Shown here: positions 1 to 64,000 of the stretch, piece by piece | How the letters are laid out: each line of letters starts with the position of its first letter | Position numbering within the stretch: position 1 is the first letter of the stretch | From: Sialis fuliginosa | Lineage: Eukaryota; Arthropoda; Insecta; Megaloptera; Sialidae | Reading direction: 5' to 3' | Length of the DNA stretch: 64,000 nt | NCBI GenBank assembly: GCA_961205875.1 | Contig: OY540817.1 | Coordinates: 17,271,001 to 17,335,000 of the forward strand | Translations under genes and position numbers: made by a program | Notes under the pieces: generated by a model | Databases searched by the model: none | Told to the model about the DNA's origin: nothing | Seen by the model: only the letters and a program-made list of their open reading frames with translations

Positions 1-686
1 AATTTGATATGACCATCAAATAATTGACGATTACTTTTTATAGTGATGATAATTTTGACACTTTTTCTTATATATTTGGCTTGTAGTTATTTCCATAAAA
101 AATCTTGCAAATATTTAGAAAGTTAAATACGTATAAAAAATTTTGGAGCCATTATTTCATTGTATATCTCTAACTACAGAATGTTTTACATATTAAAATA
201 TAACATAGTAATTCCACAATTAAGGTAGTTATCTTGAATTTTGTCTGATCATTAATCAACACACAAAGTACAATTTAAACAATATTGTCTGATTTAAAAC
301 AAACTAGTAAAAATCACTGTAAAGTCTGAGTAAACAATTTTTGTATTGCTGCAGAACTCATTTCTGATGTATTTCACACCATAAATAATAAGAATAATAT
401 TTTATAAGAACTTTAGCAAGATAACTACCTTAAATCTTTATCTGCATTGTTTTAATAAAATAAAATAGACTATTCGGTGAATTAAAATGTCCTGTATATA
501 TGAATATTTTTAAGAGTCAAAAATTCAATATTATTTATCACATTATATAGATCTATCGACAAAAAATTGAAGAATTACCGTACTTGATAAATAATCTATT
601 ACTGCAAAACATTCCCGATAAAAAAATTTCACAACCAGTGCTAAAGCAAACCAACAATAAAACTATAATTCGTCATGATGCCAAAA
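1..686. other. Non-coding left edge, 3' flank of the first gene
   Basis: AT-rich sequence downstream of the stop codon of the minus-strand gene that ends at 687. No ORF with recognisable protein sequence and no RNA gene seen. It probably contains the 3' UTR of that gene. No clear repeat was identified here. Confidence 0.5.
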
Positions 687-1894
687 TCATCTCCGTAACT
701 CACGCCCTGTTTCCCTTAAAGCCCTCTTAGTCAATCTCTCTATCTCACTCAACAGCTGTTCCGTTTCTGCATCTAGATCACTAACCGGCAAGTCACATAC
801 GGTCTGTAAAGGAGCCTGCACTGGGTCCCACTCCAGGGAATCAGGAGTAGATATCCTTGACCAACCAGATATATTAGTTACCTCACTGGAACATCGAGGT
901 TGTGTTGGTGCTACTGCATGGCTGGTTTGACTGAAGGATTCCAGCTGCATTAAGTCTTCTTCTTCAGGGACAATTTGCCTGCAGGAAATTAAAGATTATA
1001 TCGTTTGTCTTTATCATTATTAAATATACTGTACCAAGGTGCTGGAGATGGTAAGCCCTCATGTTCCCATTCTAAATCTAAGGACGAAGGTGGTGTTGAT
1101 GTAGAAACTGTAACAGACCTGTCTTTTGCTGCACTTCGAGCTAAAAGAGCTCTTGCATCTAAACACTGAAGAGAAATGTCACCACCACTAAAAAAATACT
1201 CAATTTTTTTAAGATACTCAAAAAAACAAGTTTAAATATTGAAAAAAACTGGAATATTGCTATTTTTTTAGTAGAAAACATATATTAAGATAGTAAGACA
1301 TACCTGCTGATTTTCGGAAGCCTTTTTTTCGATTCAGATTCGTTAAGTCTACTGTACGTCGCTTCGCCGAGGGGGCTCCAAGTTTCATCAGCCAATTCCA
1401 GAACAGGTTTCTTCTGCCAATTAATTAAATTTGATTAAAACTATTATAAATACAAAACCTAACTAATTTTTTCTATGCAAAACAACCACAGTGCAGTATC
1501 TCTTTTGTTGTAATATATTTCTTTCATTCATTACCTTAATAATTTTCTTTTTCTTGTCCAGATTTGCAAAAATTCTGGAAACAAAACTGGTTTTCCACAA
1601 GCAGCGTAAAATAATAAATAAAAATAATACAAAAAAATATATTTGTTAATAATACATGCTTAAAAAATTACCTAGTTGTTCCTTTTGTTCTAATTGGTTC
1701 TGGAACAGCCTGAAACATGTAATAATGATTAAAATGAATTAAATATAGATAATATTTTTACAGACCTGTTCGGTTTCCATAAGGGTATAGAATTCAACGC
1801 TATCATCTTGTATGAGCATGTTTCCGTGACCTGGTCGGCCTCTTGTTCCTCCGGAGTCACATCTGCGTAAGCACCGACCAAGGCAGGTGCCCAT
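687..1894 (-). CDS. Unrecognised protein with N-myristoylation-type start (six exons)
   Basis: Exons in coding order: 1894-1766, 1709-1672, 1574-1535, 1413-1304, 1187-1035, 978-687. They sum to 762 nt, or 253 residues, with consistent phases and GT/AG at every junction. The start is fixed by an in-frame TAA five codons upstream of the ATG at 1894. The protein begins MGTCLGRCLRRC. Gly2 followed by nearby cysteines is the classical pattern for N-myristoylation plus palmitoylation, so I infer attachment to the cytosolic face of a membrane. A Lys-rich stretch (DKKKKIIKKK) lies near residues 64-73. The middle is Ser/Pro-rich and acidic. The C-terminus (LLSEIERLTKRALRE) is a predicted amphipathic helix. 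I do not recognise the family and assign no function. The gene is head-to-head with the ENPP gene, 615 bp apart. Confidence 0.7.
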
Positions 1895-2509
1895 AGTACC
1901 TGCCTTTTACTTTTAATTTCTTCCACCATCAGATTCGATTCTTAAAATTCAGTCTATCATAAATTAAATTAAATTAAAAGTTTTATTTCTTTACATAGAT
2001 TTTTATAAAAAGTAGTTTAATAAAAAAAATTCATAAGTATTATAAGCATGATTCATAATATGACACATTGTGTGCATATTTTAATTGTTAATTGCTAATT
2101 ATGTATAATTCGTTTTAAGAATGAGATAAGGTTAGGTTTAATGTCAAAAATATTATTAGCACATAAATTTAAAATGTTGTTACGTTTTTTACACATATTT
2201 TTATCGAAAGTTTAAAGTTCATTTTTAAAAATAACCCTTTTGATACCCTTTTTGTGAACTTGTGTGATAAATTAATGTGGGGGACAGACGTATGAGAAAA
2301 CAAAGATATAATATCGATTTTACAAAGATAGCTATATCGACATTGTAATTGTTAGAAAAGATAAACCTACATATCCGTCACAGATTTACTTATTGATAAT
2401 TATGTTTTTTTATTATTAAATTGAAATCAGCTGTGTTTAGGTATTGATTGTGTGTAGCAAATAGTAATGTTTTATTTAAATTTTTGTTAAAGTAAATAAA
2501 AAGTTTACC
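1895..2509. promoter_or_regulatory. Divergent intergenic region (putative bidirectional promoter)
   Basis: These 615 bp separate two start codons that point away from each other: the myristoylated-type protein on the minus strand and the ENPP gene on the plus strand. Both 5' UTRs and promoters should lie here. No convincing TATA box at a clear distance from either start was seen, so this call rests on gene orientation only. Confidence 0.4.
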
Positions 2510-5337
2510 ATGTCGATTATAAATAACTATTTAATTTTAATATCTGTGATAGTTTTGTGTATGTCAAATGTTAAATCAATCTCTCAAAAACCCATATTGA
2601 TAATAGTATCATACGATGCATTTAGATATAACTATTTCGATAAAAATGTCACACCTTACATGAATAGATTGCGTAGTGCTGGTGTTACGACAGACTACAT
2701 GAGAAATGTCTTTACTACAAAAACATATCCAAACCATCATACCATTGCTACGGGATTATATCCAGAAGTGCACGGTGTTGTAGGAAACACGATGTATGAT
2801 CCACTAACAAACCATGTCATAACCTACAGCTACGAAATGTTTCATTATAATGAAGAAATCATACCACTATGGGTAATACAATAAATATTATATTATGACA
2901 AAGTGGTATATTAATGTTATTTTATAGACGCAAAATCAACAAGCAGGTCAGGGACGACATTCAGGAGTTATGATGTGGCCAGGAAGTTCGTATGCATATA
3001 AGAATATCAATGCAACATTCATGCAACCATGGGATCCAAAAATACCTTGGGAGACCCGCATAGATACTGTAAATACATTTACGTTTATAAAATATCAAAA
3101 ACTTTTAAGATTATTTATTTCATTTAGGTGATTTCATGGCTTACCGACAACAAAACACCAGCAAATCTTGTAATGATATATTTTGAAGAGCCTGATACTC
3201 TTGGTCATGCTTACGGACCTGAATCTGACACTATCGTGAATATGATAACTAAACTAGATAATATATCTCATTATTTAGATCAGCAGCTTATTAAAAATAA
3301 GCTACATTCAAAAGCAAATGTGATACATTTAAGTGACCATGGAATGGATAGTGTTAGTCCTCCAAATTTTATTGATTTGACTCAATTTTTGACTCCTAAT
3401 ACATACCAGATGGTTGAGACATCTCCTTGTGTCCACGTTATACCTAACAAAGGTTTGTACATTGTTAAACTATGATTTCTAAAAGAGCAGACTATAATCT
3501 CCATTTTTACATAGTTTGATATTGTTTGTACGTTCTGTAACTTGCATTCCATCTATTATCAGAATAGAACTGTGTTAATAATCAGCTATAAGTATTGATT
3601 AACCTGAAGTTTATATGTTTTAAAGGTAAATTTGATGAAGTATACAAAAAATTAAAAGATGCTGCAAAAATAAATGGACATTTCAAAATATTCAAAAAAG
3701 AAGAAATGCCAGATAAATGGCATTTTAAAAATAATAGAAGAACACCGCCAATTCTCGCCCTTGCTGATGTAGGGTACGGTTTTCAAGATTTAGCCGAAAG
3801 TGCAAAAGTCTATGAAAAAGAATTAGGAATTAAAAGTAAGCATAAATTAACATACACAATATAGTTTTTGTGCTTTATAGTTCTGGAGTTCTATAACCCC
3901 AAACAGGATTTTTTTTTTAATTCACCTAATTAATAATTTTATTTTTAGTTAAACCAACAAACAAATATGGTGTACATGGATACGAACCAGAGGTACCATC
4001 AATGAGGCCTTTCTTCATGGCCCGTGGACCCTCATTTAAAAAGGGCGTCACAGTACACCCATTTGACACCCTCGACCTATACAGTCTGTTCTGTAATGTG
4101 CTCAATTTAACTCCGAACAAAAACAATGGCACATTCTCGCATGTAGCTGTGATGTTATCAGTTGACACAGCGAAAGACAATCCTATCTCACCTTTAATTG
4201 TAGCTGGTAAGTTTATGTGAATTTTGTTTTGTAACAGCTGGTTTTTGTAGGTGTAGGTGCACACGTAATTATCACACTTGCCGTGCTTTATTATTATAGT
4301 TTTTTTTTAGGTGTGTGATATTTTTTTTATTATAGTGTAGACGTAGAGATATTATAACATAGAGACAGTGAGCCAGCCAAAAACGATAATTCTCGGTAGA
4401 AAGAGAAAGAACGAGATTGTGGACCACAGAATAAAGATACTCCAGTCCACGTCATGTAGATACTCACTATTTCTTTCTTTTATTATTTATGATTGACGCT
4501 GACTTACATAAAATTTTATGGCTCACTTAGTCTATGTATATAATGTCTTTGAGTGTAGATCAGTGTTTCACAACCTTTTTGCTTTAATAACTTCTTTTTT
4601 TTAACATTTGGATGGATTGAATATTCTAAACCTTTTAATTCTTCTTTAATTAAAATGATTCTATATATAATATAAACTGTTTATTAATTTTGTTATAATA
4701 ACATTACTTTTCAGGTCAAGTTAAAGGTAATCGTAAATCACGGTTATAGATATTTTTCTTATCATCTTTTTTAATGTGGTATGTGTAGAATATTTTTCGG
4801 GATGCTTTTCTACTAACACTTAGTTTATAAATCTTATAAAAACAGGGTGGTTACATAAATTACATACAATAATATTAATAATATTACTTGTAAAAAGTAT
4901 GAAAAAAAAACAATTAAGAAAACCTGTATTTTAGATACCGAAAAACTTTGAAATGTAGTGAATTTTTCCCAGATTTTTGCGACCACCCTGAAGTTATTTT
5001 CTGATATTGCGTTGTATATAGATATTTTCTTATTACATTGCATTCTTAACATATTGATTTAATTGCATGCACTTTTTAAAACACATATATAATTATTATT
5101 AATATTTTTGTTTTAAATAAAACTTATAGTAAATGATTACAAAACTCTTTTACAGTTGGAGGTGGAATATTTTCATTATTTTTTCTGGGTTGTATTGGCA
5201 GTGCTGTAATATGGATGATGAAATGCAAAAAGGACAACGAAGGGATTCCAAGGGGAACTAGACGATATGCAAATATTATTAACACGTCTAGAATCAATAT
5301 TGAATCTCAGCAATTGTTATCAAGTGATAGTGAATAA
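2510..5337 (+). CDS. Ectonucleotide pyrophosphatase/phosphodiesterase (ENPP4/5-like), membrane-anchored
   Basis: Exons 2510-2872, 2928-3068, 3128-3452, 3626-3835, 3949-4206 and 5156-5337 give 1479 nt, or 492 residues. A signal peptide covers about residues 1-24. The alkaline-phosphatase-superfamily metal site is intact: D36 (SYDAFRY), nucleophile T72 (TKTYPNH), D191 and H195 (EPDTLGHAYGP), D238 and H239 (HLSDHGMD), and H356 (KYGVHGY). The last exon adds a hydrophobic segment at about residues 433-455 followed by a basic cytosolic tail, so this is a type I ectoenzyme with its catalytic domain outside the cell. ENPP family enzymes hydrolyse phosphodiester or pyrophosphate bonds of extracellular nucleotides or lipids. 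The exact substrate cannot be read from the sequence. The downstream gene at 7.1-9.1 kb is its tandem duplicate, with matching internal exons. Confidence 0.93.
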
Positions 5338-7081
5338 AGCTTGTTAAAAAATCATAGCCAATTTTTTTTTAATTGTCAGACAGATTTATATTTGATAGAT
5401 ATTTTGAAACAGAATTGTAATATGGAAAATTTGTTTTTCTGTGCTTTTTAACGTAACAAATTAAAGATAGCTTCAATTCACTTTAAATGTTTTAAGGAGA
5501 TTTGCTCACTATAGTATGTATGTTATGGTAAATATATATAATTACCTAAACAAGTTATTTTTGTTCATTTTAAGATGAGCCTTGGGCTTCCAAATTTACA
5601 GTTAAATGAAATTGAAAACACTTGTGTATACTCTACAGTTTTTTACATGTATTGTAATATTGTTTGTGATTATTCATAATCTTTGGTAATTATGGATATT
5701 TACTGTAACATAAACAAAACACAAACTTAATTATATTTAAAAATAGAGGTATGCCAATGCGTGAGCAAAAGAAAACATACGCTGTGGGTTGTATAGAATA
5801 ATAATAGCCACGATTAACTTATTCTGACTATTTTTGCTTTATGCAATTCACCATTACTTAAACTAGAGTTTCCCAACCTTTTAGTAACCCAACATTCTAG
5901 TAAGGTAATGAAAACCATAAATAAAAAGTCTCCTTTACGAGGAAATTATTTAAAATGTAATGTTGAAGACATTTTACTATCATTTTAGTTGTGGTTGATC
6001 TGTGTAAGCCTTTTAAATTCATATGCCTTAATATTAATGCAACTGAAAAACTACTAATTTGTTAATTTGGTTTCATACCAGTTGGGAAGCTCTGCATTAG
6101 GCAATAAAACTGATTGTTGATAAATATAAAGATCTTTGGCATATCTTTGATATTCAGCAAGTACTTACATCTATTATAATAATTATAATATGTCATATAT
6201 TACATATTGTTACTGTTACCGATTACAACGAAATATTTTAAATTTTGAGCAAATTACACTCATCAAAAAAACTCGCTTATGTTGAATAACTTTGTGAAAA
6301 ACTATTATAAATCAGATTTTGAAGATTTCAATTTTCACTGTAATTACAGAGCTTGGAATATAGTTTCTAGAAATATTTTTGCTGAGTGTATATATATATA
6401 GGAAAATAAATTATTTAGTTACCAATTTAAAAGTATTAACAATGTGGATTATTTATTATGTATATATTTGTACATAGCCTTTGTACATTGTCCTTTTATA
6501 CGGTGTTTATATCATATTATTATAAACATAATATTGTTAACGTTTGAAAATTTTTTCATCATTGTGATATGTGTTTTATTAAATCTTATACGTATATTTA
6601 TTGATTAATATATTTTTTACCGAAATAGCAAAGATTTTCAGAAGGATGTCTATTTTTTTATCATTCTGAAAATTTTTGTTTTCTAAATAATTACATTCAA
6701 TTTGGTCCTGACCGAGAAAAAATAATTATAATATTTAAAAAGGGATACATTTTTATAAAATTGTAACAATAGGATAAAAATTTCCTAAAAAAAATGTTTT
6801 TCTATCAGAAAAACTAAAGAAAATTTTTACCTATTTGCAACATAAATTATAATTATTAAATTCTGTACATGAATTATTAAATAAAAGATAAAAGTTTTGA
6901 GCATATCTATTTTTGTTTTATTTTTATTATAATTATACACATGAACTTGATAAAAAATTCTGATTTTTAAAAATTGATAATAAAAAAAAAACAATAGCTA
7001 TCAAATTTAATTACCTTATACAGATAAGATTAACTAAATGAATTTTATTACATAGTCACATTTTCTACAAAAAACATCAAA
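5338..7081. other. Intergenic region between the two ENPP genes
   Basis: No coding sequence seen. It should hold the 3' UTR of the first ENPP gene and the promoter of the second. It contains a probable hAT-like remnant at 5873-6094 (listed separately). The rest is plain AT-rich sequence. Confidence 0.5.
5873..6094. mobile_element. hAT-like MITE remnant
   Basis: The left end CTAGAGTTTCCCAACC and the reverse complement of the right end (CAGAGCTTCCCAACTGG) form imperfect terminal inverted repeats of the TTCCCAACC type common in hAT elements. No matching 8-bp target-site duplication is seen, so the copy is old or its ends are mis-set. Confidence 0.45.
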
Positions 7082-9121
7082 ATGAATTCTATCAGTTTAA
7101 ATACATTTATAGTTTTTACTATTTTTCTATCAACGTTTATATTTTATACAAATTCAATTTCTACACATCCAATACTGATTATCATCTCATACGATGGATT
7201 TAGGTATGATTATTTTGAACAAAATCTTTCACCGAATATGGACAGATTACGTAAATTAGGTGCAACAACGGCTTATCTTAAAAATATGTTCGTAACTAAA
7301 ACAGACCCGAATCATTTCTCTATTGCAACCGGCTTGTACCCTGAAACACACGGTGTGATAGGAAATAATTTATATGATCCAGTTTTGAACAAGACGCTTT
7401 CATATGGGTATGATTTGTTTCATTATAATGATGATATTGATCCAATATGGGTAAGTTATACAAAAATAATTTAAATAAGATTTGTACAATTTTTTTGGTT
7501 GCAGATTCAGAATGAAAAAGCAGGAAATGGGCGCCATTCTGGGGCCATGATGTGGCCAGGAAGTGAATATTCATACGGAAATATCAGTGCTACGTTTATA
7601 CAAGCAATAAATTATGACATACCTTGGAAACGTCGTGTTGATACTGTATGTTTAATTAAGAAAATTTTTGATAATAAACATCTGTTTGGCAACATAATAC
7701 TTTGTAAGGTTTAAATATTAACATCAACCTAGTTTAAATAAGTTCATTTGATCTTCAGATACTGATCTTATCAATGTACTTTACTTAATTAAAGAGCTTT
7801 AACTACTAAACGATTCATCAAATTGATTTGAAATTTTAATATGTAATACAAATAGGTTTAGAGTACTATGTCGCAAAACAGGAGCCTTTTTAAATTCATC
7901 TACCTGAGACATATACATTAGGGTGGTTTTTAGATGGTGTTGGGATGAATTTTGACTGGCCTGCCCCCCCAAATTTTAAAAAAATGTGGAAAAATTATTT
8001 GGAGCTGATTTGTGAGGCAACCCAATCAAAATTCGTCCCAACCTCATCTTAGCACCATCCTAATGTACATATTTCATTATTTAATTTTTTTTTTGAGGTA
8101 ATGCAATGGTTGACACATGATACAACACCTGTAAATTTAGTGATGCTGTATATAGAAGATCCAGATGAGCATAGCCATGCCTTTGGACCTGACTCTAACA
8201 TGACATCATTGATGATTCAACATGTAGACAATATCACTAACTATATTGACCAACAATTGATAAAACACGGCTTACGCTCAATAGCGAATGTGATTCATTT
8301 AAGTGACCATGGAATGGACAGCGTCAGTCCACCTAATTTCATTAATTTGACTGAATATTTAACAGAAAATGTTGATCAGGCAGTTGTTAAGTCACCTAAT
8401 ATACACGTTTTTCCTGAAAAAGGTTTGTAAATATTGTCCTCTGTTTTTCTTTATATTATTGAAGTCCCTTATTGTTGTAAAAAATAAAAAATTTTAAACA
8501 TTTAATTGTAGTAAGTTTTTAAATATTATATATATATACCATTTTAAAGCTAATTACGTAATTTTTTGGTCCAATTAAACATACACAAACTTTTTTCATA
8601 ATTTATGTTTGCATCAGGTAAAGAAGACATAGTATTTGATCGATTAAATAAAATAGCTGTTCAAAATAACCACTTTAAAGTATACAAAAAAGAAGAATTA
8701 TTTGATCGCTGGTATATTAAAAATAATCGTAGAACTCCTCCAATATATGTGCAGGCAGATTTGGGGTATGGATTCCAGGATATGTATGAAAATGCTGAAT
8801 TTTATAAAGATAAATACGGAATTGAAAGTAAATAATGCTATTTATATTTGTACCTATGGAATTATTCTTAACATATTGTGTAATTTTTCAGTAACACCAA
8901 CAACGAAATACGGTGTTCACGGTTACGATAATAACATTTCTTCGATGTATCCTTTCTTCATGGCGAGGGGGCCTGCGTTTAGAAGAGGAGTTTCAGTACC
9001 GCCTTTTGAAAATATTGATTTATACAGTTTATTCTGTGAAGTGTTGAATTTAGTACCAAATGGTCATAACGGTACATTTGAAAATGTAGCAGATATGTTA
9101 GTTTCACGCAAAAATCAGTAA
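7082..9121 (+). CDS. ENPP-family phosphodiesterase paralogue, predicted soluble/secreted
   Basis: Exons 7082-7450, 7505-7645, 8098-8422, 8618-8827 and 8892-9121 give 1275 nt, or 424 residues. Exons 2, 3 and 4 have the same lengths (141, 325, 210) and phases as those of the upstream ENPP gene, which shows a tandem duplication. There is a signal peptide at about residues 1-27. The metal site is present: D38 (SYDGFRY), nucleophile T74, D193 and H197 (DPDEHSHAFGP), HLSDHGMD, and KYGVHGY. There are two differences. The residue after the nucleophile is Asp (TKTDPNH), where the neighbour has Tyr and most family members have an aromatic. The last exon also reads into a stop shortly after VADMLVSRKNQ, so the transmembrane anchor and tail are absent. 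I infer a secreted enzyme with changed activity or substrate. It could still be active, since all metal ligands remain. Confidence 0.9.
7916..8065. mobile_element. TA-flanked palindromic MITE in ENPP paralogue intron 2
   Basis: Terminal inverted repeats of about 40 bp with mismatches: CATTAGGGTGGTTTTTAGAT at the left, and the right end reverse-complemented starts CATTAGGATGGTGCTAAGAT. TA dinucleotides flank both ends (7914-7915 and 8066-8067). The size is 150 bp with no coding capacity. This fits a Tc1/mariner-type MITE. It ends about 30 bp before the exon-3 acceptor. Confidence 0.7.
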
Positions 9122-10557
9122 AAATGTTGAAATTCAATTATTTATTTAAAATAGTTATTTTGCTAAAGTTCTTATAATTTTTTTTATTTACTCGTTAAAT
9201 GTGATCCAATGAATAAACAGCTAAAAGTAAAGACGATTTTCTCATATTAATAAAACAATATATTTTTAATATTCCCTACATATTGAGCATTGTCATATAA
9301 AAATAATAATTAGATCAGTACTGTATCAAACAAATTCAGAAATTTAATTTTTTAAATTAAATTGTATAAATAAAAATAAAAATATTGGTATTTTGTTATA
9401 ATATATTACAAACTAAAGAATCAATAAATTTTTAGTTAATAAATAAATCAGGGATGTAATAAAAATATTTTTTATACAGGTGGCACAAAAGTGAGCATTA
9501 GGGTCTGGAAATTTTTAGATGTCAACCAAAAAAAAATAAAAAAGGTATTCATTTACATCTCAGGATTTACAAAAACTAAAATCTGGTCATTCTATACATT
9601 CTATGGTTGCAGTTGAAGGCTGAGACCCGAGTAAATTTGATAACTTAAATATGGCGCGATCAGGGGTTAGGGCGCTGAACTCTTTATTTAGGTCAAAGAA
9701 AAACAAGACAAAATCAAGGGTCAATTGTTTTTATTTTGTAATGTAAAAGCAAAATATATTTAATGTATATACAATCACTGCAAATTATTTAAAACTCTAT
9801 TTTCTAAAAATAATATACTTTCAGTCAAAACATGATATTGTAAATTACTTTACTTCACTTATACGTAACCCACAATGTGTATTAACTACTTTATGTGTCA
9901 CGAAGAATGAGATAATTAATGTAGACAAAATTAGAATAAATCACTTTTTTGGTATTTTAATTATTTTAAAAACAATTAAAATATTTTTATTCAGATATAA
10001 AAATATAATTTCATTTTTATTTTAGATAAAAATATAAATATAAATGCACTAAAATCGCACTACATTTTTTTAAGAACAGGTTTAGTAATTTTCATTATTC
10101 ACATAGAAATATCTACCAAACCAAGATTCAAAATTATAAAGATTAAAACTTTCTATAAAAATACAATTTTAAGTTGAAAAATTCTGTAAAAAACCAAAGC
10201 ATTTTGAAGCTAAAACTACACTTTCAATGGCATATTTTACAAAAAATGAATTGAATGATTGAAAAGTAGATTTGAAACTTTAAAATGCTTTTATTTCAAT
10301 TTACGTATGGCCATTTTTATCACTTTGAATATTGTCCAAACCGTAAATGTTTAATTTTGTCTACAATAATTTCATCAAACCCTTCAACTTTATTTGAACA
10401 TCTAATACATTCTGGTAACATGACTACAGTTAAAAAAAATACACAATAAAAATAATAATACATATACATAATATAAATTATTTTGCTTGGAATAAATCGT
10501 TAAATAAATATTTTCATTAAATAAATCATAAAATATACTTCACAAAAAAAAACGTTA
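9122..10557. other. Intergenic region between convergent ENPP paralogue and DCAF6
   Basis: No coding sequence seen. It should hold the 3' UTRs of both flanking genes. An AATAAA lies at 9212. The rest is AT-rich, with no delimited repeat. Confidence 0.5.
9212..9217 (+). promoter_or_regulatory. Polyadenylation signal AATAAA of ENPP paralogue
   Basis: A canonical hexamer 91 bp past the stop codon of the plus-strand gene. It is the first one downstream. Confidence 0.5.
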
Positions 10558-13500
10558 CTAATTCATATCCATTTCTTCATCATCTCTGGTGCGATTCCTC
10601 GTAGTCCGTGGCCCACCTCTCCGGATTTGGTTTAGACAAGCCAACATCCGTATCATGAAAGCTGCAGGAACAGTGATAGTGTCTCTAGTCTCTTCTAGCA
10701 TGATCTCATTACGTTTCGTTAACTGAAAACATGTACATTTTAACATACTCCTCCCACCACTTTTTTACAAGTTTATTTACTTACTTCGTTAATCAATTCT
10801 TCATCGTAACCCGATTCTTGTCGAGTAGGCGCCCAAAACTTAACATCATAATCGATCCCAGACGTTGCAAGAAGAGGTAAAGTTGGATGTGGTTGGATAC
10901 AATTGACTACGTGTTGGTCACCTTGAAGCAACATAACTATTTCACCAGTGAAACGATCCCAAACAAAAATATGTCCACAATCGGAACCGGACATTATGTA
11001 ATTGTTTCCATAAAATGTCGCTTCTTTTATCATTGTTCTGTAACAAATATATATTAATTAATTACTACTATTTAAATTAGAGGTCTTTAATTGATAACAC
11101 AAAAATTTTATAATCACTAACCTGGCATTTCTATGTCCGGTAAACTTCTTCTTAACTCCGGGCATTGTCGTATCTGTTTCATTGAAATATGTCTCTCTTC
11201 CTCCAATATTCCCCCCTATCATATTCTGCGTGAATTCTTCCTCTATCTGACTAAAGTTATAATCTCTTGTAGGCTCATCCTCACTATCAGAATTCATCAC
11301 ATCTTCTGACTCTCTGGAACGGTCATTTGACTCGTCGCTACTTAAGCTTCTTGAAGTGGATGCAGCTTGTTCTATATTTCGAGGTTCTGAATTATCTATA
11401 TCACTATTTTCACTTAATTCCGAAATAGGATTATTCTGTTCAACGTTTTTACTGACAATTTCTGGAACCCCATTACTCTGATCGATTTTTTTAGTGCTAT
11501 GAACATTAGCTTGATCAGTTTCCATGGGTCCACTCGACTGTATCACAGATGAATTATTTATTTCTATGTTAATAGGCATATTTTCTATTGCGTTCTGTTG
11601 TTGAGTTTCTGCCATTTCGATGTCGGGAATTGGTGGAACAACATTGTTTTCGTGCGTGCTAGTTGACGGTGTATTTTGGTTAAAAGTATTTACAGTTTCT
11701 TCATTTGGTTCTACACTAATTATACTATTAACGGCTTCCTGAGTTTGTTCTTCGTTTGCTATAGGATATTGTGAAGAGCCTGAAAATCATATATTATGTA
11801 ATACCTTAATTAAAAATAACGTAGTTAAAATCTAAAAAAAATAGTTTTAGTTAGAGTAGAAAATCTTTTTGCACCTTTTTCAGAAATATTTTAAAGAATA
11901 TAAATTAAATCATTGATTTATCAATTAATAAAAACATCAAAGTGTTTTTCTCGTGAATAACATATAAAAAATACAAAACTGCATTTATGATGTAAGAGTC
12001 TATAAATTAATATTGCATCGATAACATAAGACATAATCATTGCACAAATTTTACATTTATTTGCAGACAGCTGCAAACATGATTTTAATTGATTTTTTGC
12101 AACATATTGCAACACGTATTTTCTAAAAATATATATACATAAATATAAATTATTTATACCTGGTATTACAAATGACAAACAAACAAAATTACAAGTTTCA
12201 ATATGAGGTGCCCATAGCATGTTTGACTTGTGTTTAATTGTCTGTTTTTTTTAAATAATATTTATAAACATAGTTAATACATATTTATATATAATTAAGA
12301 ATAAATCTAACCTTCACTAGTTTCAGCAACAGGATTATCAGCTCCATTTGCGTTACTGTTAGGAACATGCGGCCGACGTCTTCTAGGAGAATCCAAAGAG
12401 TTCTCTCCGCCACCACTGAGCGCAGCCCTGGTCTGTGGGTCGTTCAGCATGCGAGTCAGAACATCTGTCATTCTCTGCATTAGTGTTGCTTGTAGCTGTG
12501 GTCTGGCTTGTCCAATACCATCTAAAAATACGTTATACATTTAAATTAGTATTACTCTGGAATTATCTATCACAAAAGTCTTAAAATATTATTAATATAG
12601 TCTTGTATTATCATTTAAACTAAAATTCTATTATGTTATATTAGACTATATAACAAATAGACCAAAATAAGACCAAAACAGAAGACAATTTTTTATATCC
12701 AACTGGACTATATTAGATTTATTAAACTTACTCGAGACATTGATAGCTTCACGTTCAGGCCTGGCATCAGGACCAGTGTCTGACCAATCTCCTCGTAACC
12801 GCAACTTTCTTACTTTTCTTACACTCAAGTCATCAATATTTCTTTTTGCCTCGGGCCTGCATTTTTCACCTAAACGTTTTACTGTCGGATCCTTGATAAA
12901 AATATTACAAATAAATGTATAATATAATATAAGAACCACATAATCGTACACTCACTTTAACTCCAAACAAATATAAATAGTCTGAAGAATAACTAACGAG
13001 AAGGTCTTGCGCATCAGGACTATAACTCAACGATGTTATTTTATAAATGTCTTGATCTAAATATGGAGCCATGAAACATGAAATAGGTTTAAGAGCTTCT
13101 TGTTTTTCTGTCCAACCTGAAGTTTAATTTTAAATTAGGCTCTTTAAAAAAAACTACTTTAATTATTTCCATACCTGTAGCCATAGTTCCCAAAGTCCTC
13201 CGATCAAAAGTGCGCACTTTCCCATCAGAGCAGCCGACCGCCAGCTCGTAGGGCAGTATTGGGTTGACGCACAATGCTGTGACAGGTCTACGGCAGGTTA
13301 TCATAACATCGTCAGTACACCGCAACTTCTTGCATTTAGTTTTGATACGTAAATCAAACCATCTTACTGTCCCATCGTCTCCACAGCTGATGAAACTGTT
13401 CGGGTCATTTGGGATAGTCACAACTTCGTACGTTGTACCAGAATGACACAGAAAATGGTTATAAAATGTTTCACTTGGTCGATTCAGATCTAGAAATAAA

Positions 13501-13991
13501 ATAAAATATTATATTTAAAAAAATAAAAAAAATAAAATGACATTTGAATTACCTGTGTATAAAATAACACCATCACCAGAACATGAGACAATATGCGTAT
13601 CGTTTGAATTGGGTAAAAATCTTGCACTGAAGATGTTGGCTCGATGGCTTGTTCTATAGCAGGATAAAACTTTGTATGTATGGCCGTGAGTGACTACTAA
13701 ATGCTGATCATCTGATCCAGAAAGTAATAAATTGCCTCTATCATTCCAGCTTAAAGTATTAACACAACCACGATGAACAGTAAGTGATTTTAATAAATTT
13801 AAACGTTGAATCAAATCTATACTATCTGCAAACAAAATAAAAACAAAGAAATTTGCATATGAAAGTATATTTTTTATGAATAACATACCTCTTGCAGCAT
13901 TGTAGAGCTGGACCCGGCTGTTTGGGTCGTAATTGCGCTTTTGTAATGTTTTGAAAACACTAGCATTCTGGTTATACGTCATTTTCAACAA
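10558..13991 (-). CDS. DCAF6: DDB1- and CUL4-associated factor 6 (WD40 protein)
   Basis: Exons in coding order: 13991-13889, 13825-13553, 13489-13175, 13116-12956, 12891-12732, 12521-12312, 11779-11122, 11037-10785, 10722-10558. They total 2298 nt, or 765 residues. The layout matches DCAF6/NRIP. N-terminal WD repeats carry signatures such as [26 protein letters not shown]-like and VSCSGDGVI. These are followed by the conserved basic segment [19 protein letters not shown] long acidic Ser/Asn-rich linker comes next, and then C-terminal WD repeats ([39 protein letters not shown]) with the [16 protein letters not shown] helix. DCAF6 is a substrate receptor of the CUL4-DDB1 ubiquitin ligase and a nuclear co-regulator in vertebrates. 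The IQ-type calmodulin-binding segment found before the C-terminal repeats in the vertebrate protein is not seen. A second in-frame Met lies at residue 4 (MLKM). Confidence 0.93.
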
Positions 13992-15171
13992 TATAATAAT
14001 TTACAACAATCATGCAGTTTCACACCATGCTGAATTAGGATTGGATTTAACACTGAATAAATTGGCCTGGTACCAGCAACATTGACACAAATTCCTCTTA
14101 AGTAAAATTGCTTCACTTTGCTACGATGCCCCTGAATCCTTTGCCTAAAAATAAAATTCCTCTTTCATAATGTGGTTGACAGAACAAACTTGACAGATAA
14201 GTGATAACGGTGGCAAAAAAATAAATTGCGGGGAAACTTTCATTATAAAGAGCAACAAAGAGACACAAACTTCCTAAATCCAAATATAACTAAAAGTTTA
14301 AATTTAATTAAGATATTTCCCGGGCCGGCGATTTTAACTTATTTCAACAAAATTGTTTTAAATTCTATTACAAATCCTGTGCTTTATATTTATAATATCT
14401 ACATATAGTAAACGTGAATTCATGCCAGTGTTTATTACGTTCGTTGTTGATAACCTACTGTTGGATAATAATAATTTGTCTACATCGTATATGTATTGAC
14501 GAAATTCCGCTCTAAAAATATTTATTCACAGAACACATTTCAATTTCAGTTTTTTTTCTCAAAAAATGAAAACCCATTAATTTTCAAAATAGACTGACAA
14601 GCGTAAAATAATGTTAATTTGCTCCATATAAAAATAAATACATTTATCAAATCCTACCTATTTTTTGTATTTTTCTTAATTATCATTTTCTAAAAATATA
14701 AATAATTAAATTTTGTGCGATTTTTTTCTTTATCTGTATTATTACGATTTTATCATATAAGTATTAATATGATATGATATTATGTGCTATAAATAATCCA
14801 TTATTAAAATATGTTTAGGAAAGCATAAAATCATATATTAATCAACTAAAGTAGATTAATATATGATAAAATAAACGCGATAGCATAATATACAATTAAA
14901 TTTAAAAATGCATTTTGTGTAAAAAATGTACGTTCTCGAATGCTAGTTATAAATAAATATTCAGAAAGTAAACGTCAGTTTAGAAAGGCTGATTTGACAG
15001 TACACTGACACGTTTGTTTTACGTGTAGCTTCGTGGCAAGAAGTGGGGAAAAGTCTTGTGGCAAATAATACACGAGAACAGTTACTTACGGTTCGTTATA
15101 CGGCATTTCTTCAGGTGATTTGTGGACAATCACTTGATAATTGTTTGAACAAGTTAAAAAATAGCTTAAAA
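13992..15171. promoter_or_regulatory. Divergent intergenic region between DCAF6 and TRAM
   Basis: DCAF6 and TRAM are head-to-head, so this stretch holds both promoters and 5' UTRs. An ATG at 15043 is in frame with TRAM and would add 43 residues. I do not use it, because known TRAM proteins begin close to the ATG at 15172. No TATA box at a convincing position was found. Confidence 0.45.
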
Positions 15172-17280
15172 ATGGTTAAACCGATTAGAAAAACCTCAAG
15201 TAAAAATCCACCGATTTTCAGTCATGAATTTGTTATACAAAATCATGCAGATATCGTATCCTTTATAGCGATGCTGATTGTGGTCGGGCTGATTTTCCAG
15301 GTAATTTATTCAGTGATCTATTTATTACGAGTAGAATTAATTTTTAAGTCAACAATCATAAATTATTTGTAAACATATGTAAATTAAGGTTATGTTAGAT
15401 GCCCATATGTTGGCATATAGTCAATACATAAATTATAATTTGTATGCTCTAGATTTTAATAAATGTGTGCAATAAATCACTTTATTTATAAAAATTATTT
15501 TAGGCAACATCACCCATTGCATCTTTATTTATAACTCTTCAACATAATGTCACGGAACCATCAATCGCAGAGCAGATGTTATACATGCCTGGAGTTTTAG
15601 ATTTATGTGCAATATTCTTTTACAGTTTAATATGTATTGTTATCCACGCAATAATCCAAGAATACGTACTTGATGTAAGTGATTTATTATATAAATTAAA
15701 AGAAATACATGATCGTAATTTAAAAAAAACTATTTCAGAAAGTAACAAAACGTTTCCATTTATCGAAATCTAAACTGTCGATTTTCTCAACCAGTGGACA
15801 GTATGCTACATATTATTTGGTAACTGCTATTTGGGGATTGGATATTTGTAAGTATATTCAAATAAAGTCAAATCGATACCAAACTATTTAAAAAAATTAC
15901 TTAAATTACAATATTTATTGCAGTAATTAGAGAAGGATACATTTTACATCCAACGTTACTATGGTCCGATTATCCTGCCCCTTTGTCGTCTCATCATAAG
16001 ATGTTACTTTTGATCCAGCTTGCTTACTCAATTCACGAACTTCCTGAACTGTATTTACAAAGAACTCCAAGGGCACAGGTTCTTGGCAAAGCTGCTGAGT
16101 CTATCGGTGCTTTAATATTTGTAGCTGCCCTTTACATTTTCAGGTAAGCCGTGGTTTAAACAATCATGTAAATATTGAAATGTAAATTAAATTAATTTTT
16201 TTAGCTTCAATCGATTATTGTTGTGTCTTCTGGTATTGCATTATATTTCGGAACTGATACATCATGCAACTTTACTTGTACAGACTGTTGATAAAGAAGA
16301 AAAATTATCAAAAGGTAATTTTTAATCTTTTTAAAATATTTCTATATAATTTATGTGCATATTTTGAGACGTTTGACATTGTATTTTTTAAAATGGAACG
16401 AACGAGTTTTGGAACTCACCTCCTCATATATATCCATATTAATTTCTTGTTTTGTCTATGCCTGAAAAAAATTTAACTAGTTTTAGATATTTTCAGTAGA
16501 TCACTTTATATGTGTATGATATCATAGATACAAACCAAAATAAATGTTTTTTTCTAGTTTCATCATTGGTATCAAATGTCGCATTAGTATTGGCTCGATT
16601 GGGAAGCATAATGTTGGCAGTATTGACATTATGGTCCGGACTTGCATTGTTACCACCAACAGACAAACCTGGTGATTTCAATACTGGGCCAATCAGACTA
16701 GGAACATTCATCGCTATCTGTTTGCTCCAATGGTAATTAGATTTATTTATATCCGATGTTATAAAGAATTTGCTCACAAACAAAAGCAAAGTAAACTGCC
16801 CCCCCCTCCCCCCGATAATCTTTACATCATTTAAAAATCTCTACCATAGACAACATAACATACTTGTTAATTAAAAATGTTCAAATTGTAATTAATATTT
16901 TCATTGGTAGTTATTTGATGTACAACTTCATTACGCAACAATTAGCCAAGGCACGTGAAACTAACGCAAGTGTTGCTAAACCAAGCGCGACAACTAAATC
17001 TAATAAGAAGAACAAGGACAAAAAGAAAGGTAATGTTTTTTAAAATTTTATTATATCTTTGTTTCTCTAAGCAATTCATTGTTGGAAAATTTTTAATTGT
17101 TACATTTTTATCAATTGTTGTCATTGTTGAGTTTAAATTAATTTTTTTTTACGGTTATGTATTCAAAGATTTATTATTGTTTCAGCTAAGAGAGGAAGTG
17201 TAGAAGAATCTGATCTTCCAGAAGTGGATCAAAACACAAATAAAAATATCCGTTCTAAAACACCTAAAGTTAAAAACTAA
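15172..17280 (+). CDS. TRAM: Translocating chain-associated membrane protein (TRAM)
   Basis: Exons 15172-15300, 15504-15674, 15739-15847, 15924-16143, 16205-16314, 16558-16732, 16911-17029 and 17186-17280 give 1128 nt, or 375 residues, close to the vertebrate length. The N-terminus [20 protein letters not shown] is nearly the TRAM1 sequence. It is followed by several hydrophobic membrane segments and a TLC-type core ([48 protein letters not shown]). The C-terminal tail is charged and Lys-rich. TRAM sits in the ER membrane beside the Sec61 channel and helps signal sequences and membrane segments insert. An NVT sequon occurs in the first lumenal loop, as in the vertebrate protein. The start is chosen by homology over an upstream in-frame ATG at 15043. 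Confidence 0.95.
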
Positions 17281-17526
17281 AACTGTTTTTTACTTTTGTT
17301 TATTCTGTCTTCTGTCAATTCTGAAATTAATTTGTTTTAAAATTATTCATCCTTAATTAAACCAATGCAATAATAATTAATAGTAAATGTATTTGTGATG
17401 TTTTTTTTGTAAATATTTTTTTTACAAATTATTATGAAAATATTTTTGTCTGTGTGTTTATTTTTACTTTAAGTCAACTTGTTTGTAATAAATGTAACAA
17501 CCTTTTTTAAGTGAAATATATTTTAA

Positions 17527-17532
17527 AATAAA
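17527..17532 (+). promoter_or_regulatory. TRAM: Polyadenylation signal AATAAA of TRAM
   Basis: A canonical hexamer about 250 bp past the TRAM stop codon. Another AATAAA lies about 40 bp upstream, so either could serve. Confidence 0.45.
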
Positions 17533-18067
17533 TGTTTATATTTTTTTAAATTAGACACAATTTTATTTATTTCAGATAACATGAGTAATATTATTCTACA
17601 CTAATTTGTCAGTGTAGTTATGTAAAAGGGTTTCAAGGGGTATTTAAGAATATTTTATAATAACTTCCTACTACCCAATTATCATCATGGCTAGATTATA
17701 TCTGCTTTCGTTTATCTCATTACCTATATCAAATGGGGCCCCCTAAAGTCCGGGGCCTAATATAATTGTACTCTCTTGTCATCAAACCATATATTGTAAG
17801 TTTGGGAAACACTGCTCTAGAAGTCGGTGCTGAGTGGGGAAGGGGGGGGGGGAGTATAATATTACCGAAATTATAACATTAATTAGCAGGATCGGCCTTA
17901 AGTGCTAAAATATAATACCACATGAAATATATTTTCCTTAGGAGGTCAATTTTCAATTTTTCGTGATTACAATACTTGTAGGTACCTATAAGATGTATAA
18001 GAAAGTAAAATATCTGCTTATGTTTCGTCACATATTGCAGTGCACTGTCGAGTTCTTTGTGAATAAC

Positions 18068-18240
18068 AGGGTGTCCACTTTCTGGAAATTCAGGGAAGCC
18101 TAAAGTGGCCAGGGAAAGTCAGGTTTATTTAAAATTCTGAAGTCAGGGAATTTATTAATTTTTTTTAGAAAGTCGGGGAAAAAAGTTATAAATTTTGAAT
18201 CTGTGGTCAGGGAAAGTCAGTGAATTTTATTTCCAAAAAC
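18068..18240. repeat. Dispersed repeat of the CAGGGTGTCCACTTTCTGGAA type
   Basis: It opens with CAGGGTGTCCACTTTCTGG and carries several degenerate copies of CAGGGAAAGTCAGGG separated by A/T-rich spacers. I recall similar sequences as widespread repeats in invertebrate genomes. The element class cannot be assigned from one copy. Confidence 0.5.
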
Positions 18241-20123
18241 CTGATTAAGATATCGAAGAAAATAACGTGTTACGTGACTTACAATTTACAATTTCAAAAA
18301 AACCGCGAAAGCCTTATGAATATCATATCGTTTATAATGGCTAATAAATCATCGAAATTGATTTTATTTATTATCTTACATTTTGATTTATGTTGAAATT
18401 GAGTTCGACAAGTAAACAAAAACAAAAATATTATACAGTAAGTACGGGAAATCCCGCCATAATTTATGTAAAGTTATGTAACATAAGTCAGTATTTCTCC
18501 GTATAAGTACCCGAATAAACTTCTAATTTACTTCTTGTACTATCTAGCAACTACTATTAGCGGTTTGTGGACGTTCTCTAACGGAATTCAGATATATGTA
18601 TTAAAAAAATCTGGATTATTTTTCGCATTTTTTTTTTAAATTATAATGAGAAGCTGTTAAATATTCTGTGAAATTAAACATTTCAAATATAATAGTAAAT
18701 GGCAAACAAAACATATATCTACTACTTATGCAAAAACGAAAGAAATATAATTTGTCCATTTTTTAACATGCGCGTTTTTTAAATTTCATCCCGAATTATA
18801 GTCCATTTAATTACAATTAGTTCTACTGTTTTTGTTATTGTAAAAAAATCTTAACCAGTAACGTAGGCATATCTATGTATTAACTTTTTTTACGTAAAAT
18901 CATTTATTTAATACAGTATGTTTATTTTCAAATTAATTAAAAATATAATTGAGATTAATTTTATTTTCAAATAAATTATGATAAACTTTATTTAAAAGTT
19001 CTTGATATTTTAATCTAGAAATATAGATAAAATAAATAAAAATCATTTATGTAAATATTTACTTACAAAATCACTTAAATTATAATTAATTCACTTATTT
19101 ATATTACCAAAAAGACAAAAATATAACAATTTTATTTCTTTTTCAATGTCTGCTTAAATTTTTAATATTTAATACGTTCTTATCGTATATAATATTGAAA
19201 TAATTTAACATTTTAATGCCCTTCAAAGTGATTTTAGTTTTTGTAAAATGTATTAATTAATTTTATTTGAAATATTCTAATCTGCACTTTTGCGCCACCT
19301 GATCTATTTTTAACGACTTTTTTTAGTCGTCTTCATTATTCCAAAACCCGGAGAAATTGCACCGAAACACTGAGCCCGGAGAAACAGTATACAAACCCTG
19401 AGACTTCAGATGAAAACCTGAGACCTGGTCACCCTAGTGATATCATCTCATCAAAATTTAATTACCTGCAACTGACTTTAATTTAAACATATAATAAAAA
19501 CATACTTATAATAAATAACATATTTTACAGTCATTAGGAAAGCTATAATCATGTTGAAATATCATTTAAATTGTATGAAATCAGTGAAAGACCACGCAAT
19601 AGACTGCTCTCTGATGAAAAAGTATTGTGTACAATTAATTAATTTTTGGAATTTAGGTTTTCGAACGATGAAAATCCAATCGAAATCGATTCAGAAGTTT
19701 TCAAGTTAAGAAGAATTATAATGCTTATAACGATGCTACTCATACAGCTTCCAAAATATACCTTTATTTATTATTTTTATTAATTTTTCATCAACCAAAA
19801 AATATATGAAAAAAAAAGATTTAAAAATCGAACTTGTAAATTCTTAAAATCGATTAGATGAAATGAAAAGATACCAAGCAGGGTTTTACCACTGTAGAGT
19901 TTAGAAAATAACAAAAGCAATGTCTGCACGTAGCTTGTTTAGAGTTCAAACCGAAATACACGTATTTCTGGTTATCATTAATAGTTCTGAGAATCATTTC
20001 GCAAAACGAAGATTGATTTGTAATAGGAAATAATATAGACCGAAAACAACAAGGTGGAATTTTGTACATATGTATTTACAAACAGTAGCGTAACGTTAAT
20101 AAGGAATTTAACAAGATTCTCAA

Positions 20124-20444
20124 CTGTAGATCTTGGCTTCTGGGTGTAAGCCGCGTCGATTTTGTCGTGTTATCGGCCAATGTTTCGTCACACATTCTAA
20201 AAGAAGAGCCCTGAAGATGTACACTGCAATGTGTGGATATTGGCTTCTGGGTGTAAGTCGCGTCGGTTTGGTCGTGTTATCGGCCAACGTTTCGTCACAC
20301 ATTGCAGTGGACATCTTCAGAGCTCTTCTTTTAGAATGTGTGACGAAACGTTGGCCGATAACACAACCAAATTTAATCGACGTGGCTTATATCCAGAAGC
20401 CAAGATCTATATCAAGATCACCGCGGAAGCTTCAAGACTTGTAT
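20124..20444. mobile_element. Fold-back repeat flanked by 11-bp direct repeats
   Basis: Built from direct and inverted copies of a unit containing GTGTTATCGGCCAACGTTTC and GTCACACATTGCAGTGGACA. The two flanks carry the identical 11-mer AAGATTCTCAA (20113-20123 and 20445-20455), read as a target-site duplication. The length of the duplication points to retroposition rather than a cut-and-paste DNA transposon. ORFs in both strands (for example CDETLADNTTKPTR) arise from the repeat and are not genes. A related copy is at 45231-45416. Confidence 0.7.
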
Positions 20445-21169
20445 AAGATTCTCAATTAACAATAAGAACGTGGAAACACTATTTAAGATTGTGGTAAAAA
20501 AATTAATTATTTATACTTTAGTGAAAATTTGAAGATAATTCGCCATCTAGTCAGTGTCGGCTTTAGGGGAGAGGGGGCGAAGCTTTAAGCTTAAAGTGCT
20601 AGTGAAAATAATACATTTTTATGAAAAAAGTACAAATATTACAATTTTGAACTGATAAATCTATCTTACAGCTTTTCTTATAAGAAAATATTACGAAAAG
20701 TATACGGAAAGACCGGAAAATTATTTTTAAATTTATATTGAGTTCTTTAAATTACATACAAATTAAAAATTAAGTCGCATATGATATCGTTCGAATAAAA
20801 AATATAATTTTTATTTTTTAGAGTAAATAAATGTATTTTTAATGATTGACCCCCCCCCCCCCACTCACTTCCGTTAAAAAAAATCCAATGAAAGGTTAAT
20901 GTTCCTATTAAAAAAAATATTGGATAGACAAAACAAAAATCAGTAAGTTTCTTATAAATTCAGTTTTTGGCCTCTTTTCTATTTAATATCACGTAGTAAC
21001 TAAGTAACTGGATGACCTCCCACCTAATTTCTCCCCACTTATTTATTTATCTACCTTGGAATATTTATTAATTATTAATAATAATAATAAATTTTATTTT
21101 GTCAACATATTTTTATTGTTATTTAGATTCAAAATAAGTAATAACAATAATCGATGATCAATTTGTTAT

Positions 21170-21182
21170 GCGTACGCCACTG
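21170..21182. mobile_element. hAT-like terminal inverted repeat next to a promoter
   Basis: GCGTACGCCACTG is the reverse complement of a CAGTGGCGTACGC end, a common hAT-type terminus. It lies 30 bp upstream of the TATA box of the Gly-rich secreted gene. No matching left end with an 8-bp duplication was found. CAGTAGCGTAACG at 20083 is a candidate, but its flank differs. Confidence 0.35.
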
Positions 21183-21212
21183 GATAGTATAATGTATTTA
21201 TTTCTTCGGCGA

Positions 21213-21220
21213 TATAAATA
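21213..21220 (+). promoter_or_regulatory. TATA box of the Gly-rich secreted protein gene
   Basis: TATAAATA lies 60 bp upstream of the ATG at 21273. Transcription about 30 bp downstream would leave a 5' UTR of roughly 30 nt, typical of highly expressed insect cuticle genes. Confidence 0.6.
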
Positions 21221-21272
21221 CAGTTTCACACTGAAGAAGTTAACATTTGATGGTTAAAATTTGTTTTCCATC

Positions 21273-24200
21273 ATGTTGAAGTTTTTGTTGGTCGTTGCAA
21301 TCTGTGCTCTCGCAGCGGGTAAGTTTAATTATTTATTTTATTTTATTTAATACAATATTGATTACTGTATATCTTTAAAATAAATTAAATTTTGTCAAAT
21401 GATTTGTGAAAGAATGTGGCCAATTTTAACAAAATTGGCCACCTATGAAAAAATAATTATATTTCAAATGTTGAATTAAACTTCAGTTAAAGTTATTTAT
21501 TTTAAACTTAACATAATTTATAAACATACAACAGTTTAAAAAAATTATTTAACATCCTACCGCAGTATTTTCGGAACTTTGTAGACTTATGTCCGGTATT
21601 TAAAGGAGCTATTTAAAATTTGCAAGCTTGCAAACAATTTCAAACGAGTTTTCAAACTTATATATACGACAGTTCTCTTTGAGTTTTTAACAGATAGTTT
21701 CATTCGTAGTAAGTTGATTTTTCCCGTTTTTATTCAAGATTAGTAAATACACTTTACTAAATATACTTTACATACCTTTATTTTTACTTCCTAAGCATGA
21801 AATTATCTGTCACAAACTCCAATAGAACTATCATATATGTTTAATACCCCATTTGAATGTGTTTGCAAGCTTGCAATTTAGCGAGCTCCTTTATAATACC
21901 GGACATTATTATGTTATTTGTGATTTTTTATGAATTGCTATATTAATTCAATGGGATCATGTACTCCAGTTTCGGAACCACTGCCCTACCTTAAATGTCA
22001 TTTAAATGATTTTATATATAATATATGTATGTATTACCTCATACCAATAAAAATACGTGACTGAAAAAGCGTGTTAATTAATAAAAGACCAAACAATTGT
22101 TAACTTCTGAACCAGAAGAGGGAGCAACCTAGAACCACAAAAAGGTTTAGCTTCAATAGCCAAGACCTTTTGAATAAGGGTAATTTAGTGTCACCAATTT
22201 TATTTTATTTTCTTATTGTTAACATCTAAATCAAAAGAGGGGGAACTTAGTACCCCAAGTCAAGGGAATATAGCTGTCATCAATTTTTCCCTATTCTTTT
22301 AAATGTATAAATATTTTTAAAATTATTAACTTCTGTTAAGAAGATGTTAGAACCCTAAAAAGGTACTACTTCGAATGATATGTAATATCGTGTTTAGACT
22401 AAAAAGACAAAACATTTTTAAAACAATTCGTTTTAAAAATGTATAAGGTTTTTTGATATTTTATCAAAAAAACACAACACTGCTGTTTTGTCTCTTTGGT
22501 CTAAACACAGAATAACTTGTCTATTTTAGGACACGAGATCAGGAAAATTTATTTTTCGAGTAAATTTTTTTTTATTTGTTGAAACGACCCACATTTTAAA
22601 TTCTTAGTTATCAATATTACGAAACTGAGAAACTAATTATTGTATTTTTTGTTAAAAGTCTGTGTTATCTCTTGACCTGTGCTACTCATCGAAATTAAAA
22701 CTATAAAAATAACATTTAACATGTATATTTTTGTAGATAATCTACAAAAAAGTATTTTGAATTCAAGGCTAAAAAATAAATTCATTACATACATTTGTAC
22801 ACGTGCAATTAAACAGATATTTAGTTTATTACTGTTTATAAAAACAAACAAAATTATTAAATATAAGAATAAAATGAAATTGGATTACGTCATTTAAAAT
22901 TCTTATGTAGATACATATGTAGATATTTCTCGTTTTTGATTTCATGAATTATTTTAACATCTTATTAAATATTAAATATTTTTAATGAACTTTTTAACAT
23001 ACGACTACATCAGTGGCGAGGCGTGAAATTTTTAATAAGGGAAGCATATTTTGTCAATCCTCCCCCTCCTATTAACAAAAAAAACTAGTTATGAAACACA
23101 ATAAGTTCAAGCTTTTATTTTTTAAAATAAATTCTTATGTATTTATATAGTAACTAAATGATTCTACGTCTGATTTTCTTGTATTTTAGTCGATATTTGT
23201 ATGACGAGTTGAAGTTCACTGCAGGAAATTTCACTAAAAAATTTTGAATTTTTGATTTCGTTAAAAGTATGTTTATTGTATAGAAAATGGCGTGAAAAGT
23301 TGTTTGTGTCAAACCGCAGGTCTGTATCTCAAACCGTTCTCGAGATATAGCCTCTCAAAGTTTTAGTTTTTTCAAATTTTTGGAGAAAAAAGGCCATAAC
23401 TTTTGAACGGGTGGTCTGAATTGATTTTAGTTGACCGATTTGAAATCAGCGTGTCAAAATCTATATAATGACATGTATAATACTTTAAAATTCGACAAAA
23501 AAATTTTGGTCAAAAATCGACATTTTTTTAAGGTATACCCCTTTGAATTTTTTCGATTTTTCGCGAATTTTTTTTTTCGAGTTTTAATGTATTATACATG
23601 TCATTATATAGATTTTGACACGCTGATTCCAAATCCGTCAACTAAAATCAATTCCGACCACGCGTTCAAAAGTTAGGGCCATTTTTCTTCAAAATTTTGA
23701 AAAAATTGAAACTTTGAGAGGCTATATCTCGAGAACGGTTTGAGATACAGACCTGCGGTTTGAACAAACAACTTTTCACGTCATTTTCTATACAATAAAC
23801 ATACTTTTAACTAAATAAAAAATTCGAAAATTTTAAGTGAAATTTCCTGCAAATAACTTCAACTCGCCATACAAATATCGACTAAAATACAAGAAAATAA
23901 AACGTAGAGGATGCTGTTTTGTCACTGTATAATTTGTGTAATGTGGGGAATACGAAATCTTTAATTTGTTTAGGTTCTTTTTCTACAATTCCACCAGATA
24001 TTCCATGAATTCAACCAATCAAAGCTCGTTGTTCACTGTTTTTGGTCAGTCGTGAACGTGATCAGTGTATATCGTTTCTGCCCTTTTAAAATTAATTAAA
24101 ACGAAATTATATTTTTGAAGTTCTTGAAAACCCATTTCAAAGTTTAACAATATATAAATTTCTCATTATTTTTCAGAGGGTTACATGTACCTCCCGCGAT

Positions 24201-27200
24201 TCCGCCGAGAAGCAGGCTTTGGGCAGAGCGGTTCGTCTAGCCACGCCTCTTCTTCTGCGTCGTCGTCATCCCACGACGCGCCAGTGTACTTCGGTGGAGG
24301 TCCCCATCACGGTGGCGGGCACGGTGGGCATGGAGGACACGGACCCCAACACGGTGGTTATGGAGGCGGCCAGGCCTACTCAGGAGCTAGCGCCAGCGCG
24401 TCCAGTTCCAGCCAATCAGGTGGATGTAAGTAACTGATTACTTATATCAAAAAAATATAATCTTATAATAATAAAAAATGAATATAATACATAACAAAAC
24501 GCTAAAAGGATTCTACGATTTAAAAAATTAAATACAATGTTTTTAGAATCAAAAAGAAAAACTAGAGGTATCTTATTTGGAAGATCCTAATTGATTGGCA
24601 GATTTAGCTTTCAAAACTTAAAAAAAAAAACAAAAAAAAAACAGACTTAAAAAAACCAGGAACACTGAAATGTATACTTAATAATTAAATTTAACAGATT
24701 TCAAAAACTGTTTATATTTAATTATTAGGTATATTTCTCAGTGTTTTTAGTTTTTTTAAGTCGATTTTATTTTTTTCTTAAAATTAAGTTTTTTATTTTT
24801 CTCTTTTGAGTAACGTACCTTCGAAGTCCATGGTCAGATTCCTGTAGAAAACATTTCGGAGGGGGGGGGGGGGGGATAAATACATTGAGCAAAATTTTTT
24901 AAAAGTATTTTGAACTGAAAACAGGTTTTTTTAGAACACTGAATATTTTTTTGGGGGGGGGGGAGGTCATATGCGGCCCTTTTTAGATAGTGTTTATGCA
25001 ATGCGGCCCAAAAGGTTCAAAAGGTTGGACACCTATGACTTATATAATAAATATTGACCAAATAAAAACAATTTTTGTACAATTTACTTTATTTTCTTTA
25101 CTTTTACTTCGATTAACTTTAAAGCAAATTAAATAGAAAAGAGAAAACATAAATTATCTCAAACATTGAATTAATAGAATAGAAAGGTTCAATTTATTTT
25201 TTACTTTTATGTATAGTTAGAGTGTCGCGCTGGCACTTAATTAACAAAAACCGAGACAGTTACTGTATTATTTGCATAAAATTTAAATGAACAGATTTTC
25301 AGCGCTTGACAGACACCGTTTTTTTTCTTAAATGCCAGTTTGATTGAATTCACTAATACAGATCGAAGTCACGACGGCTGTCGTTCTTATACGGTGTTCA
25401 CACCAAAGAAAACAAAACAGCAACACGGTGTTTGAAAACACGTCGTATTTAAAAATGCATAGGCTTTATTGCACTTTTGTCAAAAAGACACGATGTTGCT
25501 GTTTTGTTTTTTCGGTCTGAACACGGCATTACACACCAGCAAAGCGTTTTTTAAACGCCTGCCGTACCATTTCGACGGAACTAAAATGCCACTGATATTA
25601 AATCACAAAAAAAAGATTTCAATTTAAAAAAAAAAAACATCTGCCAAGTAAATGCACAGTGCTTCCTCGTGCTAAATTCACTAAAACCAATAGTGTTCAG
25701 ATAAATTGCCTGGCATTGGTTAACCATTTAATTTTTATACAAATTTTACTAAAAAATCTTAGTTCGAATTTTTTCTTAAAACGCACCTGAATATTTTTTC
25801 ATATATTTTTAATTTTTTGACAATTTCAATCTAAATCTAAATTTATGCAAATGTCAAAATGACATTTAAAACGTCAAAGTGACATTTAAAACGCCAAAGT
25901 GACATTTAAAACGTCAAAATAACACTTAATATATCCAATCAAATATCAATTTAGAAAAACAAAACACGAATTTTTAAAATTAATTTAGATAAATCTTTGT
26001 AAGGGAATATTTTACAACAAACGTAGTAGACCCATATTATAGGAAATTTAATTCTCTACAAAAAATATTCTATAAAATTTTCTCGTTACATGTGTCGTTC
26101 TTGAGATATCTTGAAAAAAGAAATATTTTGGGGTGTTACCCCTCCCCCTTACACACGATTTTGATGATTTTGAAATGGGACCGTTCTCAAACCAAACCCA
26201 ACCATCCGACCAAGTTTCAATAATATCGGTTCAGTGGTTCATGAGTTATGCGTGTGACAAGGATTCAGGGGACAGACGGACGGACGGACGGACGGACAGA
26301 CAGACAGACACGGAACGAAAAGTGTTTGTCTTGACGTGAAATGGATAAATAAATTTAAAATTTTGAAATTGGAGAATTTTTTTTTTGTCTCAATCTGAAA
26401 CGATCACAAAGCGTCTCGTATCTTCGATATTGCGAGGAAGCAATAGTAAGCGCTTACATTTTATAATACTTTAATTGAATAACTTTTTGTTACTAGTTGG
26501 CGGAGGAGGCTTTGGTGGTGGTCCAGGATTTGGTTATCAACCAGGATACAATCAAGGAGGGGGATACAATCAAGGAGGAGGATACCATACAGGACATGTT
26601 GATTCTCACGGGTAAATATTTCCTAGAGCACGGAAAATATAAATATTACTATATAGATAATGTGTTATATTTTAAAGTTACTCTGAATTCTTATCGTATA
26701 TATTGTGCTCTATGCAGTTTTTTATATGTCATATTGCAACCAATCTCCGATGATGAAGCTGGGGGTTTAGATAAAAAAGAACTTATTGGTTGGAAATTAA
26801 CTCCCCACTAATTTTTTTCCGTCCTCATGTTTTAATATGCCTCATTTTATAAATTCTTCAGAAGGTAAGCACATAAAAATAAACTATTATGAAATAATTT
26901 TGATGATGAAATGTAAAAATAATTTTATCAGTCTACAATATGTATTCTTTATAACTATCCTTAGCAACAGAATTGTATAAATATAATGACCAAATGTAAC
27001 CGGTTTTGGTGTCAATAAACGCCTGACAATATACAATTATCATTTCTGTAGAAACACAAACAGCACCTATTCTAGTTTTTCCGTAAATAATATTAATAAT
27101 AATTTTTAAATATAAACTTTCTATGTTATATTTCATGTATCATTTTGACTGTACATACTTGACTTTTGTACTAATACATATCATGAAAAAAATTGAATTA

Positions 27201-29439
27201 AAAATTTAATGTTTTAATGAGATTTCTCCCCTTCCCTAGAAATCGAAAATATTTTCATAATTTTTTCAAAATTTAAAAAAGCACAATATCTAAGACATTT
27301 CTTCTTGATAACTCACCGCTCCCCCTTCCATCCAAACCACGGTCTACCTCTCTTGTGGTAACCATGTTAATGATATCATTTTGAAAATCTGCTCTTTAGA
27401 TCGTTACTAATATATTTCATTTCATTCAAGGTCCAATATTATAAAGAATTAGCTTGAGTGCAAATGCAAATTAGCTTCCAGCTAACGCTATCTGCTAGGT
27501 GTGAAATTGTTCTAAAATTGCTCGATATCTTAAAGCAGTGGTAATAAATATATAATAATGTAAGGTCATCATCTGTGAGTGTGTTGTTATTTATATTTAA
27601 TACCTAGTAAATAGCGTTAGCTGGAAGCTAATTTGCATTTACGCTGATGCAAATTTGGGCATGAATAAAATAAAATACTCGGTTTCAATAACAATAGTTA
27701 CCTCAAACTTTTACCTCGCAATTCAAGTTAAGTATAATATTATTAATATTGGGCAAGACTTGCAAAATAAATATGTTATTATCATTTGTATTTGGTTTTT
27801 ATAAGATTGTAGTTGTTCAGGATTTAAAAAAGAATCAACACAATAAAAAAAATTAATTAAAACATTATCAAACGTAAAATGAATGACGTGGCATTTTACA
27901 TTTTACCGAGTGTAAACAAAGGCAATGTTGTTTTTTTGTGATGTCGATCTTTAACTATTAAAAAGAACATCACGTACTAACCGAATTGTAATTCTTGGTA
28001 TAAAGTACTAGATGGCACGGTGCTGTTTTTTTAGTACCTAGTTTTTCGGCATAAGTCAAGGACAGCGGTTTTTTTCTTACTAACAGTGGCGTACCGAACA
28101 ATTTAAATCAATTTGATTTATTTTATGCTTTGGGCCATTTTTATAAACATTAATCATTTTTTTTATTATTGATTTTTAAGCTTAAGGCGAGTTGTTTTGG
28201 TTCTTAATTAAGCCGACGTTTCGTTATACATTGTAGTAAAAAATTAAATAGAGATCATTATATATTGTGACGGATATTGAGTTTATATTTCTATCTAAAA
28301 TAGCTCCCAGCTTCACAATCGAAGATTAGGAGCGGCGGAAAATCTCCTAACTAAAATACTACTTTATTATAATTTACGTGAGCAAATATACAGTTATAGT
28401 TCATATTCTAGTGAGTTTATATTTCTGTGACTGGCGTCCACAAAACACACAAGTATCAACACAAATATTTCCATTTTCATCGTATTTTTAACTATTTATC
28501 TTATCGTCACAGTCCTTCTAAAAAAAGTAATATTTTTATGACGAAATATATCAAACAAAACATATACTGTTTACTCGAACTAGACAAAAATTTATATAAA
28601 TAAAATAGAATATATGTATTATATTCTCTATCACAATTTCTTTACGTTTTTATGTATGTATTTGTTTTACGAAAAATTTTATCATTGAAAAGTTTTACCT
28701 CCAAAACTAGACGATAAACTTTAATATTTTTCTACTTTAGAAAAATCTTAAATAGTGTCCCATACTGTTGATTTAAAATAATTATATTGGAGTAATTGGG
28801 CATTTGCTTTACACGCTAGTGTCGCCAATCTTATATTTGAGCATATTTTCGGCAGCTTGTTATTGTTTACAATTATTATCTTAATATATAAACATTTTGG
28901 TGCGTATATACTATATGTATCTATGTATTCTCATCAGGCCCACATAACAATAAATTAGGCCTAAACCACTGGACGCATCGAAGCTATATTCACACCATAT
29001 GTTCGTTCGGTGCTCCAATAAGTTCCTAAATTTTTTGGACCCGGTAGTTGGCACTGGAGTGGAGATATTTACGAAAATGTGTATTTATGGTCTCATTTTT
29101 AAACAAATTATTTTTTGACAAAACAACGTTCGTCGGGTCAGTTAAAACAACAATTACAACCCTCCATACGTGATAGGGGATGAATATTAACTTCCGTACA
29201 AAGCTAGTTATAAATTAGTAATAACATATAGATGCAAATATATAAGTTAATATGTATTTTAATAAAGTTTTTAATATTTCAGAGCTGGCCTTCACTCAAG
29301 ATTCGGTGACGACGATGGTCCACAATCCCACAGAGTAAGTGGTACATCCCAGGGAGGTAAAGGCACCTTCAGCTCCAGCTCTAGCTCAGTGGGACCCGAC
29401 GGTAAGGTCCATTACCACGTCGAGACCGGCAAAACATAA
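21273..29439 (+). CDS. Secreted Gly/Ser/His-rich structural (cuticle-like) protein
   Basis: Exons 21273-21318, 24177-24425, 26497-26611 and 29283-29439 give 567 nt, or 188 residues, with matching phases. The first exon encodes a 15-residue signal peptide core (MLKFLLVVAICALAA), and the first intron follows it directly, as is usual for insect cuticle genes. The mature protein is low complexity. A Ser-rich segment (SSSHASSSASSSS) is followed by His/Gly repeats (HHGGGHGGHGGHG), then GYNQGGGYNQGGG repeats. It ends in a Ser run and SVGPDGKVHYHVETGKT. It has no chitin-binding R&R motif, so I call it a Gly-rich structural protein of cuticle, silk or chorion type without choosing between them. The three introns span 7.6 kb and are filled with MITEs, while the coding exons are clearly more GC-rich than their surroundings. 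Confidence 0.8.
21590..21905. mobile_element. PIF/Harbinger-like MITE, copy A
   Basis: Terminal inverted repeats start TGTCCGGTAT and end ATACCGGACA. The 3-bp target duplication TTA is present on both sides (21587-21589 and 21906-21908). Size 316 bp, non-coding. It lies in intron 1 of the Gly-rich gene. Subterminal palindrome TTTGCAAGCTTGCAAA. Confidence 0.8.
22390..22508. mobile_element. Short fold-back MITE (GTGTTTAGAC family), copy 1
   Basis: The left end GTGTTTAGACTAAAAAGACA and the reverse complement of the right end (GTGTTTAGACCAAAGAGACA) form near-perfect inverted repeats over 119 bp. A related copy lies at 25392-25526 in the next intron of the same gene. Confidence 0.65.
23011..23927. 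mobile_element. hAT-type fold-back element, copy 1 (intron 1 of Gly-rich gene)
   Basis: The left terminus is CAGTGGCGAGGCGTGAAATT and the right terminus is CACTG. The interior is a long inverted repeat with arms of roughly 340 bp, starting CTTGTATTTTAGTCGATATT at 23179 and mirrored up to 23892. It is homologous to the element at 53054-54074 in the opposite orientation. The right subterminal part is shorter here, and no 8-bp target duplication is seen, so one end is probably rearranged. Confidence 0.7.
24848..24970. repeat. Dispersed repeat with poly-G tracts, copy 1
   Basis: A run of 15 G (24861-24875) is followed by ATAAATACATTGAGC, then TATTTTGAACTGA, then a second G run. The same order of parts occurs at 60395-60520. 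G runs of this length could form G-quadruplexes and are prone to slippage. Confidence 0.55.
25392..25526. mobile_element. Short fold-back MITE (GTGTTTAGAC family), copy 2
   Basis: CGGTGTTCACACCAAAGAAA at the left and the reverse complement of the right end (CCGTGTTCAGACCGAAAAAA) form inverted repeats over 135 bp. The family matches 22390-22508. Confidence 0.6.
25853..25930. repeat. Short tandem repeat, 20-bp unit, about four copies
   Basis: The unit GTCAAAGTGACATTTAAAAC repeats with single-base changes in intron 2 of the Gly-rich gene. Confidence 0.7.
26270..26311. repeat. GGAC/AGAC tetranucleotide microsatellite at a dispersed-repeat tail
   Basis: GACGGACGGACGG runs into CAGACAGACAGACA. 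It is preceded by TCGGTTCAGTGGTTCATGAG, a sequence I recall in front of GGAC repeats in dispersed insect repeats, so this is likely the tail of an old retroelement. Confidence 0.6.
27431..27640. mobile_element. PIF/Harbinger-like MITE, copy E (truncated)
   Basis: It starts TCCAATATTATAAAGAATTA and contains TTAGCTTCCAGCTAACGCTATC, with the complement AGCGTTAGCTGGAAGCTAAT on the other side. It shares its interior with copy F at 48215-48531. The right terminus is not recognisable, so this copy is truncated or rearranged. Confidence 0.55.
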
Positions 29440-31402
29440 ATACTCTTCAACATTGTGATATATGATATATGTATAAATAGTGATTAAGTTATTAATTATA
29501 TTTGTTACAAATATGTAAATTTTTCAACTGTATAACACTTGTCTGCTTTAAACGAAAATATTATGATAAATTTATTTTATAAATGCAGTTTTTTATTTTA
29601 TTTTATTAATAGTAATATTTAGCTAAGATTAATTGATAATACAGGTGACCTTCGAAGGCTCAGGTAAGTTTTTCGAAAATTTAAAGAGTTTGAACAAAAA
29701 CTATTTTTCATGTTTTTTTCCTTGTTTTAAATATGTTTTGTGACATTTAAGAAGGCCGTCATCAAGATCAATTGTATTTTTTAAATTGCATTCTTGTCTG
29801 GTACTTTTTAAATATCGCACATTGGAAGGAAAAAGAGCAGTGGCGTAACCAATGAGGGGCCAAATGGTTATACTATATACACAAATTTTACGATTCTTAA
29901 TTTAAGTTTTAACTTTTGTGTCGTAGTACTTTTTGTAATCATTAGCACGTGTCCATCACTGGGTTCTTATTACTGGTTTTACTTTATCCATTACTGGAGA
30001 AAAAACATAAACAAAATAAATGGCTACATATAATTAAAAAATATATATATTTGCGGACTTGGATAATTAAATTGATTTAACAAAGAGGTACTTGTTTTAT
30101 TAGTAACATGAATTTATGATAATTACACAAAAGAAGTCCATCAATCCCAAAAAACAGTACACCTTGCTCTTCATACAATTTTTATTTTTTATTATTTTCG
30201 ATTTAAAATTGTTCATTATCATAATTTTCATCAAATAGATGATTTTAGAGTGGAAAAATCAGAAGTTCTCTATAAAATTACAGTGTTCCGGCTGTACATG
30301 TTCTTGAAGTTTAAATAAAGGGACAAGGGGATAAATATAATTTTTTGGGTAAATTTTCGTTTTTTTTTTTAAACTTCGTAAGATGCGATAAAAATGGACA
30401 AAATTTTACAATTTATTTATTATAATATGTATTTCATATTCTAATGACGTATCTACCTATAAATATAAACCTTAATTTTTAAATATATTTTATATAATAT
30501 ATTTTTATCTTTCAGATATTCAAACATTACAAGTATTTCCATTTAATATATGCAACTTTGTAGGTATTTTATACTATTCTGTATTAAAATTAATCTTAAA
30601 AAATAAACATTACATAAAAAAACAAACAAAGTTATCTGATTCACGCAAAAAAATATCTACTTTAATGAAATACATATTTCTGTAACTACAATAACAATTA
30701 ATATTGTTGAAAGACATGGGTGTAGCCAGGATTTTGTTTAGGAAGAGGTAATTTTTTTTAAACCGATTTAGTTGGCGCGTTTCGCCTAGGACGCTGATAT
30801 AGATAATTTAAAATAAAGATTTTGCCTAGAAATATCACTGTTAAGCTAATTGATTTATTTACTTGTTACTTTTTTCCACAAGTTAAGGGGAGGAGCAAGC
30901 GTCCCCCCCCCTGCTCATGTTGATAAATATATACATATTTTAATTTATTATTATCCTTTCATTGTTATTGTAATTAATTCAAACACTCGAATGATAACGT
31001 GACTAAAAATATCAAACTAACCGGAAAATGATATCAAAAACAGCAAAATATTATAATGTGAATGTGAAAATGCAAATAATTTCCATTATAACTGTCTCCT
31101 TGAAATGACCACAGTCAAAATGAAATTTACTATATCTATACCTTGCATAAGGTAAATTATATAAACTAATAAATTGTTTCAAATTACACGTAATTGAATT
31201 CTCTCCCTCCCTAATTTATTATCATATCTTTTCATTCTTTCTACGTGGCTATTCTTATCAAATTTATATCAGTTGAAAAACCACATATATATACGTCAAA
31301 TATAATCCTTTAGTAAACTAACGTAAATGTTATAAAACAATTAAATTTCGGCATTTTATAGTAGATTCTTTCAGGTCACAAGTACGCATACATCGTCGAA
31401 AA
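29440..31402. other. Intergenic region
   Basis: No gene seen. It has a short CAGTGGCGTAACC hAT-like end near 29845 and a run of C near 30901. The promoter of the Lys/Glu-rich secreted gene lies at its right edge. Confidence 0.5.
31286..31293 (+). promoter_or_regulatory. Possible TATA box of the Lys/Glu-rich secreted gene
   Basis: TATATATA lies 117 bp upstream of the ATG at 31403. In DNA this AT-rich, such a match is weak evidence. Confidence 0.3.
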
Positions 31403-32369
31403 ATGAGGTAATTTAAATTTTAAATCAGTGTAACCGGTTTTGGATTGTAGATTACAAATATACCTATATTAAATAATATTTATTATTTTTTAGGTTGTGG
31501 TTAATTTTAACTATAGTTTTTGTATGCGTTTTCGTAATTTGCGAAGTAGAGGCGAAGAAAAAGGATAAAGGAAAGGAGTTGAAGAGTGATGAACATGTGA
31601 GTAAAAAAGGAGTTGAAGGTGAGGGTAAAGAAGCAAAGGAAAGATATTCTGATAAGGGGAATAAGAAACATAAAAATAAGGAAAAGTATGTTAAAGGGAA
31701 GGAAGGTAAAAAAAATAAAAATAAAGTTAAAGATGAAGTAGTTTCTGAGGAATCTTTGGGAGAAAAAAAAACTGTGAAGAAACGTGATGTGAGTGCAGAG
31801 GAAAAGGTCGATGTTAAAAAGGTGAAGAAAGAAAAGACAAAAAATGTAGTTGTCGATGAAAATGTTGAAGTTACCAAAGAAAATAAAAAAAGTAAAAGTA
31901 AAGTTTCTAAAAAAGAATCTAAAGTAAATAAAAAAGACAATCTTGAAGAAAAGATCGAAGCAGAAGAGATAGTAACTGAAGATGGAAGTTGCAAGAAACA
32001 AAAGAAATCTAAAACTGAAACGTGTAAAAAGTGCAATGAAAATATTGAAGAGCCAAAAATAACTGAAGATCATCCAGAAAAATGTACAAAATGTGGAAAA
32101 CCTATGAAAGAAAAACAAAATGCCGAAGATGTTAAATGTGAAAAGAAGTCATGTGGTGATAAGAAGAAAAAAAGGTCTGTAGAAACTGAAGAAGTGATAG
32201 TTGAAGAAACTGAACCAGAAAATGTTGTAGAAGACGTTGAAAGGTAATTATTTATGGTTTGAAATTTGAGTATATTTATTAATGAGTCGTATATTTTAGC
32301 ACAATTGAAGAAAGTGAAGAAAACGCAGTTGCTGATGAAGAATTAACTGAAGAAGAAACTAATAAATAG
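31403..32369 (+). CDS. Unrecognised secreted Lys/Glu-rich protein with CxxC cluster
   Basis: Exons 31403-31407, 31494-32243 and 32300-32369 give 825 nt, or 274 residues. The first exon holds only ATG AG, and the joined codon gives Met-Arg-Leu, leading into a signal peptide (LWLILTIVFVCVFVICEVEA). The mature protein is extremely rich in Lys and Glu, with little hydrophobic sequence, so it is predicted to be disordered. Around residues 165-220 there are paired cysteines (CKKC, CTKC and single Cys), a pattern that could bind metal or form disulphides. It is followed by KKKKRS, a possible furin-type site, and an acidic C-terminus. I do not recognise a family. It could be a lineage-specific secreted or mineral/matrix-binding protein. 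The Tctex1-type gene starts 292 bp downstream on the same strand. Confidence 0.75.
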
Positions 32370-32446
32370 TATTGTTTATTTATTTTTTAATTATTTTGTT
32401 TTAATTATTAGTATATGTCCTATATGTATATAAAAAGAAAATTTTT

Positions 32447-32452
32447 AATAAA
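32447..32452 (+). promoter_or_regulatory. Polyadenylation signal AATAAA of the Lys/Glu-rich gene
   Basis: A canonical hexamer 77 bp past the stop codon and about 210 bp before the start codon of the next gene, so the two genes are closely packed but separately terminated. Confidence 0.6.
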
Positions 32453-32661
32453 ACTTTTTTAACAAACTTAATATTTGTCTGTATATATGCCTAAATTTTC
32501 TTTACGCAATTCAACGACAGATGGCAGTATACAAAATGGCGGTTGTTGTGGAAACCGAATTGTCAAGTCCACGATTGTCAACAAAAACATAACCTTAAAA
32601 GTAACGAAAGGTTTTTAATCGACTTGATTAACCATTATTGAAATAAATAAATAAATCAAAA

Positions 32662-33300
32662 ATGAGCGAAGTAGAACTTCAAGTTATAAGTACTCCACCG
32701 CAATCTATTGATGAAGAAGAAGAACTAGAACTAGTGGAAGTCCAACCTAGTTCTGAAACAGTCGAGCAAAGTACATATTTAATAAAACCAACATTAAACG
32801 AAAGGTTAAATTTACTTTTAAATCATTATAAATAGATTTCAATTATTCAATAATATTAATTTTAGGTTTAAATCACAATCTGTAAAAGATATAATACAAA
32901 CTATTTTGACAGAAGAATTGTCGAATAAAGTCTACACAAGCGAAGATGCAAAAGTATGGACGAAAACTATTTCAAATAGAATACGAGATAAAGTACGACG
33001 TAAGTTAATAATACTATTTTAGTTTTGATACAAATTTAAATTGATAAAATATTTATAGAACTACACTTTCGTCGGTACAAAATACTAGTAAACGTTTTAT
33101 TGGGAGAACAGAAAGGGGCTGGATTTAAAACAGGATTTCGATGTTTGTGGGATTCAGAATGTGATAATTATTCTTCAGATGTTTTTATGAACGTACGTAT
33201 ATTTAACATTAATTTTTACATCCATTATCATAACACATATACTTATTTTCAGGAAACTATTTTTTGCCTAGCTGCCGTTTTTGGTATTTACAGTTACTGA
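32662..33300 (+). CDS. DYNLT2B: Tctex1-family dynein light chain (DYNLT2B/TCTEX1D2-like)
   Basis: Exons 32662-32804, 32866-32999, 33059-33192 and 33253-33300 give 459 nt, or 152 residues. The first 50 residues are acidic and unstructured. The rest is a Tctex1 domain: YLIKPTLNERFKSQSVKDII, then RRYKILVNVLLGEQKGAGFK and CLWDSECDNYSSDVFMNETI, closing with FCLAAVFGIYSY. This matches the TCTEX1D2 type better than the cytoplasmic DYNLT1 type. Members of this group are light chains of the dynein-2 motor used in retrograde intraflagellar transport. PACRG, another ciliary gene, lies next to it in convergent orientation (606 bp between stop codons). Confidence 0.9.
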
Positions 33301-33906
33301 TTTTTTTTATATATAGATATGATATTAACATTCACAAATTTAAGAATATTATAATTTGGCATGTTTTATACAAAGAGATTGAAATTTTTGTAGAAAAAGG
33401 GAAATATTTTTAAACTCTGTAATTACAATAAAAATAGTTGTTAACTTTGTAAAAGTATACAAGGTTAAAAAAGTTAGACAATATTGTCTTTTTTTATACA
33501 AAAATTATGATTCCTTAATTTTTTTTGAAAAGTACGTATAATATAATTGTATTTTCTACCTTTTATATGAATAAGTACGTTAAAAAATTGCAAATATAAA
33601 TCAATTCTGTTTTCTTACTATTAAAAATTTAATACTGAACAATTATTTTAGGGTTCAGTATTAAAAATGATTAAGTTTACTTTTTAGCAACGTTAAAAAG
33701 TCATTTTTCAATTGAATAATTTAATTATAATTTATTATAGACTTAATCATTTTAGCTTCTGAACAACCTTTTTATATATAATATTTAATAAAATCAAACT
33801 TTGTAAATAGATTTGTATATATTAATAATAATAAATAAAATTTAAAATCACTTTGTTTAAATTATAAAAACATTCAACAAAAAAACATAACGTAGACAAA
33901 CAATGA
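33301..33906. other. Intergenic region between convergent DYNLT2B-like gene and PACRG
   Basis: It holds the 3' UTRs of both flanking genes. It is AT-rich, and no other feature was seen. Confidence 0.5.
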
Positions 33907-35010
33907 TTAATTTAACAAACACGACTCATATGTAGGAATCATGTATTTAATATTTATGAAGGCATCTTCACCGCCATAACGTTCCAGAAGTTCTAAAGTT
34001 TCTGTGATGAGATCACCAACATTTTCTTGTTTTCGTTGCGTGTAGTCTATTTCATCTCCACAATTTACTATAAAATAATATTCCAAACAGTTAAAGAGAT
34101 ATTTATTAACAAAATAAAAATTTTGTCCTCATTTTCAAGGTTGGATTTTATTTCCAAATACCAAAATTGCATCAAAAACTGTAGATAACTATAAATCTCA
34201 TGAATTAATTACAATAAGTTTACTTACCATTTCGTTCTTTAAACAAGTTAAGCACAGGTAAAATCTGTCTGTAATACGGGACAAGAGCTTCTCCGATCAT
34301 GTTATCACATTTTACGAGCATTTGTATCACTTTCAGGGTGTTACATATGACTCCAGGATTTTTAGTATTCAGCGCATCTATAAAAATAAACAGTTAATCA
34401 AAACATAAGTCATTCTGAAGCCAAAATAACTTAGGTCAATGAAAATTCATAATTTATTTTATAAAATGTATAAGTTATTTACACTTACTTTTAATAGGTA
34501 TAATTATTTGAGGTATAACAGGAAATACTTTATGGGCTCCGTAAGTTAACATGTCTCGAATACCTTGGCGTGCAAAGAATTTATAGGGTTCCTCGTTTTC
34601 AACCAAGCCATCAAAGAACATCGGTAAGTAATGGTGGAAATCTAATTTTTCAATTTGTACCTTGAATTATCGGAAAAATATAAATAATTGAATAGAGGAT
34701 AAAATATACCAACTCTACAATTAAAATAGATGTTATTGTATACCTTCCAAGCAATTTTCTTTCCGCCAGTATCAAATTCCATGCTGATTGGGAAATCTCC
34801 TCGAACATAATATTTTCGAAATTGTGAAGCTTTCATTGGTCTTTCTTTAAAAGCCCCACACATAGGAGGTGGCTGTACAATTGTATTCTTCTGCATACTT
34901 TGTATCGTAAAAGCAGGGACGACACGTTTTTTACTACGAGTTTTTTCATACTTTACAGTATTTGGCACAGGTCTTCGAAGACTGATGCGAAATTCTTTGC
35001 CACTTACCAT
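33907..35010 (-). CDS. PACRG: Parkin co-regulated gene protein (axonemal inner-junction protein)
   Basis: Exons in coding order: 35010-34744, 34660-34489, 34377-34228, 34067-33907. They total 750 nt, or 249 residues, near the vertebrate length. After a basic N-terminus the protein follows the PACRG sequence closely: [80 protein letters not shown]. The C-terminus is [21 protein letters not shown] forms an alpha-helical ARM-like repeat and, with FAP20, builds the inner junction that joins A and B tubules of doublet microtubules. In an insect, expression is expected in sperm and ciliated sensory neurons. There is no Parkin gene beside it in this window. Confidence 0.95.
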
Positions 35011-36162
35011 TTTTCTTCTTTCTTGAAGACTGTTTTGAACTTAAGAATTTAACAGGGTAAGACAAATAATAGAGTTATTTTTATTTTTTTGTAAATGTCA
35101 ATAGTTCTGTTGCTAAGTAACGTGTTTATAAAGGTATTGTAATAAGTGCCATTGGTGTAGGATTACACATTATAATATTTATTTAATTAATACGTATGTG
35201 TTGTTATTTAAAAAAATCAATACAGCTAAAATTAATGCAATATAATTAAAAAATAAAATCCTTCTGTTGAAAAAAACTGATATATTCCGATCAGAAAATC
35301 AATCAGAATCTATGAGTCCAGTTTTCTTAATTTTCTATCAGAATTAATTAGTAATTCATTATTTATACTCTCTAATATAATTAATTGTTTTCATAATTCA
35401 GTAAACTATCGATAATTCAATCTAATATAAAGGAGAGGATGTGTGGATGATAACTGAAAAAAGCAAATATTTTATAAATATGTTTCAATGTATTTTAATA
35501 AATAAAAATGAAAAATTTAATACTGTAGGTACGTTTTTATAATTCTTTTTGTAAAATTAAAATTATCAACAATTGAAAATTTAAGGTGCCTTATATTATG
35601 TGGAATATCTCATATAGTTTAAAAACCACACAGTGCAGAAACACTATTTTATTAATTTTATAAAGTAATCTGTCAAGGTAGAGAAATATTTAATTATACT
35701 AAATAAAATATGAAGCAAGTTAAAAATTTGTATTTATAAATAAAAAGTAATTCATTGGTAATGAAATAAAAACACATAGCAAATATATATATATTTATTG
35801 AAATAAATAAATAAGCACTATTTTAAAATCATGTTATTTATAATCTTTATGCACAATTCACAAAGTTAAGAGAAAACAATTACAATATAAAATCTGTTAA
35901 AGCGAGTAACATAAAACGGTATAGTAATGAAGTATATTAACAATATTTTATTAAATGCAAGTTATATCTAAATATAAAATATATTTTATATCAAAATTTC
36001 AATACGCATGGTAAAAATTCACTAATCCTCGAAGTTATTAATGTTAATAAATTATAGTGCAAGGATTAAACACGCTTAATTTTAGTTTATGTATAAATAT
36101 ATGTATTCAAAATGTATCAGTTTAGGCACGAGTGGCATTGAAAAGCATTTCATTTACTATAT
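35011..36162. other. Intergenic region between PACRG and SLAIN
   Basis: It should contain the PACRG promoter and the SLAIN 3' UTR, both minus strand. It is AT-rich with short TA runs, and no gene or delimited repeat was seen. Confidence 0.5.
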
Positions 36163-39100
36163 TTAATAACAGCCATCCATCCAGTTGCTTTTAGCTGAAG
36201 ACGGTCGGCTAATGTGAGAGCCTGGAGGCCTATAAAAACATAAAACATATAGAAAAAAACAACAGAGGTTTATTAATAACAAAATATAATATTTGTGATT
36301 TTTTTGGGTTTGGTAAAAGGTAAAAGCATTAATTTACAGTATTTAAAAAAAATATTAGAGTTAAAATTTATTTTTTATAGTTATTATACACAGTCTGTTC
36401 ATTTATTAAATTCCCATTTGAAAAAATAAACGTCGACCATATCAAAAATTAAATTTCCCTTTCAAATTTTTTTAAAAGCATTATTTTTAAGTATTTTAAA
36501 AAACCGCTAGTTAAAAATTAAATAGCATGTCCACCTTCCAGTTATGTTGTGATGAGTTCATTACAATTTTAGTGATTGCGTGATTTTCAAAACCTTATCT
36601 TTTCATGTTCTTAATACCTTTATACATTTTACCTGTCGATAGGGTCAACTTTAAAATTTAAAATATATCTGAAGAGATGGTGGGATAATTTACTAGGTCA
36701 CGATCATTTAAAAATAATTTTGAATGTTGGTGAACAAAGAACGATACATATTTACTAATGTAAATTTAAGCTGTCTGAATTTTAAAGATTTTTGTCTGAA
36801 ACTAACAAATTTCAGTAAAAAACTGTTACCAAAATAATTTGAAATTTTAATACATAATATTAAACAATGTCAAGTACATTTCAAGACCATTCTGAAATTG
36901 TGATTTATAGTTCCGTTAAAGTTAAGGAGTATCACAAATTTAGTTCGTAAGAAAGACAACCCAACATAGAAACAATTGTCGCATGTGTGAAAGACATACG
37001 AGATAAAACATGTAGTCATTCTCTTCAGAAAAACAAAACAGGGTACAACAGTGTAAGAACAACAATTAGTACAGAAATGTTAATACTGTTATTTACTTTA
37101 GAGAAGATCGGGGTGCGGGAATACGAGAAACCGGCCTTGGTATTCCAGATCCAGCTGGGGCGGCGGCTGTGGGAATTCGTCTGGGAAGCGCCGAGGCTCC
37201 CCCTGAGGGTGGCCGCAGACCGGGGACTGGCTCGTTCTGGGTACTTGTCTGTTGCTGGGACATCGCCGGCATCGTTGATGTTTCAGGCATTGATTTAACT
37301 TCCATTGGCTTCACTATCATCTGTGTTGATAGTTAATTATTTAAACAGTATATCGTAATGGATACAGACGTTAAATTGATGTAAAATATTGCATTAGAGT
37401 ACAAAATTGCTTTGAAGTTAATTTACTAGGTTGAAACCTCTTAAAATGACAATGTTATAATACTCACTGTCGGCCTGCATTCCACTTTCATTGGCCTCAT
37501 CTCCGGTTTTCTCAGCTCAGGTTGTCGTATCTTGCTGAACGTTTTTGGTGGGTTTATTGCTTTAACTAGTACTTCATTTGTCGGTCTTCGGCCTGGGCTT
37601 GAATGTGCTGACTTTATCACTCTGGTTGTGTCATGTATGCAGTCGTCACTGTTTGTTTTTGATATTGGTGACAGCGCTTCAGAGCTAGACCATATCTGTC
37701 TCGATAGGTTTGAGTTTAGTTTTGGTGTTGACATTATTTGATGCAAACCTGAAATATTTAAAATAGAAACTTATAAAATGTTTTGTTTTTATATTTAGTG
37801 ATGACAATATGGTAATGCTCAAGGATTTAAAATATATTAAGAATTTTAGTTTTCAAATTGTTAAATAATGTAATTTACCTGAAAAAATATTTCTCTGTTG
37901 CAGTTTGCAGTATATTTTAAATATAATATATTAGAATAAGCTAAATATTGATAAATAAAATAACCAAATTGCACTTTTTATCGTTATGATAATACTAACA
38001 AAGTATTAAAAAAATTTCCTGTGATATTAATTTTTTGCTATTTTAAAAAGACAACAATTAACTTTAATTCAATAAGTAAGTTAGATAGCAGAAAATTTTT
38101 CAAGCAAACTGAAAAAACACCTATTTGTTGACACCACAGAACTTATTGACATCTGTGATTGACACATTGTCAAGGAAACAAAATATAGAAGTATACAGGA
38201 TGAGTCAATAGTTTCTTTGATATCTCTTCTTTAAATAGAGAAAACATTCCAATTTTGAATGATATTTATTATATATTTTCATAAAATGAAAACTAAAGCA
38301 TTTTTCATAATAATATATCCTATGTTTCTCCCTTAAATATAAGGTAATGTTGAATATTTTATGAAAATTATTTCAAAGGTTCTTAATATTTTCATACATA
38401 CTTTGTTCTTGCATCCTCGCTAACTGGTTAATTTCCTCCACGTTCAACATCTTCGCTGATGACATACTGCTTTCCGACGTGCTGCTCGTTCTGTCGTCTA
38501 GACTTTCAGTAGACCCACTGGATATCGTTTTCGTTTCATTGAAAACATCGTTTGGGTGTTTGAACTCCATGATTGTATTTACTTGCTCTATCGAAGAGAC
38601 TGTTTCAGAAGGCACTTTCATGTACGTGTTATTGAGTTCTACCGGTTTACAAAACGTCGCATTCATATCTTTATTGATTGTTTTCAAATCGTCATTTGTG
38701 TATTTCACATCTATATTTTTGTTTATGTAGTTCACATCTGTATTTTTATTGAATGTTGTATTCAGGTTATCTTCTTGAGATATTATTTTTGTCGTGTTGA
38801 AATTTTGAGGTCTATTGTATACATCTATGATAGGTATATCAACTTTTTTGATATAATTTGTATCCGATACTTTGTTAAATGTCGTATTTATTTCATCTTG
38901 ACTTTCAAAACATTTTTTTAAACTTGTGTCTACATTTTTTGTGAATGTTTTCAGATGATCAGGATTTACGGCAATCTTTTTTGTAAACGATCTGTCAAAT
39001 GTTTTATTCATATCAACAAAAACATTTTTTTCTTGTTCCGGTTCTACTTTATTAAGTTCTGAAGAAATATCATTAAGAACAGTAAATTTGGCACTTTTAT

Positions 39101-40521
39101 TCTTTTTGAAAGTATCGAAGCAGGGGGTATTGTTTATAATACATTCTGGTCCCGAATTTTCATTTATTGGCTGCGGGATATATTCTGTATTTCTTACAAA
39201 AGTTTCATCACTTCCAGAGGAATACTGGCATGGTATATCAGACACAGTTATCGTCGTATTTAAATCAAATCTCTCGTCATTTAATTCGGCTTCGTCTTTG
39301 GTAAAAGTATCGTTCTGTTCTTCTAAGTCCTTGATGAAAGTTTCATTCATTTCGCGTACATTATTTGCGAAAGAAGTATCATCTGGTTCTTCGCATAATG
39401 TACGGTCTTCATCATTTGAAGTGACAGAAGTAAAAGATAAATACAGGTCTTGTGGCTGATTCATTGCTGTTATAAAATCGGCTTCTGTTAAACTGTTCAT
39501 ATTAATTGACGCAAAGGAATTAACTAAACTTGGCGGCGACATATTCTGAAACGAATCTCCACTAGTCTCCATTATATTTTCAAATGGGTTCTGAAACCGT
39601 TTTTCGAAAACATTTGGCATTTTCTTAACCGCACAGTTTTCTTTGTCAGTTATAAAAGACGTCAGTTTGTGTTTGAGCATCGGATCAAAAACAATATCAC
39701 TCTTTTTAGACTTGTTGCACTGTAAATCTTGAGCTTGTTCATCAATAATACTCTGTAAATTTTTTGATAGATCGTATGGGTTAGGAACGGGCATTTTGTT
39801 TGTATCATCCAGTTCTACAAGACTGTATCTACCTAACTGGAACTTAGGTTTTGTGTTAATACTATTAAATATTTGAGCAGGCTCTTCTTCAAGTTTAAAT
39901 CTACCAGTATCAGACAAGAATGGATATGTGCTGTTATGCCTTGAGTAAATTGATTCAAAACTAGAATGCTGGCCGGGTAGGTCGTTGAATGAATAATTCA
40001 GAAACCGTTTGTCAACAAAACTTTCTAAACTTGGCCGACTCATTTTTTTCTTAGGGCGAGTGAATGTTCTGGAATCGATATGATTTTTCATTTTGTTGTC
40101 CAATTTTCCAATTGCTTGTTGAAATAGAAAACGTTGGCTTAGGTAGTCAGAGTCTTTTATTTGATCTATATCTTGCCGTAACCAGGAATATGTGTCTGTG
40201 ATATGTGAATTAGAATTATCCGTTTGACATAACCTGGAAATTTAATAATTGGTTAATATTGTATCTACAAAGTTATAATATAATATAGTTATGTATATCT
40301 ATTATATATGTATATGTATAGTGTAGTACATACCAATTTTCTGAATCTGATAGATCCACATCTTCAAGATCAATTATATCTTCATCTACATCAGATAATG
40401 AAGTTGAACTACTTGTAGCTTCAGATCTGATGTTTTCAAATTTCATTTGATTTGATTCTGTTTCCCGATCCAAGTCTCTTACAAATTTTAGAAGATCCTG
40501 AACCTCCTTAGTTACATCCAT
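36163..40521 (-). CDS. SLAIN: SLAIN motif-containing protein (microtubule plus-end tracking)
   Basis: Exons in coding order: 40521-40334, 40233-38402, 37748-37468, 37320-37097, 36229-36163. They total 2592 nt, or 863 residues. Exon 2 does not run to its in-frame stop near 38373. A GTATGT donor inside the CAA-AGT codons joins it to 37748 and restores ARMQEQSLHQ, matching the SLAIN2 motif ARMQEESLRQ. Likewise exon 4 ends before its TAA and splices to a short last exon ending NWMDGCY, like the vertebrate end WKDGCY. The N-terminus is a short helix. The C-terminal SGIP and SRIP (residues 825-828 and 832-835) are SxIP-type EB1-binding motifs. SLAIN proteins recruit XMAP215/ch-TOG polymerase to growing microtubule ends. 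The large central region carries about eight degenerate N-x-T-F-x-K repeats that I do not know from vertebrate SLAIN. Confidence 0.88.
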
Positions 40522-42417
40522 TATTTGATTATTTTTTGACGCAATTAAATTATTTTTACTTATCTATATATGTTATGATTACCAAATTTGTATGCAGTCA
40601 CTACTAAATATATTATGGTTGACAAATTATACTAAAAAAACAAATTCCGAAAAATCTTTCACATACGTCACTACACAAAATAAAACAAGTCAATGAAAGA
40701 TAAAAAAATTATTTTACTTCTTAAACTATCAAAAAGTTGTGATATATGTAATGATTATATCTGTAAATTTTAATTGGTCACTGTCATGTCATCTGCAATC
40801 ATAAATTAATGACATCATAGAAAAACAGACAAAATTTTCATTATTTACTGACTCGACATGTAGTTTACTATTCAAAGATATCATTATATGAATATGATGT
40901 AATTTGTGAACTTATATTTTTACATTTCCTACAATTTCTCTCTAATTCACACACATATACAAAACAACAAAACAGAAAAACACAAATATTTTCATAACAC
41001 ATGAGTACAGCAACAGATTGCATATTTCAAGGATATATTTTTCTCTAGGTGTGGTAATGGTGAATGTAATTTAAAAAATATATATACAATTAGAGATTAC
41101 AGCTATGTAAGAATAGTTGCCTAACTATTAATTATTTATTTATTTTTATGTAACACATTAATAGTTAATTAAAAACATCTCATTTATTTAAAATATATAA
41201 TATATTTTTGTACGTACATATTAAATTATTTTTTATATATTTAAATATGTACATATTATTATTTTTCATATTTTAGAAATAAAAATTCCATTCGACCATA
41301 ATACGTTTTAAAAATAAACCGTTTGTCATAATTTAGCATACTATTCATTTAAAAATATATTAGAATACGTGTGAAAATTTTAAAGAAAAATTGTAGCATA
41401 TGACGTGAAATAAAACACGATATTTGTAGGTTTGTACTGGCAACTTGCCAACAGGCAAAAATCCAAATAAATTATTATGTGACAGAGAAAAGTGTCGTAT
41501 TCTCCTATTCTAATGTTGGAAAATATCAACAAACCGTATTGATAAATCTACTGAGTAATTTTAATAACATAAAGTGGATATATACATATTTAAATAAACA
41601 GGAAGGTCGTTTATTTACAATTAAACAATCGAAATTAAAATTTGCAAAATTTAAAGGTTTTACTGGGTTTATGATAAATCTAAAGGAGTTAATTCTCACC
41701 CCATAATTTGTATATTGCAATATAAATGATATCTATATATACATATATCTCCTCTAAACACGCAAATTTGTATATTCCCTTGTGGAGTATATTTACTACC
41801 TTAATTCAACACTGTCTATTGAAAAATTAGATTCAACGAAATATTGAGGGTAACTACAGTGTTCAATAATGTAAAGAAATATTTTTTTTAAATCATCTCC
41901 CTACGATGAAAATATAATATATAATGAAATTGGTCGTTTTTGCTTTTGATTTTAATTTCTAGATTTATATACCTATTTCTGTAGTTCTCAGAAAAACCAA
42001 TTGTTTTGAATTTTTAGCTAGAAAAAAACATGTCGCATATATTTTAATTTGATGTTATAATATCTAAAAATAATTGCAAGTAAATAGTAAAATATTCTGA
42101 GTTTTTATTTCTTTAGAATTTTAAAGACGTTCTTATCTAAATTAATGTGGGTAGGTATATAGACACGTGAAAGATCTAAATATTTATAAAAAACAATCCT
42201 AACATTTGCAAATACCTGGAAGAGTGAAATATTTATTACGACGCCAACTAATGTAAGTTTTATTTCATTGCTAAATTTAGATATAACCAATGGGGGTCGC
42301 AGTGAATATAAGCCCTTCTTGTAAATCTGGTGATTTTTCTAATAATAAATATATTTCTATCAAATAACTTTAAAAGTATATTATTTTCGAGTGTCCTTAA
42401 ACTCATATGACCTAGGG

Positions 42418-42877
42418 CAGTGATTCTCAAACTGTGCGGCGCGCCCCCTTAGAGGGGCGTGATAAAACTAAATGGGACACGCGAGCATATCGAGAAAAAA
42501 TATTATTAAAATCAATAAAATACATTCTGACATAATAAAAAATAAAATACACGTTTACATTTACACTGATATAATACATTTATAAATAGGATTGTATCAG
42601 TACTGCACAATGCAAATAATAATTAACTTATCAATATTAAATAAAAAACAATATTAATAATTATTAAGGACTTCCTTGGGCCTGTTTTGCAGAGCAAACT
42701 TTTTCAAACGAAGGTTTAATATTAGAAATTGACACTCAAACAAAATACAATTAATTAAATAGAAATGTATATTACAATTACTGCACGATTTCAGTGAAAA
42801 TTATTGTATAGGAGGGGGGGGGATTAGAATTGTGATTGAAAATTGGGTCGCAAATACTCTAAGGTTGAAGAACGTTG
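42418..42877. mobile_element. hAT-type non-autonomous element with near-perfect 8-bp TSD
   Basis: The left end is CAGTGATTCTCAAACTGTGC and the right end is GAAGAACGTTG. The flanks are ACCTAGGG (42410-42417) and GCCTAGGG (42878-42885), seven of eight bases identical. Size 460 bp, no transposase. Confidence 0.7.
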
Positions 42878-45230
42878 GCCTAGGGACTAGGGTCTATCGA
42901 GTTCAAAAGACAGCAAGAAGGAAATAATAATTATTAAAGAATTAAACATATAAAAGTGCAATAGTTGAATAAGAGCGCAAGTGGTAAAATAGTATATACA
43001 CGTGTAGAGGGAAATTCAAAGAACGTCATTGGACGTCCAGCTAAAATCTACCTTACATTCATAACAGCCTAGCATTGAAAATGTCTATGTTTAGCCCAGC
43101 CACGTTAAAACGCTTAAAATAACCCCACAGGCGTCTCATAAACAGAGACCGAGTTATCAGCACCAATATAACTCTCTTAGCTGTTAAATTAAAAATCGTT
43201 TAAATTTTGTAAATAGTCGTTTAAAAAATCATCCAATAGAAAAAGAGCGATGTATTTATATACTGAAAAAACATGTATGTTTGTTCCTTATTTCAAACAG
43301 GTGACGTTATAGAAACTGTCTCGCGAATTTACGTTAATAAGTTAGTCATTTATTTTGTGTCTGTTGAAATAGTCGCGACGCTAACAATTGTTGGAAACGA
43401 GTTAAAAATAATAACAGTTTTCTTCAGTTCTTATAATATAATAAATATTACAAAGATTAAACATAATAATCTATTTTAAACAGACGCACATATATATTTT
43501 TTTATTCTAACAATAATGAAGTTATCATGGTATAATCTAACAATTAAAAATTCAAATTCATGAACTACCAACAGTTAAAAATTGAAATTTTAAAAACAAA
43601 CAGTGGATTGTTGACAATGAAAGTTAAGAACGTTGTGGTTGATTGTTAAAAATAATTAAGTTTAAAAATACTATAATCGATAGCCAAGGGCATGTTTTAG
43701 AATGTGAACTCGTGTGGTGTCTTCTTGATTGATGTGTGGTTAACGCGAAAAGATAAATAATTCTCACCGATGGACATGACAGATGAAAATATTATTACAA
43801 ATGGATCTGTCTTGTAGGATTTGTGTGAACATCATGTGAATATTTAAACAAAAATTGACAGTGTTTGTGCTACATTCCGTTTTATAATTGCAGTTTCTTT
43901 GGTTTTGCTACGATAAACATTTAAAATAGGTTAGTTTTATGTTGCAACAATCGAATCGACCAAATTAAAAGCAAATGTTGCTACAATTAAAGTCGGATAT
44001 GAGAATCCGAACTTTTTTTAAAAACACACACTTTATTGTTATTATCAATTAAAAATGCTTGTTTTATTAGTAATATATTATTAATATATACTTGTTTTAT
44101 TAGTAAATATAGCGGCCATAACTGGTGCCAGTACCTTATATATGAACAATGAGTACTATGTTACAAAATGTGTAATTTCTTAATCTACTTATTTTAAGTC
44201 AGTATAATAACAGCAAGTGTTATGAAAATAGTTTATTAAGGATTACAACTACTTTATCTATAGATACAATTGATTTATTATCAGAACTTAGCCAAGAATT
44301 ATCCCATTATAAACATCAATGTTGTTTTAATTAATTAGTTAAATAAATATTATAAATGCAATTCGTAAGAAGAGAGACTTAAGTGGTTCAAGTTAGAACC
44401 GAGACAATTTTGAGTTTGTGCATCTTTATTTGTTGTTTTGAGATTTGGGCGTAAATCAGATTTGCGGTTTTGGCAATATGATTGTTTAAAGTGGGACAAG
44501 AAACAATTTTGATCATAATTTAATAGCGTGGAAGAAATAAACGTGGATTTATTTTTGGCAACATTCGTGTATTTTAAAAGTTGGATTTCGTTAAAAATAT
44601 TTTCGTAGAAAATTTATAATCTGATTAGTAGGTACTTTGACATCAAATCTATGTTTTAGATCTATACAAAACACTATTTTAAAGACAATGAAATGTTGAT
44701 GGAAATTTTTTTTATAGTTTCCAGCTATTTATTTAAATTTGACGTCTTCTTTGGAACTCGGTAATAGGGGGTAATCTTGAAAGTTTATATTTTATATTTC
44801 TAGAACTAATAATCGTAGAGTAAAAAATAAAACGCTAATATATAGCTTATGTACAGTGGCACGTTATGCAAATCGGGGGCTCTAGACAGAATTAATATTC
44901 GGGGCCCCCATTAAAAAACAATGCCTGAAGACCTTTCCTACCGTTCGTCAGTTCGGGTTTCCCCCTTTATTTCGAACTCTAGACAATTACCTCAAGTACC
45001 TACTGTATAAGGCGCGACTGCTTACATATACCTATTTATAATAAAACGAATTTTAATTCTTCATCCCCCAACCCTTGAATACAGTAGTATAAAAAATAAC
45101 AACATACGATGTTCTGCGTTCTTAATGCCTCTATACACTACCCGATCTGCAAGACCGATTTGTAGGTAGTAAAGGCCACTTAAAGCCTCTACACTACTTA
45201 CTATAATAGTATCCGATTTACCCCCACTCT

Positions 45231-45416
45231 AGCCGCGTCGGTTTGGTCGTGTTATCGGTCAACGTTTCGTCACACATTGCAGTGGACATCTTCAAGGCTC
45301 TTTTAAAAGTGCCACTGCAATGTGTGACGAAACGTTGACCGATAACACGACCAAACCGACGCGGCTTACATCCAGAAGCCAAGATTGATATCAAGATCAC
45401 CGCGGAAGCCTCAAGA
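45231..45416. repeat. Fold-back repeat with identical 55-bp arms, copy 2
   Basis: The arm 45231-45285 is the exact reverse complement of 45312-45366 over 55 bp, separated by 26 bp. The arm contains GTCGTGTTATCGGTCAACGT, the same unit as in the element at 20124-20444. The short ORF across it is a by-product of the repeat. Confidence 0.75.
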
Positions 45417-46429
45417 GGTGTGTAGAGGCCCTTACTGCTATGCCCCTAGCTTTTTTATATTTCTTGGTCATAATACAGAATAGATCCCCCCTTTCCTAAT
45501 TTAATTTGCAATGTTTCTACATGTATTTTCAAGTTACCAGGAGTATCTTATATGTATATTGTATCTTAATATACCTTGGAACGTAATAATAAATAAATTT
45601 TAGTTAATTTAAGTTTTTTTCCTCTCCATTGAACTTACATGTGGGCGCCCACGATTAATTACACAATGTATATTTGTACAGACACACTATTTTACGATCT
45701 TAACATTAGTTTGATGAATATAAATTATTCGGACCATCTGTCTTTTATGAAACTGTAGAGTTATTTTTTGCAATGTTCCCATTAACATTAAACATTATTT
45801 TTAAATAATCTAAACAAACTATAAATTTTATTACCTTGCTGGAGATATATGTATATTGTATTTAAAAGATACTTGTAATAAAATAATAAATATTTAGAAA
45901 AATATGTTTCTCTTCTCTAAACAATTGAATTCTTTCCGGTTTATTTGGGGGGTCTCTGCTGAAATGGGCGTGGCATGTTAAGTAAATAAACAGTAGTAAG
46001 TAGTGTTTTAAAAGATTATTTTAGAAACTTATTGTTTAATTTATAACTGATGCAATCTAATGTCTTTTATTTATTTTGAATATCGATTGTCTAAGGTCAT
46101 AACATAATAACTAAAAACATAGGAAAGCGATTTGAAAATTCGAAATAGGTATATCTGGTTTCAAATTAACATATTTTAGTACTTATAATTAATTAGAAAT
46201 CGAATACGGACAAGTGCGAATAGGACTCGCGCCCTTAGAATTCCGTAACGTTATATATAAAACATAATTATATTGACAACAGTTAGTTATATTCCCAAGG
46301 CGTCTTTGTGTTTAAGTGTTTTTTCGTAGATGCTGAATGAAAGAAACCGCAAAATTATGTTTGTCACGTAATAATTCTATAAAAAATAGAAATTAATGAT
46401 TTTCAGATTTTTTCCTTTACTTGTGCTAT

Positions 46430-46715
46430 GAAACCTTCCTTCGTGCCAAATTTCATGATTCTAGGTCAACGGGAAGTATCCTATATGTTTTGATGATCAG
46501 TGAGTCAGTCTGTCAGTATCAAAATAAGCTTTCAAAGGTTGCATCTCTTTATTGTATCGAGTTAGAAACTTGAATTTCTTACAGGACTTTGAGGCTGTAG
46601 ACCTTAGTATTTGACATTAATTTCAACTTGATATATCTAGCTGTTTCTGAGAAAAGGGTCTTGACGGACAACAAAGTGATCCTATAAGGATTTTTACACT
46701 TTGAAGTACGGAACC
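46430..46715. repeat. Remnant of a dispersed insect repeat
   Basis: It contains GTGCCAAATTTCATGATTCT and AGGTCAACGGGAAGTATCCT, a GTCAGTCTGTCAGT stretch, and later GACAACAAAGTGATCCTATA and AGTACGGAACCTTAAAAA. I recall this order as a common interspersed repeat in insect genomes. The element class is uncertain. Confidence 0.5.
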
Positions 46716-47434
46716 TTAAAAATCCTTTACGTAAGGAACGTTTTACCCCCTCCCCCTCCCCCACCCTCTCTGCCCGAAAATCTTGACGTAATTAATTAAC
46801 ACTTCCTAAGTGCTTATCAGAAAATAACGAAAATATTAGATACCCAGTCAATCACCAGGAATTTTTATTGAAATTCCTTGAAACTAAAACACATACATAA
46901 GCAAACTCATTTCATAGTTCTACACCTAATTATAACACAAAATGCGCATACAATGTTAAATATTTTTAGAAATATTTCTACTCGTCCGTAAAGGCTCAAA
47001 GAGATCATAATTTATTTATCCACGATGTGCTAATGTGATCTATGATCGAATAAATACACATTTTGTACACAATACCACATTGCATGGGGTTATTATTTAT
47101 TAAATGATGATATATATCTAACAAACTGAAGCTTGTTTTAATAATAATTAATTATTTGTGGTATATATAGAATTGCTTTGACCAGAGCCGGCCTTAGCAA
47201 GTTTGGCGCCCTGGGCGAGATTTATTTTTCCGCTCTCTCTCCCTCTAAAAAAATGTTAAAAAATCACTGAAAATGTCAATTAAAATTGATAAATTAACAA
47301 GAATTGTTGTCAAATGCCCTAAGACCGTTGAGACCCCTTCCCCTATTATTAACAAATTAAAATTGATAAATTAACAAATAAGTTGATTAATATCTCAGTT
47401 AATACCTTATTAAAGGTTCCTCGAGGGCCGCGGG

Positions 47435-47472
47435 TTAAATTTGTTTGACGTAGTTACGTCAAACAAATTTAA
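47435..47472. repeat. Perfect 18-bp-arm hairpin
   Basis: TTAAATTTGTTTGACGTA, then GT, then its exact reverse complement. It sits just before C-rich repeats containing GTGACGT-type sequences, so it is probably part of a transposon end or junction. Confidence 0.7.
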
Positions 47473-48214
47473 TGGTTTTTTGACCCCCCCTCTCCCTTCT
47501 TTATCATATGTTGTAATATTCGTGTGACCCCCCTTGTTTTGACGTCACAAAAATTTCGAAACAATAATTAGGTACTCAAAATCAACGAAAAAGAACAAAA
47601 TAAATATTAATTCATTGTCCTTGGTCTCGAGTTCCTAACAACATATTAATTTTTTCTCACATTTTTGCTCTTAGATTTTTTTAAATGTAACGTCACAAAG
47701 TTTGTGACTTCCCCCTCCCCTTATCACACCACATCACACTTTATAGACCCCCCCCCTTAACGTGTGACGTAATTTATGGATAATCCCTAAGTACAACTAC
47801 ACCAGAGCGCTGACTTTGGGGGGCCCAATTTGATATGGATAATGAGATATATGTAGATAATCAGGTTTAATGGAAAAGTAACGGACCTGGTGTAGGGTGT
47901 ACTATTTTTCCATGTAGTTTAGGGGGGTGGGGGTGACTGTATTATACATACATACTAGTTATCGTAGTTTTTACTTTTTATTCAGCCTGTATGTAAAATT
48001 AAAATGAGTTATTTATTACATATGTATTTACAGTTTTGTTTGATTCTATAAATACTTTATGAACTGTTTAATCGTATAATAGGTGAGATTTGGTTTCACT
48101 TATTATGTTATTCTTATGATTTATTTTGCCATAAAACTACAATCAACATTTAAGATTTGCTACATTAACTCTAAAACAGTGTTTGTCAACATTTTGCTAT
48201 TCGCAGAACATTTA

Positions 48215-48531
48215 TGCCTGGTATTATAAAGAATTTTCTTGCGGACAAAAGCAAATAGCTTCCAGCGAACGCTATCTGCTAGGTGTAAAATTGTTATCGA
48301 TATTTTAAAGTAGGTAGTGGTAATAAATGTATAATAATGTAAATTTTATGAGGTACACTTGGCAGCACTTATTTAAAGGCGCTGATTTCTACTTATCGCG
48401 CATGCTTCAAGGTTATCACATGTACGATTTCATTCGTTACATCTGTGAGTGGTTGTCATTTATATTTAATACCTAACAGATAGCGTTATCTGGAAGCTAA
48501 TTCGTTTTTGTACTCTGTATAATACCGGGTA
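48215..48531. mobile_element. PIF/Harbinger-like MITE, copy F
   Basis: It starts TGCCTGGTATTATAAAG and ends TATAATACCGGGTA, flanked by TTA on both sides (48212-48214 and 48532-48534). Size 317 bp. It shares its interior with copy E. Confidence 0.75.
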
Positions 48532-48894
48532 TTAGAATATTAATTTATTTAAGATGAACCATCCAAATTATTAATTTATGATGTCATAAGAATAATTTTA
48601 TGTATGTATATAGTATTAACACTATTAACACATTAATAAATTAATTCTACTAAACTTTCAATGTCAAAAGAATAATGAAACTAACAAATAAAAACATTGT
48701 AACCTTTGATTGTTGTTATGTAGACGTAAAGTACTGCACTTGAACATTTTTTTCGCGGTTGAAGAGTCAAATTATTTATGACTACTTGGAATTAATTATA
48801 ATTGAAGTAAATTTCATAATCTTTACATTATCACATAATTATTATTCGCGGTTAAAAATACTATAATGTCCTTATGTTAGATATTTGTATTTCG

Positions 48895-49050
48895 ACATGA
48901 CATGAAAACTACTGAACCGATTTTTATAAAACTTTCAAAAATATCCTAGAATTGATTTAACTTTTTATTTTCAATAATTTTTTGAGCTTTGATTTGACTC
49001 TATACAGCAATAAAAATCCCCATCAAAATCGGTTCAGTAGTTGTTGATGC
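48895..49050. repeat. Retroelement-like repeat remnant upstream of the GPCR start
   Basis: It contains TGAAAACTACTGAACCGATT and, further on, the complementary phrase AAATCGGTTCAGTAG. This ACTGAACCGATT motif is common in tails of insect retroelement-derived repeats. Here it is arranged as an inverted pair. Confidence 0.4.
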
Positions 49051-49223
49051 GTATTTAATGTTATTGTTCATCTCCTTGATAAAATAAATAAAAATAATTC
49101 TAGGGTCTTAGGCTTTCTATAATAGTAGTGAAAGTCCTACTAAAATCGGTTTAACAATATAGATTAGAAAGGCCAACATATTTATGTTATATTAATTGGA
49201 TTTTTTTATGTTTGTAGTTAACA

Positions 49224-52200
49224 ATGGACGAAATAGATGAAGATTGGTCGAATAATTTATTGCAACAGACCCGATTTTGGTTCCAAAGAGTATTAGTACC
49301 TATAGTTGTAGTTGTAGGTGTTCTGGGTAATATGGTTACTGTTATCATATTAACAAGGTAAGAAATGTGATTATTTTTATGTTAAAAGATGAATCGATTC
49401 GTACTTTTAATTATTAAAGTATATTTGTCAGAAATAAAAAAAAATTGTTTTATTTTTTTATATGAGGTAAAAAATTATATCGGGCATGATAAAAAATTCA
49501 ATTAAGTTCGTAAGAAAAGTGAAATTTAAAATTTTTTGAAAATTGTGGGAACCTTTACGAGTTGATCAAAAAGTCTGAAATTTCAGTATTTCATTCATTT
49601 TGAGTGTTTAAACAATTCTAATGTCCGGTATCATAAAGGACCTAACAAATTTGTTAGCTAGCAAGCACTTTCAACTGAGATATCAAACTTATATGACAGT
49701 TCTATTGGAGTTTGTTGATGACTTTGACAAGTTTCGCGCACGCATTGAAGGTAAATACAAACGCGGTATTAAAACAGTGGTGATGTTATGAAAATTATTT
49801 TGTACGATCAAAGATACCAACTGTGTTACAATTAGTTGAAGTGTCACTGCTCTAAATTCCATAACTAATCCATAGATACTAGTACAGAATTAATACCTCA
49901 TTTGAATGTAATTGCTAGCTAACAAATTTTGTTAGGTCCTTTATAATACCGGACATAAGAAATTTCAACTTATTCCAACAGGTTTGACGTACTTAACTCC
50001 CCTACCTCCTTTTAAGACGAAGCTGTGTGTCTACTATTTCTTATTTTGTCAGTACTACATACCTATATACATTCTTTAAAATTTCATATTCCCTAGCTCA
50101 AATTCATTTATGGCATTATGTATTTTTTTAAATATTCATTTTTTCTATCAAACAGCTACTGGTACAGGATTTATTACATCAAGAAAAATCGTTAAAAAAA
50201 CGTTTATTTTTGTATTTAAAATATTGATACGTGTAATATCTCTTTTGCCAATATACAATAACAAAATAATCTTAAACTTATTAAAAGAAACCATTGATTC
50301 TACCGGATACAAGTATTTAGTTTGTTATAAATTGCTGATTTGAGATCAAAGGAATTCGTAGAAAATTTGTTGTATATAATTAAACTCATTGCAATATCCG
50401 TTTGCTAAAATTAAAAATAAAGTATAAATAAACACCTTAATTATTATAGTGTTCATAAAAGAACGATGGGTTATATAAAATACATAAATAGTTTATATTC
50501 TTCATTAAAGCATCAATGAAATTTTAATTAAATCTATTAATGTTTGGAATTAAAAATGAACTGTTTTAAAGTAAATAAGATAGAAAATACATTTACCAGA
50601 TACGGTGCTCTGGAAGCCAACCTAAATTTTTACGGTACAAATCGTGAATTGTACCGTCAACTTAATTTAATTATCAATAAAAAAAATACTTTGTATTTAA
50701 AAATTTATTTAAAAATTTATCCATTTTTTATAATAAATCAAATATTGAACTTTGACACAGTGTTTGGACACCTAAATTTTTGATGGTACAAATCGTGAAT
50801 TGTACCGTCAAAAACCCCGGCAACCACTGCAAACTTAAATGAAAAATAATATACTTTGTATTTAAAAAAATATAACTTTGATTTGTAATGCACTTATGGG
50901 ACACCTGTATAAATGTAACTGTTTTTGACACAGTGTTAGGACACCCTTTATATTTTTTATTAAACAATTTCTTTACTAAATACTAAATTTGATACCGTCT
51001 ATTAATTAATTACATTTAAACATAGCTTGGCGTTTTCAGAAAATTGATGCGGTGTTCGACAAATGTGTATTTAACAGCGCTAGCAGTGGCCGATATAGTT
51101 TACCTTGTGTGCGTGCTGGCTCTCAGTTTCAAACACTATCCTAACATATTTATGCACAAGTACATCTTATACTGGAGGTTCATAGGCCTCATGCATTGGT
51201 TCGTAGACGCTTCAAGTAAGTACAGATTCAAACACGGATCTAGAATATCAATAGAGTAATCTGGAAATTTTAGACATACCTTTATTATTACTAATTGCAA
51301 AGATTAGGCTAAAAAAATATTGTTTTTAATTGCTCAATTTTGACGTGATTGATTAAAATGTTTGTAACGTCATAGTTCATGTTCTGTTCAGCTGTCAATG
51401 TTGTTTGTATACAAAGTTTCAACGCGTGAGTTATAAAAACTATATAGAAGAATACTAAAAATGAGCCGAAATCCTCAAATTTGGGACTGTTGCCTATAGA
51501 AAGCCGTTATTTATCGAGTATATTATTATTGTCTATATTGCAACTACAGTGTAACCTTAATATAACGAGCCTCAATATAACGATTTCCTCGATTTAACAA
51601 ATTTTTCGAAATCTCCTAGAACTGCCCGTAAGAGCTAATGCAAAATATACCTTTATATTACGAATTCATTTGTCAACAACCTCTTTATAACGAATTTTTC
51701 GACAGAAAAAATATAGTTTTTTCTTTAAAATGTGGTTTATTTATTAGTGGAAATCGTTCGCTATAACAGGGTAAGCAAATGAGTACCTACGTAATGTTGA
51801 GGTTAATAAACAAGTTTTCTTACCTTGTTATAACGAATTGTAGACCAACCTAACCTTTATATAACAAACCTCACTGTAACAAATTACTTGGTATAACGAA
51901 TATTTTCTACTTCCCTTCAGTTTTGTTATATCGAGGTTGCACTATATATAGAATAACCTTACTTTTAATTTATTTTTTTCTTAGCTTCCTTCTGGCACAA
52001 TTATAAATCTTTTTCCAGGAGTTTTGTGAGTTGAATTATTACAACAAGATACGAAACAAGATTTAAAACTTATTATTTTTCGTGCGTTTTTCATGTTTAT
52101 CGTTGATATTTAAGCATTGACTGACATTTCAATACTGAATTATGACGTCACGCAACATGGCGCGCAATTGGGAGCGTTTAAAAAGTACATTTTTTTTTTA

Positions 52201-55200
52201 AATTTACAATGTTTATACCTCTAAATCTAGATTACATTAGGGGATTTCATTTTTGACCGGATTACTCTATTTTGGGGGGAAAGCGGGAGAGGTAATATTT
52301 CTTATCTTCTTTTCACAGATTACACATCGATTTGGTTAACCGTGAGTTTTACTGTGGAGCGATGGATAGCTGTGTGCCACCCGATGCGAGGTCGCGTACT
52401 GTGCACAGAAGCCCGGGCGAAGCGGGTCATTGTGGTAGTGACGGTACTGTGTCTTTTGGTTACCGTGTCCACATGTCTTGAGTACACGCTGGACCTAATA
52501 GACATCACTGATAAAAGTCGCGTCGTTTGCATAATAAATTCTCATAAGTTAACGACAACAACAACTGTAAAATCAATCTTACCAGGTATAGTTGAATAAT
52601 TGGAATATGCGATAAGGTACAGTCGCCTGCAGAACTCGTCTGGCACCCTAAAGGCTAGAATCGCTTACAACAGATTTCAAATTTAAAGACAAACATCATC
52701 GGTTATCTTTTTCTATCAAGTTTAATATATTTAAATACTAAAATTCGGAATATCAAATATTTATTGCCACAAAATTTACGTATACAATTTTCAATATATT
52801 ACCTAATAATTTAATTGCACAAATATATATGAGTACTATAAACGAAGAGTAGTTCTTTATCTGGCAAATGAATTTCAAAATATCTGTCTTTGTTTGATAC
52901 ATGGAGAAATGATTTAAATATTATAACAATCAAATGGGAGGAGCCTACTAAGTTTGTGATAAACGAAATTGAATACAAACTGCAAGACCATTAATGCAGG
53001 CGACTGTACTTAATATTTTAAAATTAACATAAATAGGCCTTATTATGCTACGGCAGTGGCGAAGGGTCCATGAAAACAGGGGAAGCAGTGCTTCCCTTAC
53101 TTTATGGGTAAATTAATACAAATCTGTGTTTTCAGTTAATAAATAATTTAAAAATATTATTAGCATATTTATGCGCAACTCAAACATTTTAACCAAAAAT
53201 CAAAAATAGTATTTAATATTAATTTACACGCTCAATTATAAAACTATAATACCTCTACGTCTTATTTTCTTGTATTTTAGTCGATATTTGTATGACGAGT
53301 TGAAGTTCACTGTAGGAAATTTCACTAAAAAATTTCGAATTTTTGATTTCATTAAAAGTATGTTTATTGTATAGAAAATGACGTGAAAAGTTGTTTGTTT
53401 CAAACCGCAGGTCTGTATCTCAAACCGTTCTCGAGATATAGCCTCTCAAAGTTTTAGTTTTTTCAAATTTTTGAAGAAAAAAGGCCATAACTTTTGAATG
53501 GGTGTTCGGAATTGATTTTAGTTGGCGGATTTGAAATCAGCGTGTCAAAATCTATATAATGACATGTATAATACTTTAAAACTTGAAAAAAAAAAATTTC
53601 GCGAAAAATCGAAAAAATTCAAAGGGGTATACCTTAAAAAAATGTCGATTTTTGGCCAAATTTTTTTTGTCAGATTTTAAAGTACTATACATGTTATTAT
53701 ATAGATTTTGACACGCTGATTTCAAATCCGTCAACTAAAATCAATTCCGACCACGCGTTCAATAGTTATGGCCTTTTTTCTCCAAAAATTTGAAAAAACT
53801 AAAACTTTGAGAGGCTATATTTCGAGAACGGTTTGAGATACAGACCTGCGGTTTGAAACAAACAACTTTTCAAGTAATTTTCTATACAATAAACATACTT
53901 TTAACGAAATCAAAAATTCAAAATTTTTTAGTGAAATTTCCTGCAGTGAACTTCAACTCATCACACAAATATCGACTAAAATACAAGAAAATAGTTTCAT
54001 AACAATTTTTTTTTGTTAAAAGGAGGGGGAGGATTGATAAAATATACTTTTAAAAATTTCACGCCTCGTCACTGTGCTACGGTAACATACTTTTTTTTGC
54101 TATTTAGGTTATATCTCATGTTATGTTTTAGATTCTTACGACATCGACCTTTTAACCATAACAGAAACATCTCCAATAATTGAAGAAGAAACCGCAGAAA
54201 GCATAACAGAACTATTCAACACATCTTCAAGCCATCTTCTGAACGTATCATTGGAACAGTTCGAACATTGTACTCTTTCTGAAAATGTTAGAGTTAGTGT
54301 AAATTCAACAGCATTAGCTAGAAATGAAATTTACAAGAATATATTCTACTATTTCACTATCGTCATGTTCACGTGTCTGCCATTCATTCTATTGAGTACA
54401 TTTAATTGTTTGCTAATCGTAGCAGTCCACGAGTCAAAAGCCCAGAGAAAAACGATGACCAATACTCAGGTATTTATCTATGAAGTTAACTTCGTCATTT
54501 TTGATGAAATACAGCAGCGGTATTTAGGTGAGGCCATGCGAGTTGCTATAATAGATCGAACACATTCGGATTTTGTCGTGTCTTCCGAAAGGGTAGTTCT
54601 CTGCCGTACTGACTGACTGAGTCGAATGTGTTTGATCTTAACATAAACTGTCACTGGACTCACATGAATTTAGCTCGCGCACCGCCTCTGATGAAATATT
54701 TGCCACATTGCAAATAATTTTATCCGATATATTTTATCGCTTTATTAAAGAAAATATATATTTTAATTTCCAAAATATAAATATTACTTGATAAAAAAAT
54801 ATACCGGAAGTCAGGCTAAAAAGTACCTAAAATAGGAATTTTTAGGTACAATTTTGCTACTCACAGGATTTGTTACAAATGTGGTGTGGAATAATACCCT
54901 AAGTTTGTTTCAATTTTGGTTGTCCGCATCATGGGTAAACCATGGTTCAACTGTAAATTTTTTCAGATTTTCTGATTGTTGCTAAAGTATTATTCAAAAA
55001 ATTTTTCAAATAAAAGTTGTTTGTTATAAAATTTTTAAATAAAAAAATCATTTGTTTATCCGGTATGCTGAAAAAATGGCTGAAAACACATTTTTAACCT
55101 GTAATAACTAATAAAGTTTGAGAAAACTTAGTATTATTCTAAACCACATTTTGCTTTAGCCTCCACAGCCTGGACTTGTTTTTTTTTTGTACACAGATCT

Positions 55201-58200
55201 TCGTTTGTATTGTATTTTTGTGTGTTTGTTTGTTTGTTGTGCATTTATTGTTTTTGAGAAAAAGAGGCATATTATAATATTGATTTCTAATTTTCTTTAT
55301 ATATATTTTTAAGTTTAATTTGTGTCTGAATGAATTTTGGACATTAAGTAGACATATAATTGTTTTTTGTATACAGTAGGGTTAGAGCTGGGCGCGGGCC
55401 GTGAATTTTTCGGGTCACGTCGGGTCAGATTTTTTTTTAATCTACGTTAAATTACTCGTGATAGAACTATGGAGGTATCGTGCCCTCTAGCAGCCAAAAT
55501 ACGCAATATGGAGGGTTGTGCCTATTGGGACTTTCGACCGGGATGATCAGGGCTATAACATATAAAAAATTCAGACCATTTCGCTGAAACCCAATTTCCA
55601 TAAGATTTTATTTTAAGTTTTACATCAATTTCTTTCAGATTTTCGAATAAATTTTATTTGTGTTATTTTAGACATTCTTACTTTCCTGAATTTTGAGAAA
55701 CTTTTTTTACGCGATTTTTTAATTGATTAACTTGGTTTAACGCGATTTAAAAAAAAATATGTAAGCAATTTCTTTCTTAAGCGTTTTTTATGCGCATAAA
55801 AATAGCGATTAAAAAAAAACCTTACTGTATATTATTTAACCTACTTATAAATTTAAAAAATATATTTCTTTAAATTTTTATTAAATAACCATTTCAAGAA
55901 TATTTGTAATTGTTGAAAACAAAAATATAACAATGCTTTTTTTAAAATTTCAATTGTTGAATTAAAAAAACAACTGAATACAGGACATTTGTACAATAAA
56001 ATAATGATATACATAGATATAGATCGCTTTTTTGTGACGTCCAAGTTTTTTAAGATTTCGCGATCATATCATAGATTGTTTATGTCTCTTTCTCTCATTG
56101 TCAGAGTAACAGGGTTTCATGTGTGGGGCAGGAACGCAGATCTGCGCGTCAAGAGAACAGAATCACGGTGACTCTGATCGCCGTTGTGTTGCTATTCATC
56201 GTCTGCCAGAGTCCCTCAGTTGCAATGATGATGTATGAAGTGATCACGATGTCCCAACCCAAGTCGAACTCGACTATCAATATAATTTATGGTTAGTGTT
56301 ATTTAAAATTAGTAAATTTTTAATTAAGTTAAATTTGATTCCAGAAATTACTGGCCCTAGGCGATCGCCTGGGCTAAAGGAATTCTATGATACATGAAAG
56401 ATGATGAAAATATAAATATATATAAATATATAAATATATATGAGATAATCGGGACTCTTTCTCCAGAAAGAAAATAAAAAAATAACAACTAAATGTCGTT
56501 TTTAGGTCCTTTTTACTTTTTGAGTTTGCGATTTTTACCTTGAAATATTGTACCTCTCAAATAGAAATTGTGGGTACCTTTTTATGGGGTTTACGTATTT
56601 AAAAATTCTAATATAATAACTTAAAAAAGTCAAAATATGCTACATTAAAAAAGAGAACAAGAGGACATTTCAATATAAAAATAATTCGGGCAAGACAGCA
56701 TAAGGGTTCCGAAGTTCGTACTACGTGGATGTTTGAAGCCATGCATTTTTGAGTTAGAAAAAAATATAAAAATGTGTCAAGTTCTACTAATTGAGATCTA
56801 CATTTTGACACCCCACTTGCCTAGATATCAAAAAAAAAAATCTATGACGCCCCTCTATATTATTCAAAAATTTAAAATTATATTGATGACTTTAGTATTT
56901 GTCTTTGGTAGTCCCACCAGAGCCTCGTTACCAAATTTTTTTCAGATTTTTTGAGCCGGTAATTACAGAGTTAGAAGGGGGGGGGGGAGACAAAATAAAA
57001 CTGCTTTTTACCCCCTACAGGCGTCATTTTTAAGTTAGAAAAAAAATAAAAAATAGGGTCAAATTCTACTGATTGAGATCTACATTTTGATATCCCACAC
57101 GTCTTGGTATACAATTTTTTTATTTTTTTTATTTGCTTTAAAGCCCCCTGCAGACACCATTTTTGATTAAGAAAAAAATAGAAAAAGGGTCAAATTTCGC
57201 TTGTTTGGTTATACTTGCTTTGGTATAAAAAAATATTTTTTTACCTAGCTTTAACTCCTTAGTGCCCCCCTTAAAATTTTTTTTTTCAATTTTGTACAAT
57301 AAAAAGTGAGATTAATAGGGTTTCTTCAGAACCCTAAAAAAGAAAGACCAATGCTCAAAAAGAGAACATGTTCTCTTTAAAAGAGATATTCTGGCAACCC
57401 TAACCCTAACCTCATTTTCCATCCGCAGCTCTCGGCAATTTCTCCAATTTCCTGGTGAACCTGAACGCGGCGTGCAACTTCCTACTGTACTGCGCATTGT
57501 CAGATAAGTATAGACGTACGTTCAAGACGGTGTTCCTGGGGGCGCGTCCGTTTTCGCGCCGAGACACGTTGTTCTCGTCGATATCGCGTGCGGCGTCGCG
57601 ACGGCCCACTAGAGTGTGCGAGGCGAACCTCCAAGTCAACGGGACATCGATCAGGAGGAACGTGTCTGCGTACGAACAAAGGAGGTTAGAGGTGAGTTGA
57701 ACAAAACCTATACAATTTACAACTTTTCGTATCAACGATGTATTTACAGTTTCATGCAGAAGTGGTCGACCAGTTTTCGTTGAAATTCGTTTATCACAAA
57801 TTTAGTAGGCTCCTCCCATTTGATTATTATAATATTTAAATCATTTATCCATGTACCAAACAAAGACAGATATTTTGAAACTCATTTGCTAGATAAAGAA
57901 TAATAATAAATAATAAATATTTAATATTCCGAATTTTAGTATTTAAATATGTTAAACTTGTTATAAAATTAATTAATGAAATGAACATATATTTGCGTTT
58001 TTATTTAAAATGATGTAACTATATAAGCTCTGCCCTAGAAAAAGATAACCGATGATATTTGTCTTAATATTTGCGAATATGTTGTAAGTAACTTTGACCT
58101 TTAGGTTGGCAGATGACTTCTGAAGCCCGTAGTATAAAGAACTCCACATATTCTTTATTTTATTTATAGTTTATATAATCTTAATCAAAAGTTATCATTG

Positions 58201-58721
58201 ACGAAGATTTGAGAAATGTGCCGATATAAAATATGAAAAATTATAGATTTTATAAATTTAATTTTGTTTAAAATAGTGGCATAATTTGTGTGTATATCTA
58301 CTATTTTATTGTATCATTTAATAATCTCTAGATAATTCTCCCTCATTCTCGAGATCATTTTTTTTTCAAATGAAATATCTACCCTGATGTAAATAAAATT
58401 GATTCAAAAAAATTTAGAGCATAAATATATTACGTTATTTGTCTCCTTACTCTTATCTCCGGTATGGTCTAGTGGCTAGGATATCTGGCTTTCACCCAGG
58501 AGGCTCGGGTTCGATTCCCGGTACCGGAATTATAACTTTTATTTTTTATTTTAATTATACTTATCATATTATATTACATAACATTACACAATAAACTCCA
58601 AAAAATTATATAAGTAATGATATTTTTCAATTTTTAGAATGAAAGAAATCAAAGAAATATTGTCGCAAGAACAAAATCAATGTCAACACCCACTTCAACA
58701 GAAAATACTTTTATAACTTAA
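49224..58721 (+). CDS. Class A peptide-type G-protein-coupled receptor (FMRFamide-receptor-like)
   Basis: Exons 49224-49357, 51040-51215, 52319-52585, 54132-54469, 56132-56291, 57429-57691 and 58638-58721 give 1422 nt, or 473 residues. Seven membrane segments are visible: TM1 with GN, TM2 with D63 (LAVAD), TM3 ending in ERW (117-119) in place of DRY, TM4, TM5 with P275, TM6 with CQSP, and TM7 with NLNAACNFLLY in place of NPxxY. ERW and N-x(3)-NFLLY are typical of the FMRFamide-like/TRH-like invertebrate peptide receptors. The ligand cannot be assigned. Extracellular loop 2 is long and acidic, with three N-glycosylation sequons (N222, N230, N250) and Cys239. I see no cysteine at the usual start of TM3 (position 93 is Ile). 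Exon 5 uses the second of two nearby AG acceptors, because only it keeps phase. The introns hold many MITEs and one tRNA gene. Confidence 0.88.
49622..49955. mobile_element. PIF/Harbinger-like MITE, copy B (GPCR intron 1)
   Basis: TGTCCGGTATCATAAAGG at the left, CTTTATAATACCGGACA at the right, TAA duplicated on both sides (49619-49621 and 49956-49958). Size 334 bp. Nearly the same sequence as copy C at 60932-61263. Confidence 0.82.
50611..50955. repeat. Degenerate tandem repeat, about 150-170 bp unit (GPCR intron 1)
   Basis: CCTAAATTTTT followed by GGTACAAATCGTGAATTGTACC occurs at about 50621 and again at 50771. GACACAGTGTT-GGACACC occurs at about 50754 and 50927. The GGTACAA...TTGTACC part is itself a small hairpin. 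Confidence 0.6.
51547..51944. mobile_element. Pogo/Tigger-like MITE (GPCR intron 2)
   Basis: The left end CAGTGTAACCTTAATATAAC and the reverse-complemented right end TAGTGCAACCTCGATATAAC are terminal inverted repeats of the pogo/Tigger type, flanked by TA. The interior contains further ATATAACGA-type subterminal copies. 398 bp, non-coding. Confidence 0.7.
52620..53006. mobile_element. TA-flanked MITE with CAGTCGCCTGCA ends (GPCR intron 3)
   Basis: CAGTCGCCTGCA at the left and TGCAGGCGACTG at the right are perfect 12-bp inverted repeats flanked by TA (52618-52619 and 53007-53008). 387 bp. A diverged inverted copy lies at about 57744-58125 in the last intron of the same gene. Confidence 0.75.
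53054..54074. mobile_element. hAT-type fold-back element, copy 2, with perfect 8-bp TSD (GPCR intron 3)
   Basis: It starts CAGTGGCG and ends CGTCACTG. Both flanks are TGCTACGG (53046-53053 and 54075-54082), a perfect 8-bp duplication that marks a hAT-superfamily insertion. The interior inverted repeat has arms of roughly 350 bp (from 53269 to 53987). Size 1021 bp with no transposase. It ends only 57 bp before the exon-4 start of the GPCR. Confidence 0.88.
56740..57235. repeat. Three degenerate copies of one segment in GPCR intron 5
   Basis: CATTTTTGAGTTAGAAAAAA with GATCTACATTTTGACACC (about 56740-56815), CATTTTTAAGTTAGAAAAAA with GATCTACATTTTGATATC (about 57026-57098), and CATTTTTGATTAAGAAAAAA (about 57158-57235) are related segments separated by poly-G and poly-C tracts. 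Confidence 0.55.
57744..58125. mobile_element. Diverged inverted copy of the CAGTCGCCTGCA MITE (GPCR intron 6)
   Basis: CACAAATTTAGTAGGCTCCT and TTTGATTATTATAATATTTA match the reverse complement of the right part of the element at 52620-53006, as do the sections around ACAAAGACAGATATTTTGAA and AAAGATAACCGATGAT. The terminal repeats are no longer recognisable, so the ends are approximate. Confidence 0.6.
58458..58529 (+). tRNA. tRNA-Glu (anticodon TTC), inside the last GPCR intron
   Basis: 72 nt. The acceptor arm TCCGGTA pairs with TACCGGA, followed by discriminator A. A-box TGGTCTAGTGG, anticodon loop CTTTCAC with anticodon TTC, B-box GGTTCGATTCC. It is followed by a T-rich pol III stop (CTTTTATTTTTT). 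It lies on the same strand as the GPCR, 108 bp before its last exon. CCA is not encoded, as expected for a nuclear tRNA. Confidence 0.97.
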
Positions 58722-59763
58722 AAATAAAAGTAGAAAAATAAGAAACTATACATTATACTTGTTTATTATTGTATAATCACAATAATTTTATTGTAGGAAA
58801 ATTAATTTAAAAAAAATGGAAAAGTACATATCCCATATTCAAACCAAGTATTTATAATGATTCTTATACAGAAAAATATGTCAACGTTGTAAACACAGAT
58901 GGCAGCACAATGCAATATTTTTTATCTTTTATGTATAATTTATAACGTATAGTCTGTTTCATTTAAGATTGCAATGGTGGGCGGGGACTAGATGGTACGA
59001 TTCACACAGGCACTATTCTAACCAACAGAATAAAGATAATAAGAAGTGAGACTTCACATTAAAAAACTGGCAATTGTTTTGTTCATATAATTTGTAAGAA
59101 ATAAAACTCACCTTTGCTTTATGAATATTAGTTTTCTAATATCCTAATGTCGATAATATAATACACATTTTTAGATTAACTAATCTTGCAGTTTGAATTT
59201 GAATTTAATAGCATTTGTTTCCAAGGAAACATGAACTATAATCTTAAATGAAACAGACTATAGGTATTCATTTTTATAGACTTGAATTTTACCCATTTAA
59301 TTATTTTGATAGAAAAAATTATAACATCTTAATATTTTAGTATTTAATGTGAAATACGACGTCATTATATTTAAGTATTTTATTTTTTAGTTAAAAATAT
59401 ATATATATTTGTGATTGGTGTAATGTATTTGTATATATTGTTAATAAATAATTGAATGTTTAATTGCGTATTATTTATATATATTTTAACGAATTGTCCA
59501 GAGGAAAATTTATCGTTAACGAAATATCTTGACGAATTTCAAAATGAAAAAAAATCTCGAGATTTTAATCTCAAGTAATAATAATCGGATTTAACCTATA
59601 AATAATAAAAAATAATTCCAGCGCCTACTCGTTAACAAATTTAATATTTTCTTACTTTTTCACAATCAAAGAAAATTTAAATATTAAATTATTAAGGTCA
59701 TACTATTAGCACTTAATATTTTTACTGATAATTTGTTGTAACATTTACACTTGGTCTTTCAAC
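58722..59763. other. Intergenic region between the GPCR and the second tRNA-Glu
   Basis: It holds the GPCR 3' UTR and a TA-flanked MITE (58950-59270). No other gene seen. Confidence 0.5.
58950..59270. mobile_element. TA-flanked MITE with 24-bp terminal inverted repeats
   Basis: TAGTCTGTTTCATTTAAGAT at the left is matched by its complement at the right (ending GAAACAGACTA). TA is present on both sides (58948-58949, 59271-59272). 321 bp, non-coding, Tc1/mariner-like. Confidence 0.75.
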
Positions 59764-59835
59764 TCCGGTATGGTCTAGTGGCTAGGATATCTGGCTTTCA
59801 CCCAGGAGGCTCGGGTTCGATTCCCGGTACCGGAA
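59764..59835 (+). tRNA. tRNA-Glu (anticodon TTC), second copy
   Basis: Identical to the copy at 58458 across the 72-nt body, with the same A and B boxes and a following T run (ATTTTTTATTTTT). The flanks differ from those of the first copy, so only the tRNA body is conserved. Confidence 0.97.
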
Positions 59836-60390
59836 ATATTTTTTATTTTTATTTTTTAAGAAATTCATATCGCTTATGCAAGTAATATTTATTTTCCAAC
59901 AATTAACATCTAAAAATTATAATAGTTAGGTCAATTTTAGACAAAAATTCTCAAAATATGTAAAAATCGTGTTGCCTTGCCATTTTTTAACGTGTAACGA
60001 TACTAACAGATAAGTGGTTCTTATATGATCTCACACTTTGAAAAAATGTATCATAGATGGTGCTGTATGTCAAAATAGCAATAAAATTATTTTTTTAAAT
60101 ATTCAAATTTTTTCCAAAAACTTTTTTGTAAAAGATTTGTTATTTTGTTATGCAAATTGATTAATTAATTAATAGTGCCTTAAAATATGAAATGATTGGG
60201 TCGTTAGTAAAAATTTATTAATTTATAATACTTTTATAATAATATACCCAGGGGCGTCCTTAGAAAATTTTCCAAAGTGGAGAGGAAAATATTTTTAATT
60301 AAAATTTTCAAAATATTTTTCCCACAAAATTTAGTTTAGGCGAATCAAACCATAATCTCCTATCAACGAATTGGTTCAAATGGCTCGAGT

Positions 60391-60551
60391 CAGTGGCATA
60401 GTAATAAAAATCTTCGGGGGGGGGGGGGGGGGGGGATAAATACATATGAGTTAAATTTTTTGAAGGTATTTTGAACTGATGTTTTTTCAAAACACTATAT
60501 TTCGGGGCGGGTGGGGGTTCATCACCAAAAAAACCCATTACTACGTCACTA
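60391..60551. mobile_element. hAT-like MITE containing a 20-G run (poly-G repeat, copy 2)
   Basis: CAGTGGCATAGTAATA at the left and the reverse-complemented right end TAGTGACGTAGTAATG form inverted repeats. The interior includes a run of 20 G (60416-60435) followed by ATAAATACATATGAG, as in the copy at 24848-24970. No matching 8-bp duplication is seen. Confidence 0.55.
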
Positions 60552-60931
60552 AAAACACTATTTTTTCCCATATCTACCCTATATTTAAAATAAAATAGTA
60601 AAACATAAATAAACTTACCTTGATTTCAATGATCACCTTTAAAAAGTGGATAAATAATGGAAAATAAGAAAACTGTTTATCTATTCACGTGTTTTATTTA
60701 CACAATTCGCTTGTGACTTTGTTACACAGCGAGGAATAGAAACCGTCTATAGGACACATCACAAATGACAATACTATGTAATTACATAACTCTAGGTACA
60801 ATATTTGTGTTCTCGATCGTTGTTACAAGGACCGTTTTGAGCTTTAAGTACAAAAACATCACAAATAGTTCGATTACAGAATAATGCGCGCGTCGAAATT
60901 TCTTACAAAAACTAGATTTAAAATACAATAA

Positions 60932-61263
60932 TGTCCGGTATCATAAAGAACCTAACAAATTTGTTAGCTAACAAGCACTTTCAACTGAGATATCAAACTT
61001 ATATGACAGTTCTTTTGGAGTTTGTTGATGACTTTGACAAGTTTCGCGCACGCGTTGAAGGTAAATACAAACGGTATTAAAACAGTGGTGATGTTATGAA
61101 AATTATTTTGTACGGCCAAAGATGCCAACTGTGTTACAATTAGTTGAAGTGTCACTGCTCTAAATTCCATAACTAATCCATAGATACTAGTACAGTATTA
61201 ATACCCCATTTGAATGTAATTGCTAGCTAACAAATTTTGTTAGGTCCTTTATAATACCGGGCA
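60932..61263. mobile_element. PIF/Harbinger-like MITE, copy C
   Basis: It starts TGTCCGGTATCATAAAG and ends TAATACCGGGCA, with TAA on both sides (60929-60931 and 61264-61266). 332 bp. Close match to copy B. Confidence 0.82.
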
Positions 61264-61415
61264 TAAAACTAGCTGAATTTGTCAACAACAAGGCCAAAAA
61301 GAAATATAAAAAAAAAGATTTTAAATATTTTTGCCCCCAATTTTGTTTAAATTTCTAGTAACTTGTATCTATTTGGAAATTACACTTAAATGAACATAGA
61401 AAACAGATACATTTA

Positions 61416-61745
61416 TGTCCAGTATTATAAAGGAGCTAGCAAAATTTGCTAGCTAGCAATTCATTTCAAATGGGGTATTAATTCTGTACTAGTATCTATG
61501 GATTATCTATGGAATTTAGAGCAGTGACACTTCAACTAATTGTAACACAGTTGGCATCTTTCACCGTACAAAATAATTTTTATAATATCACCACTGTTTT
61601 AATACCGTTGGTATTTACCTACAACGCGTGCGCGAAACTTGTCAGTCTTCAACAAACTCTAAATTAACTGTCATATAAGTTTGATATCTCATTTGAAAGT
61701 GCTTGCTAGTTAGCAAATTTGCTAGCTCCTTTATAATACCGGACA
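61416..61745. mobile_element. PIF/Harbinger-like MITE, copy D (opposite orientation to C)
   Basis: It starts TGTCCAGTATTATAAAGG and ends TATAATACCGGACA, with TTA on both sides (61413-61415 and 61746-61748). 330 bp. Its interior is the reverse complement of copy C. Confidence 0.82.
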
Positions 61746-62973
61746 TTAATTTATTTTATACATACATACATATCAAGCAATCTGTTTCATTATAGAAAAC
61801 TGTTACCAAAACTTGATGGTGGCCATTTTTTTCAAATGACATTTTCATCATTTTTACTATTATTTCCAAATATTTTGTAGGAGAAATGATGGTTTCAAAA
61901 TTTCAAATGTTAATGAATTATCACTGAAATACTTTTAAAGGCAATATAAAACATTTATTATTAATTAATTTTATAATTCCAAACAGTTGATATTTAGTTT
62001 AAGACCCGATTGATACGTCACTGACTTTACGGGGCACATTTTTGCGGAGCATACTGGTAACAAGTTATGAGTCCTAACTATATCTTTGTTTGTCTAAGGG
62101 TTGGTTAAATAAATAGTTATTTAACAGTTTAAGAAAAACTACTTGTAACTTTTGTCTATGAAACGGGGCACAAATACAATATTAAATATTAACTGTAAAA
62201 GTGCAGTTAAATCTAGTTTTTGTATAAGTTTGACACCATCTTAGAAAGTGAGGTTTTTCATGTGCATCCGGTTTTTTTAATATTATTTTTTTACTAAATC
62301 AAAATAAATGCACTTTATTTATTAAATTATTATTTTCTTAATATTTACATTTAATTATGTTAACTTCACTTTTTAAGAAATCGTTTAAATATTTCTTACA
62401 AGCAAATAAATTGCACAAAAAATATACAGTGTCACATATTTTCTAAATAAATAAAAAATTACAAAACGGAATATTTGTCAAAATAAATACAACAAAATTT
62501 TACACGAGGTACAAATTATTCCATTTAGTTTATGTTTTAAATATGCGGTTTAAGTACATTATATATTTAACTTATTTACACTAAATATTACCCAGGCAAA
62601 GAATATTTACGAAACAAATTTTATTTTCTATAAAAATAATATAATTCATATAATTTACGAAACAAACGTCGTGGATAAGAAAAAAATATGGTTACATAAA
62701 AAATGTTTAATACCCTGAAATCGCAAATCATAGAAATATTTTAATAGTCTTAAAATATTGATTTTTTTTTTAAATTTTAATTTATGACAAAATCTTAATA
62801 AAAACTCAAAAGTCATTCTTTTGATTTTGTGGGCTCAAAAACAATTGCACGACCTCATCAAAATTGCTCTTTGGACACATGTAGTATTAATTTGAAATTT
62901 TAATCCGCGGTATTATTTAGACCTAATAACAAAAATTAAAATTAAAACCATTTTTTGTATTCATATTGTCGAA

Positions 62974-63222
62974 CAGGGCCGTAACTACCACCGGGGCACC
63001 CGGAGGTTAGATGACCCCCGCGGCAACTTTTTTTTTGGTTCTAACTTGAAAATGTTCCACTTATTATAAATTTAGATTTTAATTACCCTTTTTTTTGTTG
63101 CCAAAATTAGCGACAAAAAAAAGTCATTAAAATTAAAATAAGTCATAAGCATTGCATATTATGGGGACCGCCCCTTCGGTCACTTCTTACCCCGGGCTCC
63201 CAAGCCTCTAGTTATGGCCCTG
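62974..63222. mobile_element. hAT-type MITE with 8-bp TSD
   Basis: CAGGGCCGTAACTA at the left and TAGTTATGGCCCTG at the right are inverted repeats. The flanks TTGTCGAA (62966-62973) and ATGTCGAA (63223-63230) match at seven of eight bases. 249 bp, non-coding. Confidence 0.78.
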
Positions 63223-64000
63223 ATGTCGAAGTTGTGTTTAATACTTTTATATTTGCGGTTTCACCAAAATATGTTAAATTTAGCAACCTTGTTAATTATC
63301 AGACCAATCAGAACCCAGTATTTAGAAGTTTACATTTAAATGTTTAGTTTTGATTGGTCTATTTGGAAATTACAATGATGCTAAAATTAATAGACTTTTG
63401 TTAGGTTACTTTAATATAAATAAAATAATATATTCGATTAGTTTAATATAAACAAGTGCGCGTATTAGGGGGGGGGGGGGGATATAATACAGTCGCAAAT
63501 ATTCTTTGCCGGTAAAATTGTAGGATTTCTAAAGCATATTATTAAGTACAATTATATCAATATTTATTTATATATATATTTATACCTATATATTATTATA
63601 TAGTATATTGCACTTTAACAAAAAGTAATTACTCACTCAAAGTATCTTTATAAAACAATTGTTTCATTCATTGAAAATGAAAATGTAAACCGTTATTGTC
63701 AGTACAGTTGATGTTAATTAATCTAAATTTTGAATTTTACAATAATATTGAGTAACCTGGATATCTTAGAAAAATATTTAAATACATATAATATATGGTA
63801 TTAATATAGAATATTGTTTTACTTTCTTCTGGTATTTTGCATATACATATTTTTAGAGATTATAAACGCAACATATATCGCGTGTAGAAAGTAGACATAT
63901 TTTCTTGTTAAAAAATAAATAGTCAAAATTTAAAATGTAATATTTAGTTTGCAAGAACGTAAATTTTAAATGAAAGAAATGAATTATAAATTATAATAAA

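Follow-up and report, generated by a model that had tools for sequence, protein, structure and literature searches.

Sequence analysis of a Sialis fuliginosa gene predicted to encode an exported, lysine- and glutamate-rich protein with clustered cysteines

The gene at 31403-32369 and its neighbours

The window analysed in the present study, i.e., the whole stretch of 64,000 nucleotides from contig OY540817.1 of Sialis fuliginosa, carries at positions 31403-32369 of the forward strand a gene model in which three exons join in frame to give 825 nt, corresponding to 274 aa and a stop codon. A complete gene had been proposed here in the initial annotation, and all of its described parts were found to be present with exact coordinates. 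The features of the gene and of its product are as follows.

31105..31151, + strand: rival first coding exon (ATG at 31105 or 31120, donor at 31152); donor fits 8 of 9 consensus bases
31286..31291, + strand: TATA-like box TATATA (pattern match), 117 nt 5' of the proposed ATG; a chance match is likely in this AT-rich DNA
31331, + strand: second TATA-like match, TATAAA (pattern match)
31403..31407, + strand: proposed first coding exon, ATG AG, phase-compatible with exon 2; donor GAG/GTAATT fits 7 of 9 consensus bases
31408..31493, + strand: intron 1, 86 nt, GT-AG
31494..32243, + strand: exon 2, carrying nearly the whole protein, including the entire hydrophobic core of the signal
31495..31554, + strand: signal sequence, residues 3-22, with predicted cleavage after VEA (residue 22), by hydropathy and the -3/-1 rule
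31777..31785, + strand: KKR, residues 97-99, possible proprotein-convertase site (sequence pattern)
31990..32154, + strand: cysteine segment, residues 168-222, C-x10-CKKC-x16-CTKC-x14-CEKKSC
32161..32175, + strand: KKKKR, residues 225-229, possible proprotein-convertase site (sequence pattern)
32176..32243, + strand: start of the acidic tail, which runs on into exon 3 (residues 231-274, net charge -19)
32244..32299, + strand: intron 2, 56 nt, GT-AG
32300..32369, + strand: exon 3, end of the acidic tail and stop codon, with frame and Glu-rich composition kept
32447..32452, + strand: AATAAA poly(A) signal (pattern match), 78 nt 3' of the stop codon

The coding frame of exon 2 is free of stop codons, whereas its two other frames contain 45 and 21, and the longest open run of the exon, 249 codons, was reached by none of 1000 dinucleotide shuffles (median 48, maximum 118). 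With intron 2 retained, the frame ends immediately at VEDVER, followed by a stop codon. Synonymous codon choice did not favour coding (-0.8 nats relative to background) and is uninformative; GC3 was 0.225 in the gene and 0.310 in the seven training stretches, one of which contained a stop codon. Judged by its frame, composition, cysteine cluster and charge layout, all read from sequence, the 31403-32369 stretch looks like a real protein-coding gene. It is very improbable that a purine-rich tract is merely open here by chance: purine-rich strands do avoid stops, the antisense strand is likewise open at this place over two long frames of 201 and 213 codons, and codon choice does not help, but the contrast between the three frames and the result of the shuffling argue against such an accident, as do the phase-compatible splice sites and the presence of a signal sequence and a poly(A) signal.

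When the window was scanned in all six frames for paired CxxC motifs or long charged stretches, no further gene of this type came up at those criteria. The output consisted of three stretches, namely, the open reading frame of the gene itself, positions 31601-31738, which are a shifted-frame reading of the same tract, and positions 36873-37079, an antisense Cys-bearing stretch with 10% charged residues. Nothing of use was seen among the short repeats around the gene, and its exons contain no tandem array.

The upstream neighbours include a WD40 gene (Pfam WD40), which we take to be DCAF6-like, and a gene with a sub-cut-off TLC match, presumably TRAM-like. Downstream lies a Tctex-1 gene, with its ATG placed 293 nt after the stop codon of the 31403-32369 gene, followed by a parkin co-regulated gene and a rhodopsin-type GPCR (Pfam). 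None of the genes in the neighbourhood hints at the function of the 274-aa protein. Additionally, a Gly/Ser-rich gene with three or more exons is located at 24177-29439 (+), with 24177-24425, 26497-26611 and 29283-29439 joining in frame to a stop codon; Pfam gave no match for its first part or for the open reading frame over the second. Positions 2480-9121 (+) are occupied by type I phosphodiesterase (ENPP-like) genes, at least two in tandem, whose N-termini appear signal-peptide-like by eye.

Signal region, charge layout and cysteine segment of the predicted protein

The signal peptide claimed earlier has its counterpart in a signal-type N-terminus, in which a 16-residue hydrophobic core (residues 3-18) is followed by EVEA/KKK, with V-E-A at the -3/-1 positions and predicted cleavage after residue 22. 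Thus, an N-terminal core and small -3/-1 residues, as expected of an exported protein, were found by hydropathy and the -3/-1 rule (not by SignalP). In the AlphaFold2 model, the N-terminal helix has a mean pLDDT of 89 and 87 in the first two ten-residue blocks of exon 2. No second hydrophobic segment is present, the best 19-mer past residue 25 averaging -0.09 on the Kyte-Doolittle scale. The 274-aa product is therefore likely to be exported, charged and cysteine-bearing, as far as prediction goes.

When ATG codons within 30000-31491 were considered, 17 phase-compatible ATG-to-GT combinations were found, five of them with a donor fitting at least 7 of 9 consensus bases. The ATG AG exon at 31403 is plausible and is not the only first exon that fits. 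The rival start at 31120 would place MKFTISIPCI ahead of RLWLILT, and the exon at 31403 provides a cleaner signal peptide than this rival does. Since the hydrophobic core is located in exon 2 for either first exon, the signal is independent of which of them is used. Moreover, the sole Met beyond residue 1 is residue 206, so the ATG-started product of a transcript initiated in exon 2 could not be the 274-aa protein.

Among the Anopheles CPR genes with introns, 86% are interrupted in the signal-peptide region, and the first exons are 3-36 nt long, with a median and a mode of 12; the authors' caution that several first exons may fit applies to the 31403 gene as well (PMC2259329). The first exon of the caddisfly caz genes is always short and encodes a portion of the signal peptide, while the second is long (PMC11092239), and the first exon of a moth H-fibroin gene encodes 10 residues (PMC9684489). 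Against these layouts, the five-nucleotide first exon that the initial annotation called unusual is ordinary. In insects, a first coding exon only a few nucleotides long is common ahead of a signal peptide, which is a useful correction for readers of raw insect sequence.

The protein contains 66 Lys (24.1%), 54 Glu (19.7%), 32 Val (11.7%), 7 Ala (2.6%) and 4 Pro (1.5%) among its 274 residues and is hydrophilic beyond the signal, in agreement with its previous description as Lys/Glu-rich and highly charged. AlphaFold2 models, which were run on the single sequence with no relatives supplied and are weak evidence on disorder, had a mean pLDDT of 50.2 for 249 residues (164 of the 249 below 50, with the N-terminal helix alone ordered) and of 54.3 for a 76-residue cysteine piece; most proteins come out poorly ordered from such models when relatives are lacking. 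A single-alpha-helix (SAH) rod was considered and rejected because the protein falls below shuffles in E/K i,i+4 patterning: of 2000 shuffles, 99.85% equalled or exceeded its score.

Charges are distributed more blockily than in shuffled sequences (P = 0.003 over 5 residues and 0.0155 over 25 residues). The net charge is +13 for residues 23-99, 0 for 100-165, +9 for 166-230 and -19 for 231-274, which amounts to +22 for residues 23-230, and the mature chain is near neutral overall (+2.4 at pH 7.4). The basic run noted earlier ahead of the acidic tail corresponds to KKKKR at 225-229. Only four Arg residues occur (2, 52, 99 and 229), three of them in the mature part, and two lie in KKR contexts (97-99 and 227-229). 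Two or more KKR were present in 1.2% of mature-protein shuffles (P = 0.012); in a Lys-rich protein, this rarity is insufficient to prove convertase processing. Given the near-neutral chain with its +22 and -19 parts, a cut at 229 would give a polycation with all seven cysteines of the mature part and a polyanion, and a putative cut at 99 would further divide the polycation.

Seven cysteines (168, 179, 182, 199, 202, 217 and 222) follow the signal region within 55 residues, and two others, at 13 and 18, are inside the signal. The CKKC and CTKC pairs and single cysteine mentioned in the initial annotation are borne out, with a total of seven after the signal. A span of at most 55 of the 252 residues was obtained in 0.047% of random placements (P = 0.0005), and the two CxxC motifs are non-significant given this clustering (P = 0.088). 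The best Pfam match of the 65-residue cysteine segment was the double zinc ribbon DZR_2 (PF18912; E = 0.00089), at 19.5 bits against a cut-off of 27, with 14.0 bits for the whole protein, which places the protein outside this family. At E ≤ 1, the segment matched ten Pfam families, eight of which have names or known functions that point to zinc, metal or iron-sulfur binding, and ten shuffles (five cysteine-fixed and five full) matched at most one family each, with a highest score of 17.4 bits; DZR_2 appeared in one of the ten, at 10.8 bits. These scores suggest a slight zinc-knuckle-like character beyond the ten shuffles, below every curated cut-off. Two CxxC pairs, the second present here as CTKCGKPM, are common to the segment and to zinc ribbons (Pfam DZR_2 and DZR), from which the 274-aa protein differs in its DZR_2 scores under the cut-off and in its predicted export. 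Zinc-cysteine sites are uncommon in exported proteins. A role in matrix, metal or mineral binding is speculative.

Profile scans against Pfam, NCBIfam and PHROGs gave no family above the cut-off. The sole NCBIfam match was rubre_like_arch (13.3 and 15.5 bits against a cut-off of 32), and the only family matched in a Pfam scan with the three remaining pieces of the protein was DUF7488 (13.5 bits, cut-off 27). A phmmer search of the PDB found no match at E ≤ 1 for the whole protein and nine for the cysteine segment (best E = 0.079). The latter were taken as noise: two were PARP1 chains and seven were C2H2-finger-like, being presumably C2H2 fingers from their names; three of the alignments were inspected, and all of them rested on EKCTKCGK-like letters. 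Scans with the cysteine segment yielded 8 pattern matches in IMG/VR and 106 in GTDB contigs, none confirmed as a relative by tblastn. The previous statement that no family can be recognised therefore holds across Pfam, NCBIfam, PHROGs, the PDB, IMG/VR and GTDB contigs. A literature search found no recognisable description of the protein, though one may be in print.

Interpretation of the product and alternatives

On balance, and with modest confidence, the gene is best explained as encoding an exported, intrinsically disordered, disulfide-capable polyampholyte, possibly convertase-processed, which would most likely have a structural, adhesive or packaging role in a secretion or in the extracellular matrix. 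The signal peptide would be cleaved after VEA, and in the oxidising environment of the secretory pathway the seven cysteines would engage in disulfides within and between chains, one of them being left over for a partner because their number is odd. Convertase cleavage may take place behind KKR (99) and KKKKR (229), thereby parting the Lys-rich body (+22) from the acidic tail (-19), which would have kept the precursor near neutral until then. Export is supported by the location of the core wholly in exon 2, with the first exon ending within the signal, a layout that is characteristic of one family of exported insect proteins (PMC2259329).

The main rival, which we regard as unlikely, is an N-terminally anchored membrane protein with an uncleaved anchor that includes residues 3-18, a cytosolic Lys-rich body and CxxC pairs binding zinc there. 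One basic residue precedes the hydrophobic core and KKKDKGK directly follows it; by the positive-inside rule, basic residues behind the core favour an uncleaved Nout-Cin anchor, which counts against export. The zinc-knuckle lean of the cysteine segment, with its ten Pfam matches against none or one per shuffle, counts in the same direction because zinc knuckles are mostly intracellular, and the AlphaFold2 model contains a 21-residue helix. At the same time, the c-region EVEA suits signal peptidase, the 16-residue core is short for an anchor, and every Pfam match is under its curated cut-off, with shuffles scoring as high as 17.4 bits for another family. One N-terminal hydrophobic segment and a Lys/Glu-rich body are also shared by the KEKE-type ER proteins triadin and junctin and by RRBP1, an ER protein with an N-terminal anchor and a cytosolic Lys-rich body; this likeness is one of general layout, and these proteins retain the segment as an anchor, whereas a signal-peptidase site is predicted here.

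A preproprotein releasing the cysteine-bearing basic peptide 100-229, e.g., for defence or signalling, with its basic and acidic flanks discarded, would account for the position of the cysteine part between KKR 97-99 and KKKKR 225-229 and for two of the three mature-part Arg residues being within KKR sites; it is quite improbable for a product as long as 130 residues, with an odd number of cysteines, a poorly ordered cysteine half (mean pLDDT 54.3 without alignment) and no peptide-family match above the cut-off. Still less probable is that the protein belongs, as a constituent of cuticle or silk, to a known family from which it has diverged too far for the profiles used. The exon layout does resemble that of the CPR, caz and H-fibroin genes, and the Gly/Ser-rich gene with three exons joining in frame lies immediately upstream, but the R&R consensus (chitin-binding domain) gave no match at E ≤ 1 in Pfam, which sets the protein apart from the CPR family. 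In the arthropod CPR cuticular proteins, the first intron likewise falls inside the signal-peptide region behind a first exon of 3-36 nt, whereas cysteine makes up 0.03% of the mature Anopheles proteins and 7 of 252 residues here (PMC2259329). The caddisfly Caz and PEVK-like proteins (Limnephilus lunatus and Hesperophylax occidentalis) are alike in being secreted and of low complexity, secretion being predicted in our case; the Caz proteins consist mostly of Ser/Thr-rich repeats, unlike the array-free exons of the 31403 gene, and the 57-kDa L. lunatus PEVK-like silk protein contains 19.6% E, 19.2% A and 14.8% V (PMC11092239). By this comparison of composition only, the 274-aa protein, with its few Ala and Pro residues, falls outside the PEVK-like group.

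Returning to the exported polyampholyte, low-complexity secreted proteins are already a known kind, and this one, if secreted as predicted, would add an unplaced, disordered, charge-patterned member to the poorly catalogued arthropod secretions. The charge split at the basic sites provides a simple and testable model in which a single chain would be kept soluble during storage and would set afterwards. In its boldest form, to which we give a slim chance, the gene would specify both partners of a complex coacervate on its own: within the secretory pathway, cuts behind KKR and KKKKR would turn the near-neutral precursor into a Lys-rich, disulfide-linkable polycation (+22) and a Glu-rich polyanion (-19), and the two would phase-separate and solidify into an adhesive or a matrix.

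Other elements of the window

A 622-codon open frame is located on the reverse strand at 38373-40241 and has no Pfam match at E ≤ 1. Positions 23163-23908 are occupied by a large foldback element, MITE- or foldback-like, whose inverted arms measure 145 and 207 nt and are 92% and 91% complementary; the inner arms are 41 nt apart. At 25849-25929, a 20-nt unit with the consensus AAACGTCAAAATGACATTTA is repeated in tandem about four times (88% matches). Finally, the forward strand carries two tRNA-Glu (TTC) genes, equal in Rfam score and approximately 1.3 kb apart, at 58458-58529 and 59764-59835.
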